This document shows, piece by piece, positions 1 to 64,000 of a DNA stretch of 64,000 nt; the stretch's first letter is position 1; the number at the start of each line of letters is the position of its first letter. Origin of the DNA: Branchiostoma floridae (lineage: Eukaryota > Chordata > Leptocardii > Amphioxiformes > Branchiostomatidae). The translations under genes were made by a program, and so were the position numbers. Location: assembly GCF_000003815.2 (NCBI RefSeq), contig NC_049981.1:7990581-8054580 (forward strand), in the 5' to 3' direction. Below the pieces are notes generated by a model, which saw only the letters and a list, made by a program, of their open reading frames with translations, ran no database searches and was not told where the DNA came from.

Positions 1-3
1 CCT

Positions 4-470
4 TTAGAGATTGTACGCCTCCAGGGATTTATAGGCTTTCATGGCTTCTCCGTTAAACGGACCTGGAGCCTCGATTAGGTAGGTGTAGATGCACCCATAG
101 TCCGTATCTGGCCAGAGGCTCAAATCATCCTTCCAACCTGTATAACATACAAATGATAATAAACATAACGTTACGTAGCCAGAATTTCTAGAGATTAGCA
201 ACAAACACATTTACACGTACTCATGTTTTTGTAACCTTTATCTGACACAAAAATCTACCTTATCAAAATCTAGAAACACATGTACACATGATCCTCACCT
301 GTCAGACTGTATGGGTCAGGTAGGCGTACACCGTCACCAGTCACCGCCGAACCAGTCACTTCCGGGTTTGAACTATCGCCGGCGTCTTCGACACTTACCA
401 TTAATTTCTCAAAATACCTGGTTCGGTCATTAGGCTCCAAAGAGCTAATGTAGCTGTTTGAAGAACTCAT
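4..470 (-). pseudogene. 5' exons of a YqaJ/SWIM-type protein, ending early at a stop
   Basis: Two exons join in phase. The first is 299-470, starting at ATG 470 and ending in a CAG|gtgagg donor. The second is 4-137, with acceptor tatacag. They give 101 residues starting MSSSNSYISSLEPNDR and containing LPDPYSL, a DIYxYLIE-like block (CIYTYLIEAPGPF) and KAYKSLEAYN. From memory of the family, that order of motifs is the N-terminal part of multi-copy invertebrate proteins that continue into SWIM zinc-finger and YqaJ-type nuclease regions. Where relatives read on after EAYN, this copy has L then a TAA stop at 4-6. It is therefore either a truncated paralogue or a decayed copy. The family assignment rests on recall of these motifs only; function is unknown. 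Confidence 0.5.
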
Positions 471-1030
471 ATTGATTAAACGTATTAATTAAACCACATT
501 AGGAACAGAAATATAACAGCCCGGAACGGATGACAGAAAGCCCGTACGGCGGGAAAATCAAAACAACCGGAAACACATGACGGAAGTCAAGAGGGCAAGG
601 GTCATTTTCTCCCAAAATATTACACAAGAAAAAAAAAAAAAGACTAAGAAGTAGTGAAAAAAATACAAAATCTGAAAAAATCCCATGGATGCGATAAAAA
701 CGTGGCTGAAAATGCGCAAATTCGCGTAAACAGTACGATCTGCTTCCGCGCCGGTATGCTAATTAGTAATCTGATCTCCTAACGCTTTTTGCCTACCAGT
801 CAGCGCTCGTGCGCCGAATACCCCGGATGTAAACAATAACAGCGATTGCTCGTATGAAACAATAAAGTTCTTTCGGCAACATTTCAGATAAATTTCTATC
901 ATGTCTTACGTTATCATATTTCAAAAATAGTTTTCAGCTCCTAAATTTGTTCATAGATTTTTCATATCAATCGTGAATGTTGACTTTTTTACGTATTATT
1001 GTCCATCGTGTCAAAGGTCATCAAGTCAAG
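471..1030. promoter_or_regulatory. Candidate divergent promoter region
   Basis: This 560-bp stretch lies between the minus gene starting at 470 and a plus-strand transcript that appears to start near 1030. It is richer in CpG than the surrounding DNA in parts (for example around 740-835). At 1029-1038 it ends in AAGATGGCGG, the YY1-type motif often found at the 5' ends of transcripts. A poly-A run lies near 629-641. No TATA box is convincing. The divergent-promoter reading is inference. Confidence 0.3.
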
Positions 1031-1321
1031 ATGGCGGTTTTGGTCCAAAAAGCAACGGAAGTCTTAGTTTTTCTTGATAATTTAGTGTTTTCAAACAGTT
1101 TGTACCGGTTTTAAGCAGTTCTTCTTGTGGAAGTTGCTTATGAAATAGTTTTGGAAACATTTTATACCAGAATACTCGGAATTGTTGTGCGTTTTGGTTC
1201 AGGAAAGGTGTTGTTTGTTGGAAGAAGACGGTCAACTCAAAACTGAACTTGCGGTATGTTGCTGACAGTTTGTTATGCCTACTTGACTTTCACAGCCGCT
1301 TCTAGGGTAGCCAGGCGCAAG

Positions 1322-1522
1322 ATGAAGATTCTGAACTTGGTCAGACAGTACGCCCTGACATCCGGGCTGAGCTTCAAGTCCGGAAAACCCGAGTATCTCT
1401 GCCATTTGACACAAGAAATAAGTGCCTCAGTTTTCTGGGAGGAAGCGTCTGCGAGCCAGAAGTACACAGAAGTGGTGCTGTGGCGGGAGGACGACAACAG
1501 GATGACTATCATTCAACCTAAG
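1322..1522 (+). CDS. Orphan 67-codon first exon, unknown protein
   Basis: Open reading from ATG 1322 (context caagATGA) to a consensus donor, CCTAAG|gtaaaa, at 1522, phase 0. The peptide starts MKILNLVRQYALTSGL and ends DDNRMTIIQPK. Its composition is balanced and protein-like. The frame is open upstream to 1256, and an acceptor-like tttcacag lies at 1288-1295, so this could instead be an internal exon. A YY1-type motif at 1029-1038 suggests transcription starts about 290 bp upstream; the ATG inside that motif opens only a 27-codon reading frame. I do not recognise the family. The nearest plus-strand blocks that could follow in phase are near 7782, beyond 6 kb of repeats. Confidence 0.4.
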
Positions 1523-1597
1523 GTAAAACGCACTGTTTAATTGTACCGTCTCTTACAAGACTTTAGCCTTGCTCTAAGACTATTGCCATGGACTGGG

Positions 1598-1930
1598 AAT
1601 AATCTTCAGAAAATGAACTGATTATATGATCAGGCATTCACATGTTTTGGGGCTTACCGGTCTAGGCAAATAACAAGAGCGAAGTAAAGTTGACTCTATA
1701 GTCATTTTTACCAACTTAAATACAGTCAATGGCACAGAGGTAGTTAGCCTTGTATGATTTTTAGAACGTTAGTGGGAGTCGAATATTACACAAAACAGAT
1801 TTCTTTGTAGCAAAATGGACCGTGGTTTTGAGTATCGTCCATTCACAAGTTTTCACATACTGAATCAGGTCCAGGTCTGGACCTGAACCGCACCTGCACC
1901 TGAATTTTCTTTACCGGTACCCACCCCTAC
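1598..1930 (-). repeat. Dispersed repeat family 1, copy A
   Basis: Shares an ordered set of phrases with the blocks at 6421-6750, 18262-18550 plus 20388-20478, 31605-31800 and 46935-47372: cttaccggtct, aacaagagcgaagta, gtgggagtcgaat, gcaaaatggaccgtggtttt, ggtccaggtctggacctga, and a terminal taccggtacccacccc. This copy runs opposite to the one at 6421. No coding capacity is visible. It is probably a non-autonomous transposon of about 330 bp. Confidence 0.6.
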
Positions 1931-2739
1931 ACTACGCCAAAAGGTTGGACCATTTGTCATGGTCAGTTTGGCAGCACTTGTACCCAACTGTTACAAATAA
2001 AAGAGGGTGTCAGAGCCATCAAAATTTGACAAATAATTATTATTTAAGAGCCCACCAATACAAGACTTTTATCTTGCTCTGAAACTGTTGCCTTGGGCTG
2101 GGACTACCCGTTTGGGTTTAGTGCTTAATGCAAGTCTGGAATGTAGCATTACATCCAATGGAACCATTGATGAATATGCTATGGACTTTGTAAATTCCTA
2201 TATGACAGTTAGTAGGAGTGGAAAATGATAATAACAATACACTGCTTGAAAAGCCGAGTTTACGTGGTGGAAACTCCTGGGCATGCACCCAGAAACTCGA
2301 AATGGTCGGGCATTCACGGTACGTATCATACCGGACAGACTGCCTGTCCGGGCAACTGGCACACCCGAGGATGCACGGAAACGAACCACTTCGTGCCCGG
2401 GACGTGTATAAGGCCCGAACGTTCCCGCTCATTTAGCCGCTATACTTCTCTATATACCCGGACACCCCACACTTTTGCCGTGCCGCACGGTAGCTCCATG
2501 CATAATTTACCGGACAATCAACACCTAATTATCACCTTATTATCGCACGTGCCTCGTGTCTGGGAGGCAAATGCACCCGGGCACGCACTCCGTCGTCATG
2601 GAAACCAGCGTCCTACCTACGAACCACCCCCCACCCCCCTTGCGGGCCCCCCTCCCCCTACCGATTCAACCCTCCCCTCTAGCCCCCTCCACCTACCGAG
2701 TACACATTCACCACACCTACACCTTTATACACACACACA

Positions 2740-2809
<70 letters not shown>

Positions 2810-4084
2810 AAGGAATTGTGCCAGTAAAAGATTATCGATGCCAGTATACTTTGGACACTTTATTCAATTGCAAGATAAACAAAAGAAACAACGAAACAGT
2901 CGGCAATTATCATAACATGATTTCCGACGAAACCAATCTCTTGCAGGTAGTGAAAGCGAATCAACAAATCAATCAAAACAACACAAAAATATTTACCGGT
3001 AACTACAACTATTTCTTCCAAACAAATACTATGATAACTATTAAAAACACCGCTTTAACATTATTCAATGCTATTTCCAACAACTAGGCACAACAATACT
3101 TGTTCTAAAATCATTGGAAACGAATTTTTACAGTTATTGAAAACAAACTCAACTTACATTCATTCTAAACATAAGCATAACGTTACAACTATTGATATTA
3201 AAAACAAGTTTTTACAATCAGTTTATACAATTTCCTACAGCTATGGACATCATGGCGTATTTTACAATCATTTAGAATCAATCCTTACAGTTGCCAGCAG
3301 AACATTGTGATGATAACTAAAGACAAACCCTCCAGCTATTCATGCTATCTTAACAAAGTCCGCAGTTAATACCTAGCTATAGTATATACAAATCAACAAG
3401 TAGAAGAAGATGATAACAGCATTGACTGGAGTTGAGTGTACGCTAGCTGTGATTGGTTAAGCACGGTAGGCATTGCATGATTGGCCACTGGTATGCACGT
3501 GATCACGAGTAGCCTCGAAGATGTACTAAGTTTTAAACTACATTCTGTATTCTGTGATTGGTTAATAATGATGGACATTGCATGATTGGCCACTGTTAGG
3601 CACGTGATCATGGGTCGCTTGACGACTTCAAGAGTACCCAAATTTTAAAACTTTACGACTATGACATTGCAGCAGACACAAACATTAAAACATTACACAT
3701 TCTGGCAACAGTATACGAGTTAACATACATACTGTAGTGGTACAAACTAATGTACTAACCTAAAACAACAGAGTAGCGTCAAGTTCATCCCGTTTTTGTC
3801 TAAGTGCATATATATATCATATATATATTACATGTAGATATTTCAGTTGAAAGGTACACCCCTACCCTTATGACGCAGTTAACAATCTGATAAGGTTACA
3901 ATAACCGTTAACAGATCATTCGTTTTTGCTCTTTCACCTGCAAACACAAAGCATTTTACGATATATTTTCATCATGAACACCGTCCCAACAGCACACAGC
4001 AATCAATCGCAAATACTCTTCATTGAAAAAATATGAACATCATTCTATAGCCACAAAGCAGCACATCCAGTCGAATTTTTGTGT
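1931..4084. other. Gene-free stretch with simple repeats and a local duplication
   Basis: It holds a (TA)n run at 2742-2806, a C-rich stretch at 2625-2700 and AT-rich DNA to 3400. Two related blocks of about 65 bp lie at 3445-3510 and 3553-3616. Both contain gtgattggtta, ttgcatgattggccact and gcacgtgatca, including an E-box CACGTG. No exon with credible splice sites was seen. The long reading frame at 2225-2827 simply runs through the TA repeat. Confidence 0.5.
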
Positions 4085-5255
4085 AAGTCACTATAACGCT
4101 ATAAAAACTAGTGAGGTTCAAATTGGCTGGCGGCACTCAAAGCCAGACAAAAGAATTTGCAACATCACGGACTAAAAATAATAATAAATGGACGTGCAGA
4201 TTCACTAAAAGACATCACAAAAGTACCAGAAAGATGATAGGAAATTCACTGGTTCACACTTTAATACTGTTGGACAACAACGGCATTGTGAAAGTAATGT
4301 ATAATCGCTATAAACATTAGATACTGGGGTTCAAAATGGCGGCACTCGAAGCCAAGCCAAGCGAAAATTCAGACAAAAGAATTTACAACATCACGGACTT
4401 CTAGGTCAAAAATACTAATAAATGGAAGTGCAGATTCACTAAAAGACATCACAAAAGTACCAGAAAGATGGTAGGAAATTTACTGGTTCACACTTTAATA
4501 CTGTTGGACAACAACGGCATTGTGAAAGTAATGTATAATCGCTTAATGAACATTAGATACTGGGGTTCAAAATGGCGGCACTCGAAGCCAAGCCAAGCGA
4601 AAATTCAGACAAAAGAATTTACAACATCACGGACTTCTAGGTCAAAAATACTAATAATTGGACGTGCAGATTCAGTAAAATACATCACAATAGTACCAGA
4701 AAGATGATAGGAAATTCACTGGTTCACACTTTGATACTGTTGGACAACAACGGCATTGTGAAAGTAATGTATAATCGCTATGAACATTACATACTGGGGT
4801 TCAAAATGGCGGCACTCGAAGCCAAGCCAAGCGAAAATTCAGACAAAAGAATTTACAACATCATGGACTTCTAGGTCAAAAATACTAATAAATGGAAGTG
4901 CAGATTCACTAAAAGACATCACAAAAGTACCAGAAAGATGGTAGGAAATTTACTGGTTCACACTTTAATACTGTTGGACAACAACGGCATTGTGAAAGTA
5001 ATGTATAATCGCTATAAACATTAGATACTGGGGTTCAAAATGGCGGCACTCGAGCCAAGCGAAAATTCAGACAAAAGAATTTACAACATCACGGACTTCT
5101 AGGTCAAAAATACTAACAAATGGACGTGCAGATTCACTAAAAGACATCACAAAAGTACCAGAAAGATGGTAGGAAATTCACTGGTTCACACTTTATTTCT
5201 GTTGGACAACAACGGCATTGTGAAAGTAATGTATAATCGCTATGAACATAAAGTC
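4085..5255. repeat. Tandem satellite, about 235-bp unit, five copies
   Basis: The phrase tactggggttcaaaatggcg recurs at about 4321, 4558, 4792 and 5027, a spacing of 237, 234 and 235 bp. The phrases acatcacggacttct, gacgtgcagattcac, gtaccagaaagatg and ttggacaacaacggcattg recur at the same period. The first unit (4108-4320) is the most divergent. It lacks the doubled aagccaagcc and the gacttctaggtc segment. Short reading frames inside repeat with the unit and show no sign of being genes. Confidence 0.9.
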
Positions 5256-6420
5256 TCTATTATGTCCATGTGTATGATTTGCCTCGTTTTGTTTTGCTTT
5301 GTTGAGCCATAAAAGTGTATTTGTACAATACAAAAAAGACACATAAGACACAGGGTGGAAAACTTCGCACTATTACGACGTCGGTTATTTGTCGGTGGTA
5401 CAATTCTGGTAGTAATTTCTTGTCGTAGACTCGTTCTACCGGTCAAGTAGTCATCCTATCCTTAGTATTTTATTTGCACGGCCCCGTAAGATAAAAGCCA
5501 ATCCCGCGTAGTCTGCGACGGGGGCTAGTACTTCCCGGCTTGGGCTCGCGACGCCAGAGGTCCACTGTTCGTTCAAACAAAGGATATTTAGTATGTAGGT
5601 GTCAGGTATGCAAATACACTCGACAGTGAAGTCGATACAATAATGTTATGCTTCATTCTTTCTCACACCTAAGAGTTTTTTTCTTGATAATAGCTCTTTG
5701 GTCACACGAAAGGGGGTTGAAGATCGTTTTTTAACCTCCGTGCTCTGAACAGAAATTTTTAAGTTATTTGAATTGGGGACATATATTAGAAAATATTAGT
5801 GAGTAGCGAGGCCCTTTGTCGGACCCTTCCTCTATTGATCAGGCCCGCTTTATATAGTACACCGCAGGTGACCCATAAGGTACCCTGGGGGTAATTTTGC
5901 TCCGGCTTCGACGTCTTAGGGCCCGAAAATGTAAGTGGCCCCGTGCCTTCACGGAATGACGGGCACAAAGGCTTTTCACACTGGTCGGTGACAATGTTAG
6001 GGAAATACACATAATTTGAACAAATCAACAGTTAGAAAAAATTCTACGTTTAGCATAATGATAAGCCTTGTTGATACACTAAAAAAAAAAGAGACTTCCT
6101 TGTCTTCATTCCAGTAAGACTTCTATACAGTTTAGAACCATTTTCTTTCATACAACATGTTAGCAATTATCACTTGAATACACATTACCCTTTCACTCAA
6201 CCACTTCTCAAAACACGCAGTGTGCGGGTACCGCGAACTACCGGACATGGCCATGTCCGGCAATGATTGGGGATATTCGGCACCGGACACACCGTGGCTC
6301 GAAATTCCTTTACACGCCCCAGACATGTCAAGTTCCACGGTAGTGTAAGAAACCAGACATTGCCAGATATTCTTGTTTCCGTGCAGTGTCATTGACAAAG
6401 ACACAAAATGTTCACTACTA
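5256..6420. other. No gene seen
   Basis: Unique-looking DNA without supportable exons on either strand. A GC-rich island lies at 5475-5580 and another at 5810-5960, between AT-rich segments. The frames at 5786-6028 and 6132-6404 (minus) lack splice sites and recognisable motifs. Confidence 0.4.
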
Positions 6421-6750
6421 GAGGTGGGTACCGGTACAGAAAATTCAGGTCCAGGTCCAGTTCAGGTCCAGATGATCAGGTCCAGGTCCGGACCTGAACC
6501 TGGACTCGATTCAGTATGTGAGAACTTGTAAATGGACGATATTCATAACAATTGTCCATTTTGCAACAAAAAATCTGACTATAGACTTTACTCTACTTCA
6601 CTCTTGTTTAATATTTTCCTCGATCGGTAAGCCCCAAAACTTGTGAACGTCTGATCATATATAAATCTGTTCATTTTCCAATAGCTCCAACATCCGGTCC
6701 ACCAAATTTTTTCAGGTCCTGTCCGGTTTTGTACCCCTATTCACTATACC
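6421..6750 (+). repeat. Dispersed repeat family 1, copy B
   Basis: Begins gaggtgggtaccggtacaga and ends near gtttttgtacccctattca. It carries ggtccaggtccggacctga and gtccattttgcaac in the order shared with the other copies of the family. The two ends are loosely inverted (gggtaccggtac against a terminal gtacccc), as in a degraded terminal-inverted-repeat element. Confidence 0.6.
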
Positions 6751-6970
6751 GTACATCTACTGCTCTAAACTATGAAATTGTGAAATCCAGGAAGGCTGTT
6801 TTAGAAGTCAGGTGAAGAATTTCATACCCTCTACCAGCGACCAACTTCTCACTGTGTATGATGAGGCTTAGGGTCGGTCCAGTAACTGGGAAAAAGTTCT
6901 CCCAGGCTTTACTCAAGGTATGCTGCACTAATCATGTAGTATAGATCTGGAAGTAAATATTGATGACTTA

Positions 6971-7171
6971 CTTCTCACATCTCTGAGCACACCTCACACA
7001 CTTTCCCTGTGCCGGTGCTACTCTCACCCTGGACCCTTCCTCCTCCATCTCTCTCTCTTGCACTCCATCAATCCAACTGGCTCCACCATCTTCTATAAAC
7101 CTGGTGTGTTCACTGGCACTGACATCAGTTCTCTGTTTTTCTACAGTGTCTTCTGTATCTGAATTAGACAT
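6971..7171 (-). CDS. Orphan first exon of an unknown acidic protein
   Basis: Starts at ATG 7171 and stays open to a consensus donor GAGAA|gtaagt near 6971. The peptide starts MSNSDTEDTVEKQRTDVS, is rich in Glu and Asp, and ends in a cysteine cluster, GKCVRCAQRCE, that could begin a zinc-binding domain completed by the next exon. No convincing downstream exon was found between 470 and 6970 on this strand; satellite and transposon DNA fills most of that interval. I do not recognise the family. It could be a real gene with a long repeat-filled intron or a stranded exon. Confidence 0.4.
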
Positions 7172-7489
7172 TTTTGTTTGTTTCCTCTCTCATAACAAAA
7201 GGACTCAACTCAAAAGTAAAAGATTCTTCAGAAAATAGAATTTCCTTCCTGATTGATATTCATGAAGTATATTTTTATTGTTCCATCGTTATTTATGAAC
7301 CATCAATATAATACTACATTTTGTTTGTGAGTGAGTATCATGTTCTTTCAGAGAGGTAACGTTACATGTATTAAGTATCAGGTACCAAAACCATGTAGTT
7401 TTAAGTACTTTTCAAGGTTTTCATGGTTTTATAGCCTGAATTTACAGACATTACTGATTATTGTCAGGACATTCCTGAGATAATTGTGT

Positions 7490-7960
7490 GATCCCAGCAG
7501 CAGAAGTGGCAGCTCTGACACAGCACCTGCCGATGAACATACCACAGTCATTTGGGGGAGAAACATGGGTCCATAACACACAGATCCTACACACACATCT
7601 TCTTCGCTGAGCACAAACAGCCGCTACTGCTAAAACAGCTTTGGTACCAATGGGCTAAATCCGAGTTGCCTGACATGATAGCCAGCCCAGGTAGACAGCC
7701 CAGCCTTTTCTGTAAACCCTGTGCCTGTACTGTCTAGTTGCAAAGTGTCATAACAAAAATACCACCCTTTGGCATTGCAGGTATGCAGCGTGGCTGCAGC
7801 TAGTTTACAGTTTACACTAGTGCACCACCTGTCACAAGTCCCCATTGAATGGCACATGCTCAACATCATCATCAAGCCGCTAGCCTGGATACCAGACTGT
7901 TTTCTGGGCTTGAACACGGGTACCACGAGCCACTCGGCACGTAGTGACCACGTCTAGCCA
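7490..7960 (+). pseudogene. Broken coding-like blocks, unknown protein
   Basis: From about 7491, after cccagcag, one frame reads AEVAALTQHLPMNIPQSFGG and stays open until a TGA near 7608. The next frame takes over as AEHKQPLLLKQLWYQWAK and ends at a donor-like cccag|gtagac near 7691. A second block follows an acceptor-like ggcattgcag at 7781 and reads VCSVAAASLQFTLVHHLSQV onward. The frame change inside the first block argues for a decayed gene, or for chance. The second block is in phase with the orphan exon at 1322-1522, so they could belong to one gene. The family is not recognised. Confidence 0.2.
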
Positions 7961-8107
7961 AATAATGGACGTGATAGACGATAAACAATGATATCAACAA
8001 GAACAAGGACCCTAATAGACATGGATCGGGCTGGGGGTTTAACGTTACTTACCGTGCAAATATTCAGTCCCCTGAGTGAAAATCACCTTCGAAACTCGGG
8101 GGGAGAC

Positions 8108-8207
8108 NNNNNNNNNNNNNNNNNNNNNNNNNNNNNNNNNNNNNNNNNNNNNNNNNNNNNNNNNNNNNNNNNNNNNNNNNNNNNNNNNNNNNNNNNNNNN
8201 NNNNNNN
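8108..8207. other. Assembly gap (100 N)
   Basis: Run of exactly 100 N, the usual size for a gap of unknown length. Reading frames spanning it are artefacts. Confidence 0.99.
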
Positions 8208-8842
8208 TACCTTGGCTAGTTACCTTGACGATGATAGATGCTAGAAGGTTATGTTTTCGGTAACGTTAGCGTGTTTGTGTGTGCGTTTGTGTGTGTCTTT
8301 TGTCAATGTGCCTTCAAGTTGATGGATTGCATTAATATTTGGTACATGGCCAGGTCTAGATGAGACCTTGATCTGATTGAAACGATTACATTTTAGGCTG
8401 CCGAGCGGCTTGCTATGGTACTGCAGCAGAAATTCCGGGTGTGATATCTCGAGTTCTGGACATGCTACGGTCGTGATTTTTGAGTGGTAACGTTAGATAG
8501 TTCTTGGGTCAAAGAGTAACTGGTGTATGTCGAGACTACAGGCTAGGAGCCGCGGTTTTGTTTCAAAATTTGAAGGACAATAACTCAAGACAGCAAGACG
8601 GGATACACATTATTTGCATAATTCATCAGAAAATGCGATTAAAGCCTTTTTTCTCGGCGAAATCAAGCTATCGCCAAAAATGAATACACATGTATGCCAT
8701 TCATATAATCAAATCAACGTAACGTTAGCCTTACCCAAGCTACAAAATTGGCAGGTTCTTTGTTAGCTATAGCCATCCTTTGTGCCACCAAGGAGTTTTT
8801 TTTATCTCCTTAGTCCCACCATGGAGGTTACGTTACTAAAGG

Positions 8843-9120
8843 TGGGTTCACACGCACGCGTGCGTCAGTATATTCAAGTCCGTATGAGGTCCGTGTGAAA
8901 GTTTTAGCCTCTACCAGGTCACTGTACTAATAGTAGAAATTGGACAAATATAGATACATAACATGCCAAAGAAGTTAGCTGGCCGAGGAGTGTGATTTGC
9001 AACCCAGCCAACTCGTCTGACAATTTCTATTATTTTTTAAGCAACACGAGAGTCTGGCAGAGGCTAAGACTTTCATACGGACCTCATACAGACTTGAATA
9101 TATACGCACGTGTGAACCCC
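8843..9120. mobile_element. Foldback MITE with about 75-bp inverted ends
   Basis: The left end begins gggttcacacgcacg and continues through tattcaagtccgtatgaggt, gtgtgaaag and cctctaccag. The right end is its inverted complement, ending acgcacgtgtgaaccc. A second internal pair (agaaattggaca against tgacaatttct) makes most of the 278 bp self-complementary. There is no coding capacity and no clean target duplication. Confidence 0.8.
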
Positions 9121-9122
9121 AT

Positions 9123-9600
9123 GTGGTCGTTTTGGACAGGTGGTCGGTATCAATTTACAACATGCGCGAGGCATAGTATAGATGGTTTCCGATTTTCGTA
9201 CAACAAAATTGCTTCCATCAGTAGACTGCCCTGTTAACCACAAATGACCAACCCACATGCATCCACCGCGATGTTTATTTTGAACATATCCAAGTAAAAC
9301 ATCGCATGGCAGTCAAAATCCAAAGCAAACTGGCCAATTTCGTTACAAAATCATGCCAGTTATAATCGAAAATCAAGCTTGAAAATGACGCGGTCGTTAT
9401 GGGCAGTGTTTTGATGCTGTGCGTTCCCAATTTCGCGGCAGCGGCCATGGTCGCCTTGGCCAGGTGGTCTTCTTGAAAGGGCCACTTAATGGGGAAAAAT
9501 TTCGGGACCGAGAAAAATCGGTCGTAATGACCAGGTGATCGGCTTGAAGGGATGGTCGCTTGGGCAGGTCGCACGGCGCGTCCCCGCACCATTGTTTATT
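9123..9600. repeat. Degenerate short repeat rich in ggtcg and caggtggtc
   Basis: Related phrases recur irregularly: tggtcgttttggacaggtgg at 9123, ggtcgccttggccaggtggt at 9449 and tggtcgcttgggcaggtcgc at 9552, with ggccactt and cgggaccg between. It looks like a decayed repetitive element just upstream of the ZFAND4 5' end. The 105-codon minus frame across it has no splice or domain support. Confidence 0.35.
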
Positions 9601-9971
9601 ATTTGGCACGTGACTTGTTGCTGGGCGACGGCCTCACATCCGGGACATTCTGCTGCATGATGGATTCTTGAGCTGAAAAAACAGACGACATTTTTGTTTT
9701 CCCGTCTCAGGATTTTTCCTTTTCAGTTGGCATTTATTCCAACCCAGAACACTCCAGCATGGAACCTTCACCAGGATAGGGGCCCTCGTACAAGGAGGAT
9801 TTGGAAAATGTGTGAATTGTGGCGTTTCTGAGGAGGATTTAGGAGAAAATGGAGTGCGAAAGTGGTGGGGAGGGCGGCTCGGTCAAGTCTTCATGAGACG
9901 GATAATATTTTAGAGGTGCCCTGCTGTAACTTTACGGATTTCTTCTTTCTGGTCGATTCGCCGCTTCCAGC

Positions 9972-12900
9972 ATGGATCTGTTCATTGAAACCCTGACTGG
10001 AACAGCCTTTGAGCTAAGGGTGTCTCCATTCGAGACAGTCATATCAGTCAAGGCGAAGATCCAGAGACTAGAAGGTGGGTGGTGGATGTTGCTATGACTC
10101 ATGAGCTGTGTTTTTGTGTGTGTGTCCTACCTACAATTTAAAATACCAAAATTCATTTGGATTTTTCATGTCCTTGGATTTATTAGCACAATGTCTGATT
10201 ATTTTTTTACGGTTGCAATCTGCCATGCACTTTTGGAGACTCAGCTTCAAAATAAGATCTTAGGAGTTAACCATGGCAGGACGTCAAAATAACTTTGAGA
10301 CATGAGATCTTACTTTTCTTAGACTCCAGTAACCTTACATTTATTACACTCGCAAGCCACAAATAAGGGTTCGCACTAAAAGACTTTTAAGGGTGATACA
10401 GCATGATCTTGTATGTTGTACCCCACTTACGACTACATGTAATATATATAGTTACTAGTAAGGTGTTACTGTACCTGTATAATTTAGTGTATTGTGATGT
10501 TTCTTAAAATGGATCCTCATAACGTCCTATCCAAATTATGTCCCTAGCCAAAATTAGGTACTCATATACACCTGAATGAAGTGAGGAAAGTCATATAAGT
10601 GCCTTTCCTAAGGGTATAAGATCGGCGACATTTGTTTTGACTCTGAAGAGAGCCACACCTCAAACACATTAATTAAGAACCCACAGCACTAATTAGTAAT
10701 CAAGAAGAGTAGGGGACCTTTCCAATGTGAGTCACTGAGTGGTTCAAAACCTGCAGCCACATATGGGGCAGTTGCTGTAGTATTGACAGATTGAGGTCAC
10801 CTGAGTTAGCACCAAATGGCAGCCGCTCCAGACAGTTGCAAATAGCTAAAACTAAAATGGATTTGTGATGTCAGCTTCCAGCACTTCTACAGCCTAGATA
10901 TAACCTTAGAATATTAGATGAAGTAGTTGAAACAGTATGACATGAAAATTGCCGACCCGATATATGGAATGTTTGTGATTTCCTATGGGATGTTGAGTAA
11001 AGGTCAGAATGGCATTTGTCCTACATGTTTATTTGTGGTTGGATTGATGATGGTGACCAGTTCGGGATTATGTTATCAAATTTTCATGGGAATGCATAGC
11101 AATTAGCAAATTATCTTAAATTACACACAATTAAATTACAACGTATACAAGTTATCGGTATAGATACCAATTCTTTTGTGTTTGTGATTCTTTTTTGTCA
11201 AGAATCTGATGCATCAACCCATGTCACAGGTGATGGAAGGTTGAAACTGTTATGAGAAAATAAAATTAAGTCGCCTAGACCAAAAGATTGCATTAGATCA
11301 ATCATTTTTACCATATTTCATATATGTAGCACTCCCTTTGTTTCAACATAGTGGGGTGCCCTTGTGTTGTTACCCTAGCATTGTGGGAAGCCCTTGTGTT
11401 GGTCCTTATGTCGCATGGGAGACAGAAACATGAGACGACTCTAGGGGAGGGGGCAAGAAACGTGATTCCTGAAAGGGTACTATGATACACTCTTTCCATG
11501 GTGAGGTCGCAGTCAACACAGAAAGTCCAGCACCCATGAAGGTGCTATTCTGGGGGCTGTCCTTGTATGAACTTCTCAACTACTGTAATTCTTAATTTAT
11601 CAATGATAACTTAAGTTTAGCAGTTTTAACGGTCACTAGTCGACCTCTAGATTTTCATCGTCACAACTATTTGATCACGTTTCTACCTCTTGCCGTGGCA
11701 CTGATTACTGTTCACAATCACCCTCCATTTCTAATTTTTTTTTCTTCACCAAAATCTGCATGCATGACACTTAAGTAATTCACACAGGAAAAAATAAAAG
11801 TCTGTTGTTCTTTCAAGAAAGAAAACATTTATTATACAGAGTACTGTAAATGCATAAATGTTCGCGGTGGATTAATGTTTGCGGTTTTCGCGGCGACCAC
11901 TTCACTGCGAACTTAAATCCACCGCGAACATTTTTCTATTAAGGTATTAGACTGCAGTCGATGGTGTTACCGCGAAATTAAAACCACAGCAAAAAGTCAT
12001 TTTTCCGCTACCGCGAAATTAAATCCCTGCGAACGTAAATGCATTTACAGTACATAATTTTTAACTGTAACATTAAATGAATTTACAGTATTCAACAGTT
12101 GAACAGTTTGAAGAGAATTGTTTGGACTGGAGGTAGACTTGAGAAAACACAATATTAAGGCATAGACAAAACTGACAACCTGAAATGATATGTCATAAAA
12201 TTCCCTAATTTGCATAAGTTATGTACTAGTATCACTCTGTCAAGGTTAGCCTATACAGGGCTTGATATTATTTGTTCTGCATACCTGCACTGGTGCAGGT
12301 AACACTGAAAATTACCTGCACCAGACAAATTTTAGCTGCACCACTTTGAATTTAGGAAGTATGGATCATACTAAAATTGTTTAGGAACCATTGCTATTTT
12401 TTTCGCTTATAATTTATAGGTGGTAACAGTCAATGCAGGTAATAACAATCCATAATGATATACAGCTACATTATAGGACATTTATTTTTATGTATAAAAC
12501 CCAGCACATGGACCAGTGCAGGTTAGGTGCAGTTAGACACCAGAAATACCTGCACAGCTCCAATTTTGCCTGCACTAACCTGCATATGCAGGTGGTATTT
12601 TGAGCCCTGCTGTATGTAACGTATATTTCACAAATATGAAATCCACCTTAGTAGGATAGGAAAGGTATTTTTCACTGTGTTCTAAGTTTATGGTTTAAAC
12701 AATACTGTCTTTCATGATACAATGGGATTTTTTTGTGGAGATATCGCAGTGAAAACTTCTGTATCTGTCACTTGACTTTTGATAAACATCTGGGAAAATT
12801 TTGTATGTGTTTGGCATGAACTGTCTTATTCAGATCATTAGAAACAACTGACATGCATGAATTGTGATACATGTTCTAGAGTTAGATTGATAGATGCATG

Positions 12901-13633
12901 AATCTCCCAGGAGAAAGTGATAACAGACTGTCTTGTGTCTCTAGGAATCCCCATCTCCCAGCAGCACCTCATCTGGCGCTCTGTGGAGCTGGAAGACGAC
13001 TACTGTCTCCATGACTACAGGTAAACAAGGGTTTATCTTTATGTCCTTTTTTTCCTCAATGTATATGGTGACTGACATTAGGCCTGTTACTATAACTATA
13101 TGTATAAGCACCAAATGATACATGTATATTGTTTATTTGCAAAATCATGCCTGAAGGCTAATGTCATATACAATCTCTAGGACTAAGGGAACTAGATAGT
13201 GTAATACATAAAAACCAGTGTCTAATCAACTATATGATACAATGAATACTATTGTCGGGTTTGACTTCTTCTTTGAAAGCATTGGTTAATGAACGTTCTG
13301 CATGATGGTGGGATTTTGTGCTTTTTGTAGAAATATAGTCTTTTGGTGATTTCTTTGGTGAGATATATGAGGTGGTTATACATGTATGGACAGAGCAGAT
13401 TTTAACATTAACATACAATCTCTAGAATAGAATAGACTGTGTCCAACTGAAAAGTCATTTCATTTTGAACTTGGATGCCACATTGGTCAAGCTCACTTCT
13501 TGTATGGACTGGTAAGTGTTGCCAAAATGACTGTAACAATGACTGTGAACATGTTTTTCTTCCAGTATTACTGATGGCAGCACTCTCAAGTTGGTTCTGG
13601 CCATGAGAGGAGGGCCTATCAACACAAGGAGAG
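9972..13633 (+). CDS. ZFAND4: ZFAND4 exons 1-3: ubiquitin-like domain
   Basis: Exon 1 (9972-10074, donor GAAG|gtgggt), exon 2 (12945-13020, acceptor tctctag, donor ACAG|gtaaac) and exon 3 (13566-13633, acceptor cttccag, donor GAG|gtaagt) together give about 82 residues. They include the ubiquitin-like features VISVKAKIQRLEGIP, QQHLIW and the end motif LAMRGG. The diglycine is followed by more protein (PINTRR), so this is a fixed ubiquitin-like domain, not a processed modifier. The first intron is 2.9 kb and carries two MITEs. Confidence 0.93.
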
Positions 13634-13966
13634 GTAAGTCGACCCTGTTTTTGGTGTGGTCTTCATTCTGTTACCTCTAACTTAGAGTCTAAGGCTCTAC
13701 CTTTTACAATTAGAGCTGCATTTTGTAACTACATGTAGGTAACACAAATGATTAGTAATCCAAGTAAAGGAAGTGAACAACCTACACCACTTACTCACTG
13801 CGTCAAGAGACGCTCAAAAATCACAACTAACAGAATTTCTGCTGCAGTACCACAGCAAGTTCTAGAGGGGCCAAAATCTAATCGTTGCGGGGTCTCATCA
13901 AGACCTACTCACATACCAAATATGACTGCAATCCATCCAGGCCTTCGAGAGTTATGCTGTCCATCC

Positions 13967-14020
<54 letters not shown>

Positions 14021-17000
14021 ACACACAAACACAAAGACTACTACTGCTACTGTCAGTCAGTCTTCTTCTTGGCTGGACTTTGCGAACGAAGATCATCTAG
14101 GGGTTAGGTCCATGTCGGCCACAGTCAGTCTACACCACCAGAAATATAACCTTCTTCTAGCAACAGTAATAAAACACTTGGTTATGTACAAAGAAGCGTG
14201 TTATTCAATGACTCTTTCCAATGAAAGGGAGAGTTTGTGATCAATGCTCCTGCCATAGTTTTAACAAAAACAACTTCCCTAACAGTTCCCATGGAAGACC
14301 CAGCCATTCGGGAGATGGCAGAATACATGGAGGCCAACAAGGAGGAAATCCTGGACAAGCTGCCCAACAACAAGCAGGTCACCCTGCTGGTGTTCCGTGA
14401 GGGCGACCAACTCAACTTTTTCCGAGTGGTGGACAGAGGAGATGGCACACTAACACCTCTCTCTGAATCATTAAGGTAAAATTATGCACTATGTACACTT
14501 TAATAGCATGGCTGCCACCCGTGTCAGGGATCTCAACAGCAATATATTTCATAGAACACAACTCAGTGTATTCCTCATTACCGGAGGTACCAGCCAGACA
14601 AGTATGATGGCTCGACAGCCAACCAGTGGGAGGGTGATGCGGAATATACCGTGTTACATTTTATTTTGTTATTATGTCATGCCCACCTGAAAAAAGAATA
14701 TTGATGGGCTCAGGGCACCTGTATGGACTGGTATTCTGGCCTGCGTATTACATGACATTAAATACTGGATACTACTTTAGTAGATAGATTATCATAATTA
14801 GAAGTCAACATTGTGATTTCATGTATTTAGTTTGAAACATTCTGTGTATAATTCCATTTCCTGTAAGTTAGTACAGTTTTGTCACAGTTAGCCAGCATAT
14901 TTGTCCTAAATAGGCCAACATGTCTTGAATGTAAGTTCATCTGTGATGGTAGTCAACAATTTTAAGAACCATATATCTGTACACAAAATAAAGTGCTTAC
15001 CAACAAACCTTCCCTCAACCGAGACGGGGGCCGATACCAACTGCCAAGCACCTTTGACCCTTTGCTGACGTCACACTTCCGTTCCGGATGTGTGACTTTG
15101 GCTTTGAGTCATTTCAACTTGAGAAGGATCAGAGGACTGATCGAAAGGTTGTTGGTAATAGAGCTTTATTTTGTGTACGGATATATGGTTCATAAAATTG
15201 TAGCATAAGGCCAACATATCATTAAGTTGAGAGTTTGTCTGGTACAGTGGTGCATCTGTGTACAACCTGTATGATGAGGAAGAGGAGGAGGAGCAGCCAT
15301 CCCAGGAACAGATCAGAGATAACAACGTCACTGCCACCAAGATGAGAGCACTCAGGACCAAGATGGAGAGTCTCAGTCTCAGCAAAAAGGCATGCAGACT
15401 TTTCTGTTGTATTAAATCTTTATCAAGAACTGCAGAAAGGATAATAAACATTGATATTTATATGTTTGCATACTGCAACGACATTACGGTTGAATAGAAG
15501 GTTTTATGTGCCAATGCACTTTGTTGTGTGTACTAATCTTTCAGTATGAGGTACATTGATTTATGTTATTTGTTTGAGTTATTGGGTTCATGTAAAAAAT
15601 ACTTTGTGTTCTGAAACTTCTATGCATTTTTTTTTTACCTCAGCAACCGAAGTTCAAGCCTAGACCTCCATCTAGTGGTCGTCCAAGTAGCAAAACGTCC
15701 TCTCGACGAAAGAAACTTCATCTACGAGCCTCACAAAACTCAGGGCAAGCTCTCAACAGGAACATGCCCCTTCCTCCTGTTGGAGGGTCCTCCGTTTCAC
15801 AAAGTGATGCCGAGGATACCAAATCTGATCCTAAAAAGGATGCAGAAAGGACCCAGAAGCCAAGTCAATACTCCTCCCCTAGAACTAGATTAGAGCACCT
15901 CCCTAGTGCCAAATTGAAAAAGCCGGCGGCAAAGTTGAACGCTGACCAGGCTGCTGAGTCCAGGTCTGCTTCAACGTCTGCAGAAGGTATGAAGGAGGAC
16001 CAGTCTGCTGTCAGAACCAGAGTCATGGATTATGGTGCTCCTTCTAGTCTGGCCCAGGACTCATCTTCCCGCAGGGACACAGACTCTTCCAGTGAGGAGG
16101 AAAGGCACCAGCAAGACTTGCATGCCACTGCTGTAAGCTCTCCAAGGAAACGGCAGGAACTGCAAAGAATCGTGGAGCAAAAGGCTGAAACATCTTCCCA
16201 AGGAGTGGAATTAAACAGAGATGTTAAAGATGGCACAGTGCAGAAGGAAGGTTTGCAGGGGATTGAAAAAGAGAAACAAGAAGTGATACAGTCCCTGAAG
16301 AAAGATTTTGTTGGACTTGAACACCGTAAAGCAGGGACCAGTGCAGGGTTTCCATCCACTGTGGACTCCCCCTTTAGACGCTGGGAACATGGATATGTGT
16401 CAGCAGAAGCCAGGACTGTAGACCTTGTAAATAAAGTTCCTGTGTCATTGGAGAAGCTTGGTGGTAGAAAGGAGGTACAGCACCTAGGTAGCTTGGTCAG
16501 GAGTGCTACCAAGGAAAGTCTACGAGGTAGGTATCGCTGTCACTATAGGATTTTATTAGTACACTTTATTTATTTAAGCTTCAGAGAAGTTTAAATTTTT
16601 TTTTGCAGTTTTTGCAAACCACCATTTAAGGTTATCATGTTTTTTTCCACGCTATTTGTGTTCTGCGTAGGATGTCATCCATAAAATTTACTTCCTGTGG
16701 CCTAAACAGAAAATGTTTTGTTCTTTTTGCATGAAATTTGTTTTCAAATGTTTGGTCACTCTAGTGCAAGGGGTGGAAAAAAACAGAAAATCTTGCAAAA
16801 ACCATATTAGAAGTTTTGGAAACAACATGCTCTAGTTGTACTGCTTATAAACATAATGGTCAGATGTTATAAACATCAAATTAAATGAAGGCAAATCATG
16901 ACACTAATCAATAGTAATAATCAATAGTCTTTGATATTGACATGTTTAGGACCAAGTGTGAGGTCACTGCCTGTACAACTTTATCTGACCATTGAACATT

Positions 17001-20000
17001 GTGTGTAGACCAGAAAACAACTGCAAGAAAAGATTTTTGAACCTATGTCTTTGTGTCCACTGGGATATGTTTGTGTAGGCTTGAGTGGGAAGCACAGAAT
17101 GCCACCAGAAGGTCTTGGCTACTCCAGCAATGCTGCTGGCCTACGGAAACATGACCGGAGAATCGGCACTCCAGACCGGAGTAGACTCATAGTAAGTCTC
17201 CTTCAGCATCTCCTTCCTGGTAGATTTATGATATATTGATGAGAAAAATACTGGTTTGGTTCAAAAAGGAACTAAATATACATATCTGCTGTCTTTTTTG
17301 TGGTTAAATTTGTTATTTTCTTACCATGTTGTTGACCGACTGCACAGCAGCCGACTGATGATGATGATGATGATGATGTTGTTAAGATCTAATGGATCGT
17401 AGTTTTTACAGATTAACAGTTTTGACTTCAGAAGTGCAAGCAATAACCTGAACACATTTTTCTTTAGTCTGCCCACAGTATTCGAGACTTGTCAGGGAGG
17501 ATATCAGCTTCGGGGAGAGGGACAGGTATGCTATCCTCGTATTGCATGTAGGGATTAAAGGGATTTACAACTTTTGTACACATCATAGTTTCCTCACTAC
17601 ACAGCTGTGTGTTTTTCTCTGCAAACATTTCAGCAACTGCTCTGCTGCATTTGTTAGGGTGATACAAACTTTTAATCTGTGAATTGATTCACAAGAAGGA
17701 TGCATTCTCAAACACAATTTCTGATGCATTTCGCATTGATATATGTGATTTTTTTGGTTGCTATGAAATAAGTAGAATGTGTTGTATTCTGCATCATCTT
17801 CTGTCCCAGCCTTCCTGCAATCCTACCTGCGGTCGGGCCGGTACCTCAGATGATACGGAATACACTGTGTTGTATTCTATATGTAGTGCAAGAACGTATT
17901 GCATAGTTTCTTGAATGAAAGCTGTCTAACACTGCATGCATGGGTTTTGCTAATACTGGGCTCTGTTTTCCTGCAGTATCCCCCATTCACCGACTGCCCC
18001 CTGTCAAGCCCCCTCAGCTGCATACCAAGAAAAAGTCTGGTAAAAGGTGCTTCCTGTGTGGCAAAAAGACAGGACTTGCTACAAGCTATCAATGCAGGTT
18101 AGTACTCACAGTCATGTACTGGACTTTCCCAATCTGATAGTTTGTTTGTGGTGTCAATTTTTCAAAAGTACATCGTTTGTTGGCTCGTGAGAGAACTTTC
18201 AAACGTATCAGCTATGCAAATAAAGACCTCATTTACATACTTGATGTGGAAATAATGTACTTCACTGTAGGGGTGGTTACCTGTATGCTGTACCAGTACA
18301 ATACGTTTTTTTCTTGTTGGGCCAGTCTGAGAAAAAAAATGTACCTGGACTTGATCTTGGTCCAAGTAGAGAATGAACAGATATATTTATAGGTGTTCAC
18401 ACATGTTGTGGCTTACTGGTCCAAGAAAGTAACAAGAGCAAAGTAGAGGAGAGTTCTACCAAGTTTCTACAGTCAAACTTTGTGTTGTTTACAATGAAGA
18501 TAGGATTTTAAAACTCCAGTGGGAGTCAAATACTCCACCAGATTCCTTAGCAGCGTTCCCGCCAGGTTCTTGAAAGTATGCGTCCAAATATTTGGGAGGG
18601 GCGTAATGAGCGCCGGAGGCGCGAGACGAGCGCCGCAGGCGCTCGCTTTCTAGGGGGGTCCGGGGGCATGCTCCCCCGGGAAAATTTGGATTTTTAAACC
18701 CTCTAGAACACAATTTCCTGCAATTTGAGAGGATAATCATGCACTTGAGATTGGACGTCGGTTGCCTCTTTTACTCCCATTTTCAGTTATCGACGACCAC
18801 CCTCTTCATCAAAATACGTAAAAAACTATAAGCACAGGGAATCAGCCTTCCGTGATCTGGCCCGGGTATTATTTGTCCAGACATGTCTATATGAAAATTG
18901 GGATTTTTNNNNNNNNNNNNNNNNNNNNNNNNNNNNNNNNNNNNNNNNNNNNNNNNNNNNNNNNNNNNNNNNNNNNNNNNNNNNNNNNNNNNNNNNNNNN
19001 NNNNNNNNNNNNNNNNNNNNNNNNNNNNNNNNNNNNNNNNNNNNNNNNNNNNNNNNNNNATACGGCGCATCACACTTTGTGTTTTTTTTCTATTTTGCCC
19101 GATGATTTCACTCAAATTTTTCGAATCGGTGGCGTTTTACAAGGCCGCGCCGTCATATTCCACGAGCGTGCGTTTGTTTCCTGCGACCTCAGGTAACCCC
19201 GTTTTTCGGAGTGAAATCTTTGGCTGGATTTCTCTTTAAATAGACCAAGGACGTTGTACATTTATACTCGAAGGAGGACGATCTTCTGCCTCTTTGGCAG
19301 TGATCAGTGCCGGTGTAGCCTTGAAGCAGTAGCCAGAAAGACGTCCAACGTTCTGGGCGCTGCGATCGACGATCCATCTGGGGAGGGGGGCGTGCCGCGC
19401 CATGTGCCACGGAGGCCAACGCTAGTGCACAACCGACTCGATCGACGCCTGACAACAATATTTCGGCCCCTTTTCTGCCGCAAATTTTGTCTTTTTGAAG
19501 CAAAAGAAATTTTGTAAATAAGAAATAAAGTGTATAGTTTTGAATTCTTCACTTATTTACCGCGCACGTTTTTTTAACTTGGATAAATGGGGAAACTTTA
19601 ATAGTAAATTGTTAGCAGCTAGGGAAGAAACACAAGTTGCCAGACGACACGGGCGGCTACCAACGTCACGTGCGCTAATACTCGGTAACTTTTTTTCCCG
19701 ATGACCAATGACAGAGTGTAACATTACATTTATCGAATGCTGATTGGTTATTAAGATGATTGGATTTGGACCTGGTGGCCAATCTAGACTACTTGGCGCC
19801 GGCGGCCTGTTGTCAAAAATACCGACTGCCAATCAACTGCCCACAGCGTGAGAACTTTTGTTGACATGTGCAGCACTCGCGCAGAACAGTTTGTTCGTTC
19901 AATACTAGTATTGCCCACAAATCTTTAACAAATACGTGAAAATGAGGACAAGTTAGTATCATGTTAATATCAGAATACAAAATCTGCATAAGATTTCTTC

Positions 20001-20855
20001 GAGTGTTAAAGAATGCTGACTGTCAGATGTATTTCACGGACTACAAAAAATTACATTGCGCAACGGACGGCTCAGACTGGTGCGTGGCAGGGTGTGTCGC
20101 ACATGGGTCCGCTAGTTATAAAACGTGCCGCGCTCCGCCCCATGCCCAGACTACTGGGATGACCGGAAAGTGAAGAATTTGAAGTATAAATTGTAAAGGT
20201 AGGATTCCTTCTTATAAAGACAGATTTTTTTAAAGATTCCAGATACATTTTGTACACAGGTGGTACAGGTCAGCCTTTCTTTCAGAATTTTTTATGGACG
20301 CATTCAGCCGAGCCGAGTGCGTCTTTCCAGAAAAAAATGCGTCCAAAGACGTAAAGACGTATGCCTGGCGGGAACGCTGTTCCTTAGCGAAATGGACCAT
20401 TGTTTTGAGTGTTGCCCATCTACAACTTTTCTCAGACAATCCTGGACCTGAATTTTTTGTATCAGTACCCACCCCTATTCACAGTGCAAAGAGGATCTTA
20501 TTTGCATATTCAATACAATTAGAATTGTTGAAATCAGTTGGAAAAATAAGTTCTATGACCTTTGCCAAATGATGTTAACTTTTACATCAGTGGTATATTT
20601 TGTCAGCATTCTGTTGACCACAAGATGTACAATTTAAGGTCATCCATCCTAGGATAGTCAATTAGCTGAGAGGAAAAGATGTCACTTCTTTTGATGGTTG
20701 ATATTATCTTTCTCTCCAGATGTGGCAACAACTTCTGTGCTACCCACCGCTATGCTGAGGCCCATGACTGTACCTATGACTATAAAGCTGCTGGTCGCAA
20801 ATATCTGGAGCAAGCCAACCCTGTAGTTAGTGCTCCCAAGTTGCCCAAAATCTGA
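9972..20855 (+). CDS. ZFAND4: AN1-type zinc finger protein 4 (ZFAND4/ANUBL1 orthologue)
   Basis: Ten coding exons: 9972-10074, 12945-13020, 13566-13633, 14286-14475, 15248-15389, 15644-16526, 17079-17191, 17468-17525, 17977-18097 and 20720-20855. They total 1890 nt, an uninterrupted frame of 629 residues plus TGA. The first three exons encode a ubiquitin-like domain (MDLFIETLTGTAFELRVSPF, then LKLVLAMRGGPINTRR). Exon 4 carries the conserved GDQLNFFRVVDRGDGTLTPL block. The last two encode an AN1 finger. This order matches vertebrate ZFAND4 (human about 727 residues). The start ATG has no upstream in-frame rival and matches the family N-terminus. All splice sites are GT-AG except intron 5, which uses a GC donor. 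The family's cellular role is poorly defined; a ubiquitin-related adaptor role is inferred from the domains. Confidence 0.95.
10660..10750. repeat. Small dispersed repeat, shared with 25300-25370
   Basis: The phrases aagaagagtaggggacctttcc and gtgagtcactgag here correspond to aaaaagagtaggggccttccc and gtgtgactgtgag near 25330. A related segment at 7945-7990 and 25240-25280 shares gaccacgtctagc and atagacgataaaca. The copies are too short and diverged to classify. Confidence 0.4.
11841..12053. mobile_element. MITE with TACTGTAAATGC termini, copy 1
   Basis: Starts gtactgtaaatgcataaatg and ends gtaaatgcatttacagtac, with internal inverted blocks containing ttcgcggtgg and ccaccgcgaa. Copies at 53375-53612 and 58428-58655 share the same ends and the gcggtagcggg/gaccac core. 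It is non-coding, about 210 bp, and lies in ZFAND4 intron 1. Confidence 0.8.
12256..12609. mobile_element. hAT-like MITE with CAGGGCT ends, copy 1
   Basis: Begins cagggcttgatatta and ends ggtattttgagccctg. Just inside lie inverted acctgcactggtgcaggt and cctgcatatgcaggt blocks. The copy at 50309-50620 is closely similar along its whole length. CAG...CTG-type ends suggest hAT, but the 8-bp flanks do not match, so the class is tentative. Confidence 0.75.
13974..14030. repeat. (AC)n microsatellite
   Basis: About 25 CA/AC dinucleotides with one interruption, in ZFAND4 intron 3. It accounts for the low-complexity reading frames on both strands here. Confidence 0.95.
14990..15170 (+). mobile_element. 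3' fragment of a Penelope-like element
   Basis: Reads NKPSLNRDGGRYQLPSTFDP then LLTSHF, matching the C-terminal end of the Penelope-type frame at 62474-63253 (QPSLNRDGGRFRLPAIYDSL). The following sequence, gagtcatttcaacttgagaa, recurs near 40220. The rest of the element is missing. It lies in ZFAND4 intron 4, same strand as the gene. Confidence 0.75.
15389..15643 (+). other. ZFAND4: GC-AG intron of ZFAND4
   Basis: Exon 5 must end AGCAAAAAG|gcatgc for the frame to continue into CAACCGAAG at 15644. No GT donor nearby keeps the frame, and reading on into the intron reaches TTTGA-like stops only after non-conserved sequence. The GC donor lacks the strong AG|GCAAGT context, while the acceptor has an excellent T-tract. 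The intron is 254 bp. Confidence 0.75.
15644..16526 (+). CDS. ZFAND4: ZFAND4 exon 6: long disordered linker
   Basis: A single 883-nt exon of about 294 residues, rich in Ser, Lys, Glu and Gln with no predicted fold. It starts QPKFKPRPPSSGRPSSKTSS, which corresponds in position and composition to the proline/serine segment after the ubiquitin-like part in vertebrate ZFAND4. The acceptor is tttttacctcag; the donor is CGAG|gtaggt. The antisense frame at 16030-16512 is a shadow. Confidence 0.9.
17352..17377. repeat. (GAT)n trinucleotide run
   Basis: Seven consecutive gat units in ZFAND4 intron 7. Too short to be unusual. Confidence 0.9.
17977..20855 (+). CDS. ZFAND4: ZFAND4 exons 9-10: AN1 zinc finger and C-terminus
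   Basis: Exon 9 (17977-18097) ends inside the finger (CFLCGKKTGLATSYQC) and exon 10 (20720-20855) completes it (CGNNFCATHRYAEAHDC). All eight AN1 zinc ligands are present: CxxC, CxC, CxxxH and HxC. The protein ends APKLPKI, then TGA at 20853-20855. The 2.6-kb intron between them contains a nested hAT element, so the finger is assembled across a transposon insertion. Confidence 0.93.
18551..20379. mobile_element. Non-autonomous hAT element with 8-bp target duplication
   Basis: The ends are perfect 16-bp inverted repeats, CAGCGTTCCCGCCAGG at 18551 and its complement ending at 20379, with looser inverted similarity inward (tatgcgtcc against ggacgcat). Both sides are flanked by TTCCTTAG (18543-18550 and 20380-20387). 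An 8-bp duplication with CAG-type ends is the hAT signature. Inside is a CG-rich palindromic patch near 18605-18680 (gcgccggaggcgcgag) and an assembly gap at 18909-19059. No hAT transposase or BED finger is readable, so it is non-autonomous or gutted, about 1.8 kb. Confidence 0.93.
18909..19059. other. Assembly gap (151 N)
   Basis: Run of 151 N inside the hAT element. Part of the element's interior is therefore unseen. Confidence 0.99.
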
Positions 20856-23400
20856 GTTCCCAAGCCATAGACTATATTTTGGGAACCAGGGAGACTTGTG
20901 CTTCCAGCAGAGTTGTGTAGAGCAGGAGAAAGGTCTGTTGTTGGTGGTAATAATGTGATGTGTAGGTTGGCATACACAGTGATACTAACTTCATTTTTGG
21001 CCTTTACAAACCAAATTTTGAAGAGCTTAAGTGAAGACGTACATGCTATTATTCCTAAAAAATATCAAAATTGAGGATTGATCTTTCTTACACATGAATA
21101 TAGAATGAATAAGGGTAGAATTTGGCTTCTAAGATGATCACATTTTTGTTTTTTAACTTCTGTTTTGAAGAAAAATGTTCCAGTATTCCAGAAAAATTTA
21201 GATGTACTAGTATATATGTACTATGTGTGTGTGAGTGTACATACATGCACACATACATACATACATGTATACATATATATTCACTTTCTGCATCACTGTG
21301 TGTCAACATTATTTATATTTTACACATAGCATTGTTACCCTACTGGACAGTCAATTTTTCTCCTGATCCACTGATTTTGCATTGTAAGTTCCAGTCTCTC
21401 TGTATTTTAATGGTACTCTCGAGCACCAACTACTCTGAGTGGGTTGTTCCACACTTTTTAAAGATTTTATATAAAACCAAGAATGTTATATATGATGTTC
21501 TTGATGAAACTTATCTTTTATAGCATGTGTGAATTGAAAGCCAGTTGGTAACTGTTGGTTGCTCTATAATTATAATGTATGTCTGTTGCTGTTTTTGTTT
21601 TCTCCAAGAATGTGTAATGTGTTGTGTTAAATGGAAGATATCTGTACCTCATGTGGTCCTGTATGTTTCCCAAGGAAACTTTCAAAGCACAATTAGCAAG
21701 TTAAAAAATGCAGATGGAATCTTGCTGTGTCTTTTGTTGTACAATTGTGTTGAATTCCAGTAATTTTTATCTTTATTTGATAACCAATTGTTTGACAGGA
21801 TGGAACAGTATACAATTCAAATGTAATTTCTCTGATATAACGACGTAAGAAGTCTTCCCTTACAAATAAACCATATTCTTTTGAAGTCCTCATCGAACCT
21901 TGGCTTTGTCATTAAATGGTCAAAAGCTTATAGTCAGAAATGGTCATGGCAATTTGCATGTTCGTGTGCCTCCTTTCATCCAGAGCGTAAGTTTGTCAAA
22001 CTGTGCACTATGTACGTGTACAAGTAGAAGTCTTCTGATGCCACCAACAGTGTTGTATAAAAGGGTTTGGTACTCATTTTGGCCGGATTTATATACAGCA
22101 AAAATTATGTACTTGCAAATTGTCAATGTCTCCTTTTCAACAGTTACAAATATAGTCTAGATGGTAGGCTGAAGGAACAGGGACAGTTGTACATGAATGG
22201 TGTCAAAAATATGATGAAGCCTCATAGTACATGTACTATGCTAAAATTACAATTAAGTCTCTTCGATACCCAAGATCTGAAATTGGTGTCTTTCACTTGT
22301 ACCTGTACTGACAATGATCTGAGGCTGATTCCCATCATTTTCCTGTTAGCCCTCTTCCTTTGTGAGAAGAAAGTCAGCATCATAATTATGTACTTTGCAT
22401 GCTCAAGGAGGTCAATGCATCTTGAACTGTAATCAACCTGGAACATGGAGTTTTATACCAGTCCAATTCTATGTGTAATAACCTGAGTACTTGCAGAAAG
22501 TGGCATGCTTTGGGTTAGGATGGATTGTAGCTATAGACTGATTTCAGATCTTAGCATCCTTTGTGGCCTTCCGTCAGCAATGGCATTTATTGTTTTGGGG
22601 AGCACTGATTCCCAATTTTCAGAGCCAGGATCTAATGCTGAGGTCTTTTCTGGGCTTGCTGGAAATCATGGATCAGTAATAACCCCAACAATAAATGTCA
22701 GCACTGGTGGAAGGCTGTGAAGGAGGCTATGGCTATCAGATGTTGCCTTTCCTACTGCATCTGAAAGTCTGATACTTTTCATCTTGACTCATGAGCCCTC
22801 ATAGCAAATGAAAAATATGGCTGTTTGAGTCCAGCTTGTTTCAAGATGTGATCTACCACTTGTGCATTTCAGCCTCAATGGAACATTCCAAAGATAGTTT
22901 TACTCATCCCTCAAGCCAAATTAGAAAGATGTATTTATACTGCCTCCAGATCTTTGTTTTTAGCTAACAGTCTTTGGAAGAATGTTTTTGCCAAGAGTCA
23001 TTGGAAAAATCTTTGAAAGAAATACATGTACATTTATATGTTTAATTGCCATGATAGTTTGTCAAAACAATTTGAATGAAGGTAAAAATAAGCTCATCCT
23101 ACTACTTCGGAAGAAAACATTTCCTTCTTTTAAACCACATTGTCTGCCATGGAAGTTTTAAAAAATTGTACTATTGGGTTGAACTCTGGTATGTGTTTTA
23201 GACATGACTGATGCTTTGGCTGATGTTTATGTATACACATTCTCAATTTTTGTTCGAGTGTTATCATAGAAATGATACTTTATAAATTTATCATCATCAT
23301 TTGAAAATTATGCAATGCTTAGATATGTGAATATGAGTATTAATGTCAGATTTTAAATGGAACGAATGACTAAAATGATTTAAATAAAGTTGTGATGACA
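20856..23400 (+). other. Probable ZFAND4 3'UTR and downstream DNA
   Basis: No coding exon follows the TGA. Candidate polyadenylation signals are AATAAA at 21865-21870 and 23383-23388; the second is followed by a GT-rich stretch (gttgtgatgacatttt). The DNA is AT-rich with no inverted-repeat element seen, consistent with a long 3'UTR. The actual end cannot be fixed from sequence alone. Confidence 0.4.
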
Positions 23401-24600
23401 TTTTCAATATGCATGTATTCCTGTAACATTAAACTGAATACTAAGTTTTGTTACACAGAAAGTGCACTGCAACAACTAGAACTAGCTACTACCCAAATGT
23501 CAAGACCGTATCATGTTCGGGACAAGAAATACATTGAAAAAAGTGCTATGATAGAATATTCTCATTGATTATGCAACACCCATGACAGGATTTATTCATG
23601 TTTTTTTAATATTTTGTGGCTTGTACCCTGAACTTAAACATATTCAATTTTGTTTTCATATTCCTCTTGTGCACCCTACTATATTTTTTCAACGTCGAAG
23701 CTAGTCACCCTGTGGCCCTTAATAGATTTCACTTAGGCCGAAAACTTTTCTGATACCTTCTGGTCGCGAATTACGTTGATTTGGGGCTGCCAATGCAAGG
23801 ACGTTATATGAGATGTCCCTGGCCAATGCTACAAAGACTAAAAAGAAGCCTGTGGTAATAAAAATGTTTTTACCATGGTGATGACGTTCTCTGAATAGAG
23901 ATGAGTATAAGAAATCTCAAACTGGGAATTGACTGGAAGTTCCTGTAAGTCCTGTAAGGAGGTTTTTCTCTGCTAGTCATAAAGATTGTACTCACCACAA
24001 ACGGATTCTAATATAACTTGAGGATGTATTAAAATTATAGTCTCAAGATGCCAGTCTGTTTGTCGATCTTTCTACTATTTACCACTAGAATATTTTAATA
24101 TTATTTATGTCATACTTGGGCCCTGATAACGTTCCATACATGAATTAACAGTGTAAAATAAAAAGCCAGATAAAAACGCCTAAATAATTGTCAAAAACAG
24201 CCGGAACCTAACGTCTGCTTGGAGAGTACCCAACACTGGCTCCCTGACTGGAATTCCAAATATTCCTCTGGACCAGATTCCTGTGGACACATTCCTGCAG
24301 AATTCTTGTAGACTTCACACAATTATACCATCAGGCTCGCCCCTGAGCCGTCGCCAATAAAGGACTAGCTAACGTTATGTAAGACATGTAATGTTACACC
24401 TTTTGAAGTTTTGAAAGAGGAAGCAAAGAGGGCATGCAGGTCTTCACAAATGCACGCACACGATTTGACACTTAACAAGCCACGTATCATGTGCCCACAC
24501 ACATGCACGCGTGCACTAGCAGGTGTATTTAGTAGTTTACAGATCCCCCTTTACAGTGATACACACATGCACACAAAAAGTAAAATGGTGTCGTCCAAAT
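23401..24600. other. Intergenic DNA, no gene seen
   Basis: AT-rich spacer between the ZFAND4 3' end and the SR-protein promoter. No exon, no clear repeat and no structured RNA was recognised. Confidence 0.4.
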
Positions 24601-24741
24601 GACAGATTTTCCCGCCACATCCCACAATTCCCTGCGTGCCGCCGCCATCTTGTACACAGCAAGACGTTCGAAGTTCGCGTGAACTCGAGGTACGGCTGTG
24701 CCAATAAACCTTTTCCTAACGCCCTGACTTCATATTACAAG
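24601..24741 (+). promoter_or_regulatory. Likely start region and 5'UTR exon of the SR-protein gene
   Basis: GCCGCCATCTTG at 24641-24652 is a strong YY1-type motif of the sort found just downstream of transcription starts. It is followed by a stretch without a long frame and a consensus donor ACAAG|gtgaga at 24741. Splicing from there to the acceptor ctgtttccag at 26150 would remove 1.4 kb and place the exon 8 nt upstream of the SR-protein ATG. The pairing is inferred. Confidence 0.5.
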
Positions 24742-26158
24742 GTGAGAGACACACTTAATATCCTTTGTTAGTGCTACTGGTACGGCTCTGAGAGACATTG
24801 TTTTCTTTAGCGACCTAAATACGCCTTATATTGATATACTACACCGGCATGTTCGATTTGAGTTTAGGTTCATCATACCTGAAGATTTTCTAGGTGTAAC
24901 GTTAGAGTGTACTTTTTCACAGCATCGACAATACAGTATTTTGTTTTATAGGAGGTAGTTGGTGGACATTTTCAGGCACCTTTGTGTTTAGATTTATCGT
25001 AATTGTAGTAGAAAATTTGAGAATCCCTCCCAGCACAGACATGACCTACAACTTACAGTACAAGAGGGCCTGCATGGATGGTAGTGAATATTTTACAGAT
25101 AGATTATTTTTGTTGGCGTTTGGTGACTATGTGATGCTGGTTCACGACGGCGTAGCCACACCTATATTAAAGATACGAAGAGCTAAATACCTTGAGAGAC
25201 TTTTGACTCGATTCTGAACCATGTGTTATCCAGCACCAAGAGACCACGTCTAGCGAAATATAATAGACGATAAACAAGGACAGCAACAACAACATCTTGA
25301 GCACAATTTAAAGAACTCACCGCACTTATCAAAAAGAGTAGGGGCCTTCCCGGTGTGACTGTGAGTTGATCAAATAAATCTGTCCGGATATGCAGCTTGA
25401 ATATTTTCATATATTTAATTTTTCAAATATTTAATTTATGAGGAAACTCTAAGATGGCCTTCTCTACTACGATAAAAGAGTCCCACTCTGGACTTGTGCC
25501 TCTTGGATAGAGAGGATGATCAAGAAGACAATTTATGATAAAAAAAACCTTATTTGCATAATCAAATGGAAAGATTTATAAATACTTCACTCAAAAAGTG
25601 AAGGTATGAGGTCGTGGAACACTAGTTGCATTTAAGATCGCAGGGAAATTTGCAGTGGTTTTAAGTTCTTGGCAGCCAGTCGGAAACCACACATTGACTC
25701 TGGTCCTACAGACGGACATAGCAGTCGATTTGGCAGTGCTTTCGTGATTATCACCTGTCAGTGTCATTGATCCAACCGTATCTACCCTCTTGATAAGAAG
25801 CACAATACTGAGTACTTTATTACCATCATAAAGTCAAAGTGCACAGTACGCTGTAACGTCGTAATACTTGTATACAGTAACTATGCCGTTTCTTTTGTGT
25901 GGATATTTTGGCAATAGAGGTCCCAGAGTTTGTAACTTTAAGGGTAACTAATAATATAGACAGGAAATATAGATTAAGGTGAAACTCGGCCCCTTCGTCC
26001 GTGGTGATGCGGTGCAACTGGGTAACTTGGCGTTATTGCACACTCCAGACAATTGCACAAAATACACTGGCGAATTGGGTGTGCATTTATAAGCGGCTTC
26101 AACTGTAGTAGAATTCTAGTTGTTATTTTTTTTACCTCTTCTGTTTCCAGTTTTCGTC

Positions 26159-26947
26159 ATGGGTACCCGTGTCTACATTGGTCGCCTTCCATACTCAGCA
26201 CGTGAGAAAGACGTGGAAAGGTTCTTCCGTGGGTACGGCCGAATCCGGGAGATCAACTTGAAGAATGGGTTTGGCTTTGTGGAATTTGATGATTATCGGG
26301 ATGCAGATGATGCGGTGTATGAGCTGAATGGCAAGGAAGTTCTCGGTGAGCGTGTCGTCATCGAGCACGCGAGAGGTCCCACAAGGCGTGATTATGGGTA
26401 CGGAGGCTATTACGGCGGTGGACACGGTCGCAGTCGGTCTGGCCGAGACAAGTATGGTCCACCGATCCGCACGGATTATCGTGTCGTCGTAGAGAACCTT
26501 TCCAGTCGCGTCAGCTGGCAGGATCTGAAGGATTTCATGCGCCAGGCAGGGGAGGTCACATACGGAGATGCCCACAAGCACAGGAAGAATGAGGGAGTTG
26601 TAGAGTTCCGCACAAGAGATGATATGAAGAAGGCCCTCCACACACTGGATGGTGCAGAGATAAATGGTAGGAAGATCAAGCTGAGGGAGGATAGGCGATA
26701 CTCGCGTAGCCGGTCCCGCAGTCACTCCAGGCGACGCAGTAGGTCTCGTTCTGGCTCCCGAAGTCGCTCCAGGTCCCGCAGCCGCAGCAAGTCTCTGTCC
26801 AGATCACGCTCCAAATCCCGCTCACGGTCCAAGTCCAAATCCCGCTCCAAATCCACGTCAAGGTCACCTTCTGCAGATAACAAAGAGAAAGAAGAGCAGC
26901 AGGACCAAGAGCAAGAAAATGACAAGGAGGCAGACCAGGAAGACTGA
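26159..26947 (+). CDS. SR splicing factor of the SRSF4/5/6 group
   Basis: A 262-residue protein in one exon. RRM1 spans about residues 4-74 with RNP2 (VYIGRL) and RNP1 (NGFGFVEF). A glycine-rich hinge ([13 protein letters not shown]) follows, then a pseudo-RRM at about 105-180 with the diagnostic [15 protein letters not shown]. An RS domain follows from about 185, with long runs of RS/SR. An acidic end ([19 protein letters not shown]) closes it. The SWQDLKD signature marks two-RRM SR proteins; the rest fits SRSF4/5/6 (human SRSF5 272, SRSF6 344 residues). These bind exonic enhancers in the nucleus. The ATG at 26159 lies 8 nt after an excellent acceptor (cctcttctgtttccag), so a 5'UTR intron is likely. 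Unlike vertebrate genes, the coding part has no introns. Confidence 0.95.
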
Positions 26948-27205
26948 GTAGAACTCTCCTAAGTGTCAGACAAAGGAGAAGGGCTTGATGATTGATGCTA
27001 TATGAGAACTCCAGAATTCATGAAGGTACAGTATGAAGTTGTGTTTTGGTACACGTACATTGTAGGTGTAAGCACAGTTAACCCTCATAAACAGTTGTTT
27101 ACTCTATAATCATACAGTGATGTAATCAAGATAAGTATACAGTCATATTTACTGACACCAAGAACTGAAATTATTCTATGTTGATGTGTGCAGCATCTTG
27201 CAACC
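26948..27205 (+). other. SR-protein 3'UTR start
   Basis: Non-coding sequence directly after TGA 26945-26947. No strong AATAAA was seen before the Harbinger MITE at 27209; the only nearby AATAAA-like hexamer (near 27549) lies in the MITE's right inverted repeat, so the MITE might supply the polyadenylation signal. Confidence 0.35.
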
Positions 27206-27208
27206 TTA

Positions 27209-27566
27209 GGCCACACCAATTTTATTTGTTGTTTCTCGGATTTTTTTCAGAAAAAAATTGGGTTGGTCAGTCGGGAAAAAAATTTTTAAAATTTTTTGCA
27301 AAAGTCGGGGGTAGGAGAGATCGGACAGGAAAACCTAAACTTTCAACATTTAGGGTGTCCCTGGTAGCAAAGTCCAAAGTTTGAAGAAAAATGATAAATA
27401 GACACGTACAGCTACTGGAATTTGAGGCCCATAGTTAATTTCAGAAAAGAGAGGCAGTGAAATTTTGTCAACACGAGGTGTGGCCATCAATTTGAAAAGT
27501 TTTTTTTTTAATCGGAAAAAACAGGGTCAGGAAATCCGAGAAAGAACAAATAAAATTGGTGTGGCC
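27209..27566. mobile_element. PIF/Harbinger-type MITE with TTA duplication
   Basis: The left end GGCCACACCAATTTTATTTG is matched at the right by its complement, and similarity continues inward to tttctcggattt (about 34 bp in all). Both ends are flanked by TTA (27206-27208 and 27567-27569). A 3-bp TWA duplication with GG-starting ends is typical of PIF/Harbinger. Internal homopolymer A and T runs, no transposase, 358 bp. Confidence 0.88.
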
Positions 27567-27569
27567 TTA

Positions 27570-29450
27570 CATTAACATAAACAGCATTACAGTGTCTTCA
27601 CACCTGCGCTGAACTACACCTATGTTTGTGCAGCTTGCCCATATACAGACCTGGTGATTTATAAAATATTTGCTTTGTGATGTACTATCAAAGTTACATG
27701 TCATGCAAAACAAGGCTTTCAAGGAGTAACATAATCATTGTGGCCATGTTATGAATGTACTGAATATTTCCCTCCTTTCAAAACTATAACGTTCTTGGAT
27801 CCCATGTTTCGAATGATATAACTGTTTCTTTATGATCAATGATTTCATTTGCTTACATGAAATAGAATTTGTAGACCAGGATATTCATCATAGGGAAGAG
27901 GGAGATAAAAAGTAAGTTAAGTCTTGGTTAATATTAGACGAAAAAAACGGTTGAACTTAAGTACACTGACAAGAAAGGTGGGTACTGTGTACAATGTAAC
28001 TGTTGTATCTTGAAGTTCTTCTTGACAATAGGTTATTTGCCATGGTTCAAAATGTTACATAGTTGAACTTAATTTTGTTTGGGGCAACTTATTTGCAAAC
28101 TCATGCAGCACGGTGAGCCACTAACTCAGTAACTGCAGTCCAAGGGCTGAATGGTGACGATGAAGGATACAAAGAACTTACCATTTTCTTTCTTTCTTAC
28201 TTGTAGTTTTGCAGACACATACAATGTGGTAGCGAAAGGTGTGTTTGTTCAATGTAAGGCATTGATACTCCAGCAGGTGTCTCTCAGACATGTTTCTTAC
28301 CTTGATGGTCCCCATTTGTATGAATGAATGCATGATACACAGGGCTGTAAATACCATGTGCATGATATTATGCAAGTTTGTGCATGTGAAATTAGAGTGG
28401 TGCAGTGCAGTGCACATACAGAAGACTAGACCAGACTTGCACTGATGGAAGTTGCCTTCATTGATACTTACCACCAGTAGAAATGCAACCCCGTTTAATC
28501 ATATAAATTTTCACTAGAAATGAAGGATGGGTATTAAAATATGACACATTGAGCAAGCAACATTTTGAATCTCTTGTTGACTTGTATTCAACATTTCAAC
28601 CCCTTTTGCAACACTTTTTTCTGGCCTTGAACAAAGCAGTCAGAGCTTTCGAAAACAAATCTTGGGTAGTCAAAATTGCAGATGAGAGTTGAAATATGAA
28701 AGTGTGAGTTGAAACTAATGTTTTCTACCAAAGCGCTAGGGTGTGTTATTATTAGCTATTTTCTTTTGTTGGATCTTTTGTTGTGCAAAACACTCTAGTA
28801 AGCTGCAATTGTGAATTATCTTTTTTTGATAGAAAAAAGCCTAGGTGATTAAAGTGTTTATATTTTTGTTGTATTAGATATTGCAAAAAGAGTAAGGCAC
28901 TCAAAAGCTTGAAAGTAATTATGCAGATTAGTTCATATGGTACCTTTTAAATATGTGTACTTTCCATATATGTACTTTACTTGATGTATAATTCTTAACA
29001 TTTGATACAGTGATGACACCATAATGACAGAGATGATTCAGGCCTAATTTAAGCTTTTTGTGTTGAGTGTATATTTAGGATTTTCCACATCTTTAACATG
29101 GTTTTGTCCTTTGTGACAAATTGTCACAATGTTTGATTTTTTTCTGCCTAACAAGTGCTCTGTTGTAAACTTGGGCACTCCACATGAAGAATTATTTGAA
29201 TTTAGAATAGGCATTGATAGCCAAAGGAAGGAAAGAAGATAGCACCATGGATATGGTAGTTTTCTATCTGTTATAAACATAGTGACTTGCATTTATCCCA
29301 GTCTCTTGTGTGTTGTTAACCCATCGACTGCTTAAGGATTGTATAAAGATATAGAATTAATCCTCAGCAGCTAAAAGTAATCAAGATTTCTGTCATACCA
29401 CAGGTGAATTGGGCTGTATGAGTCTACCTTGTATTTTGAAGGAAAAGAAG
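27570..29450. other. Spacer between convergent genes
   Basis: AT-rich, with no exon supported on either strand. It separates the SR-protein gene (plus) from the possible last exon of the cadherin gene (minus), so any 3'UTRs of both would lie here. Confidence 0.4.
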
Positions 29451-29820
29451 CTACATGGTCAATAAAAGTTCACCACTGTGCAAGTAGTATGGTGACGTGA
29501 TGTTTTGCATGAGTTTATGAATATTAACATTGCTGTTGTTAACCTCTGCCCAGGTGATGGATGGGCGTGTCCCTCCTGACCCCCTGACCCGCCTTCTTTG
29601 AGGGACGATTGACTGAGATGCTCCCCTTGTCCTTTCCGAGGGACGAAAAAGAGGGATGTCTCCCATAGATGCTATGAAGGGGACGTTGAGGGCTGTCCTA
29701 GATGACCTAAAGTGTGAGGCGATCCCTGATGCTTCAGTGTCAGATGACCCCCTGTCATGAAGTGATGACAACATCTTTCCAAAAGTTCCCTTAGATGGAC
29801 GATTCAGGAATGCAGGCCCT
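29451..29820 (-). CDS. Candidate terminal cadherin exon, Ser/Arg-rich tail (alternative c)
   Basis: An acceptor-like ttcgcgtccag sits just before 29820. Entering there in the phase left by exon 35935-36120 gives 122 further residues to a TAG at 29451. They begin KGPAFLNRPSKGTFGKM and include SSLHDRGSSDTEAS, MGDIPLFRPSERTRGASQ and RRRVRGSGGTRPSITW. Codon use looks coding at least to about 29543, where a donor-like GCAGAG|gttaac also lies. Serine clusters near arginine suggest a phosphorylated cytoplasmic tail. It sits 6.1 kb beyond the previous exon. It could instead be part of an unrelated gene. Confidence 0.4.
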
Positions 29821-29881
29821 CTGGACGCGAACTGTCCAGCAATAATTTGTCAGGTGAAAGTAATTGGGTGTATTTGACAAG

Positions 29882-30039
29882 CAGGGCTCAAAATACTCAC
29901 CCACTTGACATATTGTGAATTGCCTGAGCACTGATGCAACACAACTGCTACAGATAATATCTTGATCTTAAATTTTTACTCAACATTAGTGCTGTAGTAT
30001 CTGTACGTTATTGGATATGGGTGAGTATTTTGAGCCATG
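29882..30039. mobile_element. Short MITE with CAGGGCTCAAAATAC ends
   Basis: The left end cagggctcaaaatactcacc is matched by the inverted right end gggtgagtattttgagccatg. It is 158 bp and non-coding. The ends resemble those of the elements at 12256 and 50309, so all three may have been mobilised by the same hAT-like source. No clear 8-bp duplication. Confidence 0.75.
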
Positions 30040-30269
30040 TCAAGTAACAACTCAATGCCAATAGATTGCGCACCCTTGACCTGAGACAGACAAGCATGTA
30101 AAACCAGTCCGGTTGTTGCATTTGATTGAAAAGGCCACATATTGTTTCATGCCCACTTACTTTGCATGCTGTCCTCCATTAGGAAATATCCATGTCCAAA
30201 TTGCCTTAAACATCATTCATGGGAAAGTTCAATCAAACCTCAGATGCATTGATAACCTTCAGCCTGTTA

Positions 30270-30560
30270 AGGTCCAAGGTTGGACAAGTCCACTAGCCCG
30301 ATTGTCCCGGACAAGTGAAAGTGTACATTGGGCAAGTGAATGTCCTTCCCCACTTGTCCGATCGGGCAAGTAAGATTTTACCATGAGATTTTGATATACT
30401 TATTGCTTATGGCAGTTAACGCATCAAGCATTGGTCAACACAGAAAAAATAGAGCCAATAATGAAAGAATTCCATTGTTGCATGTCAAAATACTTATTGA
30501 AAAATGTTAGTTAAATTTTGGGGCAAGCAGAAAGCTGGTTCGGGCAAGTAAATTTTAGAA
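30270..30560. repeat. Inverted short repeat rich in acaagt and gggcaagt
   Basis: The phrases ggttggacaagtccactagc, gattgtcccggacaagtg, cacttgtccgatcgggcaag and ggttcgggcaagtaa recur in both orientations, giving a partly self-complementary block. It is probably an old MITE; ends not defined. Confidence 0.4.
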
Positions 30561-30955
30561 AACTTGTTAAACATTGCGGTCGCTATTTCTGTTGTGCATA
30601 ATGGTTCTGAAGTTATCAGACAGCGAGGAGAAAGTTGATACAAGTCATTGTATTGGCCTAAAGCTATGTAGGCAAAATCGATTGCAGCTTTATTTTACAG
30701 GCTCCAAAATAGCCCCTTAAACTTAAAGAAAAAGTTAATGTCAGTACAATGCTGTGTCCCAAAGTTCCAAGATGAATAGTTGAATGCTATAAGCAGTGGC
30801 TTCTGGTGTCTCTATAATTATCTATACATCTTCATGGTTCTCAGAGCATTTCCATTATTCTCTAGGTTTCTTCATGACTCTCTAGGATTTTCATTTTCCA
30901 GATGTCGCTATGAAACTCCAGATTCTTTCATATTTACCTCCATGAAAAATGGAAG

Positions 30956-31493
30956 TACCGTATTTTCCCCCAATAAAGTACGCACCCAATTCAAATACGC
31001 ACCCCTAAGTCTCAGACAGGTCTGTGGGACTGAAAGGTAAAATGGAAAAACGCAAATAAAGTAGGCACCCCTTCTCCACCAACTTTGAACAGACCTTTAA
31101 CACTGGATAAATACAAATTTATCATGTTTTCCCCAGGTTATTTTATGCAAAAACACAGTCAGTTGACACAGTCATTGTCTCTATAAGCTTGTGAATTGCC
31201 TACTGTAACTTATAAAATCACTGAGAATGAACTGGTAGAAGAAATCAGCTAGTACATCTATTAAACTGGAAAAAAAAACAGTTGAACATGTCAAAGTCAC
31301 AAACTCAAATTAAAGGATTGTATGCAAATGGCACTCTTATTTATGTAAATCATGTCACTCAGACAGTCCCCCTTTGGTGAGACAACACCAATGTGTATGT
31401 TTTGAAATCTTGCTTTATTTTACACTTTTTTTACCATTTATCCGTGCAATAACCTCAAATATAGTACTGTATGTACATCAAGAAAATACGGTA
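30956..31493. mobile_element. MITE with TACCGTATTTTC ends
   Basis: Begins taccgtattttcccccaata and ends agaaaatacggta, with internal gtacgcaccc and gtaggcacccc repeats. About 538 bp with no coding capacity. The 12-bp inverted termini are clear; no duplication of flanking bases is obvious. Confidence 0.75.
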
Positions 31494-31604
31494 TTTACAA
31501 GTTTTAACAGACAATCAGGTCCAGCTTCAGGTGACCCCCGTCTTTAAAAACGGCATGACTGTGTGTGTGTGTGTGTTTGCGTGTTTTCTAATATTTATGG
31601 TCAG

Positions 31605-31800
31605 TAGTTGTGGGTATCGGTACAGAAAATCCAGAGTCAGGTCAGAGCATCACCTGAAGCTTGTGAATTGGCAATACTTACAAGAATGGTCCATTTTGCT
31701 ACAAAGTAACCTGTTTGGTGGAGTATTCGACTCCTACTGGGGTTTTAAAATCCTATCTTCATGTACAACGTTAACTGCCTCTGTTTGCAGTTTACCAGAC
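31605..31800 (+). repeat. Dispersed repeat family 1, copy D (partial)
   Basis: Carries gggtatcggtacagaaaatc, tggtccattttgctacaaag, ggtggagtattcgactcc and ttttaaaatcctatcttcatg in the family order; the distal part is missing. Confidence 0.6.
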
Positions 31801-31866
31801 TGCCTGGCCTTTTTACCTTCACCAAGAAGAGTACGATTCGGTAGCGTGTGTATGTATGTTTGTTGA

Positions 31867-34371
31867 TAACCAGCCAAACTGTAGAATGCCTGGATGGATT
31901 GTACATATATGATATGCAGTTCTTGTCCCTGTGGGATTTAGTGCGCCAGTAGATGAGAGGGTGGAGACAGAAGTGCAGACCCTCCTTGTGCAGGCTGGGC
32001 AAACAGGTCACCAAAACCACGACGGTGAGTGAGTGTCTGCCTACAATAACATTATGGCATCTGGCGGATCCATAAGTATGAGAAGTGATGTAATACATTT
32101 TGTACAACTTAACATTTTGTACAACGTAACTTTTGCCGCATATCCTACACTCATTTGGCCAGCTTTGCTGCTAACTTATGTCACCATAGCATCTGCTTGG
32201 AGATTAATCTATCTCGCTACTCTTGTCTTATCTCTTTATGATTAAGAAATATAAGTATACGTTCCATATACATGTACATTTCAAGTAACGCATAAGAACA
32301 AGGAAATCTTGGTTTTGACAGCTTTTTTAAAAATTTGAAAAGCTTAACATCAGGAAGGTATGACATCGTGGAACAGTTGTCAAGCTCGCTCGATTTTACT
32401 GATATGCTTGTATTACATCTAATTAAATACAAAGCACCCAAATGAAACATCACAAACAACAATCAACATGATATCAAAGACACTCTCCATTTATTCTCTA
32501 GAAATTGATATCTACAAGAACCATGCCATTTGTCAAAAGTTGTAGGCAGACTTTAACATTTCTTTTTAGTGAGGTAATCAACAGAAACTGTTCCAGATTA
32601 ATAAAGATCCTTCACTCCACTCACTCACTGTTTTTTTTTATTGTCTGTTGTTCCCCGTCAGGTGAGGGGTAGATGTGTTTATTTATGATAAATAAGAGTA
32701 ATAAATATTTATCACCTGTCATCGGAGAATGAGAATGATAGTGGGTAATGTTCAACGTGGACATCAAACCTTCATCAAAGCACTACAATAAAAGATTTGA
32801 AAGAGGTGTGAACTGAAAATCAGGAATAAAATCAGTTGAAATATTAGTTTTGTCTGCCTCACAATTTATATTCTCCTCGATATTTTCTCCATGTAAGAAA
32901 ACTGACTGCTTACAGAAAAAAAAACCAGCAGGGTTCAAATGGCACAAGCTACAATAACTGCAAAGTGCATCATACTGTGACAGACTATCTCAACAAATTT
33001 GTGCATACAACAAAATATCTATCTCAACAAGGCCTACTGCCACATGCACATACTCTAAGTTAAAGCACCACCATTGCATTGAATAGTTCTAAAGAATGTT
33101 CATGTCAAAAACTATTTAAAAATTTCAAATCAAAATGTCTTCAAAGATGTCAGGTGTTGTAGCCTAATTAGGTGACTGACATTAACATAACTGGAACTAG
33201 ATGAAGTACACTTTCTTGAAATCAAAGACAAAGAACAACTGTGACATGCACACACTTTGTGTTTGTTACCTAATCTGAGCACAACTCCGGTTTGTGCATG
33301 TATGAAACCTAATGTAATGTCATTGACAGATTCCAAGATTTGCTGTATAAGATTATGTTTTTAAAGTTCTATCTACAGTACGAGGTCCGTTTATGGCAAC
33401 ATGTATAATAACTACCAGTAGTACAACTTACAACTGACACATTAACACATTTTGCTCTCCACTTGGACAGCTGCCTTGATGAATAATCTGTATCTAAAAT
33501 CCAAAAGCTTAAAAGTACAGCAATTTCTAAGTGATCTAATATAGCAATATCAATCTGTGAAAAAAGAAATTACTACTACATCCTAACTCCACAGAAATCG
33601 TTAAATCTTTCAGAAGATATTGTGGTCAAATTTTGATACAAATTTCAAGTGGTTACAAAATCCTCTTTTCAGTCATACATGTAGGAGTATTGTCATTGCG
33701 GAACACTTGAGTCTGCCATGTGGCACACTGAGTCCCTGTATGGCTGTTCCATTTTTCTGGTGTTGGGAAGTTGTCATCACAGTTGGGTGGTCTGCTGGTC
33801 CATAATGGAGTACCTATTGGACAGCACAGAATAACATTTCAAATGTGGTCATTTATGATATATATCAGCTCCACATAACGTAGTATGTAGTACATGTGTC
33901 TAAATCAAAACTTGAATCTATACTTTGTTGATAGAGCCAAATCTGTGCAGCTTCTTATTTCATAGATAGCATGTGCCATCACTGTAAGAGATATAAGGCA
34001 GGTATTTGACCATTTTGTGCATGTAGTACAATAGACTCGTCAAGGTCCACAGTTATAGAAGAATATTCACTGCACTGATAACAGGTGTCTGTTTCCTCTT
34101 ACAGTAAGATAAGAATTTCTCAACAGTTTCTTCCAGAGTACATTGTTTTGTCCCAGAAATTTCTTTGAATCCTTTCACCAATCCATAATTACAGCATGTA
34201 TGGCTGTGCAGGGCAGACGTCACAGTAGAGCTGCGTAGTGGAGATCTCAAAATGGGAATTATGCAGTAGTGGCACCTTACATTATTTAAGATTCTCCTTT
34301 TCTTTGAAAATCATTGACCAATCTGAGGACCTTTAAGGTAGGGCAGCTTTCCCATTTTGGTCAAAATTTGT
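31867..34371. other. Gene-free stretch
   Basis: AT-rich DNA downstream of one candidate end of the cadherin gene. No splice-flanked frame or inverted-repeat element was convincing. If the cadherin uses the 29-kb exon, this is intron; otherwise it is 3'UTR and spacer. Confidence 0.35.
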
Positions 34372-34603
34372 TCAGTTCAGCAGCTTAGTTGAGGCAAGGA
34401 CGGATTTTAGTTGTTGGGTCCTGCGGATAGATACAGCAGAAAACTGGGAGTCAAATGTGAGGTTTCCTTCATAGAGCGAGCTTTTCTCAGAATTTAAGCC
34501 AGACTTCTCCATTTTCTTTCGATGGTTATAAAGTAGACCTGTGTGATTTTCTGGTGGAGAAGAGTTTTTAAGATTGAAATTAGGGTTAGTAACTTTATGA
34601 AGC
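34372..34603 (-). CDS. Candidate terminal cadherin exon (alternative a)
   Basis: Entering at 34603 (after acaag) keeps the frame and gives 76 residues, starting LHKVTNPNFNLKNSSPPENH and ending SVLASTKLLN, then TGA at 34372. The weakness is the acceptor, which has almost no pyrimidine tract. A much better acceptor (cttctccaccag) lies inside at 34551-34562. It puts the reading in another frame that stops after eight residues (alternative b). Confidence 0.4.
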
Positions 34604-37600
34604 CTTGTTTCCATGTATAATGGACATGTCTAACTGTGGTATAATTGCCCTCCATGACATAAAGGAAGTTGTTTATCATGAATTATCTCAAAAAGCAATT
34701 CAACAATAGTCAGCAAAATGTTATATAAAAAAACAGTGCCATATATAGTGACTCTAGAATGGGAGGAACCTGCAATAAAAACAAAGGAGCAGTGAAGGGT
34801 GTGGGTGCAGGTCTTGGCTCTGTTGTGCAGTTTTATCAGAATGTTGGATGTATGGCCAAATACACTACATTGAATTGCAGCTTTTCTCCCTCTAGTTCCC
34901 AACAAAGAAAATGCATTATATTTACATCACTAGTAAGAGCAAAAGTTTTCTAATTCTTTTCAAACAAACTATACCATAAAAATAGCTATTATTATAATTG
35001 CAGTCTAATGTTTATGCATCCTAAGTTTATTTGTAAATTGGACAGTCCTTATTAAAGAAAAAACAAAATTTGCCTAACATTCAGCATCATTTAATCATGC
35101 ATCACCAGGTGACACGTCTACATCTACATGTTGTTTCTAGTCTGTCTAACTATGCTGGAGATGATACAGCAGGATTTATGTGTGGGGACACCATGAATGG
35201 GTAGGAATGTCCACTCACTGCATGGTTACCATGCCTGCCCTCATGAGTTGGAAGCATAGGTAACAACCCTGGACAAAAAAGGTGTATGAGTTCCCTTAGA
35301 GCACAAATGTACAAATGGTCTTTTTCTCTCTATATATTCTCGTAAAATGAAACACTGGAAATGTTATGTTTTAGTTCAGCACATGTACATCATCTAGAAA
35401 ACTTAGTAATGTCTGGCATATTGTTTCGTACCCATAAACTTTAAAGGGCAAGGCTATTATTAAACATTAACAGGACGTTCCTGTCAATAGGGCAAACATG
35501 TTTATTGAGTAAACACACAAATATTCTCTCAACAGAAGTCTCTCAACACATGCAAACTGAATCACATACGTTTTCACAGGACAAAGTTATATACTGGGAC
35601 AATGAACATGACTACTTTGTAAGAGGTACAAAGGAGGCCATATATGGGCACTCCAGCCTTCACTGAACAAAGATAATAGGCATTATCGGGTATAAAGTTC
35701 CTGGCACATTTAACCAATTGCTGACGTCACATATCCACAACATCAAATGTTGAGAGATCACGTGTCTGTAACTCTCGTGAGTTTACGTACTGCAATGATT
35801 GGTCATCAGTATTGATCCTGAAGGCTACAGTTATCTTTGAAAATCCGATCGGTGTACAACTTTTTGTCAGAAGTTTAGCATTGTACTAAGATGAAACCTG
35901 AAATGTGGAGGTGATGTGTAGTTTTCTGACTTACTTTGGCCCCATATCGTCATGACCTTGAGGGAAGGACAGAGTGCCGACTTGTGCCTCGTCAGCAGGC
36001 TCGTACCCCTTGTTGTACTCTCCGGTGATCACCACCTCCTTATCCGCGGGGGGATCCGCCATGTCGTGTCCAAAGGTCGCAATCCCCTCCTGCGTCTCGT
36101 ATTCCTTCTTCTCTGGCTCACTTCGAGGCAAAACAAAAAGACGTTTATTCTACATCTGATTACTACTATGAAGACCTTTATTGCACATTTTTGCCACACC
36201 GGGCTAAGTACAGGTCACAAGAAGACATGTTGAAAAGATACAGTTCACAGATACAAAATGCTGCATTATTGCTGGATAAATTCAACTTCTCCTCTCTTTT
36301 CTGTTATAGTGGAGATAAAAGAGCAGATATGTTTTATGATCGACGGTTTGTCTAGTTGCATTGGGAATATGAATTACTAAAAAGCTCCTACTTATTGTGC
36401 CTAGGATACATGCTGTGAGCGGTACTCGCTTTGATAAAAATTCAGTGTGGAAACTTCCTTTAAACCCCCTCTTGACAAATACAATGAATAGAGGATGACA
36501 GCGTAATGTCTGGGATCCAACCCTCTATGGAAGCATCACATGTGTACAAGCCTGGTGAGTAGCAACATGTGACTATTTATAGCATATCAATCAGTGATGT
36601 GATTGTTTATAAGAATACATGAAGAAAATTCAAGTGTCAGTTGGTAAACTTAGCTAAGCCACCATATACTGTGTTCTTAGCTACACAACCAAAGTACTGC
36701 CTCAACGGTATCTTGCACACTCTTTGTCTTGAGTACACTTACAGAAACATACCTATCATTATGTGGCTTAATAGCCAGCTGACCTTTGACCTTGATATTC
36801 AATCACCATGGTAACACGTAATATAAAAAGTCTGTTACTTACTACATAATTGGTGGTTCAGGAGCAGGTGGTGGCTCATAGGGTGGTGGAATCTGGTAGC
36901 CTGTCCTCTTCCTGCAAAATTAAAAAGTCCAGAAATATATGACTTGAAATGACATAACTATATACAAATGTATGTGTATATGTATAATAACAGTAATACT
37001 AAAAGACTAGAAAGGCTGGTATTTGCTTGTGAGCAAATCCAGCATATTTCACTCCACCCTCCTCCTTATGCAAAAATGGACTTCAAAAATTGAAAAAAAT
37101 CATCCCATGGACATAATATAATGTACATTTTAGGTCTAGAAATTGCTCCATATAATATTATTGCATAAAAAATGTCTGGGGGGCCCACTCTACCCTTGTG
37201 CCAAGGTCATTCGGTTCAGGAACGATGGGGATTGATCCCCTTAAAGATAAGGACAGGAGAAGAAGCACAAACATTACAAAATTTAAATCAATACAATTTT
37301 TTACTCCAAACCATACCTACATGTATCATATGCATGGTAGAGTGAAATAACACTTGATTACAATAACCAAAAGATGGTAGACCATGCCCCCAGCCCTTCT
37401 CAGGTTCTGAGTGTATTCAAATTACTATGGAGTGTTTGACACCCAATCAAATACATCTAAAACAAATATCCATACGCAACGGGGGTAACAAGACAGCAGC
37501 TGACCTGATCCTTGTACAGCAGCACAGCCACAGTAAGGCCAGCAGAGCCAGTAGGAACAGCAGTACTCCCAGGGCGATCAGCGCAGCCTGTAGGTCTGAG

Positions 37601-40600
37601 ATGCCGCTGTAACTGGTGTTGCCTGTGTACTGTACCCCGTGGTAAGCCACTGCAGAAGCTCTCGCCCTGTCTGTAGTTGGAACACCATCACAGGTGCGCC
37701 ACAGCTGGTCAACCTGAGTCCTGCTTCCTTCCAGGATGCTAAAGCCAATTAGAAAGGTCAGTTAATTACCTGTTTGTGGACAAAGTTGACCAATATCAAC
37801 CTATACAATGGCTTTGATGTGTTAAAAACACCAAAACCTACTACATTATGACACTGAGTAACAAATGCATTACCTAGGAAACAAAAAAAGACTAAATTCT
37901 ATGACAAGTTTAACACGTGCACACCTGGTTTTTAGTTGAACCATTAAAAAAAGGTGGCTTTTTGACTACACACCTGTATCAGCACAGCAAAGGTTATACT
38001 ACCTATCATGATAAGGTCTGTGTGCCTACATAATTTTTTCGATGATTGTACATTTGTAACGTTATATCACAACAACCTGGTAGAACATCTGACCTGATAG
38101 CTTGGGCTCTGGTCAAAGCATCAAATGTTCCATTCCTGATCATGTAGAAGTAAACATCACAGTTGGCATAGTCCAGAGTGCTTCCATCTTTCTTGGCATC
38201 TACCCTCTCAATCAGTACATAGTTCCCAGACACATCCTGGAAAGTTCTGCAACAACAAGCACTGGTCAGTGCAGATACTAAACATTACAGTTTACAGGAA
38301 ACCTGTTCTTGTGCTTCCTTTATTCACACAGACACATACACATAAACAAATCTGTCCTGGTGCTGAATACCGTCCACTAACAGGTGAACACACCTGCCCT
38401 GGTGCTGAACAACATCCACACACAGTTAAACACATCTGTACTTGGTGCTGAACATTATTCACTATCAGCTAAACATACCTGTCCTCGATGCTGAACACTA
38501 TTCACTAACAGTTAAACACACCTGTCCTCGGTGCTGAACACTATTTACTAACAGCTAAACACACCTGTCATCGGTGCTGAACATTATTCACTATCAGCTA
38601 AACACACCTGTCCTCGATAGTGAACACTATTCACTAACAGCTAAACACACCTGTCCTCGATGGTGAACACTATTCACTAACAGCTAAACACACCTGTCCT
38701 CGGTGCTGAACACTATTCACTAACAGCTAAACACACCTGTCCAGGTGCTGAACACTATTCACTAACAGCTAAACACACCTGTCCAGGTGCTGAACACTAT
38801 TCACTAACAGCTAAACACACCTGTCCTCTGTGCTGAACACTATTCACTAACAGTTAAACTCACATGTCCTCGGTGCTGAACACTATTCACTGACAGCTAA
38901 ACACACATGTCCAGGTGCTCAACACACAGGTAAACACACCTGTCCCTAGTGATAAACACCATCCATACACACAGGTAAACATACCTGTCCCTGGTGTTTA
39001 AAGCCATCAACACACAGGTAAACACACCTGTTCTCAGTGCTCAACAGTATTCACTAACAGCTAAACACACCTGTCCTTGGTGCTGAACACTATTCACTAG
39101 CAGCTAAACACACCTGTCCTTGGTGATGAACACTATTCACTAACAGCTAAACACACCTGTCCAAGTGCACAACATAAAGGTAAACACACCTGTCCCAGTC
39201 CCTAGTGATAAACACCATCCACACACACACACAGGTAAATATACCTGTCCCTGGTGTTAAATGCCATCAACACGGGTAAACACACCTGTCCTTGGTGCTG
39301 AACACTATTCACTAACAGCTAAACACACCTGTCCAGGTGCTCAACATACAGGCAAACACACCTGTCCCTAGTGATAAACACCATCCACACACACACACAG
39401 GTAAATATACCTGTCCCTGGTGTTAAATGCCATCAACACGGGTAGTTACACCTGTCCTTGGTGCTGAACACTATTCACTAACAGCTAAACACACATGTCC
39501 AGGTGCTCAACATACAGGCAAACACACCTGTCCCTAGTGATAAACACCATCCACACACACAGGTATTCATATCTGTCCCTGGTGTTTAATGCCATCAACA
39601 CATAGGTAAACACACCTGTTCTCAGTGCTGAACAGTATTCACTAACAGCTAAACACACCTGTCCTTGGTGCTGAACACAATTCACTAACAGCTAAACACA
39701 CCTGTCCAAGGACACAACATACAGGTAAACACACCTGTCCCAGGTGATAAACACCATCCACACACACACAGGTAAACATACCTGTCCCTGGTGTTTAACG
39801 CCATCAACACACAGGTAAACACACCTGTCATTGGCAACATACACCATCCACACACGCCGTACCTTTTGATGTTGTCTTTGCAGCTGTAGCACACGTCAGG
39901 TGGCAGGTTGCCGACCATAACAGCCCTATTTGCATCATTAACCACAACAACCTGCACAAAATGTCATCAACACTAAGCATCAACATTTAGAATGAAAATG
40001 GTATCATGACGTCACAGTTTCTCTCAATAAATACATAACTGTTAATACCAAATTACCATGTAGTTAAACTGTTCAAGTTGGGGGAGCACAGCATATAGAA
40101 TATAAACAAGAAAAATAATATCATCTATCAGTGATAGTTGAAAAACATGTGTTTCATACATCTGTATATTACTGCAGTAAACCTTTGACCTGTACTGATC
40201 AGGTCATATGACATAGGTTTTGGTTCATTTCAACTTGAGAAGGATAAACAACTGGCCTGACTTAAGACAGAAGGCCCAAAGACGAGTCTAAGTGAAGAAA
40301 TTCATTGCTGGCTTATGTTCCAGCAGGAGCATAGGGCCTAAATCTGTGTAAAGCAAGGGAGCCAAAAGGTGCAACTATTTAGGAGGAAAGAGTTGCAGAG
40401 TGGTACCATTTCCTAGTATGCAGCAGAAACGTGGAGAACAAACAAGAAGATTGAGCAGCGCATTAGGGGTTTTGAAAGCAGATGTCTCAGGAGAATACTG
40501 AGGATCCGATGGGAACAAAGAGTCTCCAATAAAGAAGTTGCAGAGCACACAGGTATTCCCAACATCGTGGAGGAAATAAGACACAGACGTTGGAAATGGG

Positions 40601-43600
40601 ACATATCCTGCGTATGCAAAAGAGCATTTAACATATGTCGCCCTCAAATGGACTCCCCAAGGGAAACGGAACAGAGGCAGGCCTCTAGGGACCTGGAGAA
40701 GGACTATAGAAGGGGAGATGAAGGCAGCACGGAAGACCTGACACGAAGTTAGATGGATGGCCCAAGATAGGAAGGACTGGAGGAAGTTCATCAGTGCCTT
40801 ATGCTCCACCAAAGGGAGTGAAGAGGATTAAGAGGATTAGGTAGGGTAACCATTTCATAGTAAATATTGTTAGCTGCACCATACTGACCACGACACTGGT
40901 GTCCCCTGTGAAGGTTTGTCCTCCACTCTGAGCTGGTGCTTCATCTGCCTCAACATTGAAGAAGAACTTCTTCCCCACTTGGCCTGGCCTAAATGGTACC
41001 AGGTTCCTCACAACACCTAACAAACAACAAGGAAACAGAAGAACAAATTGTACTTATAGGGAAATGTGAGGAGGAGAATAAATTAAAGTACTCAATTTGT
41101 AAATACAATGAAAATATTCAATGGTTTGTTTATGAAGGTTAGACATCCACTGGCAGGTTAACAAAATTTAAAGACAATTCAATTTCTACAACTGGATCTT
41201 AGATTTGATACAAGTACACATTGGTTTGTTCTGCCAGTTCATTCTAGTGATGCTGAAGAAGATTGATGGATGTCACGTAAAACTTCTGTAAGTAATCTTT
41301 GAATCTTAAGCAGCTGTAAAGATTGAATTGTCTTGAAAAAATTTTATGGCATCCTCAAGCAATTCTAAATTCTCTTTTCTTTGCTATGGGTTCATCTTTG
41401 AATTTCACCTGACAATTTAGGGTTCCATCTTAGTTTTAAGCTGCCAGAATTTTGCATGTAGACAGTTCAACAACATGTAGTAGAAATCCTTGATATTTCA
41501 AGAGTTAGACTGTACTAAATAACCAGAGTTAATTCCTTTTTCAGTGATGCCTCAGGGGCGGAAGCAGTTTTCTTTTCTTCTCTCTACATAAACGAGGGTC
41601 TGCATGTTCTTTTCCGTAAGGCGGGGGCAGCCTATTTTTATTTCTCGTAAATCGTAGGGAAAACCATCTTATCTACGTAATTCGTGGCAAGGCGACCAAA
41701 TTTAGCGTAGTTGCCTTCCTTGATTTAGCGTAATACATAGGGGGTTCTTCTGAATTCAGCGTAAGTCGATGTCGGGACCCCCCATTCAGACCCTCATAAA
41801 CCACAAGCACACCATTGGAGTGTGACTGAATGGACGTACCAGTGGTAGAGTCTACAGTGAAGTTTCTGGCAACAGGGGACAGCTGTCCGTTAGGCTGGGT
41901 CTTGATTTTGTACACAAAGTTGTTATAAGGACTGGAGTCTCGGTCAGAAGCCTGGAAATAAATGTAGTGTTGATTACATCATTGGTCAATACATGGCATA
42001 ATTACTTCAATGAAGTGGACGTATTGTCAAGTATTTATGGAAGTATTGACACTATGGAGGTAGCCATGAGACTTTTAATTGTAGAAGACTAGTTGGATAG
42101 TTGTAAAAGAGGCCAAGAGTGAAGTTGCAAACTTGATAAGTAATAATATCACACTTGTGTCACTTTTACTACAAAAGTGTACTTCTTGAAAACAGGAATG
42201 AATGCTTTGTTGCCTGTGATACCATGTTTTGTCGCTTCATTTCTAGTTACGTTTACGTTAAATTTATTTATCTTTTTTTCGCCCTTCCTCAGTATTTTGG
42301 CAGTCCATACTATCTATATACTAAATAGATAATGTTAACATGAACTTAACCATGCAAAGATTATGCAAATGTGCAAGAAATTTGAATAATTTTTCTTTGA
42401 AAATCTCCAATTATTTCATGGATGTATGAGGTCTATGAACTCTTGTTTTTACTGTATTTTGTTTGATGAGATAGCATGACATGCTATCCCTTTGCTATTA
42501 ACCACTATACATGTACACGTAAGAACAGATTTCGGATTTGTACTGTAGTTATGTAGTCCTTGCTTACCCTAACTTGGACGAGAGAGGAGAAAAGATCGGC
42601 ATCCTCTGACACACCTGTTTAAAGGAGATATGCAATATATCAATCATTGGTGTTAATCATCTTTATTGAAGAATCTTGTTAGCAACAAAACACACACACA
42701 AACACACATTATACAAATAATAACCGAACAACCCTACCTGTGACATATGTAGGAGTATCAAACATTGGAGCATTGTCATTCACATCCTCAACATTAACCT
42801 GAACCAGCGCCGTATTGTCTGAAATTGGAAGGAATATCAGATACAGGATTAGAAAACACACTTATTTGTTGAAGTGTGTATAATGCTACAAGAGCCCTCC
42901 CTCCCATGGCTTCCTTAACGGCAAGAAAACATACGGGAAGATTTACTAACTCCAACATGCAATCTTTGTGAGCTCAAAATCACAACGTTTTATGTTGAAC
43001 ACATTACTGAATTTGTAAAGGACCAGAAAGAATTTGCATACCAGAGCTAAACTTTTACTAACAGATGGGTTCTGAAAAGTGACGGTTTAAAATGCTGACG
43101 GATTAATATGAACAGCCATTGCTATTTTGCCGCCAGCAGCTGCCAAGCGTTATGCTGTGCCAGGTTTGCTTTCAGGTCAGTTTCAACAGGACCTGAACTT
43201 GCCTGACAACCACCCGGCTGTGTCATGTACTCCTCACATGGGAGATACATGCATGTATGTGAGTCTGAGACTCTACTTGGTTATTTCACAATCAAAAATG
43301 ATGAAGCAGCAACCAGCAATTTAGGGATGTCATTGGTCCAATTTAGGACCTGTAGGGATATCAGACCACGCCAGTACCAACTCCTCTCAATGACATCCCT
43401 AAGCACTGCACTGTTAGCCTACTCTAACCTGCAAGCTGGCGTTTTTTCCTACGGCCTGTGGTACCAGAGGTTCCTGAGGGTGAAACTCGGAGGGTCAGGA
43501 GGTACTGTCGGACGTTCTCGTAGTCCAGTGCCCGTGTGGTCTCCAGTATCAGGGGATCGTTCAGGTTGGCAGGGCGGACAACCCTGAAGTAGCCTGTGGT

Positions 43601-46600
43601 GTCTTCTGAGGCTGCGCAGTGCAAAATAAGTAAAGTTTATAGCAAATTCTTGCCCGTGGGCTAATTGCAGGTAACATTAGAGATTCAAATAGTGTGAAAA
43701 CACTATTACAAGTGTCTACTCTAGTCTATAACTAGTAAGAGCTAACTCTAGATCCTGGGTTATTGGGTTCACCTCCTTTTTCAAAGACAGTGGAAGACGA
43801 AAGATCCCACCTTTTCTACTATGTGTGGGTTTTGTGATGTTAGAAGGAGAATTGTTTTCTTTTTGTGAATATAAAGAAGTTTGGGTGAAATTTGGTGGCC
43901 TCTTCAATAGCTCTTTTCCTTCGTGATCATAGAAAGAGCAGTTTGACATCAAATGTGTAAAGAAGAGTGTTAGAAGATCTCACACATCCATGAAATATTT
44001 ATATGTCTTGCTTCATTGTTTACACACAGTTTATTAATTATGCAAATAAGGTTTTGATTGACACCATGTATCCATTGATCACTACCTGCTATTCTATTAT
44101 GAATGTGAGCTAACATCATCTTCCCACTCACTTCCTGCTACTGAAATTGTATTCAAATAACTACACACAAGAACATCACATCTAAACACATTGAAAACAA
44201 ATATAAAGCCTTTGGACACAGAGGTAACAATGGTAACATTACTTGGCATAATCTAGCTTACATGTACCTTCCTTTAAATCATCTTGTAGACATAATTTCA
44301 GGTGAGATTAACTGACTCTTCAAGAGCATATGTAACATTAAATAGTAGTACAATACAATAGTCTCACAACATTCACTACAAATAATAACTAGAATCATGA
44401 AGTCTTAAAAGTTTATAATAGAATGTGAATATTGTTTCTGCAATAAATGGTCTTAAAATGTTAACATCCATTGGCATAATACCGGTCGGTTTACTGCAAT
44501 TTCTCAAGCAATGCTAATTTGGCAAATGATCAACGCATCATTTTCTCCAGTTACATGTTGCTGTTACAGCTTACCTTTGCCACTTCTTCTGTGTAAATTA
44601 TTTTGTCTCTCTGGTCCTGCTAAAAACATAATATCGTAATTGGAACACACCGCGAAATTACACGGAGAACGGGCGCGTGGTTGGAAGGGGGTGCACTATA
44701 CCGGTCAAACGAAACACGGCACAATTAACTGCCGCTATGTACCTTTATTCATCCTCTGTTGTTCCTTTCTTTCCTGTTAGTAGTTGCACAAAACAAAAAT
44801 CTGCATGAGCATACAAAAAGTCATGAGAAAATGGGCGTATACTGACAAGAATTTTCATTTAATTTTGGTCCGTCACAACCGCTATGACGTAAAACTTTAC
44901 TGCTGGCCGTAGCATTAAAAATGGCGGGAAAATGGCGGCGTGCGTTCAATTTGACCCATTCAGCCGTAGATCCGGGCGATAATGCAACGGTTCCTCACAC
45001 TTTTACATGAGTTGTAGGTCACCAAAAGAAATTCAAGATTGCTGTTGAATCATGCTCGTCTTGTGCCGTGAGCACATGTGATTATTATCTACAAATCTGG
45101 CGATGAACGTGACAGTGTGTTTGTCCCACGACGAGCTCGCCTGCCCCGAAAATGACCTGAAAACTTTTGGCCTTGTTGTCTTCGAATGCAATGTTATCGA
45201 TGCTTTGTAAATTATGTATTGGACACCTAGATGTCTGAAGTGTGCATACCTCAGAAATAACTATTGTTGCATGTGTAGATCTCTTTAAGTTCCACTATTT
45301 TTAATCGACCGGTATAAGGCTTATGACCGGTATTATGCCAATGCATGTTACAGATAACATAATTTGTTCCTAATACATTATGCAAAATTTCTGTCAGATT
45401 TCCTACACAGCTTACTTGCAGGGGTTGTTTGTGAAGACACAATTGTGTAGTCCACATTGCTCCGACTCGGTGAGATATCTATGCCCCTTGTGAAAGCTAC
45501 TGTGGTCCCAGCCTGAGCATTCTCCGCCACTGTTCCTCTGTAAAGCAAGTTTGCATCACAGTTGGCATAGCTCTTTTTCTCACTAGTGAGTGGCACTGTA
45601 AAGACAGCAGTTGTATAAAAGCACAGCAAAAGGCCCTTAACACTAAACTGGGCAATTATCTTAAGAACTTCCCTGCACAGAAGAGCACAGAAAAGATGTC
45701 AAAATAGTGGTCTGATCTGGTTGTTAAAGCGACTAATAACGGCAAACTGATTTTAGCCTCTAGCCACTGATGAAGCTGTTCATAGCGAAAATAGTTTGGC
45801 CGACAGGCTGAATAAAAGTTCAAAACTTGAACTATGCGGCTCCAGATGTATTTCTGAGGGACGACTGCACTGTGCAAGATGTCGGTAGCTTGAGAGATGA
45901 ATCTACTCTAACATATAAAGACAAACTGGTCGAATACAGAGTCTCAGCACTGTCATTTGCCTTACACTCGAAAGATTAATTAAAGCAGCGTGAATATTTC
46001 GTGATTTACAGGAGTAACGTTACTGAAGAAGCTTACGTGAATTGACTCTGTGTGAAGGATACAGCGTTAGCTGAGCCCCGCTCTGTCACTTCTATTGTGA
46101 CTGTCCCTGTAGAGCTCATCACTGGTGGACCCTCATCACTGACTCGAACCAACAACTACAAACACAACACCTCTCATTCAATGTTTGACATCTCATTCAG
46201 TTTAACACACAATATATCATCGCAATTGAAAAATATCAGAAAGAAATAATAATGAATAGACAGACACTGACGAAAATCTGTACAAGATTTAAAATTTTCT
46301 AAATTAGAGCAACGTGGATCATATATGAGTTAAGATTACTTGCACATGTGAAAAAAAACTGCGCCATAACTTTCGCCGTGTATTCAGGAACTTTGAATGA
46401 TACAGAATGATACAGTTCCAGTTCCCTGACAATTTGCCTAGTGTGTTATTTTTTGTACACCCCTCCTTCGCCATAAAAAGTCATGTGCAGGTCAAGCAAA
46501 AAACATGTAAATGCCTGTCTGCCTGCTCATCTGTCGAACCAACAGGAGAACCATATTCCTAATAATGAGGCAGTTGACAAGATATGCAATACAAAATAAC

Positions 46601-48771
46601 AACCAAAAGCTCAACTCTTACCGGGAATTGATTGATGTTAGCATAGTCACTAGCCAAGTTTCTCCTTGTCACAACATCACCTGTCATCGGGTCCACAGCA
46701 AACATGGCCGCTGCTGCGTCCGAGTTCTGTACAGCTGGGTCTGTGTACGTGCTGTAGGTGAACTGGGGTTGCTACAGGAGAACATCATACAAACGTGTGT
46801 CATGCCTTCAGTATTCAAACAGTATTCTTTAGGCCCTTCTTGCATAATTGGCACCTGTCAAATGTTCCTTTCACCTGCCCTGAATTACAGACTATCTCCA
46901 CTGAAAAACACCTGTTTCTGTCTCTTCTGCCTGATCCAAGGTACTAGACAGAAAATTTAGGTTCAGCTACGGTCCAGGTCCAGAGGGTTAGTTTGTATCT
47001 GTGAATACTTGTGAATAGCTTTAGCTGAGGACATTGATGGGCAATACTCAAAACAATGGTCCATTCTGCTACAAATGATTCTGTTTGGTGGTGTATCCAA
47101 CATTCACTGGTGTTTCAAAATCCTATCTTCACGTAAACAACACGAACTGCCTCTGTTTTAGACCAAGTTTGACTGGCGAATATAAGATAAGAAAGGCAAT
47201 CTTCTCTGCTTCACTCTAGTTATTTTATTGTACCTTTAAGCCCTCAAACACGCAAACGCCTGCTCGTATAATCTGTTTATTTTCTACTCAGTCCAAAAGC
47301 CGGTACACTGATTTTTTTCAGGTCCGTTTTTTCTGGACTGGTCCAACAAGAAAAACCCATCCCTACAAGACATTAGTTCTTAAGCTGCCATTGGGCTGTT
47401 TTCGACAAACTATAAGTTATAAGATTTTTCAAATTAGTTTCATTCTCTGGAATATAATAAAGGATTTGATACTGTACAGTTTGGCTGATTTTTGCTGCAG
47501 CAAACTAAGTTAATGACGCATTTCGTATTCCATCAAACTTTCTATCTGGGAATAGGTAAAGACAGTTTCAGTTGTTAAATATGAACATAATAGTTGGCAC
47601 ACCATGCCATAGCTACAAATAGTAATGATAACAGCAACCAAACTAATAAAGTCACATTTGACTACGTAATTTTGTTGTATGTATATTATATAATAATTGA
47701 ATATATATCAGTATTGGGTAAACTAGTCAAAATTTATTGATTATATATAATTTTACACTTATCATGCATGCCATCCATTAATCATCAGCATTGCCGCATT
47801 CCACTGATGCAACCCATTACAGTACCTGTCTTAGATGCACAATGAGCTTTGATGGTGCCGAGCTTGCAAATACACATTCTTGAAAACCATGCAATGCTTT
47901 TGTCAGCCTTAAGGTGGTATCTCATTGCACTTGTGGCACCGGTGTGGCACTGCGGGGTTTATTCACTGCGGCACTGTTGTGTTATTTTTGCCAATTTTCT
48001 ATAATGGAGAAATTGCGTAAAATGTAAAAGTGACTTAGAAAACAACAAAATACACAAAACCTACGAAAATTTATCCTAAGACTTTAGTTTATCACTCAAA
48101 AATTTGTTTTGAGTAATCTTTTGAACCCCGCAGTGCCACACTGGTGCCACAAGTGTAGTGAGACACCACCTCAAGTTTGACATGTGTTGTGTGGTGTTTC
48201 TGTGGACTCATCCATGTACCAAGCAGGGAGTTAGGGGAACTCCCAACTTCCATCATGCCTTCGTGCAAGCATGCACAAATCATCCATTCAAGATAACTGT
48301 GTGCCAGAAAATGTCTTCAAACAGACATCAAACACGATGAACAGATTTCTTCCTTCCTTCGTTGTGCATCGCCATTGTTTAACCCTGTGTTATCATGACT
48401 AATGTGTGGTCTGTGACTTAAACAGAAGCACAAGACCAGCCAGATGCCATGCAAAAATATCATGCATGACATTCCTGTAGCAAGTCATAAGCGTGGAACT
48501 TGCCACTTTTGTACTTACATCCCAGAACTGATTTCGAAGTGAGGGAAAAACAACACATGTGTCATGTTAGTGTTGAACACTTGCTACTGTTTTTGTTATT
48601 GTATATCATTCTACACTATTGTCACATGTAGATTACCATGTGCTACGTTCTACCAAATACTCACATTTATGGCATCTGCTGAATTGTTACGCTTTCAGAT
48701 GTAAAAAAAATATTAGTAACCATAGGGGTGAGAAGTTATGTGAGGTATATCAAATAACACTGAATAAAAGA

Positions 48772-48838
<67 letters not shown>

Positions 48839-51800
48839 TCCTGTAAGTCAATTTCTTGTACATTTATCAAAATTTCATAATCCTGAAGGTTCTTGTAAGT
48901 TCTACCGAAATTCCACGGAAATTTATTGGCATTGACACAAATCAAAAACAGAAGAAATTTAAATTTGAATGAGTCTGTCAAGGCAGTCATTTTACCACCA
49001 GGCACATTGATTATGTCATCTTGGTTTCAAACCCATTGCCATGTCAGTCAAACCACTGTAAGTTATGTAACGGTGTCATTGTTTTCTTGAAAAAAGAGAG
49101 AAGAAGCAAATTAACTGTACGTCTTCTCTGTTAAGTATTAGAATACCTGCACAGTATGGTGTATGTACATCAATACCCACACTTACATGCATGTTATTAT
49201 TGTATGTGTATTACTAAGTTGTGTTAATACTGACAGACCTGTTTTCCTAATGCTGTCTAACATAAATCTCTCAGATTCAGAGATGAACAAACAAAATTAT
49301 CATTACCCCGGCCTGTACAATTATGAAGTAAGTAAGAAAGAGAATGGTGGATATCTTTTGAAAGCTTAAATCTCAATTGAGCTGCCATCACTTAGTCATA
49401 ACTATCAGTTTGACTCTGTTTTTTTACAAAGTATCATACACTTATTATCATGCATAGTGCAGGGCTAAAACTTTGTACTAAAACGTTGTCTCAACATAGT
49501 AAATTGATGCATCAAATTTCCAACTCACCAGTTTTTTTAGAATTGAAAAACACAGTAATTTGAGTTTTAATGAAGACTTTTTTGTTAAAAATTTGAGGCA
49601 ATTACTCATAATGTAAGTGATGGAATAAAATTATGGCTCTATACTTATGAAGAACACAGATTAACTTTTATAATTAGGAGTCAGGTAAGTAGATAAACTA
49701 CAAAGTCCTTTATAAGGCAATTACTGCCACTTACATGCATTACCATAGGAGGAATAAATATTCTGTTCACAACTGTTCAGAACCAGTCAAAAAATCAGTT
49801 CTGACATAATCTTGCACTACATGGACATCATAACAGAACAGTCATTATGTAGGATTTATCAAAATCTATCCGTCTGTTTGTGGAATCAGTGAGACTGAAT
49901 AAAAACGTACCGGATTATCTGCATCGGTGGCTTGCAGCTGGCCTATAGACATGCCAATAGCAGCGTCTTCTCGAACTGTGAAACTGTACGGAGTCCCATC
50001 AAAGGTTGGGGGGGAGTCGTTCTTGTCCTGGATGCAAATGAAGTATAAATCCAGATAACGTTGAATTACGTAAATGCACAAAAATACATAACAAATGCAC
50101 CTTGTATCTAAAAGAACTTTGAATAACTTGAGGTATATCTTTTTAGTGATGTGATAAACCATCTTTAGTGGCCTTATATATGGCATAATCGTTTACCATT
50201 CAATCATCACAAGGAAACTGGAAAAAGAAGAAGTATGGTCTATCACTGAAGTAAACTTACAATTTTGCCTCATGCCTTACACAACAATGTAAGTATTGTT
50301 TGCTGAGACTGGGCTCAAAATACTTTTTTCTGCATACCTGCACTGGTGCAGGTAACATTGAAAATTACCTGCACCAGACATATCTTACCTGCACCACTCT
50401 GAACTTAAGAATTGTGAATCATACTAAAATTGTTCGGGGAACCATGCATTTTTTCTTTCATACTTTAACCATGCAGCTAATAACAATCCACACACACCTG
50501 CATCATAGGAGAATGTAATTTACTATAAAACTCAGTACATGGACCAGTGCAGGTTAGGTGCAGGTAGACACCAGAAATACCTGCACTAACCTGCATATGC
50601 AGGTGGTATTTTGAGCCCTGTGAGAGAATGAGCCACAACTGGCGAGGAAAATCACACACAAACATGAAGATTGTGCCCACCTGGATGTTGACAGTGACTG
50701 TTGCTGTTGATGTCCTGGTGTTGAGGTGTGGGGCGGCCTGGGCCATGTCCTCTGCCAGGATGACCACAATGTAGCGTGCTGTGGTAACACCTTCATAATC
50801 TAGTGGCCCTTGGGAAAGACATGTCCATTTATTTAAAGCTACAGTCTAAAAATATATGTGCAAATCTGGTTAAACTGGATTTTTTTNNNNNNNNNNNNNN
50901 NNNNNNNNNNNNNNNNNNNNNNNNNNNNNNNNNNNNNNNNNNNNNNNNNNNNNNNNNNNNNNNNNNNNNNNNNNNNNNNNNNNNNNNNNNNNNNNNNNNN
51001 NNNNNNNNNNNNNNNNNNAGACAGGACACCTGTGTTCTCATTCACACCTGTACATGGTACCCACTGGTGGTAGACAGGACACCTGTGTTCTCATTCACAC
51101 CTGTACATAGTACCCACCTGTGGTAGACAGGACACCTGTGTTCTCATTCACACCTGTACATGGTACCCACCTGTGGTAGACAGGACACCTGTGTTTTCAT
51201 TCACACCTGTACATGGTACCCACCTGTGGTAGACAGGACACCTGTGTTCTCATTCACACCTGTACATGGTATACCCACCTGTGGTAGACAGGACACCTGT
51301 GTTCTCATTCACACCTGTACATGGTATACCCACCTGTGGTAGACAGGACACCTGTGTTCTCATTCACACCTGTACATGGTACCCACCTGTGGTAGACAGG
51401 ACACCTGTGTTCTCATTCACACCTGTACATGGTACCCACCTGTGGTAGACAGGACACCTGTGTTTTCATTCACACCTGTACATGGTACCCACCTGTGGTA
51501 GACAGGACACCTGTGTTCTCATTCACAGTAAACAGAGTCTCCCCAGTAGTAGGAGTGACACTGTCCCTGGTGTACTGCACACTTGCCCCAACATCAGGAT
51601 CTGCAGCCTAATAAATAATAAAAACTATTGTGGTCCAAAAGTTTGTCTCAAACTCTTAATCTGCTGCTTGATATCAATGAATACTAGTTTCATCAGGTGG
51701 AAAGTCGTCAACAGTATTACACTGTGATTTATTTTAACGAGATTGTTCAAAGCAAGGTCACGAGACCACTTCAAGGTAATGAACTAAGAAGTTGGAAACT

Positions 51801-54800
51801 GTGCACGGAGATAGCGGTGGACATTTGTTTTGAAGGCTGATAAGTTGTAGACAGGAGGGAAACAAGAGTCGTCAAGTGATTTCCATAATTTTGCTGTCCG
51901 AGGAAAGAAACTGTTGCTGTAGAAGGACTTGGAAACCGGCGATTGAAAAGTAAAACGATGTGAGTTTGAAGAGAACCTTGTGTTGCGCTGAAAGGCTCTG
52001 AACGGAGAGACAAGCACTTTAAAAGTTCAGTACATGCAGGTGGTAGATCCAGAGTGGTTTGTACCTCAAGGTCAATGATGTTCATGGCCGGTTCATTCTC
52101 ATCCACATTCACAATGTACTCAGCATTGGGGGGGCTCAGGGGACGTCTGGCAAACTCATTGTCCTGGAACACTGGAGGCTTGTTGTTGATATCACTCAAT
52201 CTGTTGTTTGTCAATAACAAAAAAAAAGTTACATTTAAGCCCATGTTGAAATAATTCCAGCATCTAGCAGCTTTTGATTTTGTAGATGCTTGAGAAAACC
52301 AAAATTTAAGAACAGTATGTTTCAGCACTAAGGACAGATAGCATATTCTGTATCAACCAGTGGTATTAAATAGCAGTATACACACACACACACACTATCT
52401 GTTTATTTTCATACCTATATATATATATCTCATGCATATATTTGCAATGATTTTTCTTGTTTCTGATTTTAACATATTGGAGTGCAGAAAGATTCCAATA
52501 GGTATACCAAAGAACTGGGTGAGCAGATCTATCTTGTCAATAATGTTTCTTCCATTCACTCTACTGCCAACATGGCCCAGTCTCAAAATACATAATTCTA
52601 TGAATGTTTCTTATTCTGTTTTACATCACATGCATACATAATTTTGAACACAAAGTCATCTTCAAACACACCTTAGGGCATTCCCTCTCTGACACTATCT
52701 AAAACTCTGTGCCTCACATGCAATGTCCTACTCACTGAATGGTAAGGTCCAGTAGTGCTATCCGTCCCCCTGAGTCTTGTGCCTGTACTGTGATGGGGAT
52801 CTCCCTCTGGTCATCTCGGTCCAGCGGTGCTCTCCTGGTCAGCTGACCTGTTGTGGGGTTGATGGCAAACCTGTCCAGTAAAGTGACGAGAAGTACATCA
52901 GACTAGCATCTTAGCATGAAAGTTCATCTGTGCTGGTGGAATACATTACACAAAAATGCTAACACTTTACTTCCAACACTGAATTAAACTATAGGGTCAC
53001 TTACCCCTCAAAATTTCATAAGTATCAGAGAGTCTACCAGCCCGCCGGCCCACCCACAACAGAGACGGGGGTTCAACATAGATTTTCTGATACTTATGAC
53101 CCCCTCCTGCAAAAGTGGTGTGTTCCTGATGTCACTGCTGGAGATAGAAGGGTCATTCTGTGAACAAGGTCGACGGAGATTGACCAAAAAAGTCCCTATA
53201 ATTTAATTCTGTGTTGGAAGTAAAGTAGACTAGCATCTACATCACTGATAATTTGGGGTATCTAGGTATCTAAAAATTCTTAAGAGGCAACTGGGATTGA
53301 ACTTCTGAATGCCTGCACCGTTATTGAGGAGTAAAACTGAGGTCTTAGGAATGTTTCATGAGGTTATTGCAAATGCATTTAAGTTTGCGGGGATTTAATT
53401 TTGCGGTAGTGGGGAAAGATGAGAGGATGAACGTAGAAGTCATCATCGATCACGATGGACAACCAAGAGCGGGGAAAGAGACTTTTTGCTGTGGTTTCAA
53501 GTTCGCAGTAGCACCATGCACTGTAGTCTTTTTCTGCCATGGAAAAATTTTTGCGGTGGTTTTAAGTTACCGCGAATATTAAACCACCACGAAAGTTTCT
53601 GCATTTACAGTATTTGAATTGGTTCAATATCAATAAATGCCAGATTGTTGGACAGGGAAGCAGGCAGAGGAGTGAACAGGAGCCAGAATAGGGCAGATAC
53701 CAGGCTGCATATAAAATTTACTGCAAACAACTAAAATTTACAAGCACAAAACAACTGTAGATGGACATTTGTATGACTTGTGCTAAATTTTGTTTAATAA
53801 TAGAGAATCATGTCTCTTCTCTGTTCAGAAAGATGTGGCACGATTTAAACAATTGTGAAAAAACAATACTGCAGCAATCCTCTTGGGTTCAAAAGTCTAA
53901 ATATCAAAAATCATGAGCGGCAAATTTCTTAGTTATGTGTAGCATTCTACTGTCTAGAAATAGGAATCGACTTGACTAGAACAACTAAACAAAAACGTAT
54001 TGGTTGAAGAATTCTCAAATTCTAATAAAAAGCAGAACTGACTTGTCTCCTCCCCTCAGCAGACTGTAGGTGATGCCAGCAGAACCAGACCCATCTGCAT
54101 CTGTAGCCTGTTTAACGGCAGGAAATTCATCAAGCATTTGTACACAATTATGTCAATAACACACATATAATGATACAAAATATGACTTGCAGCCTGTGAT
54201 GCCACTCAAAAACCTTCCAGCTTTAGCCAAGCTATTTGATGTGTTCTTCAACCTCTTCATAGACCGGCTGACTTTGCGTTTTTGTGTGTGAGATCTCTGT
54301 AATTGACTATCTGTTCCCCACTTACTGGATTAAGTATAAGTCTGCGGTTACAGTGTTACTCTTTTTGTCAAAATTGCCCAAATGTGAGGGGTGTGTGAAT
54401 AATTTTGCATGCAACTGTGTATATCCCAGGACTGACAGTAACTCTAGTTTATTAAAAATGTGACAGATTTAAAACTCTACAAACAGGCCAGAAATAGAAC
54501 CCTTTACTGCTGATCCACCTTAGTTTCCGGATGTGTTTCACTAGTAACTTAGTTTAAGAGTGAAAGAGAAAAACATCGCCGAGCCATGACTCAACTAAGG
54601 ATCCATCAGGACCCATTGGAAATTGAAGCTTGTAGATACAACCGAACCCCTCCTAATGATAAACTAGTATATTTTGCGATAAGAACCACATGCATGTAGA
54701 AAACGAAATACACTGAGTGTTCACTGTACATGACGATCTGCAAAATACAATTGTTAATGCTACACATGTAGATCAGAAATATGCACACATAACTAACGAA

Positions 54801-57800
54801 GGCACTATGTTCAAAAATCTTATGTCATCATCTGTCAGACCATGATATACTGGAAAATCTCTGTAAGCTCGTCTATACGTTTTAAGAAGAGAGAAGATGC
54901 ATGTAAATTATAGTATAACTTTTGTTTACTACCTTTTGTATCAAGCTGACTGCATTTAGCCCCAATGGGGCATGAATATGCAATAAACTTCATTCAATTT
55001 GTCATTGTTAAGAGCTGACCTGAACAGATTGTACTGGATCTCCGTTCTGTCCTCCCTCTGCTATCTCAATGGGCTGGTTAGGATTGGCTGGAGCAGTGAA
55101 GGTTGGGGAATTGTCATTCCCATTGGTCAGGTCCACCTGTACTGTAGCAGTGGCTGTGGTCGGAGGAGACCCATTCTGTGTTCGATGTAAAAAGATTATA
55201 TCATATCATATTCAACTCTTTTAACCATCTATAATGTCAACATAACCAGAAAACCTTCTTGTTGTTCTGAGAAATTATTTCATATTCATGCCATTGCAAA
55301 CTGAGGGCAATTTTGGGGATAAAAGTGCAAGTATCATTAAAAATTTAGTTGTCTTGTTACAATAAAAATGTCTCAGATCCTTGTCAATAGTTCGTACTGT
55401 CACAACCTGCTTAAACAAGCTTAAACATCAAAATTGTAGGACAGCCTATGGCAAATGTGACCATGACAGTATTTCAAATTAAGCCAATTGTCGCCATACT
55501 TGAATTCTGAAAGTTTCAATTTGTAGTTTGCACAATCTTTCTGATCTTCACTGATTTTGCCATGTGTAAACTGCAGTTATTATCATGGGAACTGAAAAAC
55601 AAGTGGTTGCTGGAAAGGCAGATGGTACATAAGCAAAGGGTTTAAAACATAAAATTGGACGGGACCATTTTATGTGACTGGATGTGGTCTATATCTCTGT
55701 ACAAAGAAGCCTCTACTCACATCAGTAGCCAAGACTTGAAGAGTGTAAGATGGAGTCCTTTCATAGTCCAGTTGATTCCGAACAGTAATCTCTCCACTAC
55801 ACAGAAAATATAATACATTAATACAAGATAATATTTATTGACACGACAAAAGTACAGCGACTTTTGTAAGGTCGACATGTATAACAACTACTTACAGTAC
55901 AACTAAACACATATATATGGATATCTATAGGTATGAATACATCAACATAAAGGGTCTAGCATGTCATTTACACTATATTACATAAACAATCGTGGATATA
56001 CTACAGCATTCACAGGGTTAAACATTTCCCTGAAAAGTTGGTTAAGGACAGCGAATTTTTGTGTGCAACTGAATCTTTTAAAACTTCAGTCTGTTAAGTT
56101 ACCCTGAGTCACAACTTCAATTTCTTGAACACTAAAAATTACTGCTCTCAGACTAGTAACTTGCTTGCCTTGTACAGTCAACCAAAATGAGCTGCATTCA
56201 TGGCAAAAAGTTTTGGGTTCATATCAAAAGGACAAGGCTTGCTTTGTCATTATTCTTACCTACAAATGTAACTTACAAACTACATGTACTGCCACATGAG
56301 AAAAAAATTCATGAATTTTAAGTTATTCTAAGACATGTACCAATGTGGTATACATTGTGTATACACTTATATTATAATTTTACAGGTGTTCAAGACAATC
56401 TTGAAAGGGACCCTATAACAATGTCTTTTATGTGGCCGCATTATGGCATGAGACTCGATATTAGGTAGAATACAAATTGAAGACAAGTTACGTGTTCTGA
56501 TTAATCTGAAAGTCGTTGTCTGTGTTCCCTGTCCCCAGACTGTAGCTCAGGGCGTTACCATCTGGGTCACTCGCCTGAAACAAGTTCACAGCTCAGATTA
56601 GCCACAGAAAGACTGCTCGGGTTTATTGGTAGAAAAGATTTAAGGCACGATACAAAACTGCAGAACCACGGAAGAAGAGAGAACATTTGTTTGAGTTTTG
56701 TAATAGCTGTCGTGTGGCACACTCTATCGAATGCCTTGCTGAAATCTGTCATATGAAACTTTAGATCTAGTCGTTACTAATTTGAATGCATTATGACACA
56801 TTATCATATAGCCAGGGGACGTGGGCCAATCAGATTTAATTTAATATGTGAAGTAAACCAGTAAAGATATAACCGTTACATATATTAAGAGACTCAATGC
56901 TACAGACAGATTTGATTATATATTCTGATGTAACAACTCCCACAATGCTAAAATTAAGGTAAATATATAAAAGACTGCTTTGACATGAGAGAAAAATGCA
57001 GAAACTCATAATAAGCCCCACTCGATTGTTGTACAATATCAAAGATTTAGGCTAGCTCTTATTGTTCTAGAAATTAGAATGTCAAATTTCATTCTATATT
57101 CATAATCTGCATAATGTACTATGTTTAATACTTGTTTTAGTAAATAGGATGATAAGTTTGTTTCTTCTTTTTTTTTGCCATACATTGTACCGCGTACGAT
57201 CGTTGCGCAATGAAGTTCTTCTATAGGTATCATCTTGACTTACGGTAACGGCAGTGACAGGGCCATTGACAGGTGCCTCCTCCCCCAGCCTGGTGCTGTA
57301 CTGTTGTAGAGGGAAGGTGGGGCGCCTGTTCTGTGTGCCAGTCACTGTGATGTCCACATAGCCCTGACGTTCACTGCAAGCAGGGTAAAGTCACTCAGGT
57401 TAACAAATAAAGGCAAGTATCATTGAGTAGGCATCCTTCCATCTTTGCAGATGATGGTAGCACTCACTCCTTGAAGTTAGGGCGGTTGACAGCGTACTTT
57501 TAGAATATCTGCAATCAAGTTCTTTTACAGTACATTGAAGGAAGTCAACCCCAGTCATGAACTCGGACGAGGGGGGGGGGGGTACAGACTTTAAGTCAGC
57601 TTTGGGATTGTGTTCTCGCTGCAACAGCACCACCCATATTTGGCTACTATAGTAGCAAGTAGCAGAACTTCAGTTGGAAGCTCTGAGGCTTGAGGAAGAT
57701 GTTTGACAGGCATCAAAATGTATCAACTTGAAGCAAGTTTAACTAATTCTGTAAAAGAAAACTCCAATATCCTCTTCACGGGCCCAGGTAGCGTGGGTAC

Positions 57801-60800
57801 CTGTGGGTACCATAAAAGCAATAAGTTTGTCTTTCAGAATTGTGCATCATACAAGTTCCAAGGGATAAAGTTGATAGTTCATAAACTCACTTCAGCCCAT
57901 CAGAGCACACAATAACAACAGTGTAGACTGTCCCATCAGTAAGGCCTGCCCCTGAAGCCACTGTGATTTCTCCTGTGTTCTGGTTGATGTTGAAAAGGTT
58001 GTCGGCACCGTTGATGACTCGGTCAATGCTGTATGAGAAGGTGGAGCCTGTGTCTGTGTCCGAACACTGGGGTGATCCCTGGAACACATAGAAGACAGCA
58101 TCCCTTCATTTCATCCATCTCATCTTACTGGGTCATCCCAACCAATTGTATCTGGAAAGACCTCCAGGATGCGTACATTCCTCTAGAAAATAAACCTCGT
58201 CCTCGAATTTCATTAGCGAACATTCGTCTTGGAAAAATGTTGCTCCCTTAAAAAGTGTAAATTCCTCAGGAATCGGCAATTCCTCCCTGCAAGGGGAGAC
58301 TGACATTTCTCCTGTAATCCCATCATCACCTCAAAAACTATTAAGTGCAAGGAAATGGAATTTATGATCAACATGTATACAAGTTTTTTGGGGCATTTAT
58401 CATTATGGCCAGATTCAGTTACTGTACTACCGTAAATACATTTAAGTTCGTGGAGATTTAAATGCGCGGTAGCGGGAAAATTGACTTTTCGTGGTGGCCT
58501 CATGGTTTTAATTTCTTGGTAGCACCATGCATTGTTATTACAGTAGTCTCTTACTGCCATGGAAAATGTTCGCGGTGGTTTTAAGTTTGCAGTGAAGCAT
58601 CCACCGTGAAAACTGCCAACATTAAACCACCGCAAAAGTTTCTGCATTTACAGTATATCAGTTCAGTATATAATTTTGCATAATGCCCTCTGGGACTAAT
58701 ACAGGAGCCAGACAATACGAATGCTGCCTTACCGGAGTTAAAGCTACAGAAGTGCCATCTGCCACAGGAATGCTCACAGCTCCTGTGAGAGGGTTAGCGG
58801 AAGAGCCTGCAGTACCACCGTTAAACACCGGGGTGTTGTCATTGACATCTTGTATATTGATGGTAACAACAGAAGGGTTGCTGGACTGAGGGTTGGTTCC
58901 ACTTGTTTCACGTGCTGTGATCTACAATGAATGAAAGAAAAATATTGTGTGTTATATACAACTGTTACCGTTCTCATATTATGGTCTCATTGATGAGTTT
59001 CTTCTTCCCATAGACTTCTATGTTATAATTCGTGGTTTAAATGGGCGCATTCATAATGAAGCTACGTGAAATTTCAGCAGATTTTTCATTCTATGTCGAG
59101 CACATTTACCCTATATCGTGGGAAAAAATTGCCAATGTAAACTATACGTAGGAACTTTTTTTATAGCAATTACAAACTACGATTAGTCAATCCCCACAAA
59201 AGGCACTTTTTCGCTGCTATTGTACAACCGCACCACTCAAAACCCACGACTGTGTACCTCCGACCTAGCGCGCGGCTGCAAAACTTTACCTGCTAAGTTC
59301 TTCAGTTACAAATAAGCTTTCACCAATCTAACTTTTGAGATCAGTTCCGCTGGCTAAAAGGGAATTTCCCACCGCTAAAAACATGCGTCCGTGCAGCCGT
59401 TCATTTTTTGGCTCGGATCTCTTTTAGGGTACCCACTCGCGGAGTAATACATCAATGAGACCTTATCATGAAGTTACCAAAATGCTACAGGCTGATAGTA
59501 AAATGTTTGTTCAGTGAATAATACAACAGATGCATTTGATGCTAGTCATAGGCTATAGGAAAATACTTAATAAAGAATAATATGAATATATCTGCAACAC
59601 TCAAAAATATCACAGTGTTAAAATCTGACTGCCTCATCTTTAGAATGTAATAATTTAATAGTTCTACATTTGTCTACTATTTTGCTACGGGTCATTGCAC
59701 ATGAAAAAAGAAAGAAGGAGGGAGATAAGGAAGGGAGAAAGAAAGAAGGAAAGTAAGAAGGGATTCAGAGAATGGAGGAAAGGAGTGAAAGGACAAACAA
59801 AAGGAGAAAGAAGGAAGGAAATAAAAAAAGGAGGCCTAACAGAAGCACTGTATCTCCTGATGTCCAGAGCAATATATGACAAAGAGTATGGGGCTAATAA
59901 GATAGCAACAATATAAACCCTGGGAAAAGACAATGCACTGAAGTTGTCTCACCATAATATTTACCATAAGAATCATAAATCCCACTAAAAATTTGAATCA
60001 TGTCCAATAAAACAATGATTATCATGTAAACCAAACCACAGGAACTACTTGATACAGTTCCAGGGGAAAGTGTATTGTAGTGTGCTTGACTAACCGTAAG
60101 CGTGTACTGGTTAGTGGTCTCAGCGTCCAAGGCTCCGTTCGCCAGCACATACCACTCCCGAGTGCTGCTTCCCTGGGTCACGCTGAACTTGTCATCATTC
60201 CCTGCCGGCTGGGTGGTCACATCTATGGTCACTGCAGGACTGCCATCCTGCGGACAGCCAATCATGGCACATTATCATATAGTCAGACAAAATCGGCCAA
60301 TCAAGGGCTCCCATTGGAAAATTTGATTATGAGGCTATGATGACTGTCCAACCAACACAGTTGTTTGTACCATTACATCATCAGGCTGCTATAACCACCC
60401 CATAAACCACCTTGTCTGCTTTCAAATTGCTCATTCTGTGGTTAATTCAATGGTTATACTAAAAGTTATAGAAACCCAGCAGGCATTATGTCACCAGGGT
60501 GGGACATAATTGTTTGGTACAAAGAAAAATGTTTGAATCCTATGGACAGGTATACCAATACTGAAAGTGAATGCTGAAAGCTCGGCATTCATACACTGTA
60601 ATGAGAGAACCAGTCAATCAAACTGATGAGGCCTAAGTCTTGGATGAGGCTTAAGCTTTTTCATAGATCTTCACACACAATCATTACCATAGTTACTGTT
60701 AACAGAGAAAATGCTTTTTTACCTGGTGCTTGGTCTATATGGACATGCAGAATGAACAGAACAAAACAAAATGAAATAAATGTGTTAATAACAGTGCTTG

Positions 60801-61734
60801 CAAATTGGTCTGAAGTAGTACGTTGAGTCACCTGAAAACCAACAACATTTGGAGGTCTGAAATTGGTCATGGCATGCTGTATAAATGATTAACAACATCA
60901 TGCATACATATGTACCAAAAGCAATCTCCAAAGTCAATGCATTATCATAATCTTCATGATAACTAAAACCAAGGAGGTTAAAAAAAACAACCTCCTTGCT
61001 AAAACAAACAAAAAATTGACATTTATTATTGTCATAAACTAGCTGCCTGTTCCGGAAAGAGAACAATTAGTGGACATTTCCAGTCAATTGATCACAAATG
61101 ATCAATGATTAAGCCTCAATGATTATTTGCATTCATAAAGTATAATCCAAAATTTCTGGAATTTCAACCAATCAAACATAGCCTTGTGACGAATCATAAA
61201 GCGGCCTTACCAGTACATCAGGGTCAGACAGCATGATCTTGAGGGGAGTCTGTGCAGATGACGAGTCTCGAACTGTAGTACCAGTCGGGGCATTCTCAAA
61301 CACATAGCCTACATAGTTGGACTGGTCAAACGCAGGCCGCTCATTGCCAGATGGGTTGACTGTGATCATCATGTCAGCAGTCGCAAGCCGGAAAGGGTTG
61401 TCCTCCTGGTATGCCTGGAGCAGGAAAAAAAATAGATGAAACCTATTGGAGCTGTCCCCATGGTGCCAGGTACAAAAATCTTGGTGTGACTAATTGTCTA
61501 ATTTTGATAGTAACGGTTACAGAATGATTACTAATTGCAGCATGTATGTGAATGTATAATTATGTCTGTATTACCGGACGTAATTCCTTCAAGGAATTCT
61601 CATAAGGAGTGTAGACCTTACCCTTATCTTAAGAGTGAAGCTGGCTGCATCCACACGGTTGATGGTCTGCCGTACAGACACTATTCCTGTGTTCTCGTCT
61701 ATCTGGAACTTGTCTGCATATGTAGATGGACTTC
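34372..61734 (-). CDS. Large CDH23/PCDH15-like cadherin, 3' part of the gene
   Basis: Twenty-eight exons on the minus strand join without a phase break into 1,233 residues, then a last exon. Seven or eight cadherin repeats are marked by linkers (VNDNTPVF, KNDSPPTF, VNDNAPMF, INNKPPVF, NGNDNSPTF), by DxD motifs (ATDADNP, ASDPDGN, ATDADGS, AADPDVG) and by LDYE/LDRD motifs. They are followed by a membrane-adjacent domain, one helix and a cytoplasmic tail. There are no laminin-G or EGF modules and no catenin-binding site, so it is a non-classical cadherin. The membrane-adjacent domain points to the CDH23/PCDH15 group, whose members form long calcium-dependent adhesive filaments such as hair-cell tip links. 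The exact orthologue is uncertain. The 5' end lies beyond the window. Introns hold many transposons. Confidence 0.85.
34526..34550 (-). CDS. Candidate terminal cadherin exon (alternative b): short PDZ-ligand end
   Basis: Using the strong acceptor cttctccaccag before 34550, the frame reads KKSHRSTL and stops at TAA 34526-34528. The C-terminus STL fits a class I PDZ ligand (S/T-x-hydrophobic). CDH23 and PCDH15 isoforms also end in PDZ ligands, so this is biologically plausible. It competes with alternatives a and c, and all three could be isoforms. Confidence 0.4.
35600..35740 (+). mobile_element. Degenerate Penelope-like 3' fragment
   Basis: Reads NEHDYFVRGTKEAIYGHSSL with a stop after it, then KVPGTFNQLLTSH, aligning with EQDWFVRGVKEAIYIRAHQP and PAIYDSLLPDV of the copy at 62474-63253. 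Clearly dead. It lies in the cadherin 3' region. Confidence 0.7.
35935..36911 (-). CDS. Cadherin exons 27-28: proline-rich cytoplasmic tail
   Basis: Exon 36843-36911 encodes RKRTGYQIPPPYEPPPAPEP, containing PPPY, a possible WW-domain ligand. Exon 35935-36120 encodes an acidic segment starting YEPEKKEYETQEG and ending GHDDMGPK, with several tyrosines in acidic context (EYET, GEYN, GYEP). The donor is CCAAA|gtaagt, leaving phase 2 for the last exon. Confidence 0.82.
37505..39951 (-). CDS. Cadherin exons 24-26: membrane-adjacent domain and membrane helix
   Basis: Exons 39863-39951, 38094-38246 and 37505-37738. About 110 residues (VVVVNDANRAVMVGNLPPDV, then YVLIERVDAKKDGST, DVYFYMIRNGTFDALTR) have the alternating hydrophobic pattern and position of the ferredoxin-like membrane-adjacent domain of CDH23/PCDH15-type cadherins. 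The helix ALIALGVLLFLLALLALLWL follows, then CCC and a basic stop-transfer (TRIRKR). The domain call is inference from pattern, not a database match. Confidence 0.75.
38270..39860. repeat. 43-bp minisatellite, about 36 units, next to a cadherin donor
   Basis: A core unit of about 43 bp (actattcactaacagctaaa, then cacacctgtcctcggtgctg) recurs through 1.6 kb. It has variant blocks (gtgataaacaccatccac; gtgtttaatgccatcaac) that themselves recur as a higher-order pattern near 38930-39290, 39350-39560 and 39740-39830. Nearly every unit has CACCTGT/ACAGGTG. The array starts within about 15 bp of the donor of exon 39863-39951 and fills the intron to near exon 38094-38246. Confidence 0.93.
40190..40260 (+). 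repeat. Penelope-associated 3' tail remnant
   Basis: The segment ttttggttcatttcaacttgagaaggat matches gctttgagtcatttcaacttgagaaggat beside the Penelope fragment near 15105-15130. No protein part is present. Directly upstream of the RTE fragment. Confidence 0.5.
40398..40833 (+). mobile_element. 3' end of an RTE-like LINE reverse transcriptase ORF
   Basis: Plus-strand reading gives AETWRTNKKIEQRIRGFESR, then CLRRILRIRWEQRVSNKEV, GIPNIVEEIRHRRWKWD and, after small frame breaks, QDRKDWRKFISALCSTKGSEED and a stop. The motif order (Y..ETW, RGFExRCLRRILRIxWxxRVSN, RRRWxW, final CSTxGSEED) is that of the C-terminus of RTE/jockey-type LINE proteins. The minus-strand 145-codon frame here is its shadow. 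It lies in the intron between exons 40889 and 39951. Confidence 0.8.
40889..46771 (-). CDS. Cadherin exons 16-23 of this window: membrane-side repeats, furin-like site
   Basis: Exons 46622-46771, 46037-46155, 45416-45582, 43429-43611, 42738-42818, 42568-42614, 41840-41951 and 40889-41016. Motifs: FAVDPMTGDVVTRR, RVSDEGPPVMSSTGTVTIEV, VAENAQAGTTV, ALDYENVRQYLLTLRV, VEDVNDNAPMF and ASDRDSSPYNNFVYKI. For 45416-45582 the frame requires the acceptor cactcactag, not the stronger-looking tttacag 14 bp upstream, which would give a stop. Exon 43429-43611 ends in GRRKKRQLA, a furin-type basic site within a repeat. Confidence 0.83.
43321..43402. mobile_element. 82-bp hairpin element
   Basis: TTAGGGATGTCATTG at 43321 and its exact complement CAATGACATCCCTAA ending at 43402 enclose 52 bp. 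It ends 27 bp beyond the donor of exon 43429-43611. It may be a minimal MITE or an intronic hairpin that affects splicing. Confidence 0.65.
44461..45351. mobile_element. About 890-bp DNA transposon remnant with inverted ends
   Basis: The left end reads taacatccattggcataata then ccggtc; the right end inverted reads taacatgcattggcataata then ccggtc (one mismatch). An extra ataccggtc lies near 44699 and cgaccggtat near 45307. The interior has CpG-rich patches (ggcgggaaaatggcggcg at 44922) but no transposase. The right end lies about 65 bp from exon 45416-45582. Confidence 0.8.
45690..45860 (+). repeat. Possible Penelope 3' end with hammerhead-like core
   Basis: CTGATGAAGCTGTTCATAGC followed by GAAAATAGTTTGG has the two hammerhead-core blocks (CTGATGA and GAAA) around a short GCT/AGC stem. 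The same arrangement occurs at the 3' side of the Penelope copy near 62440-62465. The downstream gctgaataaaagttcaaaac could be a 3' tail. No protein part is readable. Confidence 0.35.
46935..47372 (+). repeat. Dispersed repeat family 1, copy E
   Basis: Contains acagaaaatttaggttcag, ggtccaggtccagagg, atggtccattctgctac, tttggtggtgtatccaac and ttcaaaatcctatcttcacg, then tttttttcaggtccg and aacccatcccta. Longest copy in the window, about 440 bp. Confidence 0.6.
47909..48175. mobile_element. MITE with about 47-bp inverted ends
   Basis: The left end aaggtggtatctcattgcac then ttgtggcaccggtgtggcac is matched by the inverted right end (gaggtggtgtctcactacac; ttgtggcaccagtgtggcac). Both continue through tgcggggtt. 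About 266 bp, non-coding. Flanks TTAA and TCAA are similar but not identical. Confidence 0.82.
48776..48837. repeat. (TA)n microsatellite
   Basis: About 31 TA units in the intron between exons 49911 and 46771. A similar run is at 2742-2806. Confidence 0.95.
49911..56574 (-). CDS. Cadherin exons 7-15 of this window: central repeats
   Basis: Exons 56492-56574, 55721-55796, 55020-55175, 54043-54107, 52736-52870, 52065-52194, 51493-51607, 50681-50808 and 49911-50027. Motifs in order: ASDPDGNALSYSLG, GEITVRNQLDYERTPSYTL, NGNDNSPTF, ATDADGSGSAGITYSL, LDRDDQREIPITVQAQDSGG, INNKPPVF, VDENEPAM, AADPDVGASVQY, VNENTGVLSTT, LDYEGVTTARYIVVILAED, DKNDSPPTF and ATDADNP. These are near-canonical repeats with good calcium ligands. 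The donor of 51493-51607 has been multiplied into a minisatellite. Exon 56492-56574 lies within about 30 bp of a LINE fragment. Confidence 0.88.
50309..50620. mobile_element. hAT-like MITE with gggctcaaaatac ends, copy 2
   Basis: Starts ctgggctcaaaatactttt and ends ggtattttgagccctg. The interior matches the copy at 12256-12609 nearly throughout (tgcactggtgcaggtaaca, aaattacctgcaccagaca, acatggaccagtgcaggtta). Ends 60 bp from the donor of exon 50681-50808. Confidence 0.78.
50887..51018. other. Assembly gap (132 N)
   Basis: Gap at the distal edge of the 53-bp minisatellite. The assembler probably failed in the array, so its true copy number is unknown. Confidence 0.99.
51019..51540. repeat. 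53-bp minisatellite containing a cadherin exon end and splice donor
   Basis: The phrase gacaggacacctgtg recurs ten times at 51020, 51074, 51127, 51180, 51233, 51288, 51343, 51396, 51449 and 51502, a period of 53 to 55 bp. On the minus strand each unit reads GTGAATGAGAACACAGGTGT, CCTGTCTACCACAG and then gtgggt. This is the last 34 nt of exon 51493-51607 plus its donor, followed by a 17-nt spacer. The unit at 51502 is the genuine exon end. The array abuts the N gap. Confidence 0.95.
51770..52030 (-). mobile_element. CR1/jockey-like LINE 3' fragment
   Basis: Minus-strand reading FRAFQRNTRFSSNSHRFTFQ then SFYSNSFFPRTAKLWKSLDD and FKTNVHRYLRAQF matches the typical C-terminus of CR1/jockey-type reverse transcriptase proteins (SFFPRTxxLWNSLP, then LxxFKxxV). 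It lies between exons 52065 and 51607, same strand, and runs to within about 40 bp of exon 52065-52194. Confidence 0.78.
52964..53227. mobile_element. MITE with about 38-bp inverted ends
   Basis: The left end actttacttccaacactgaa, then ttaaactatagggtcactt, is matched by the inverted right end (actttacttccaacacagaa, ttaaattatagggactttt). A second internal inverted pair is ataagtatcaga/tctgatacttat. Non-coding, 264 bp, between exons 54043 and 52870. Confidence 0.82.
53375..53612. mobile_element. MITE with TACTGTAAATGC termini, copy 2
   Basis: Left part gcaaatgcatttaagtttgc, right part gtttctgcatttacagtat. Core phrases gcggtagtggggaa, gcagtagcaccatgcactgt and gcggtggttttaagtt are shared with the copy at 58428-58655. 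Confidence 0.75.
56595..56765 (-). mobile_element. LINE reverse-transcriptase core fragment
   Basis: Minus-strand reading MTDFSKAFDRVCHTTAITKL then WFCSFVSCLKSFLPINPSS is the conserved LINE stretch with DFSKAFDxVxH and WFxSFL. The catalytic YADD box and the rest are absent. It runs up to the acceptor of cadherin exon 56492-56574, about 20-30 bp away, same strand. Confidence 0.8.
57244..61734 (-). CDS. Cadherin exons 1-6 of this window: first extracellular repeats
   Basis: Exons 61622-61734, 61211-61414, 60095-60247, 58733-58921, 57891-58078 and 57244-57373. Recognisable pieces are FQIDENTGIVSV (strand C/D of a repeat), NPSGNERPAF (degenerate linker), QDVNDNTPVF (canonical linker), CSDTDTGSTFSYS (DxD), FNINQNTGEITVAS and TGTQNRRPTF (linker that has lost its calcium acids). 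Some linkers are calcium-poor, as in several long cadherins, which would make those joints more flexible. The first exon enters with phase 2, so at least one more exon lies upstream. Confidence 0.85.
57569..57583. repeat. Poly-G run
   Basis: About 12 consecutive G (aggggggggggggta) in a cadherin intron; a possible G-quadruplex core and a likely sequencing trouble spot. Confidence 0.85.
58428..58655. mobile_element. MITE with TACTGTAAATGC termini, copy 3
   Basis: Left part tactaccgtaaatacattta, right part gtttctgcatttacagtat. Core gcggtagcggga, gtagcaccatgcattgttat and gcggtggttttaagtt. Ends 78 bp from the donor of exon 58733-58921. Confidence 0.78.
58983..59462. mobile_element. 480-bp element with TTAT target duplication
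   Basis: Inverted ends GGTCTCATTGATG at 58983 and CATCAATGAGACC ending at 59462, flanked on both sides by TTAT (58979-58982 and 59463-59466). The interior has a CpG-rich patch (cgacctagcgcgcggctg at 59260) and no coding frame. The superfamily is not certain; a 4-bp duplication is unusual. Confidence 0.82.
59701..59835 (+). repeat. Purine-rich (A/G) tract
   Basis: About 130 bp almost entirely A and G on the plus strand (gaaagaaggagggagataag and so on) with few interruptions, in a cadherin intron. On the sense (minus) strand it is a long polypyrimidine tract. Confidence 0.85.
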
Positions 61735-62411
61735 CTGCAATTAGAGAAAAAAAATTGAATAAAAGGATATGAATATGCAACGATGTGAATGAGTGTCAAA
61801 AGCTCTTTATTCCATTTCTTAAAATTAATTTGCATTATTTGATGTCAGATAAGGCCATGTTGATTTGAATATATGGATGACATCTGCAGGCGCATCAATT
61901 TTCGGCCGTTTCCAAAAATGAAAAAAAGTTTTCAACCATACTGTAAATCCTATCCTTATATATTATATTAAGCTAAATGTATCAGCTATCAAGTTACCTT
62001 TTGTTTCTTAGTTGGCCACTTCTTATGATGTTGGAAAAGAAAAGGACTTTGCGGTTTCACATACTAAAAGTAGCAAAGCATTGAAATACACTCTAACTGA
62101 ACTTTATATCTGAAAAGGTCGCCATAATAGTAAGCTAATTCTTTTTGGGTACATGCTTGTCCCTTTTTCTGTTTGAACCAGAGATTTAGAGTTTATTTCC
62201 AGTAAGTTACTAAGTGGTCTAGTCTTGATGTCATCCTTCATATACAAGACAATGGAAGGCACCACCAGTAAATCAGTACTAAGGACAGGTATAGCCCTGT
62301 TGTGCACTAGCAGTACTTTAAAAGAAGAAAATGTTTGTTGGGATTTGATTTCACAGAAGGACAATATTGATTAGTATAGTGAAAAGTTTAAACTTTGTTC
62401 CAACACAAGGG

Positions 62412-63380
62412 AAGAAACTCACCATAAATTTTCGGCCGAACACTCCGACCTTCATCAGATGAATGATTCGCTGCTAATCCGGAAGTCGTCGGATGACGTC
62501 AGGTAGCAGCGAATCATAAATGGCGGGAAGGCGAAACCTGCCACCGTCACGGTTCAATGAGGGTTGATGTGCCCTGATGTAGATAGCCTCCTTGACGCCC
62601 CTCACGAACCAGTCCTGTTCGGAGTCCAAGATGCGAACTTGGTCCAGAGATACGGAGTGGCCCGGAGATTCGACGTGTATATGCTGAGACACTTCTGAAG
62701 ATGTTGAACTGCGACGTTTATGTTCCATGAAACGGGTTCTTAATGATCGTGCCGTTTCCCCGATGTAGGACTCGGTGCACGGACCTCTGAGGTTCTGTCC
62801 CGTACAACGAATATGGTAAACCACGCCGCACTTGTGTTCTTTGGGCGTCTTATCCTTAGGCGCCACCAAAAGCTGCCTAAGTGTCCTAGTCGGCCTAAAG
62901 CAGGTCTTAATGCCGAGTGAGTTGAAGGTTCTACGTAAGGCTTCAGACAAATTTTGAATATATGGCAACACTACTAGTCCCTTGTTCACGGTAGTGGGGC
63001 GGTTTTGATTGCCAGTCCTAGTGGTTTTAGGTGCTGTCGCTCTGGACACTGCCCACTCGGGGTAACCACACTTACGTAAAGCTTGAGTAATGTGTTCTTT
63101 CTCTCTTTTTCTATCTTCCGGGTTGGTGATGATAGAATCAGCCCTATGGAACAAGGTACTGATGACACCCAATTTGTGTTCTAATGGGTGACTAGAGTGG
63201 AAATTTAAATACTGGTCCGTATGTGTGGGTTTTCTATAAATTGTTATGTCCAACGAGCCGTCCCTCTTTTACCACAGTTAGTGTATCCAAGAAAGGTAAG
63301 GTTCCGTCTTGTTCTTCTTCAGTGGTGAACTTAATATCAGGATCTAAACTGTTCAAGTGCTGTTCAAGCTTTACGTAAGT
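62412..63380 (-). mobile_element. Penelope-like element copy, minus strand, 5'-truncated
   Basis: Minus-strand frame begins KLEQHLNSLDPDIKFTTEEE near 63377 and is broken by one frameshift near 63250. It continues LDITIYRKPTHTDQYLNFHS to a stop near 62474 (about 259 residues). It covers the end of the reverse transcriptase, then the linker and the GIY-YIG-type endonuclease (CGVVYHIRCTG, ESYIGETARSLRTRFMEH, DWFVRGVKEAIYIRAH), the domain order of Penelope-like elements. The 3' flank has a hammerhead-like core. Most of the reverse transcriptase is missing. It lies upstream of the first cadherin exon seen here, probably in an intron. Confidence 0.88.
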
Positions 63381-64000
63381 GTGGTTACCCCGAGTGGGCA
63401 GTGTCCAGAGCGACAGCACCTAAAACCACTAGGACTGGCAATCAAAACCGCCCCACTACCGTGAACAAGGGACTAGTAGTGTTGCCATATATTCAAAATT
63501 TGTCTGAAGCCTTACGTAGAACCTTCAACTCACACGGCATTAAGACCTGCTTTAGGCCGACTAGGACACTTAGGCAGCTTTTGGTGGCGCCTACGGATAA
63601 GACGCCCAAAGAACACAAGTGCGGCGTGGTTTACCATATTCGTTGTACGGGACAGAACCTCAGAGGTCCGTGCACCGAGTCCTACATCGGGGAAACGGCA
63701 CGATCATTAAGAACCCGTTTCATGGAACATAAACGTCGCAGTTCAACATCTTCAGAAGTGTCTCAGCATATACACGTCGAATCTCCGGGCCACTCCGTAT
63801 CTCTGGACCAAGTTCGCATCTTGGACTCCGAACAGGACTGGTTCGTGAGGGGCGTCAAGGAGGCTATCTACATCAGGGCACATCAACCCTCATTGAACCG
63901 TGACGGTGGCAGGTTTCGCCTTCCCGCCATTTATGATTCGCTGCTACCTGACGTCATCCGACGACTTCCGGATTAGCAGCGAATCATTCATCTGATGAAG
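63363..64000 (+). mobile_element. Second Penelope-like copy, plus strand, head to head
   Basis: Starts at caagctttacgtaag and runs off the window's right edge. It encodes CGYPEWAVSRATAPKTTRTG through SLLPDVIRRLPD. It differs from the minus copy by about two residues in 190 (NSHGIKT for NSLGIKT; APTDKT for APKDKT). It is open throughout its length but has no proper start, so it is a 5'-truncated fragment of linker plus GIY-YIG endonuclease. Confidence 0.88.

Follow-up and report, generated by a model that had tools for sequence, protein, structure and literature searches.

Tandem arrays of short units that span an exon boundary have been described in several amphioxus genes, among them Adh3 and the globins, and are referred to as "mirages" (PMC3087553; PMC3902484). 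Two haplotypes of the globin gene BflGb6 are reported to carry six and three units, respectively, and somatic instability has been cited for the Adh3 array (PMC3087553). RT-PCR, together with the Adh3 data, is described as suggesting that mirages do not interfere with regular splicing, and it has been proposed that new introns can originate from amphioxus arrays of this kind (PMC3087553). In the lancelet PGBD5 gene, repeats of 60 and 108 bp lie at splice sites, and cases in Adh and troponin C have been named in the same report (PMC3902484).

An array in the amphioxus protocadherin-15 (PCDH15) gene is a new example of this repeat type. It lies in a window of 64,000 nt from Branchiostoma floridae (contig NC_049981.1), to which all positions below refer unless a locus or contig is named; on the minus strand it begins at 51526, within the end of a coding exon, and runs head-to-tail into the following intron (Table 1). 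It is very probably an exon-boundary minisatellite, or mirage, that is removed with the intron and is largely neutral. The first-pass annotation had called an exon-derived array of donors unusual, which holds outside amphioxus but not within it, where mirages have been described (PMC3087553; PMC3902484). Among the literature matches listed, there was no sign of the PCDH15 array.

Table 1. Positions of the PCDH15 features discussed in the text, numbered from the first base of the window.
Feature	Position	Strand	Description	Basis
PCDH15 gene portion in the window	35934..64000	minus	5′ end outside the window	32 tblastn pieces of P0122
PCDH15 exon, 115 nt	51493..51607	minus	Starts in phase 0, one base over; array unit 1 holds its last 34 bases	
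True donor CAG/GTGGGT	51487..51495	minus	Exon ends at 51493, intron starts at 51492	U1 duplex, site score
Exon-boundary minisatellite	51019..51526	minus	Nine full units, then 27 bp of a tenth	TRF, unit splitting
Unit 9, weakened donor CCA/GTGGGT	51046..51098	minus		Unit split, U1 pairing
Assembly gap, 132 N	50887..51018	.	Conceals the 3′ end of the array, including the unit 10 donor	
Next PCDH15 exon	50681..50808	minus	GG CCA CTA GAT TAT..., GPLDYEG	Gene model, orthologues, tblastn
Second array, more degenerate	38343..39855	minus	In another PCDH15 intron; assigned to a dispersed minisatellite family	TRF, shuffles

The host gene is, to judge from its predicted orthologues, amphioxus PCDH15. In a protein search with a 1063-aa gene-model query (7996 candidates scored, best 120 listed), the best four of the 120 listed matches are amphioxus proteins with 77–87% identity over 98–100% of the query, after which the score drops from 1837 to 425 bits among those listed. 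These four are cluster representatives for 41 sequences, all of them predicted proteins: a protocadherin-15-like protein from B. floridae x B. japonicum (P0122; 87% to the 1063-aa query, representing 23 sequences), a protein named PCDH15 by its source from B. lanceolatum (P0123; 84%, 10 sequences), one from a B. floridae x B. belcheri hybrid (P0124; 80%, 7 sequences) and one from B. belcheri (P0125; 77%, 1 sequence). Over the 210-aa core encoded by five joined exons the respective identities are 98, 92, 87 and 88%. The core bears out the annotation of the array-bearing exon as a cadherin exon (PF00028 Cadherin, E 5.8e-25); when it is compared with PDB sequences, CELSR1 (176.6 bits) ranks above PCDH15 (102.4 bits). 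In a tblastn search of P0122 against the window and 39.9 kb of the same chromosome, residues 878–916 match the array-bearing exon at 100%. Elsewhere in the gene, after the exon ending at 49911, P0122 adds ten residues (RNNSADAINQ; in the alignment nine columns more than the other three), perhaps from an alternative exon or donor.

TRF delimits a tandem repeat at 51019–51527 with a period of 53, 9.5 copies and a 97% match, and splitting on the minus strand gives unit lengths of 53, 53, 53, 55, 55, 53, 53, 53 and 53 bp followed by a tenth unit that is cut after 27 bp by the assembly gap. The first-pass annotation had described ten copies of 53 bp; the period and nine full units stand, but two of the units are 55 bp long and the tenth is visible over 27 bp. 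Each full unit consists of the final 34 coding bases of exon 51607–51493 with its donor and 19 (or 21) intronic bases, so that the exon-derived origin already proposed for the array is confirmed. Unit 1 straddles the end of this exon, which terminates ...GTGAATGAGAACACAGGTGTCCTGTCTACCACAG/gtgggt, and only its first 34 bases are coding. The 55-bp length of units 4 and 5 is due to a TA insertion 3′ of the donor. The donor CCACAG/GTGGGT is identical in units 1–8, the true donor included, whereas unit 9 reads CCACCA/GTGGGT, in which the GT is kept and the exonic −2 and −1 consensus bases are lost. What had been presented as one true donor followed by nine perfect copies, or ten equivalent sites, must be reduced to seven perfect copies and eight identical donors seen, with unit 9 altered and the unit 10 donor in the gap. 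There are three CAG/GTG sites per unit, at spacings of 18, 18 and 17 nt, and the two that fall in the exonic part of the unit (51019–51526) differ by an in-frame 18 nt.

Mean divergence among the nine units is 2.0% (TA indel excluded). Exonic bases diverge by 2.45% and intronic bases by 1.17%; the copies are no more alike in their exonic portion, as expected if they are free of protein constraint. In a genome search covering 513,431,437 bases in 431 contigs, in which the best candidates are scored and very common words are skipped, a 128-nt array query gave five matches among those listed, all inside the PCDH15 array, and for a 108-nt exon query this locus alone appeared among the matches listed. 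The array derives from the adjacent exon rather than from a dispersed repeat, and chance is not a serious explanation for it, given the 2.0% divergence of the units and the confinement of the 128-nt query matches to the array.

The copied donor is strong. With all nine positions of the true donor paired to U1, the duplex reaches −10.9 kcal/mol (−11.6 for the consensus), compared with −4.4 kcal/mol for the unit 9 donor and −6.7 for the two other CAG/GTG sites of the unit. Of 4213 GT sites on the minus strand, 17 score as high as the true donor and eight of these, the true one included, are in the array; here as elsewhere, the splice scores use mammalian weights that are not fitted to amphioxus. 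The product expected from each later donor was computed for donors 2 to 9, which would retain 53 to 428 nt and in all eight cases end at an identical stop (TTGGYHVQV, then TGA), seven codons past the last ACA codon and in agreement with the earlier estimate of about seven codons. The junction VLSTT-GPLD(Y/F)E is contiguous in 4/4 amphioxus cluster representatives (predicted proteins), and this uninterrupted VLSTTGPLDYE or VLSTTGPLDFE establishes 51493 as the last base of the exon and 50808 as the first of the next. An acceptor at 50838, 30 nt upstream of 50808, is favoured by the splice scores and was rejected, its ten extra residues being found in 0/4 orthologues. With the junction contiguous in all four and a stop predicted after donors 2–9, the conserved protein is obtainable, among the visible donors, from the first donor only, as the first-pass annotation had also concluded.

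The array would have arisen by tandem duplication of a segment holding the 34 last coding bases, the strong donor and the intron's first 19 bases, followed by spread of the duplicated unit through slippage or unequal exchange. The exon would be defined from its acceptor at 51607 to the first donor at 51492 and spliced to 50808, and the copies, which sit within the intron, would be removed together with it. Unit similarity could then be maintained by repeat turnover in a largely neutral array whose copy number would be expected to vary, and by analogy with the described arrays variation between individuals is likely. Most likely the PCDH15 array is tolerated, with nothing needed from its function. 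Nothing in the analysis shows that it tunes splicing or protein length, as had been suggested that it could.

How the first donor could prevail was considered at the level of RNA folding. In a fold of the whole segment, the mean unpaired probability is 0.28 for donor 1, 0.31–0.35 for donors 2–8 and 0.24 for donor 9, and in local folding donor 1 ranks third of nine. RNA structure hiding the later donors finds no support, donor 1 being the least open of donors 1–8 in a fold that covers the visible array; the idea that folding gives the first donor a reason to win is not supported by these models. When U1 occupies both of two duplicated donors in a test gene, it is often the intron-proximal copy that is used. 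This preference is the opposite of what the PCDH15 array requires and counts against its being a tolerated mirage. SRSF1 has been reported to favour the intron-proximal and hnRNP A1 the intron-distal donor (PMC5585400).

If the later donors were leaky, they might yield stop-containing mRNA subject to nonsense-mediated decay, such that array copy number would set the dose of PCDH15. The common sequence of donor 1 and donors 2–8 and the single stop shared by donors 2–9 would suit such a dial on expression, but published mirages, which reportedly leave regular splicing undisturbed (PMC3087553; PMC3902484), make it very unlikely. The array has also been linked to variation in protein length through a 36-nt piece of the unit, GVNENTGVLSTT, between the unit's tgtacag and its donor. 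This piece is indeed phase-neutral, as had been claimed, and leaves an open frame in 1, 2 or 3 copies, so that 36-nt mini-exons drawn from the units could insert GVNENTGVLSTT blocks in frame. Such use is nevertheless improbable in the extreme: the 12-residue insert is absent from 4/4 amphioxus cluster representatives (predicted proteins), the acceptor tgtacag falls below the listing score of 2, and the insertion point is a conserved cadherin stretch.

A different role for the intronic copies is conceivable, although unlikely, in which each CCTGTCTACCACAG/GTGGGT acts as both acceptor and donor and the array forms a ladder of such dual-specific sites. Splicing between any two units would remove whole units and restore ACAG/GTGGGT, a second splice would repair the use of a wrong donor, and growth of the array would neutralise itself. 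The same junction is restored by every unit-to-unit splice, as can be read from the sequence. With the mammalian weights the site scores 2.0 as an acceptor, above two of the five real acceptors checked; 275 of the strand's 3733 AG sites, the array's own included, score at least as well. For UBC, splicing through a dual-specific tandem array has been reported, as has an 8.4-fold enrichment of dual-specific introns in tandem-repeat genes (PMC10809524). However, the pyrimidine tract of the PCDH15 unit is only moderate, another AG (AACACAG) lies a little upstream of the site, adjacent units are 53 nt apart, which is short for an intron, and the unit length is no multiple of 3. Were the units to act as such dual sites, this would explain the tolerance of amphioxus for exon-boundary minisatellites, and mirages would represent halfway stages towards new introns.

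Wrongly stacked reads could have generated the copy number or even the whole array. The array runs into a gap, and the 27 bases of unit 10 and the 132 N that follow (50887–51045) together amount to 159, or 3 x 53, which is perhaps chance or may mean that the gap length follows the array. One BflGb6 haplotype array was apparently aberrantly assembled in the draft genome (PMC3087553), and copy numbers in assemblies are for this reason not to be trusted. The differences among the PCDH15 units are irregular, however, with GAA in units 2 and 7, TA in 4 and 5, T in 8 and the donor change in 9, unlike what the stacking of one read would give, and for the lancelet PGBD5 repeats re-sequencing is reported to argue strongly against assembly errors (PMC3902484). 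An assembly artefact is accordingly given hardly any weight beside a genuine, tolerated mirage.

Close copies of an exon end (a 30-nt window with ≤3 mismatches within 2 kb) were found at one of the 32 PCDH15 exon pieces, namely at the donor end at 51493, and at none of the others; the 32 pieces are those with >75% identity, and the model exons at 60247, 45672 and 42818 fall outside them. The second array (Table 1) starts ∼7 bases past the end of exon 39951–39863 and contains 28 donor-like sites that score at least as high as the true donor of that exon (4.28), against 46 such sites elsewhere on the strand with those of the first array left out (62,467 nt, the first array not subtracted from this length). 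As a mirage it was rejected, since the last 30 nt of the exon are not in its units (273/500 shuffles as good). A 15-nt match to the units does occur in the first 30 bases of the intron (0/500 shuffles as good), and on another contig, C1, a related array (L021) reaches a local score of 253, where 50 shuffles gave at most 29. By these comparisons the second array is judged to belong to a dispersed family and not to be exon-derived. The splice scores picked a donor inside it, at 39782, which was discarded because the orthologues support 39863. The predicted B. belcheri protein P0125 is without the peptide of exon 39951–39863 and has in its place a 34-residue stretch that matches translated second-array units (tblastn against the window, E 7.9e-12, run without composition correction or low-complexity filtering); most simply, a similar array in the B. 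belcheri gene would have misled its gene model.

Arrays with a period of 18–300 were also surveyed for donors over 303.9 kb, made up of 20 C1 stretches and the PCDH15 region. In 5/53 arrays the unit reached a donor score of 5 or more, where 1.7 would be expected from shuffled units, and since four of the five come from the PCDH15 region, two of them being pieces of the second array, the sample is small and biased and gives a weak sign that amphioxus minisatellites are rich in donors. At one locus, a 59-bp array of 10.8 copies (L007:3328–3967) has a donor-like site scoring 8.4 in its consensus unit; no coding exon was recognised there in the ORF list by eye. Another locus, which is without an ORF of at least 250 aa, carries a 117-bp array of 27.8 copies with a 99% match (L015:4766–8015). 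The window itself contains 234-bp tandem units at 4174–5249 (4.6 copies, 95% match). It also holds an SRSF6-like single open frame at 26159–26944 on the plus strand, possibly an intronless copy, which is 86% identical to an amphioxus SRSF6-like protein (478 bits, the next match 342), and two opposite ORFs with nearly the same translation, at 62474–63268 (minus) and 63335–63976 (plus), which may be parts of a retroelement.

As a control, a described mirage was sought in the same assembly through its globin genes. Of the nine globin loci listed, one has a TRF array that overlaps the globin match. This globin locus (L034, C18:7179355–7182567) contains at 954–1601 an array of ∼158-bp units made up of intron end, acceptor and exon start, and the exon start at 1501 recurs upstream at 1031 (3 mismatches in 40) and at 1185 and 1343 (0 mismatches). 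The array fits the published description of BflGb6, for which the locus is a candidate. At another of the loci a 17-bp array of 16.8 copies (L029:1084–1369) ends 131 bases before the globin exon match.

The choice among identical donors is a basic question of splice-site selection and is known mainly from built constructs. A natural gene with eight identical and almost perfect donors packed into 375 nt offers a clean test of donor choice, and an informative one, because the most distal of the eight must win if the conserved protein is to be made. If the first donor is used faithfully, exon definition or the order of synthesis must decide, and not local donor sequence. A mirage in PCDH15, a gene familiar from vertebrate hair cells, is a convenient test object. 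The array also enlarges the set of amphioxus repeats from which new introns have been proposed to originate (PMC3087553).

The closest described systems are the Adh3, BflGb6 and BflGb9 mirages, which are likewise boundary-spanning tandem units in cephalochordate genes, many of them with AG/GT. Each of these features recurs in the PCDH15 array: the units span the boundary of a coding gene (34 coding and 19 intronic bases), AG/GT is present in many but not all of them (8/9 full units, the ninth having GT only), and the genome is that of a cephalochordate, as reflected in the 98% identity of the core to the B. floridae x B. japonicum protein, in the amphioxus match of the SRSF6-like frame and in a globin array as described for B. 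floridae. In BflGb9, as in PCDH15, it is the 3′ exon boundary that is copied (PMC3087553). The PCDH15 array differs from the globin and Adh3 mirages in its gene, its 53-bp unit and its eight identical near-consensus donors, and is known here from DNA. The PGBD5 duplications and the troponin C mirage are also tandem repeats at splice sites (PMC3902484); the PGBD5 copies are called imperfect (PMC3902484), whereas the mean divergence in PCDH15 is 2.0%. Outside amphioxus, the human UBC array resembles that of PCDH15 in having AGGT at the same position of each tandem unit (PMC10809524), a feature found in 8/9 full PCDH15 units, unit 9 being without AG before GT. The UBC units, however, are coding monomers that have been shown to be spliced (PMC10809524), whereas the extra PCDH15 units are intronic and 53 bp long. 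The ratchet points of recursive splicing, as described, similarly juxtapose acceptor-like and donor sequences (CAG/GT), but the acceptor half of the PCDH15 unit is merely moderate and its likeness to stepwise intron removal is one of sequence.
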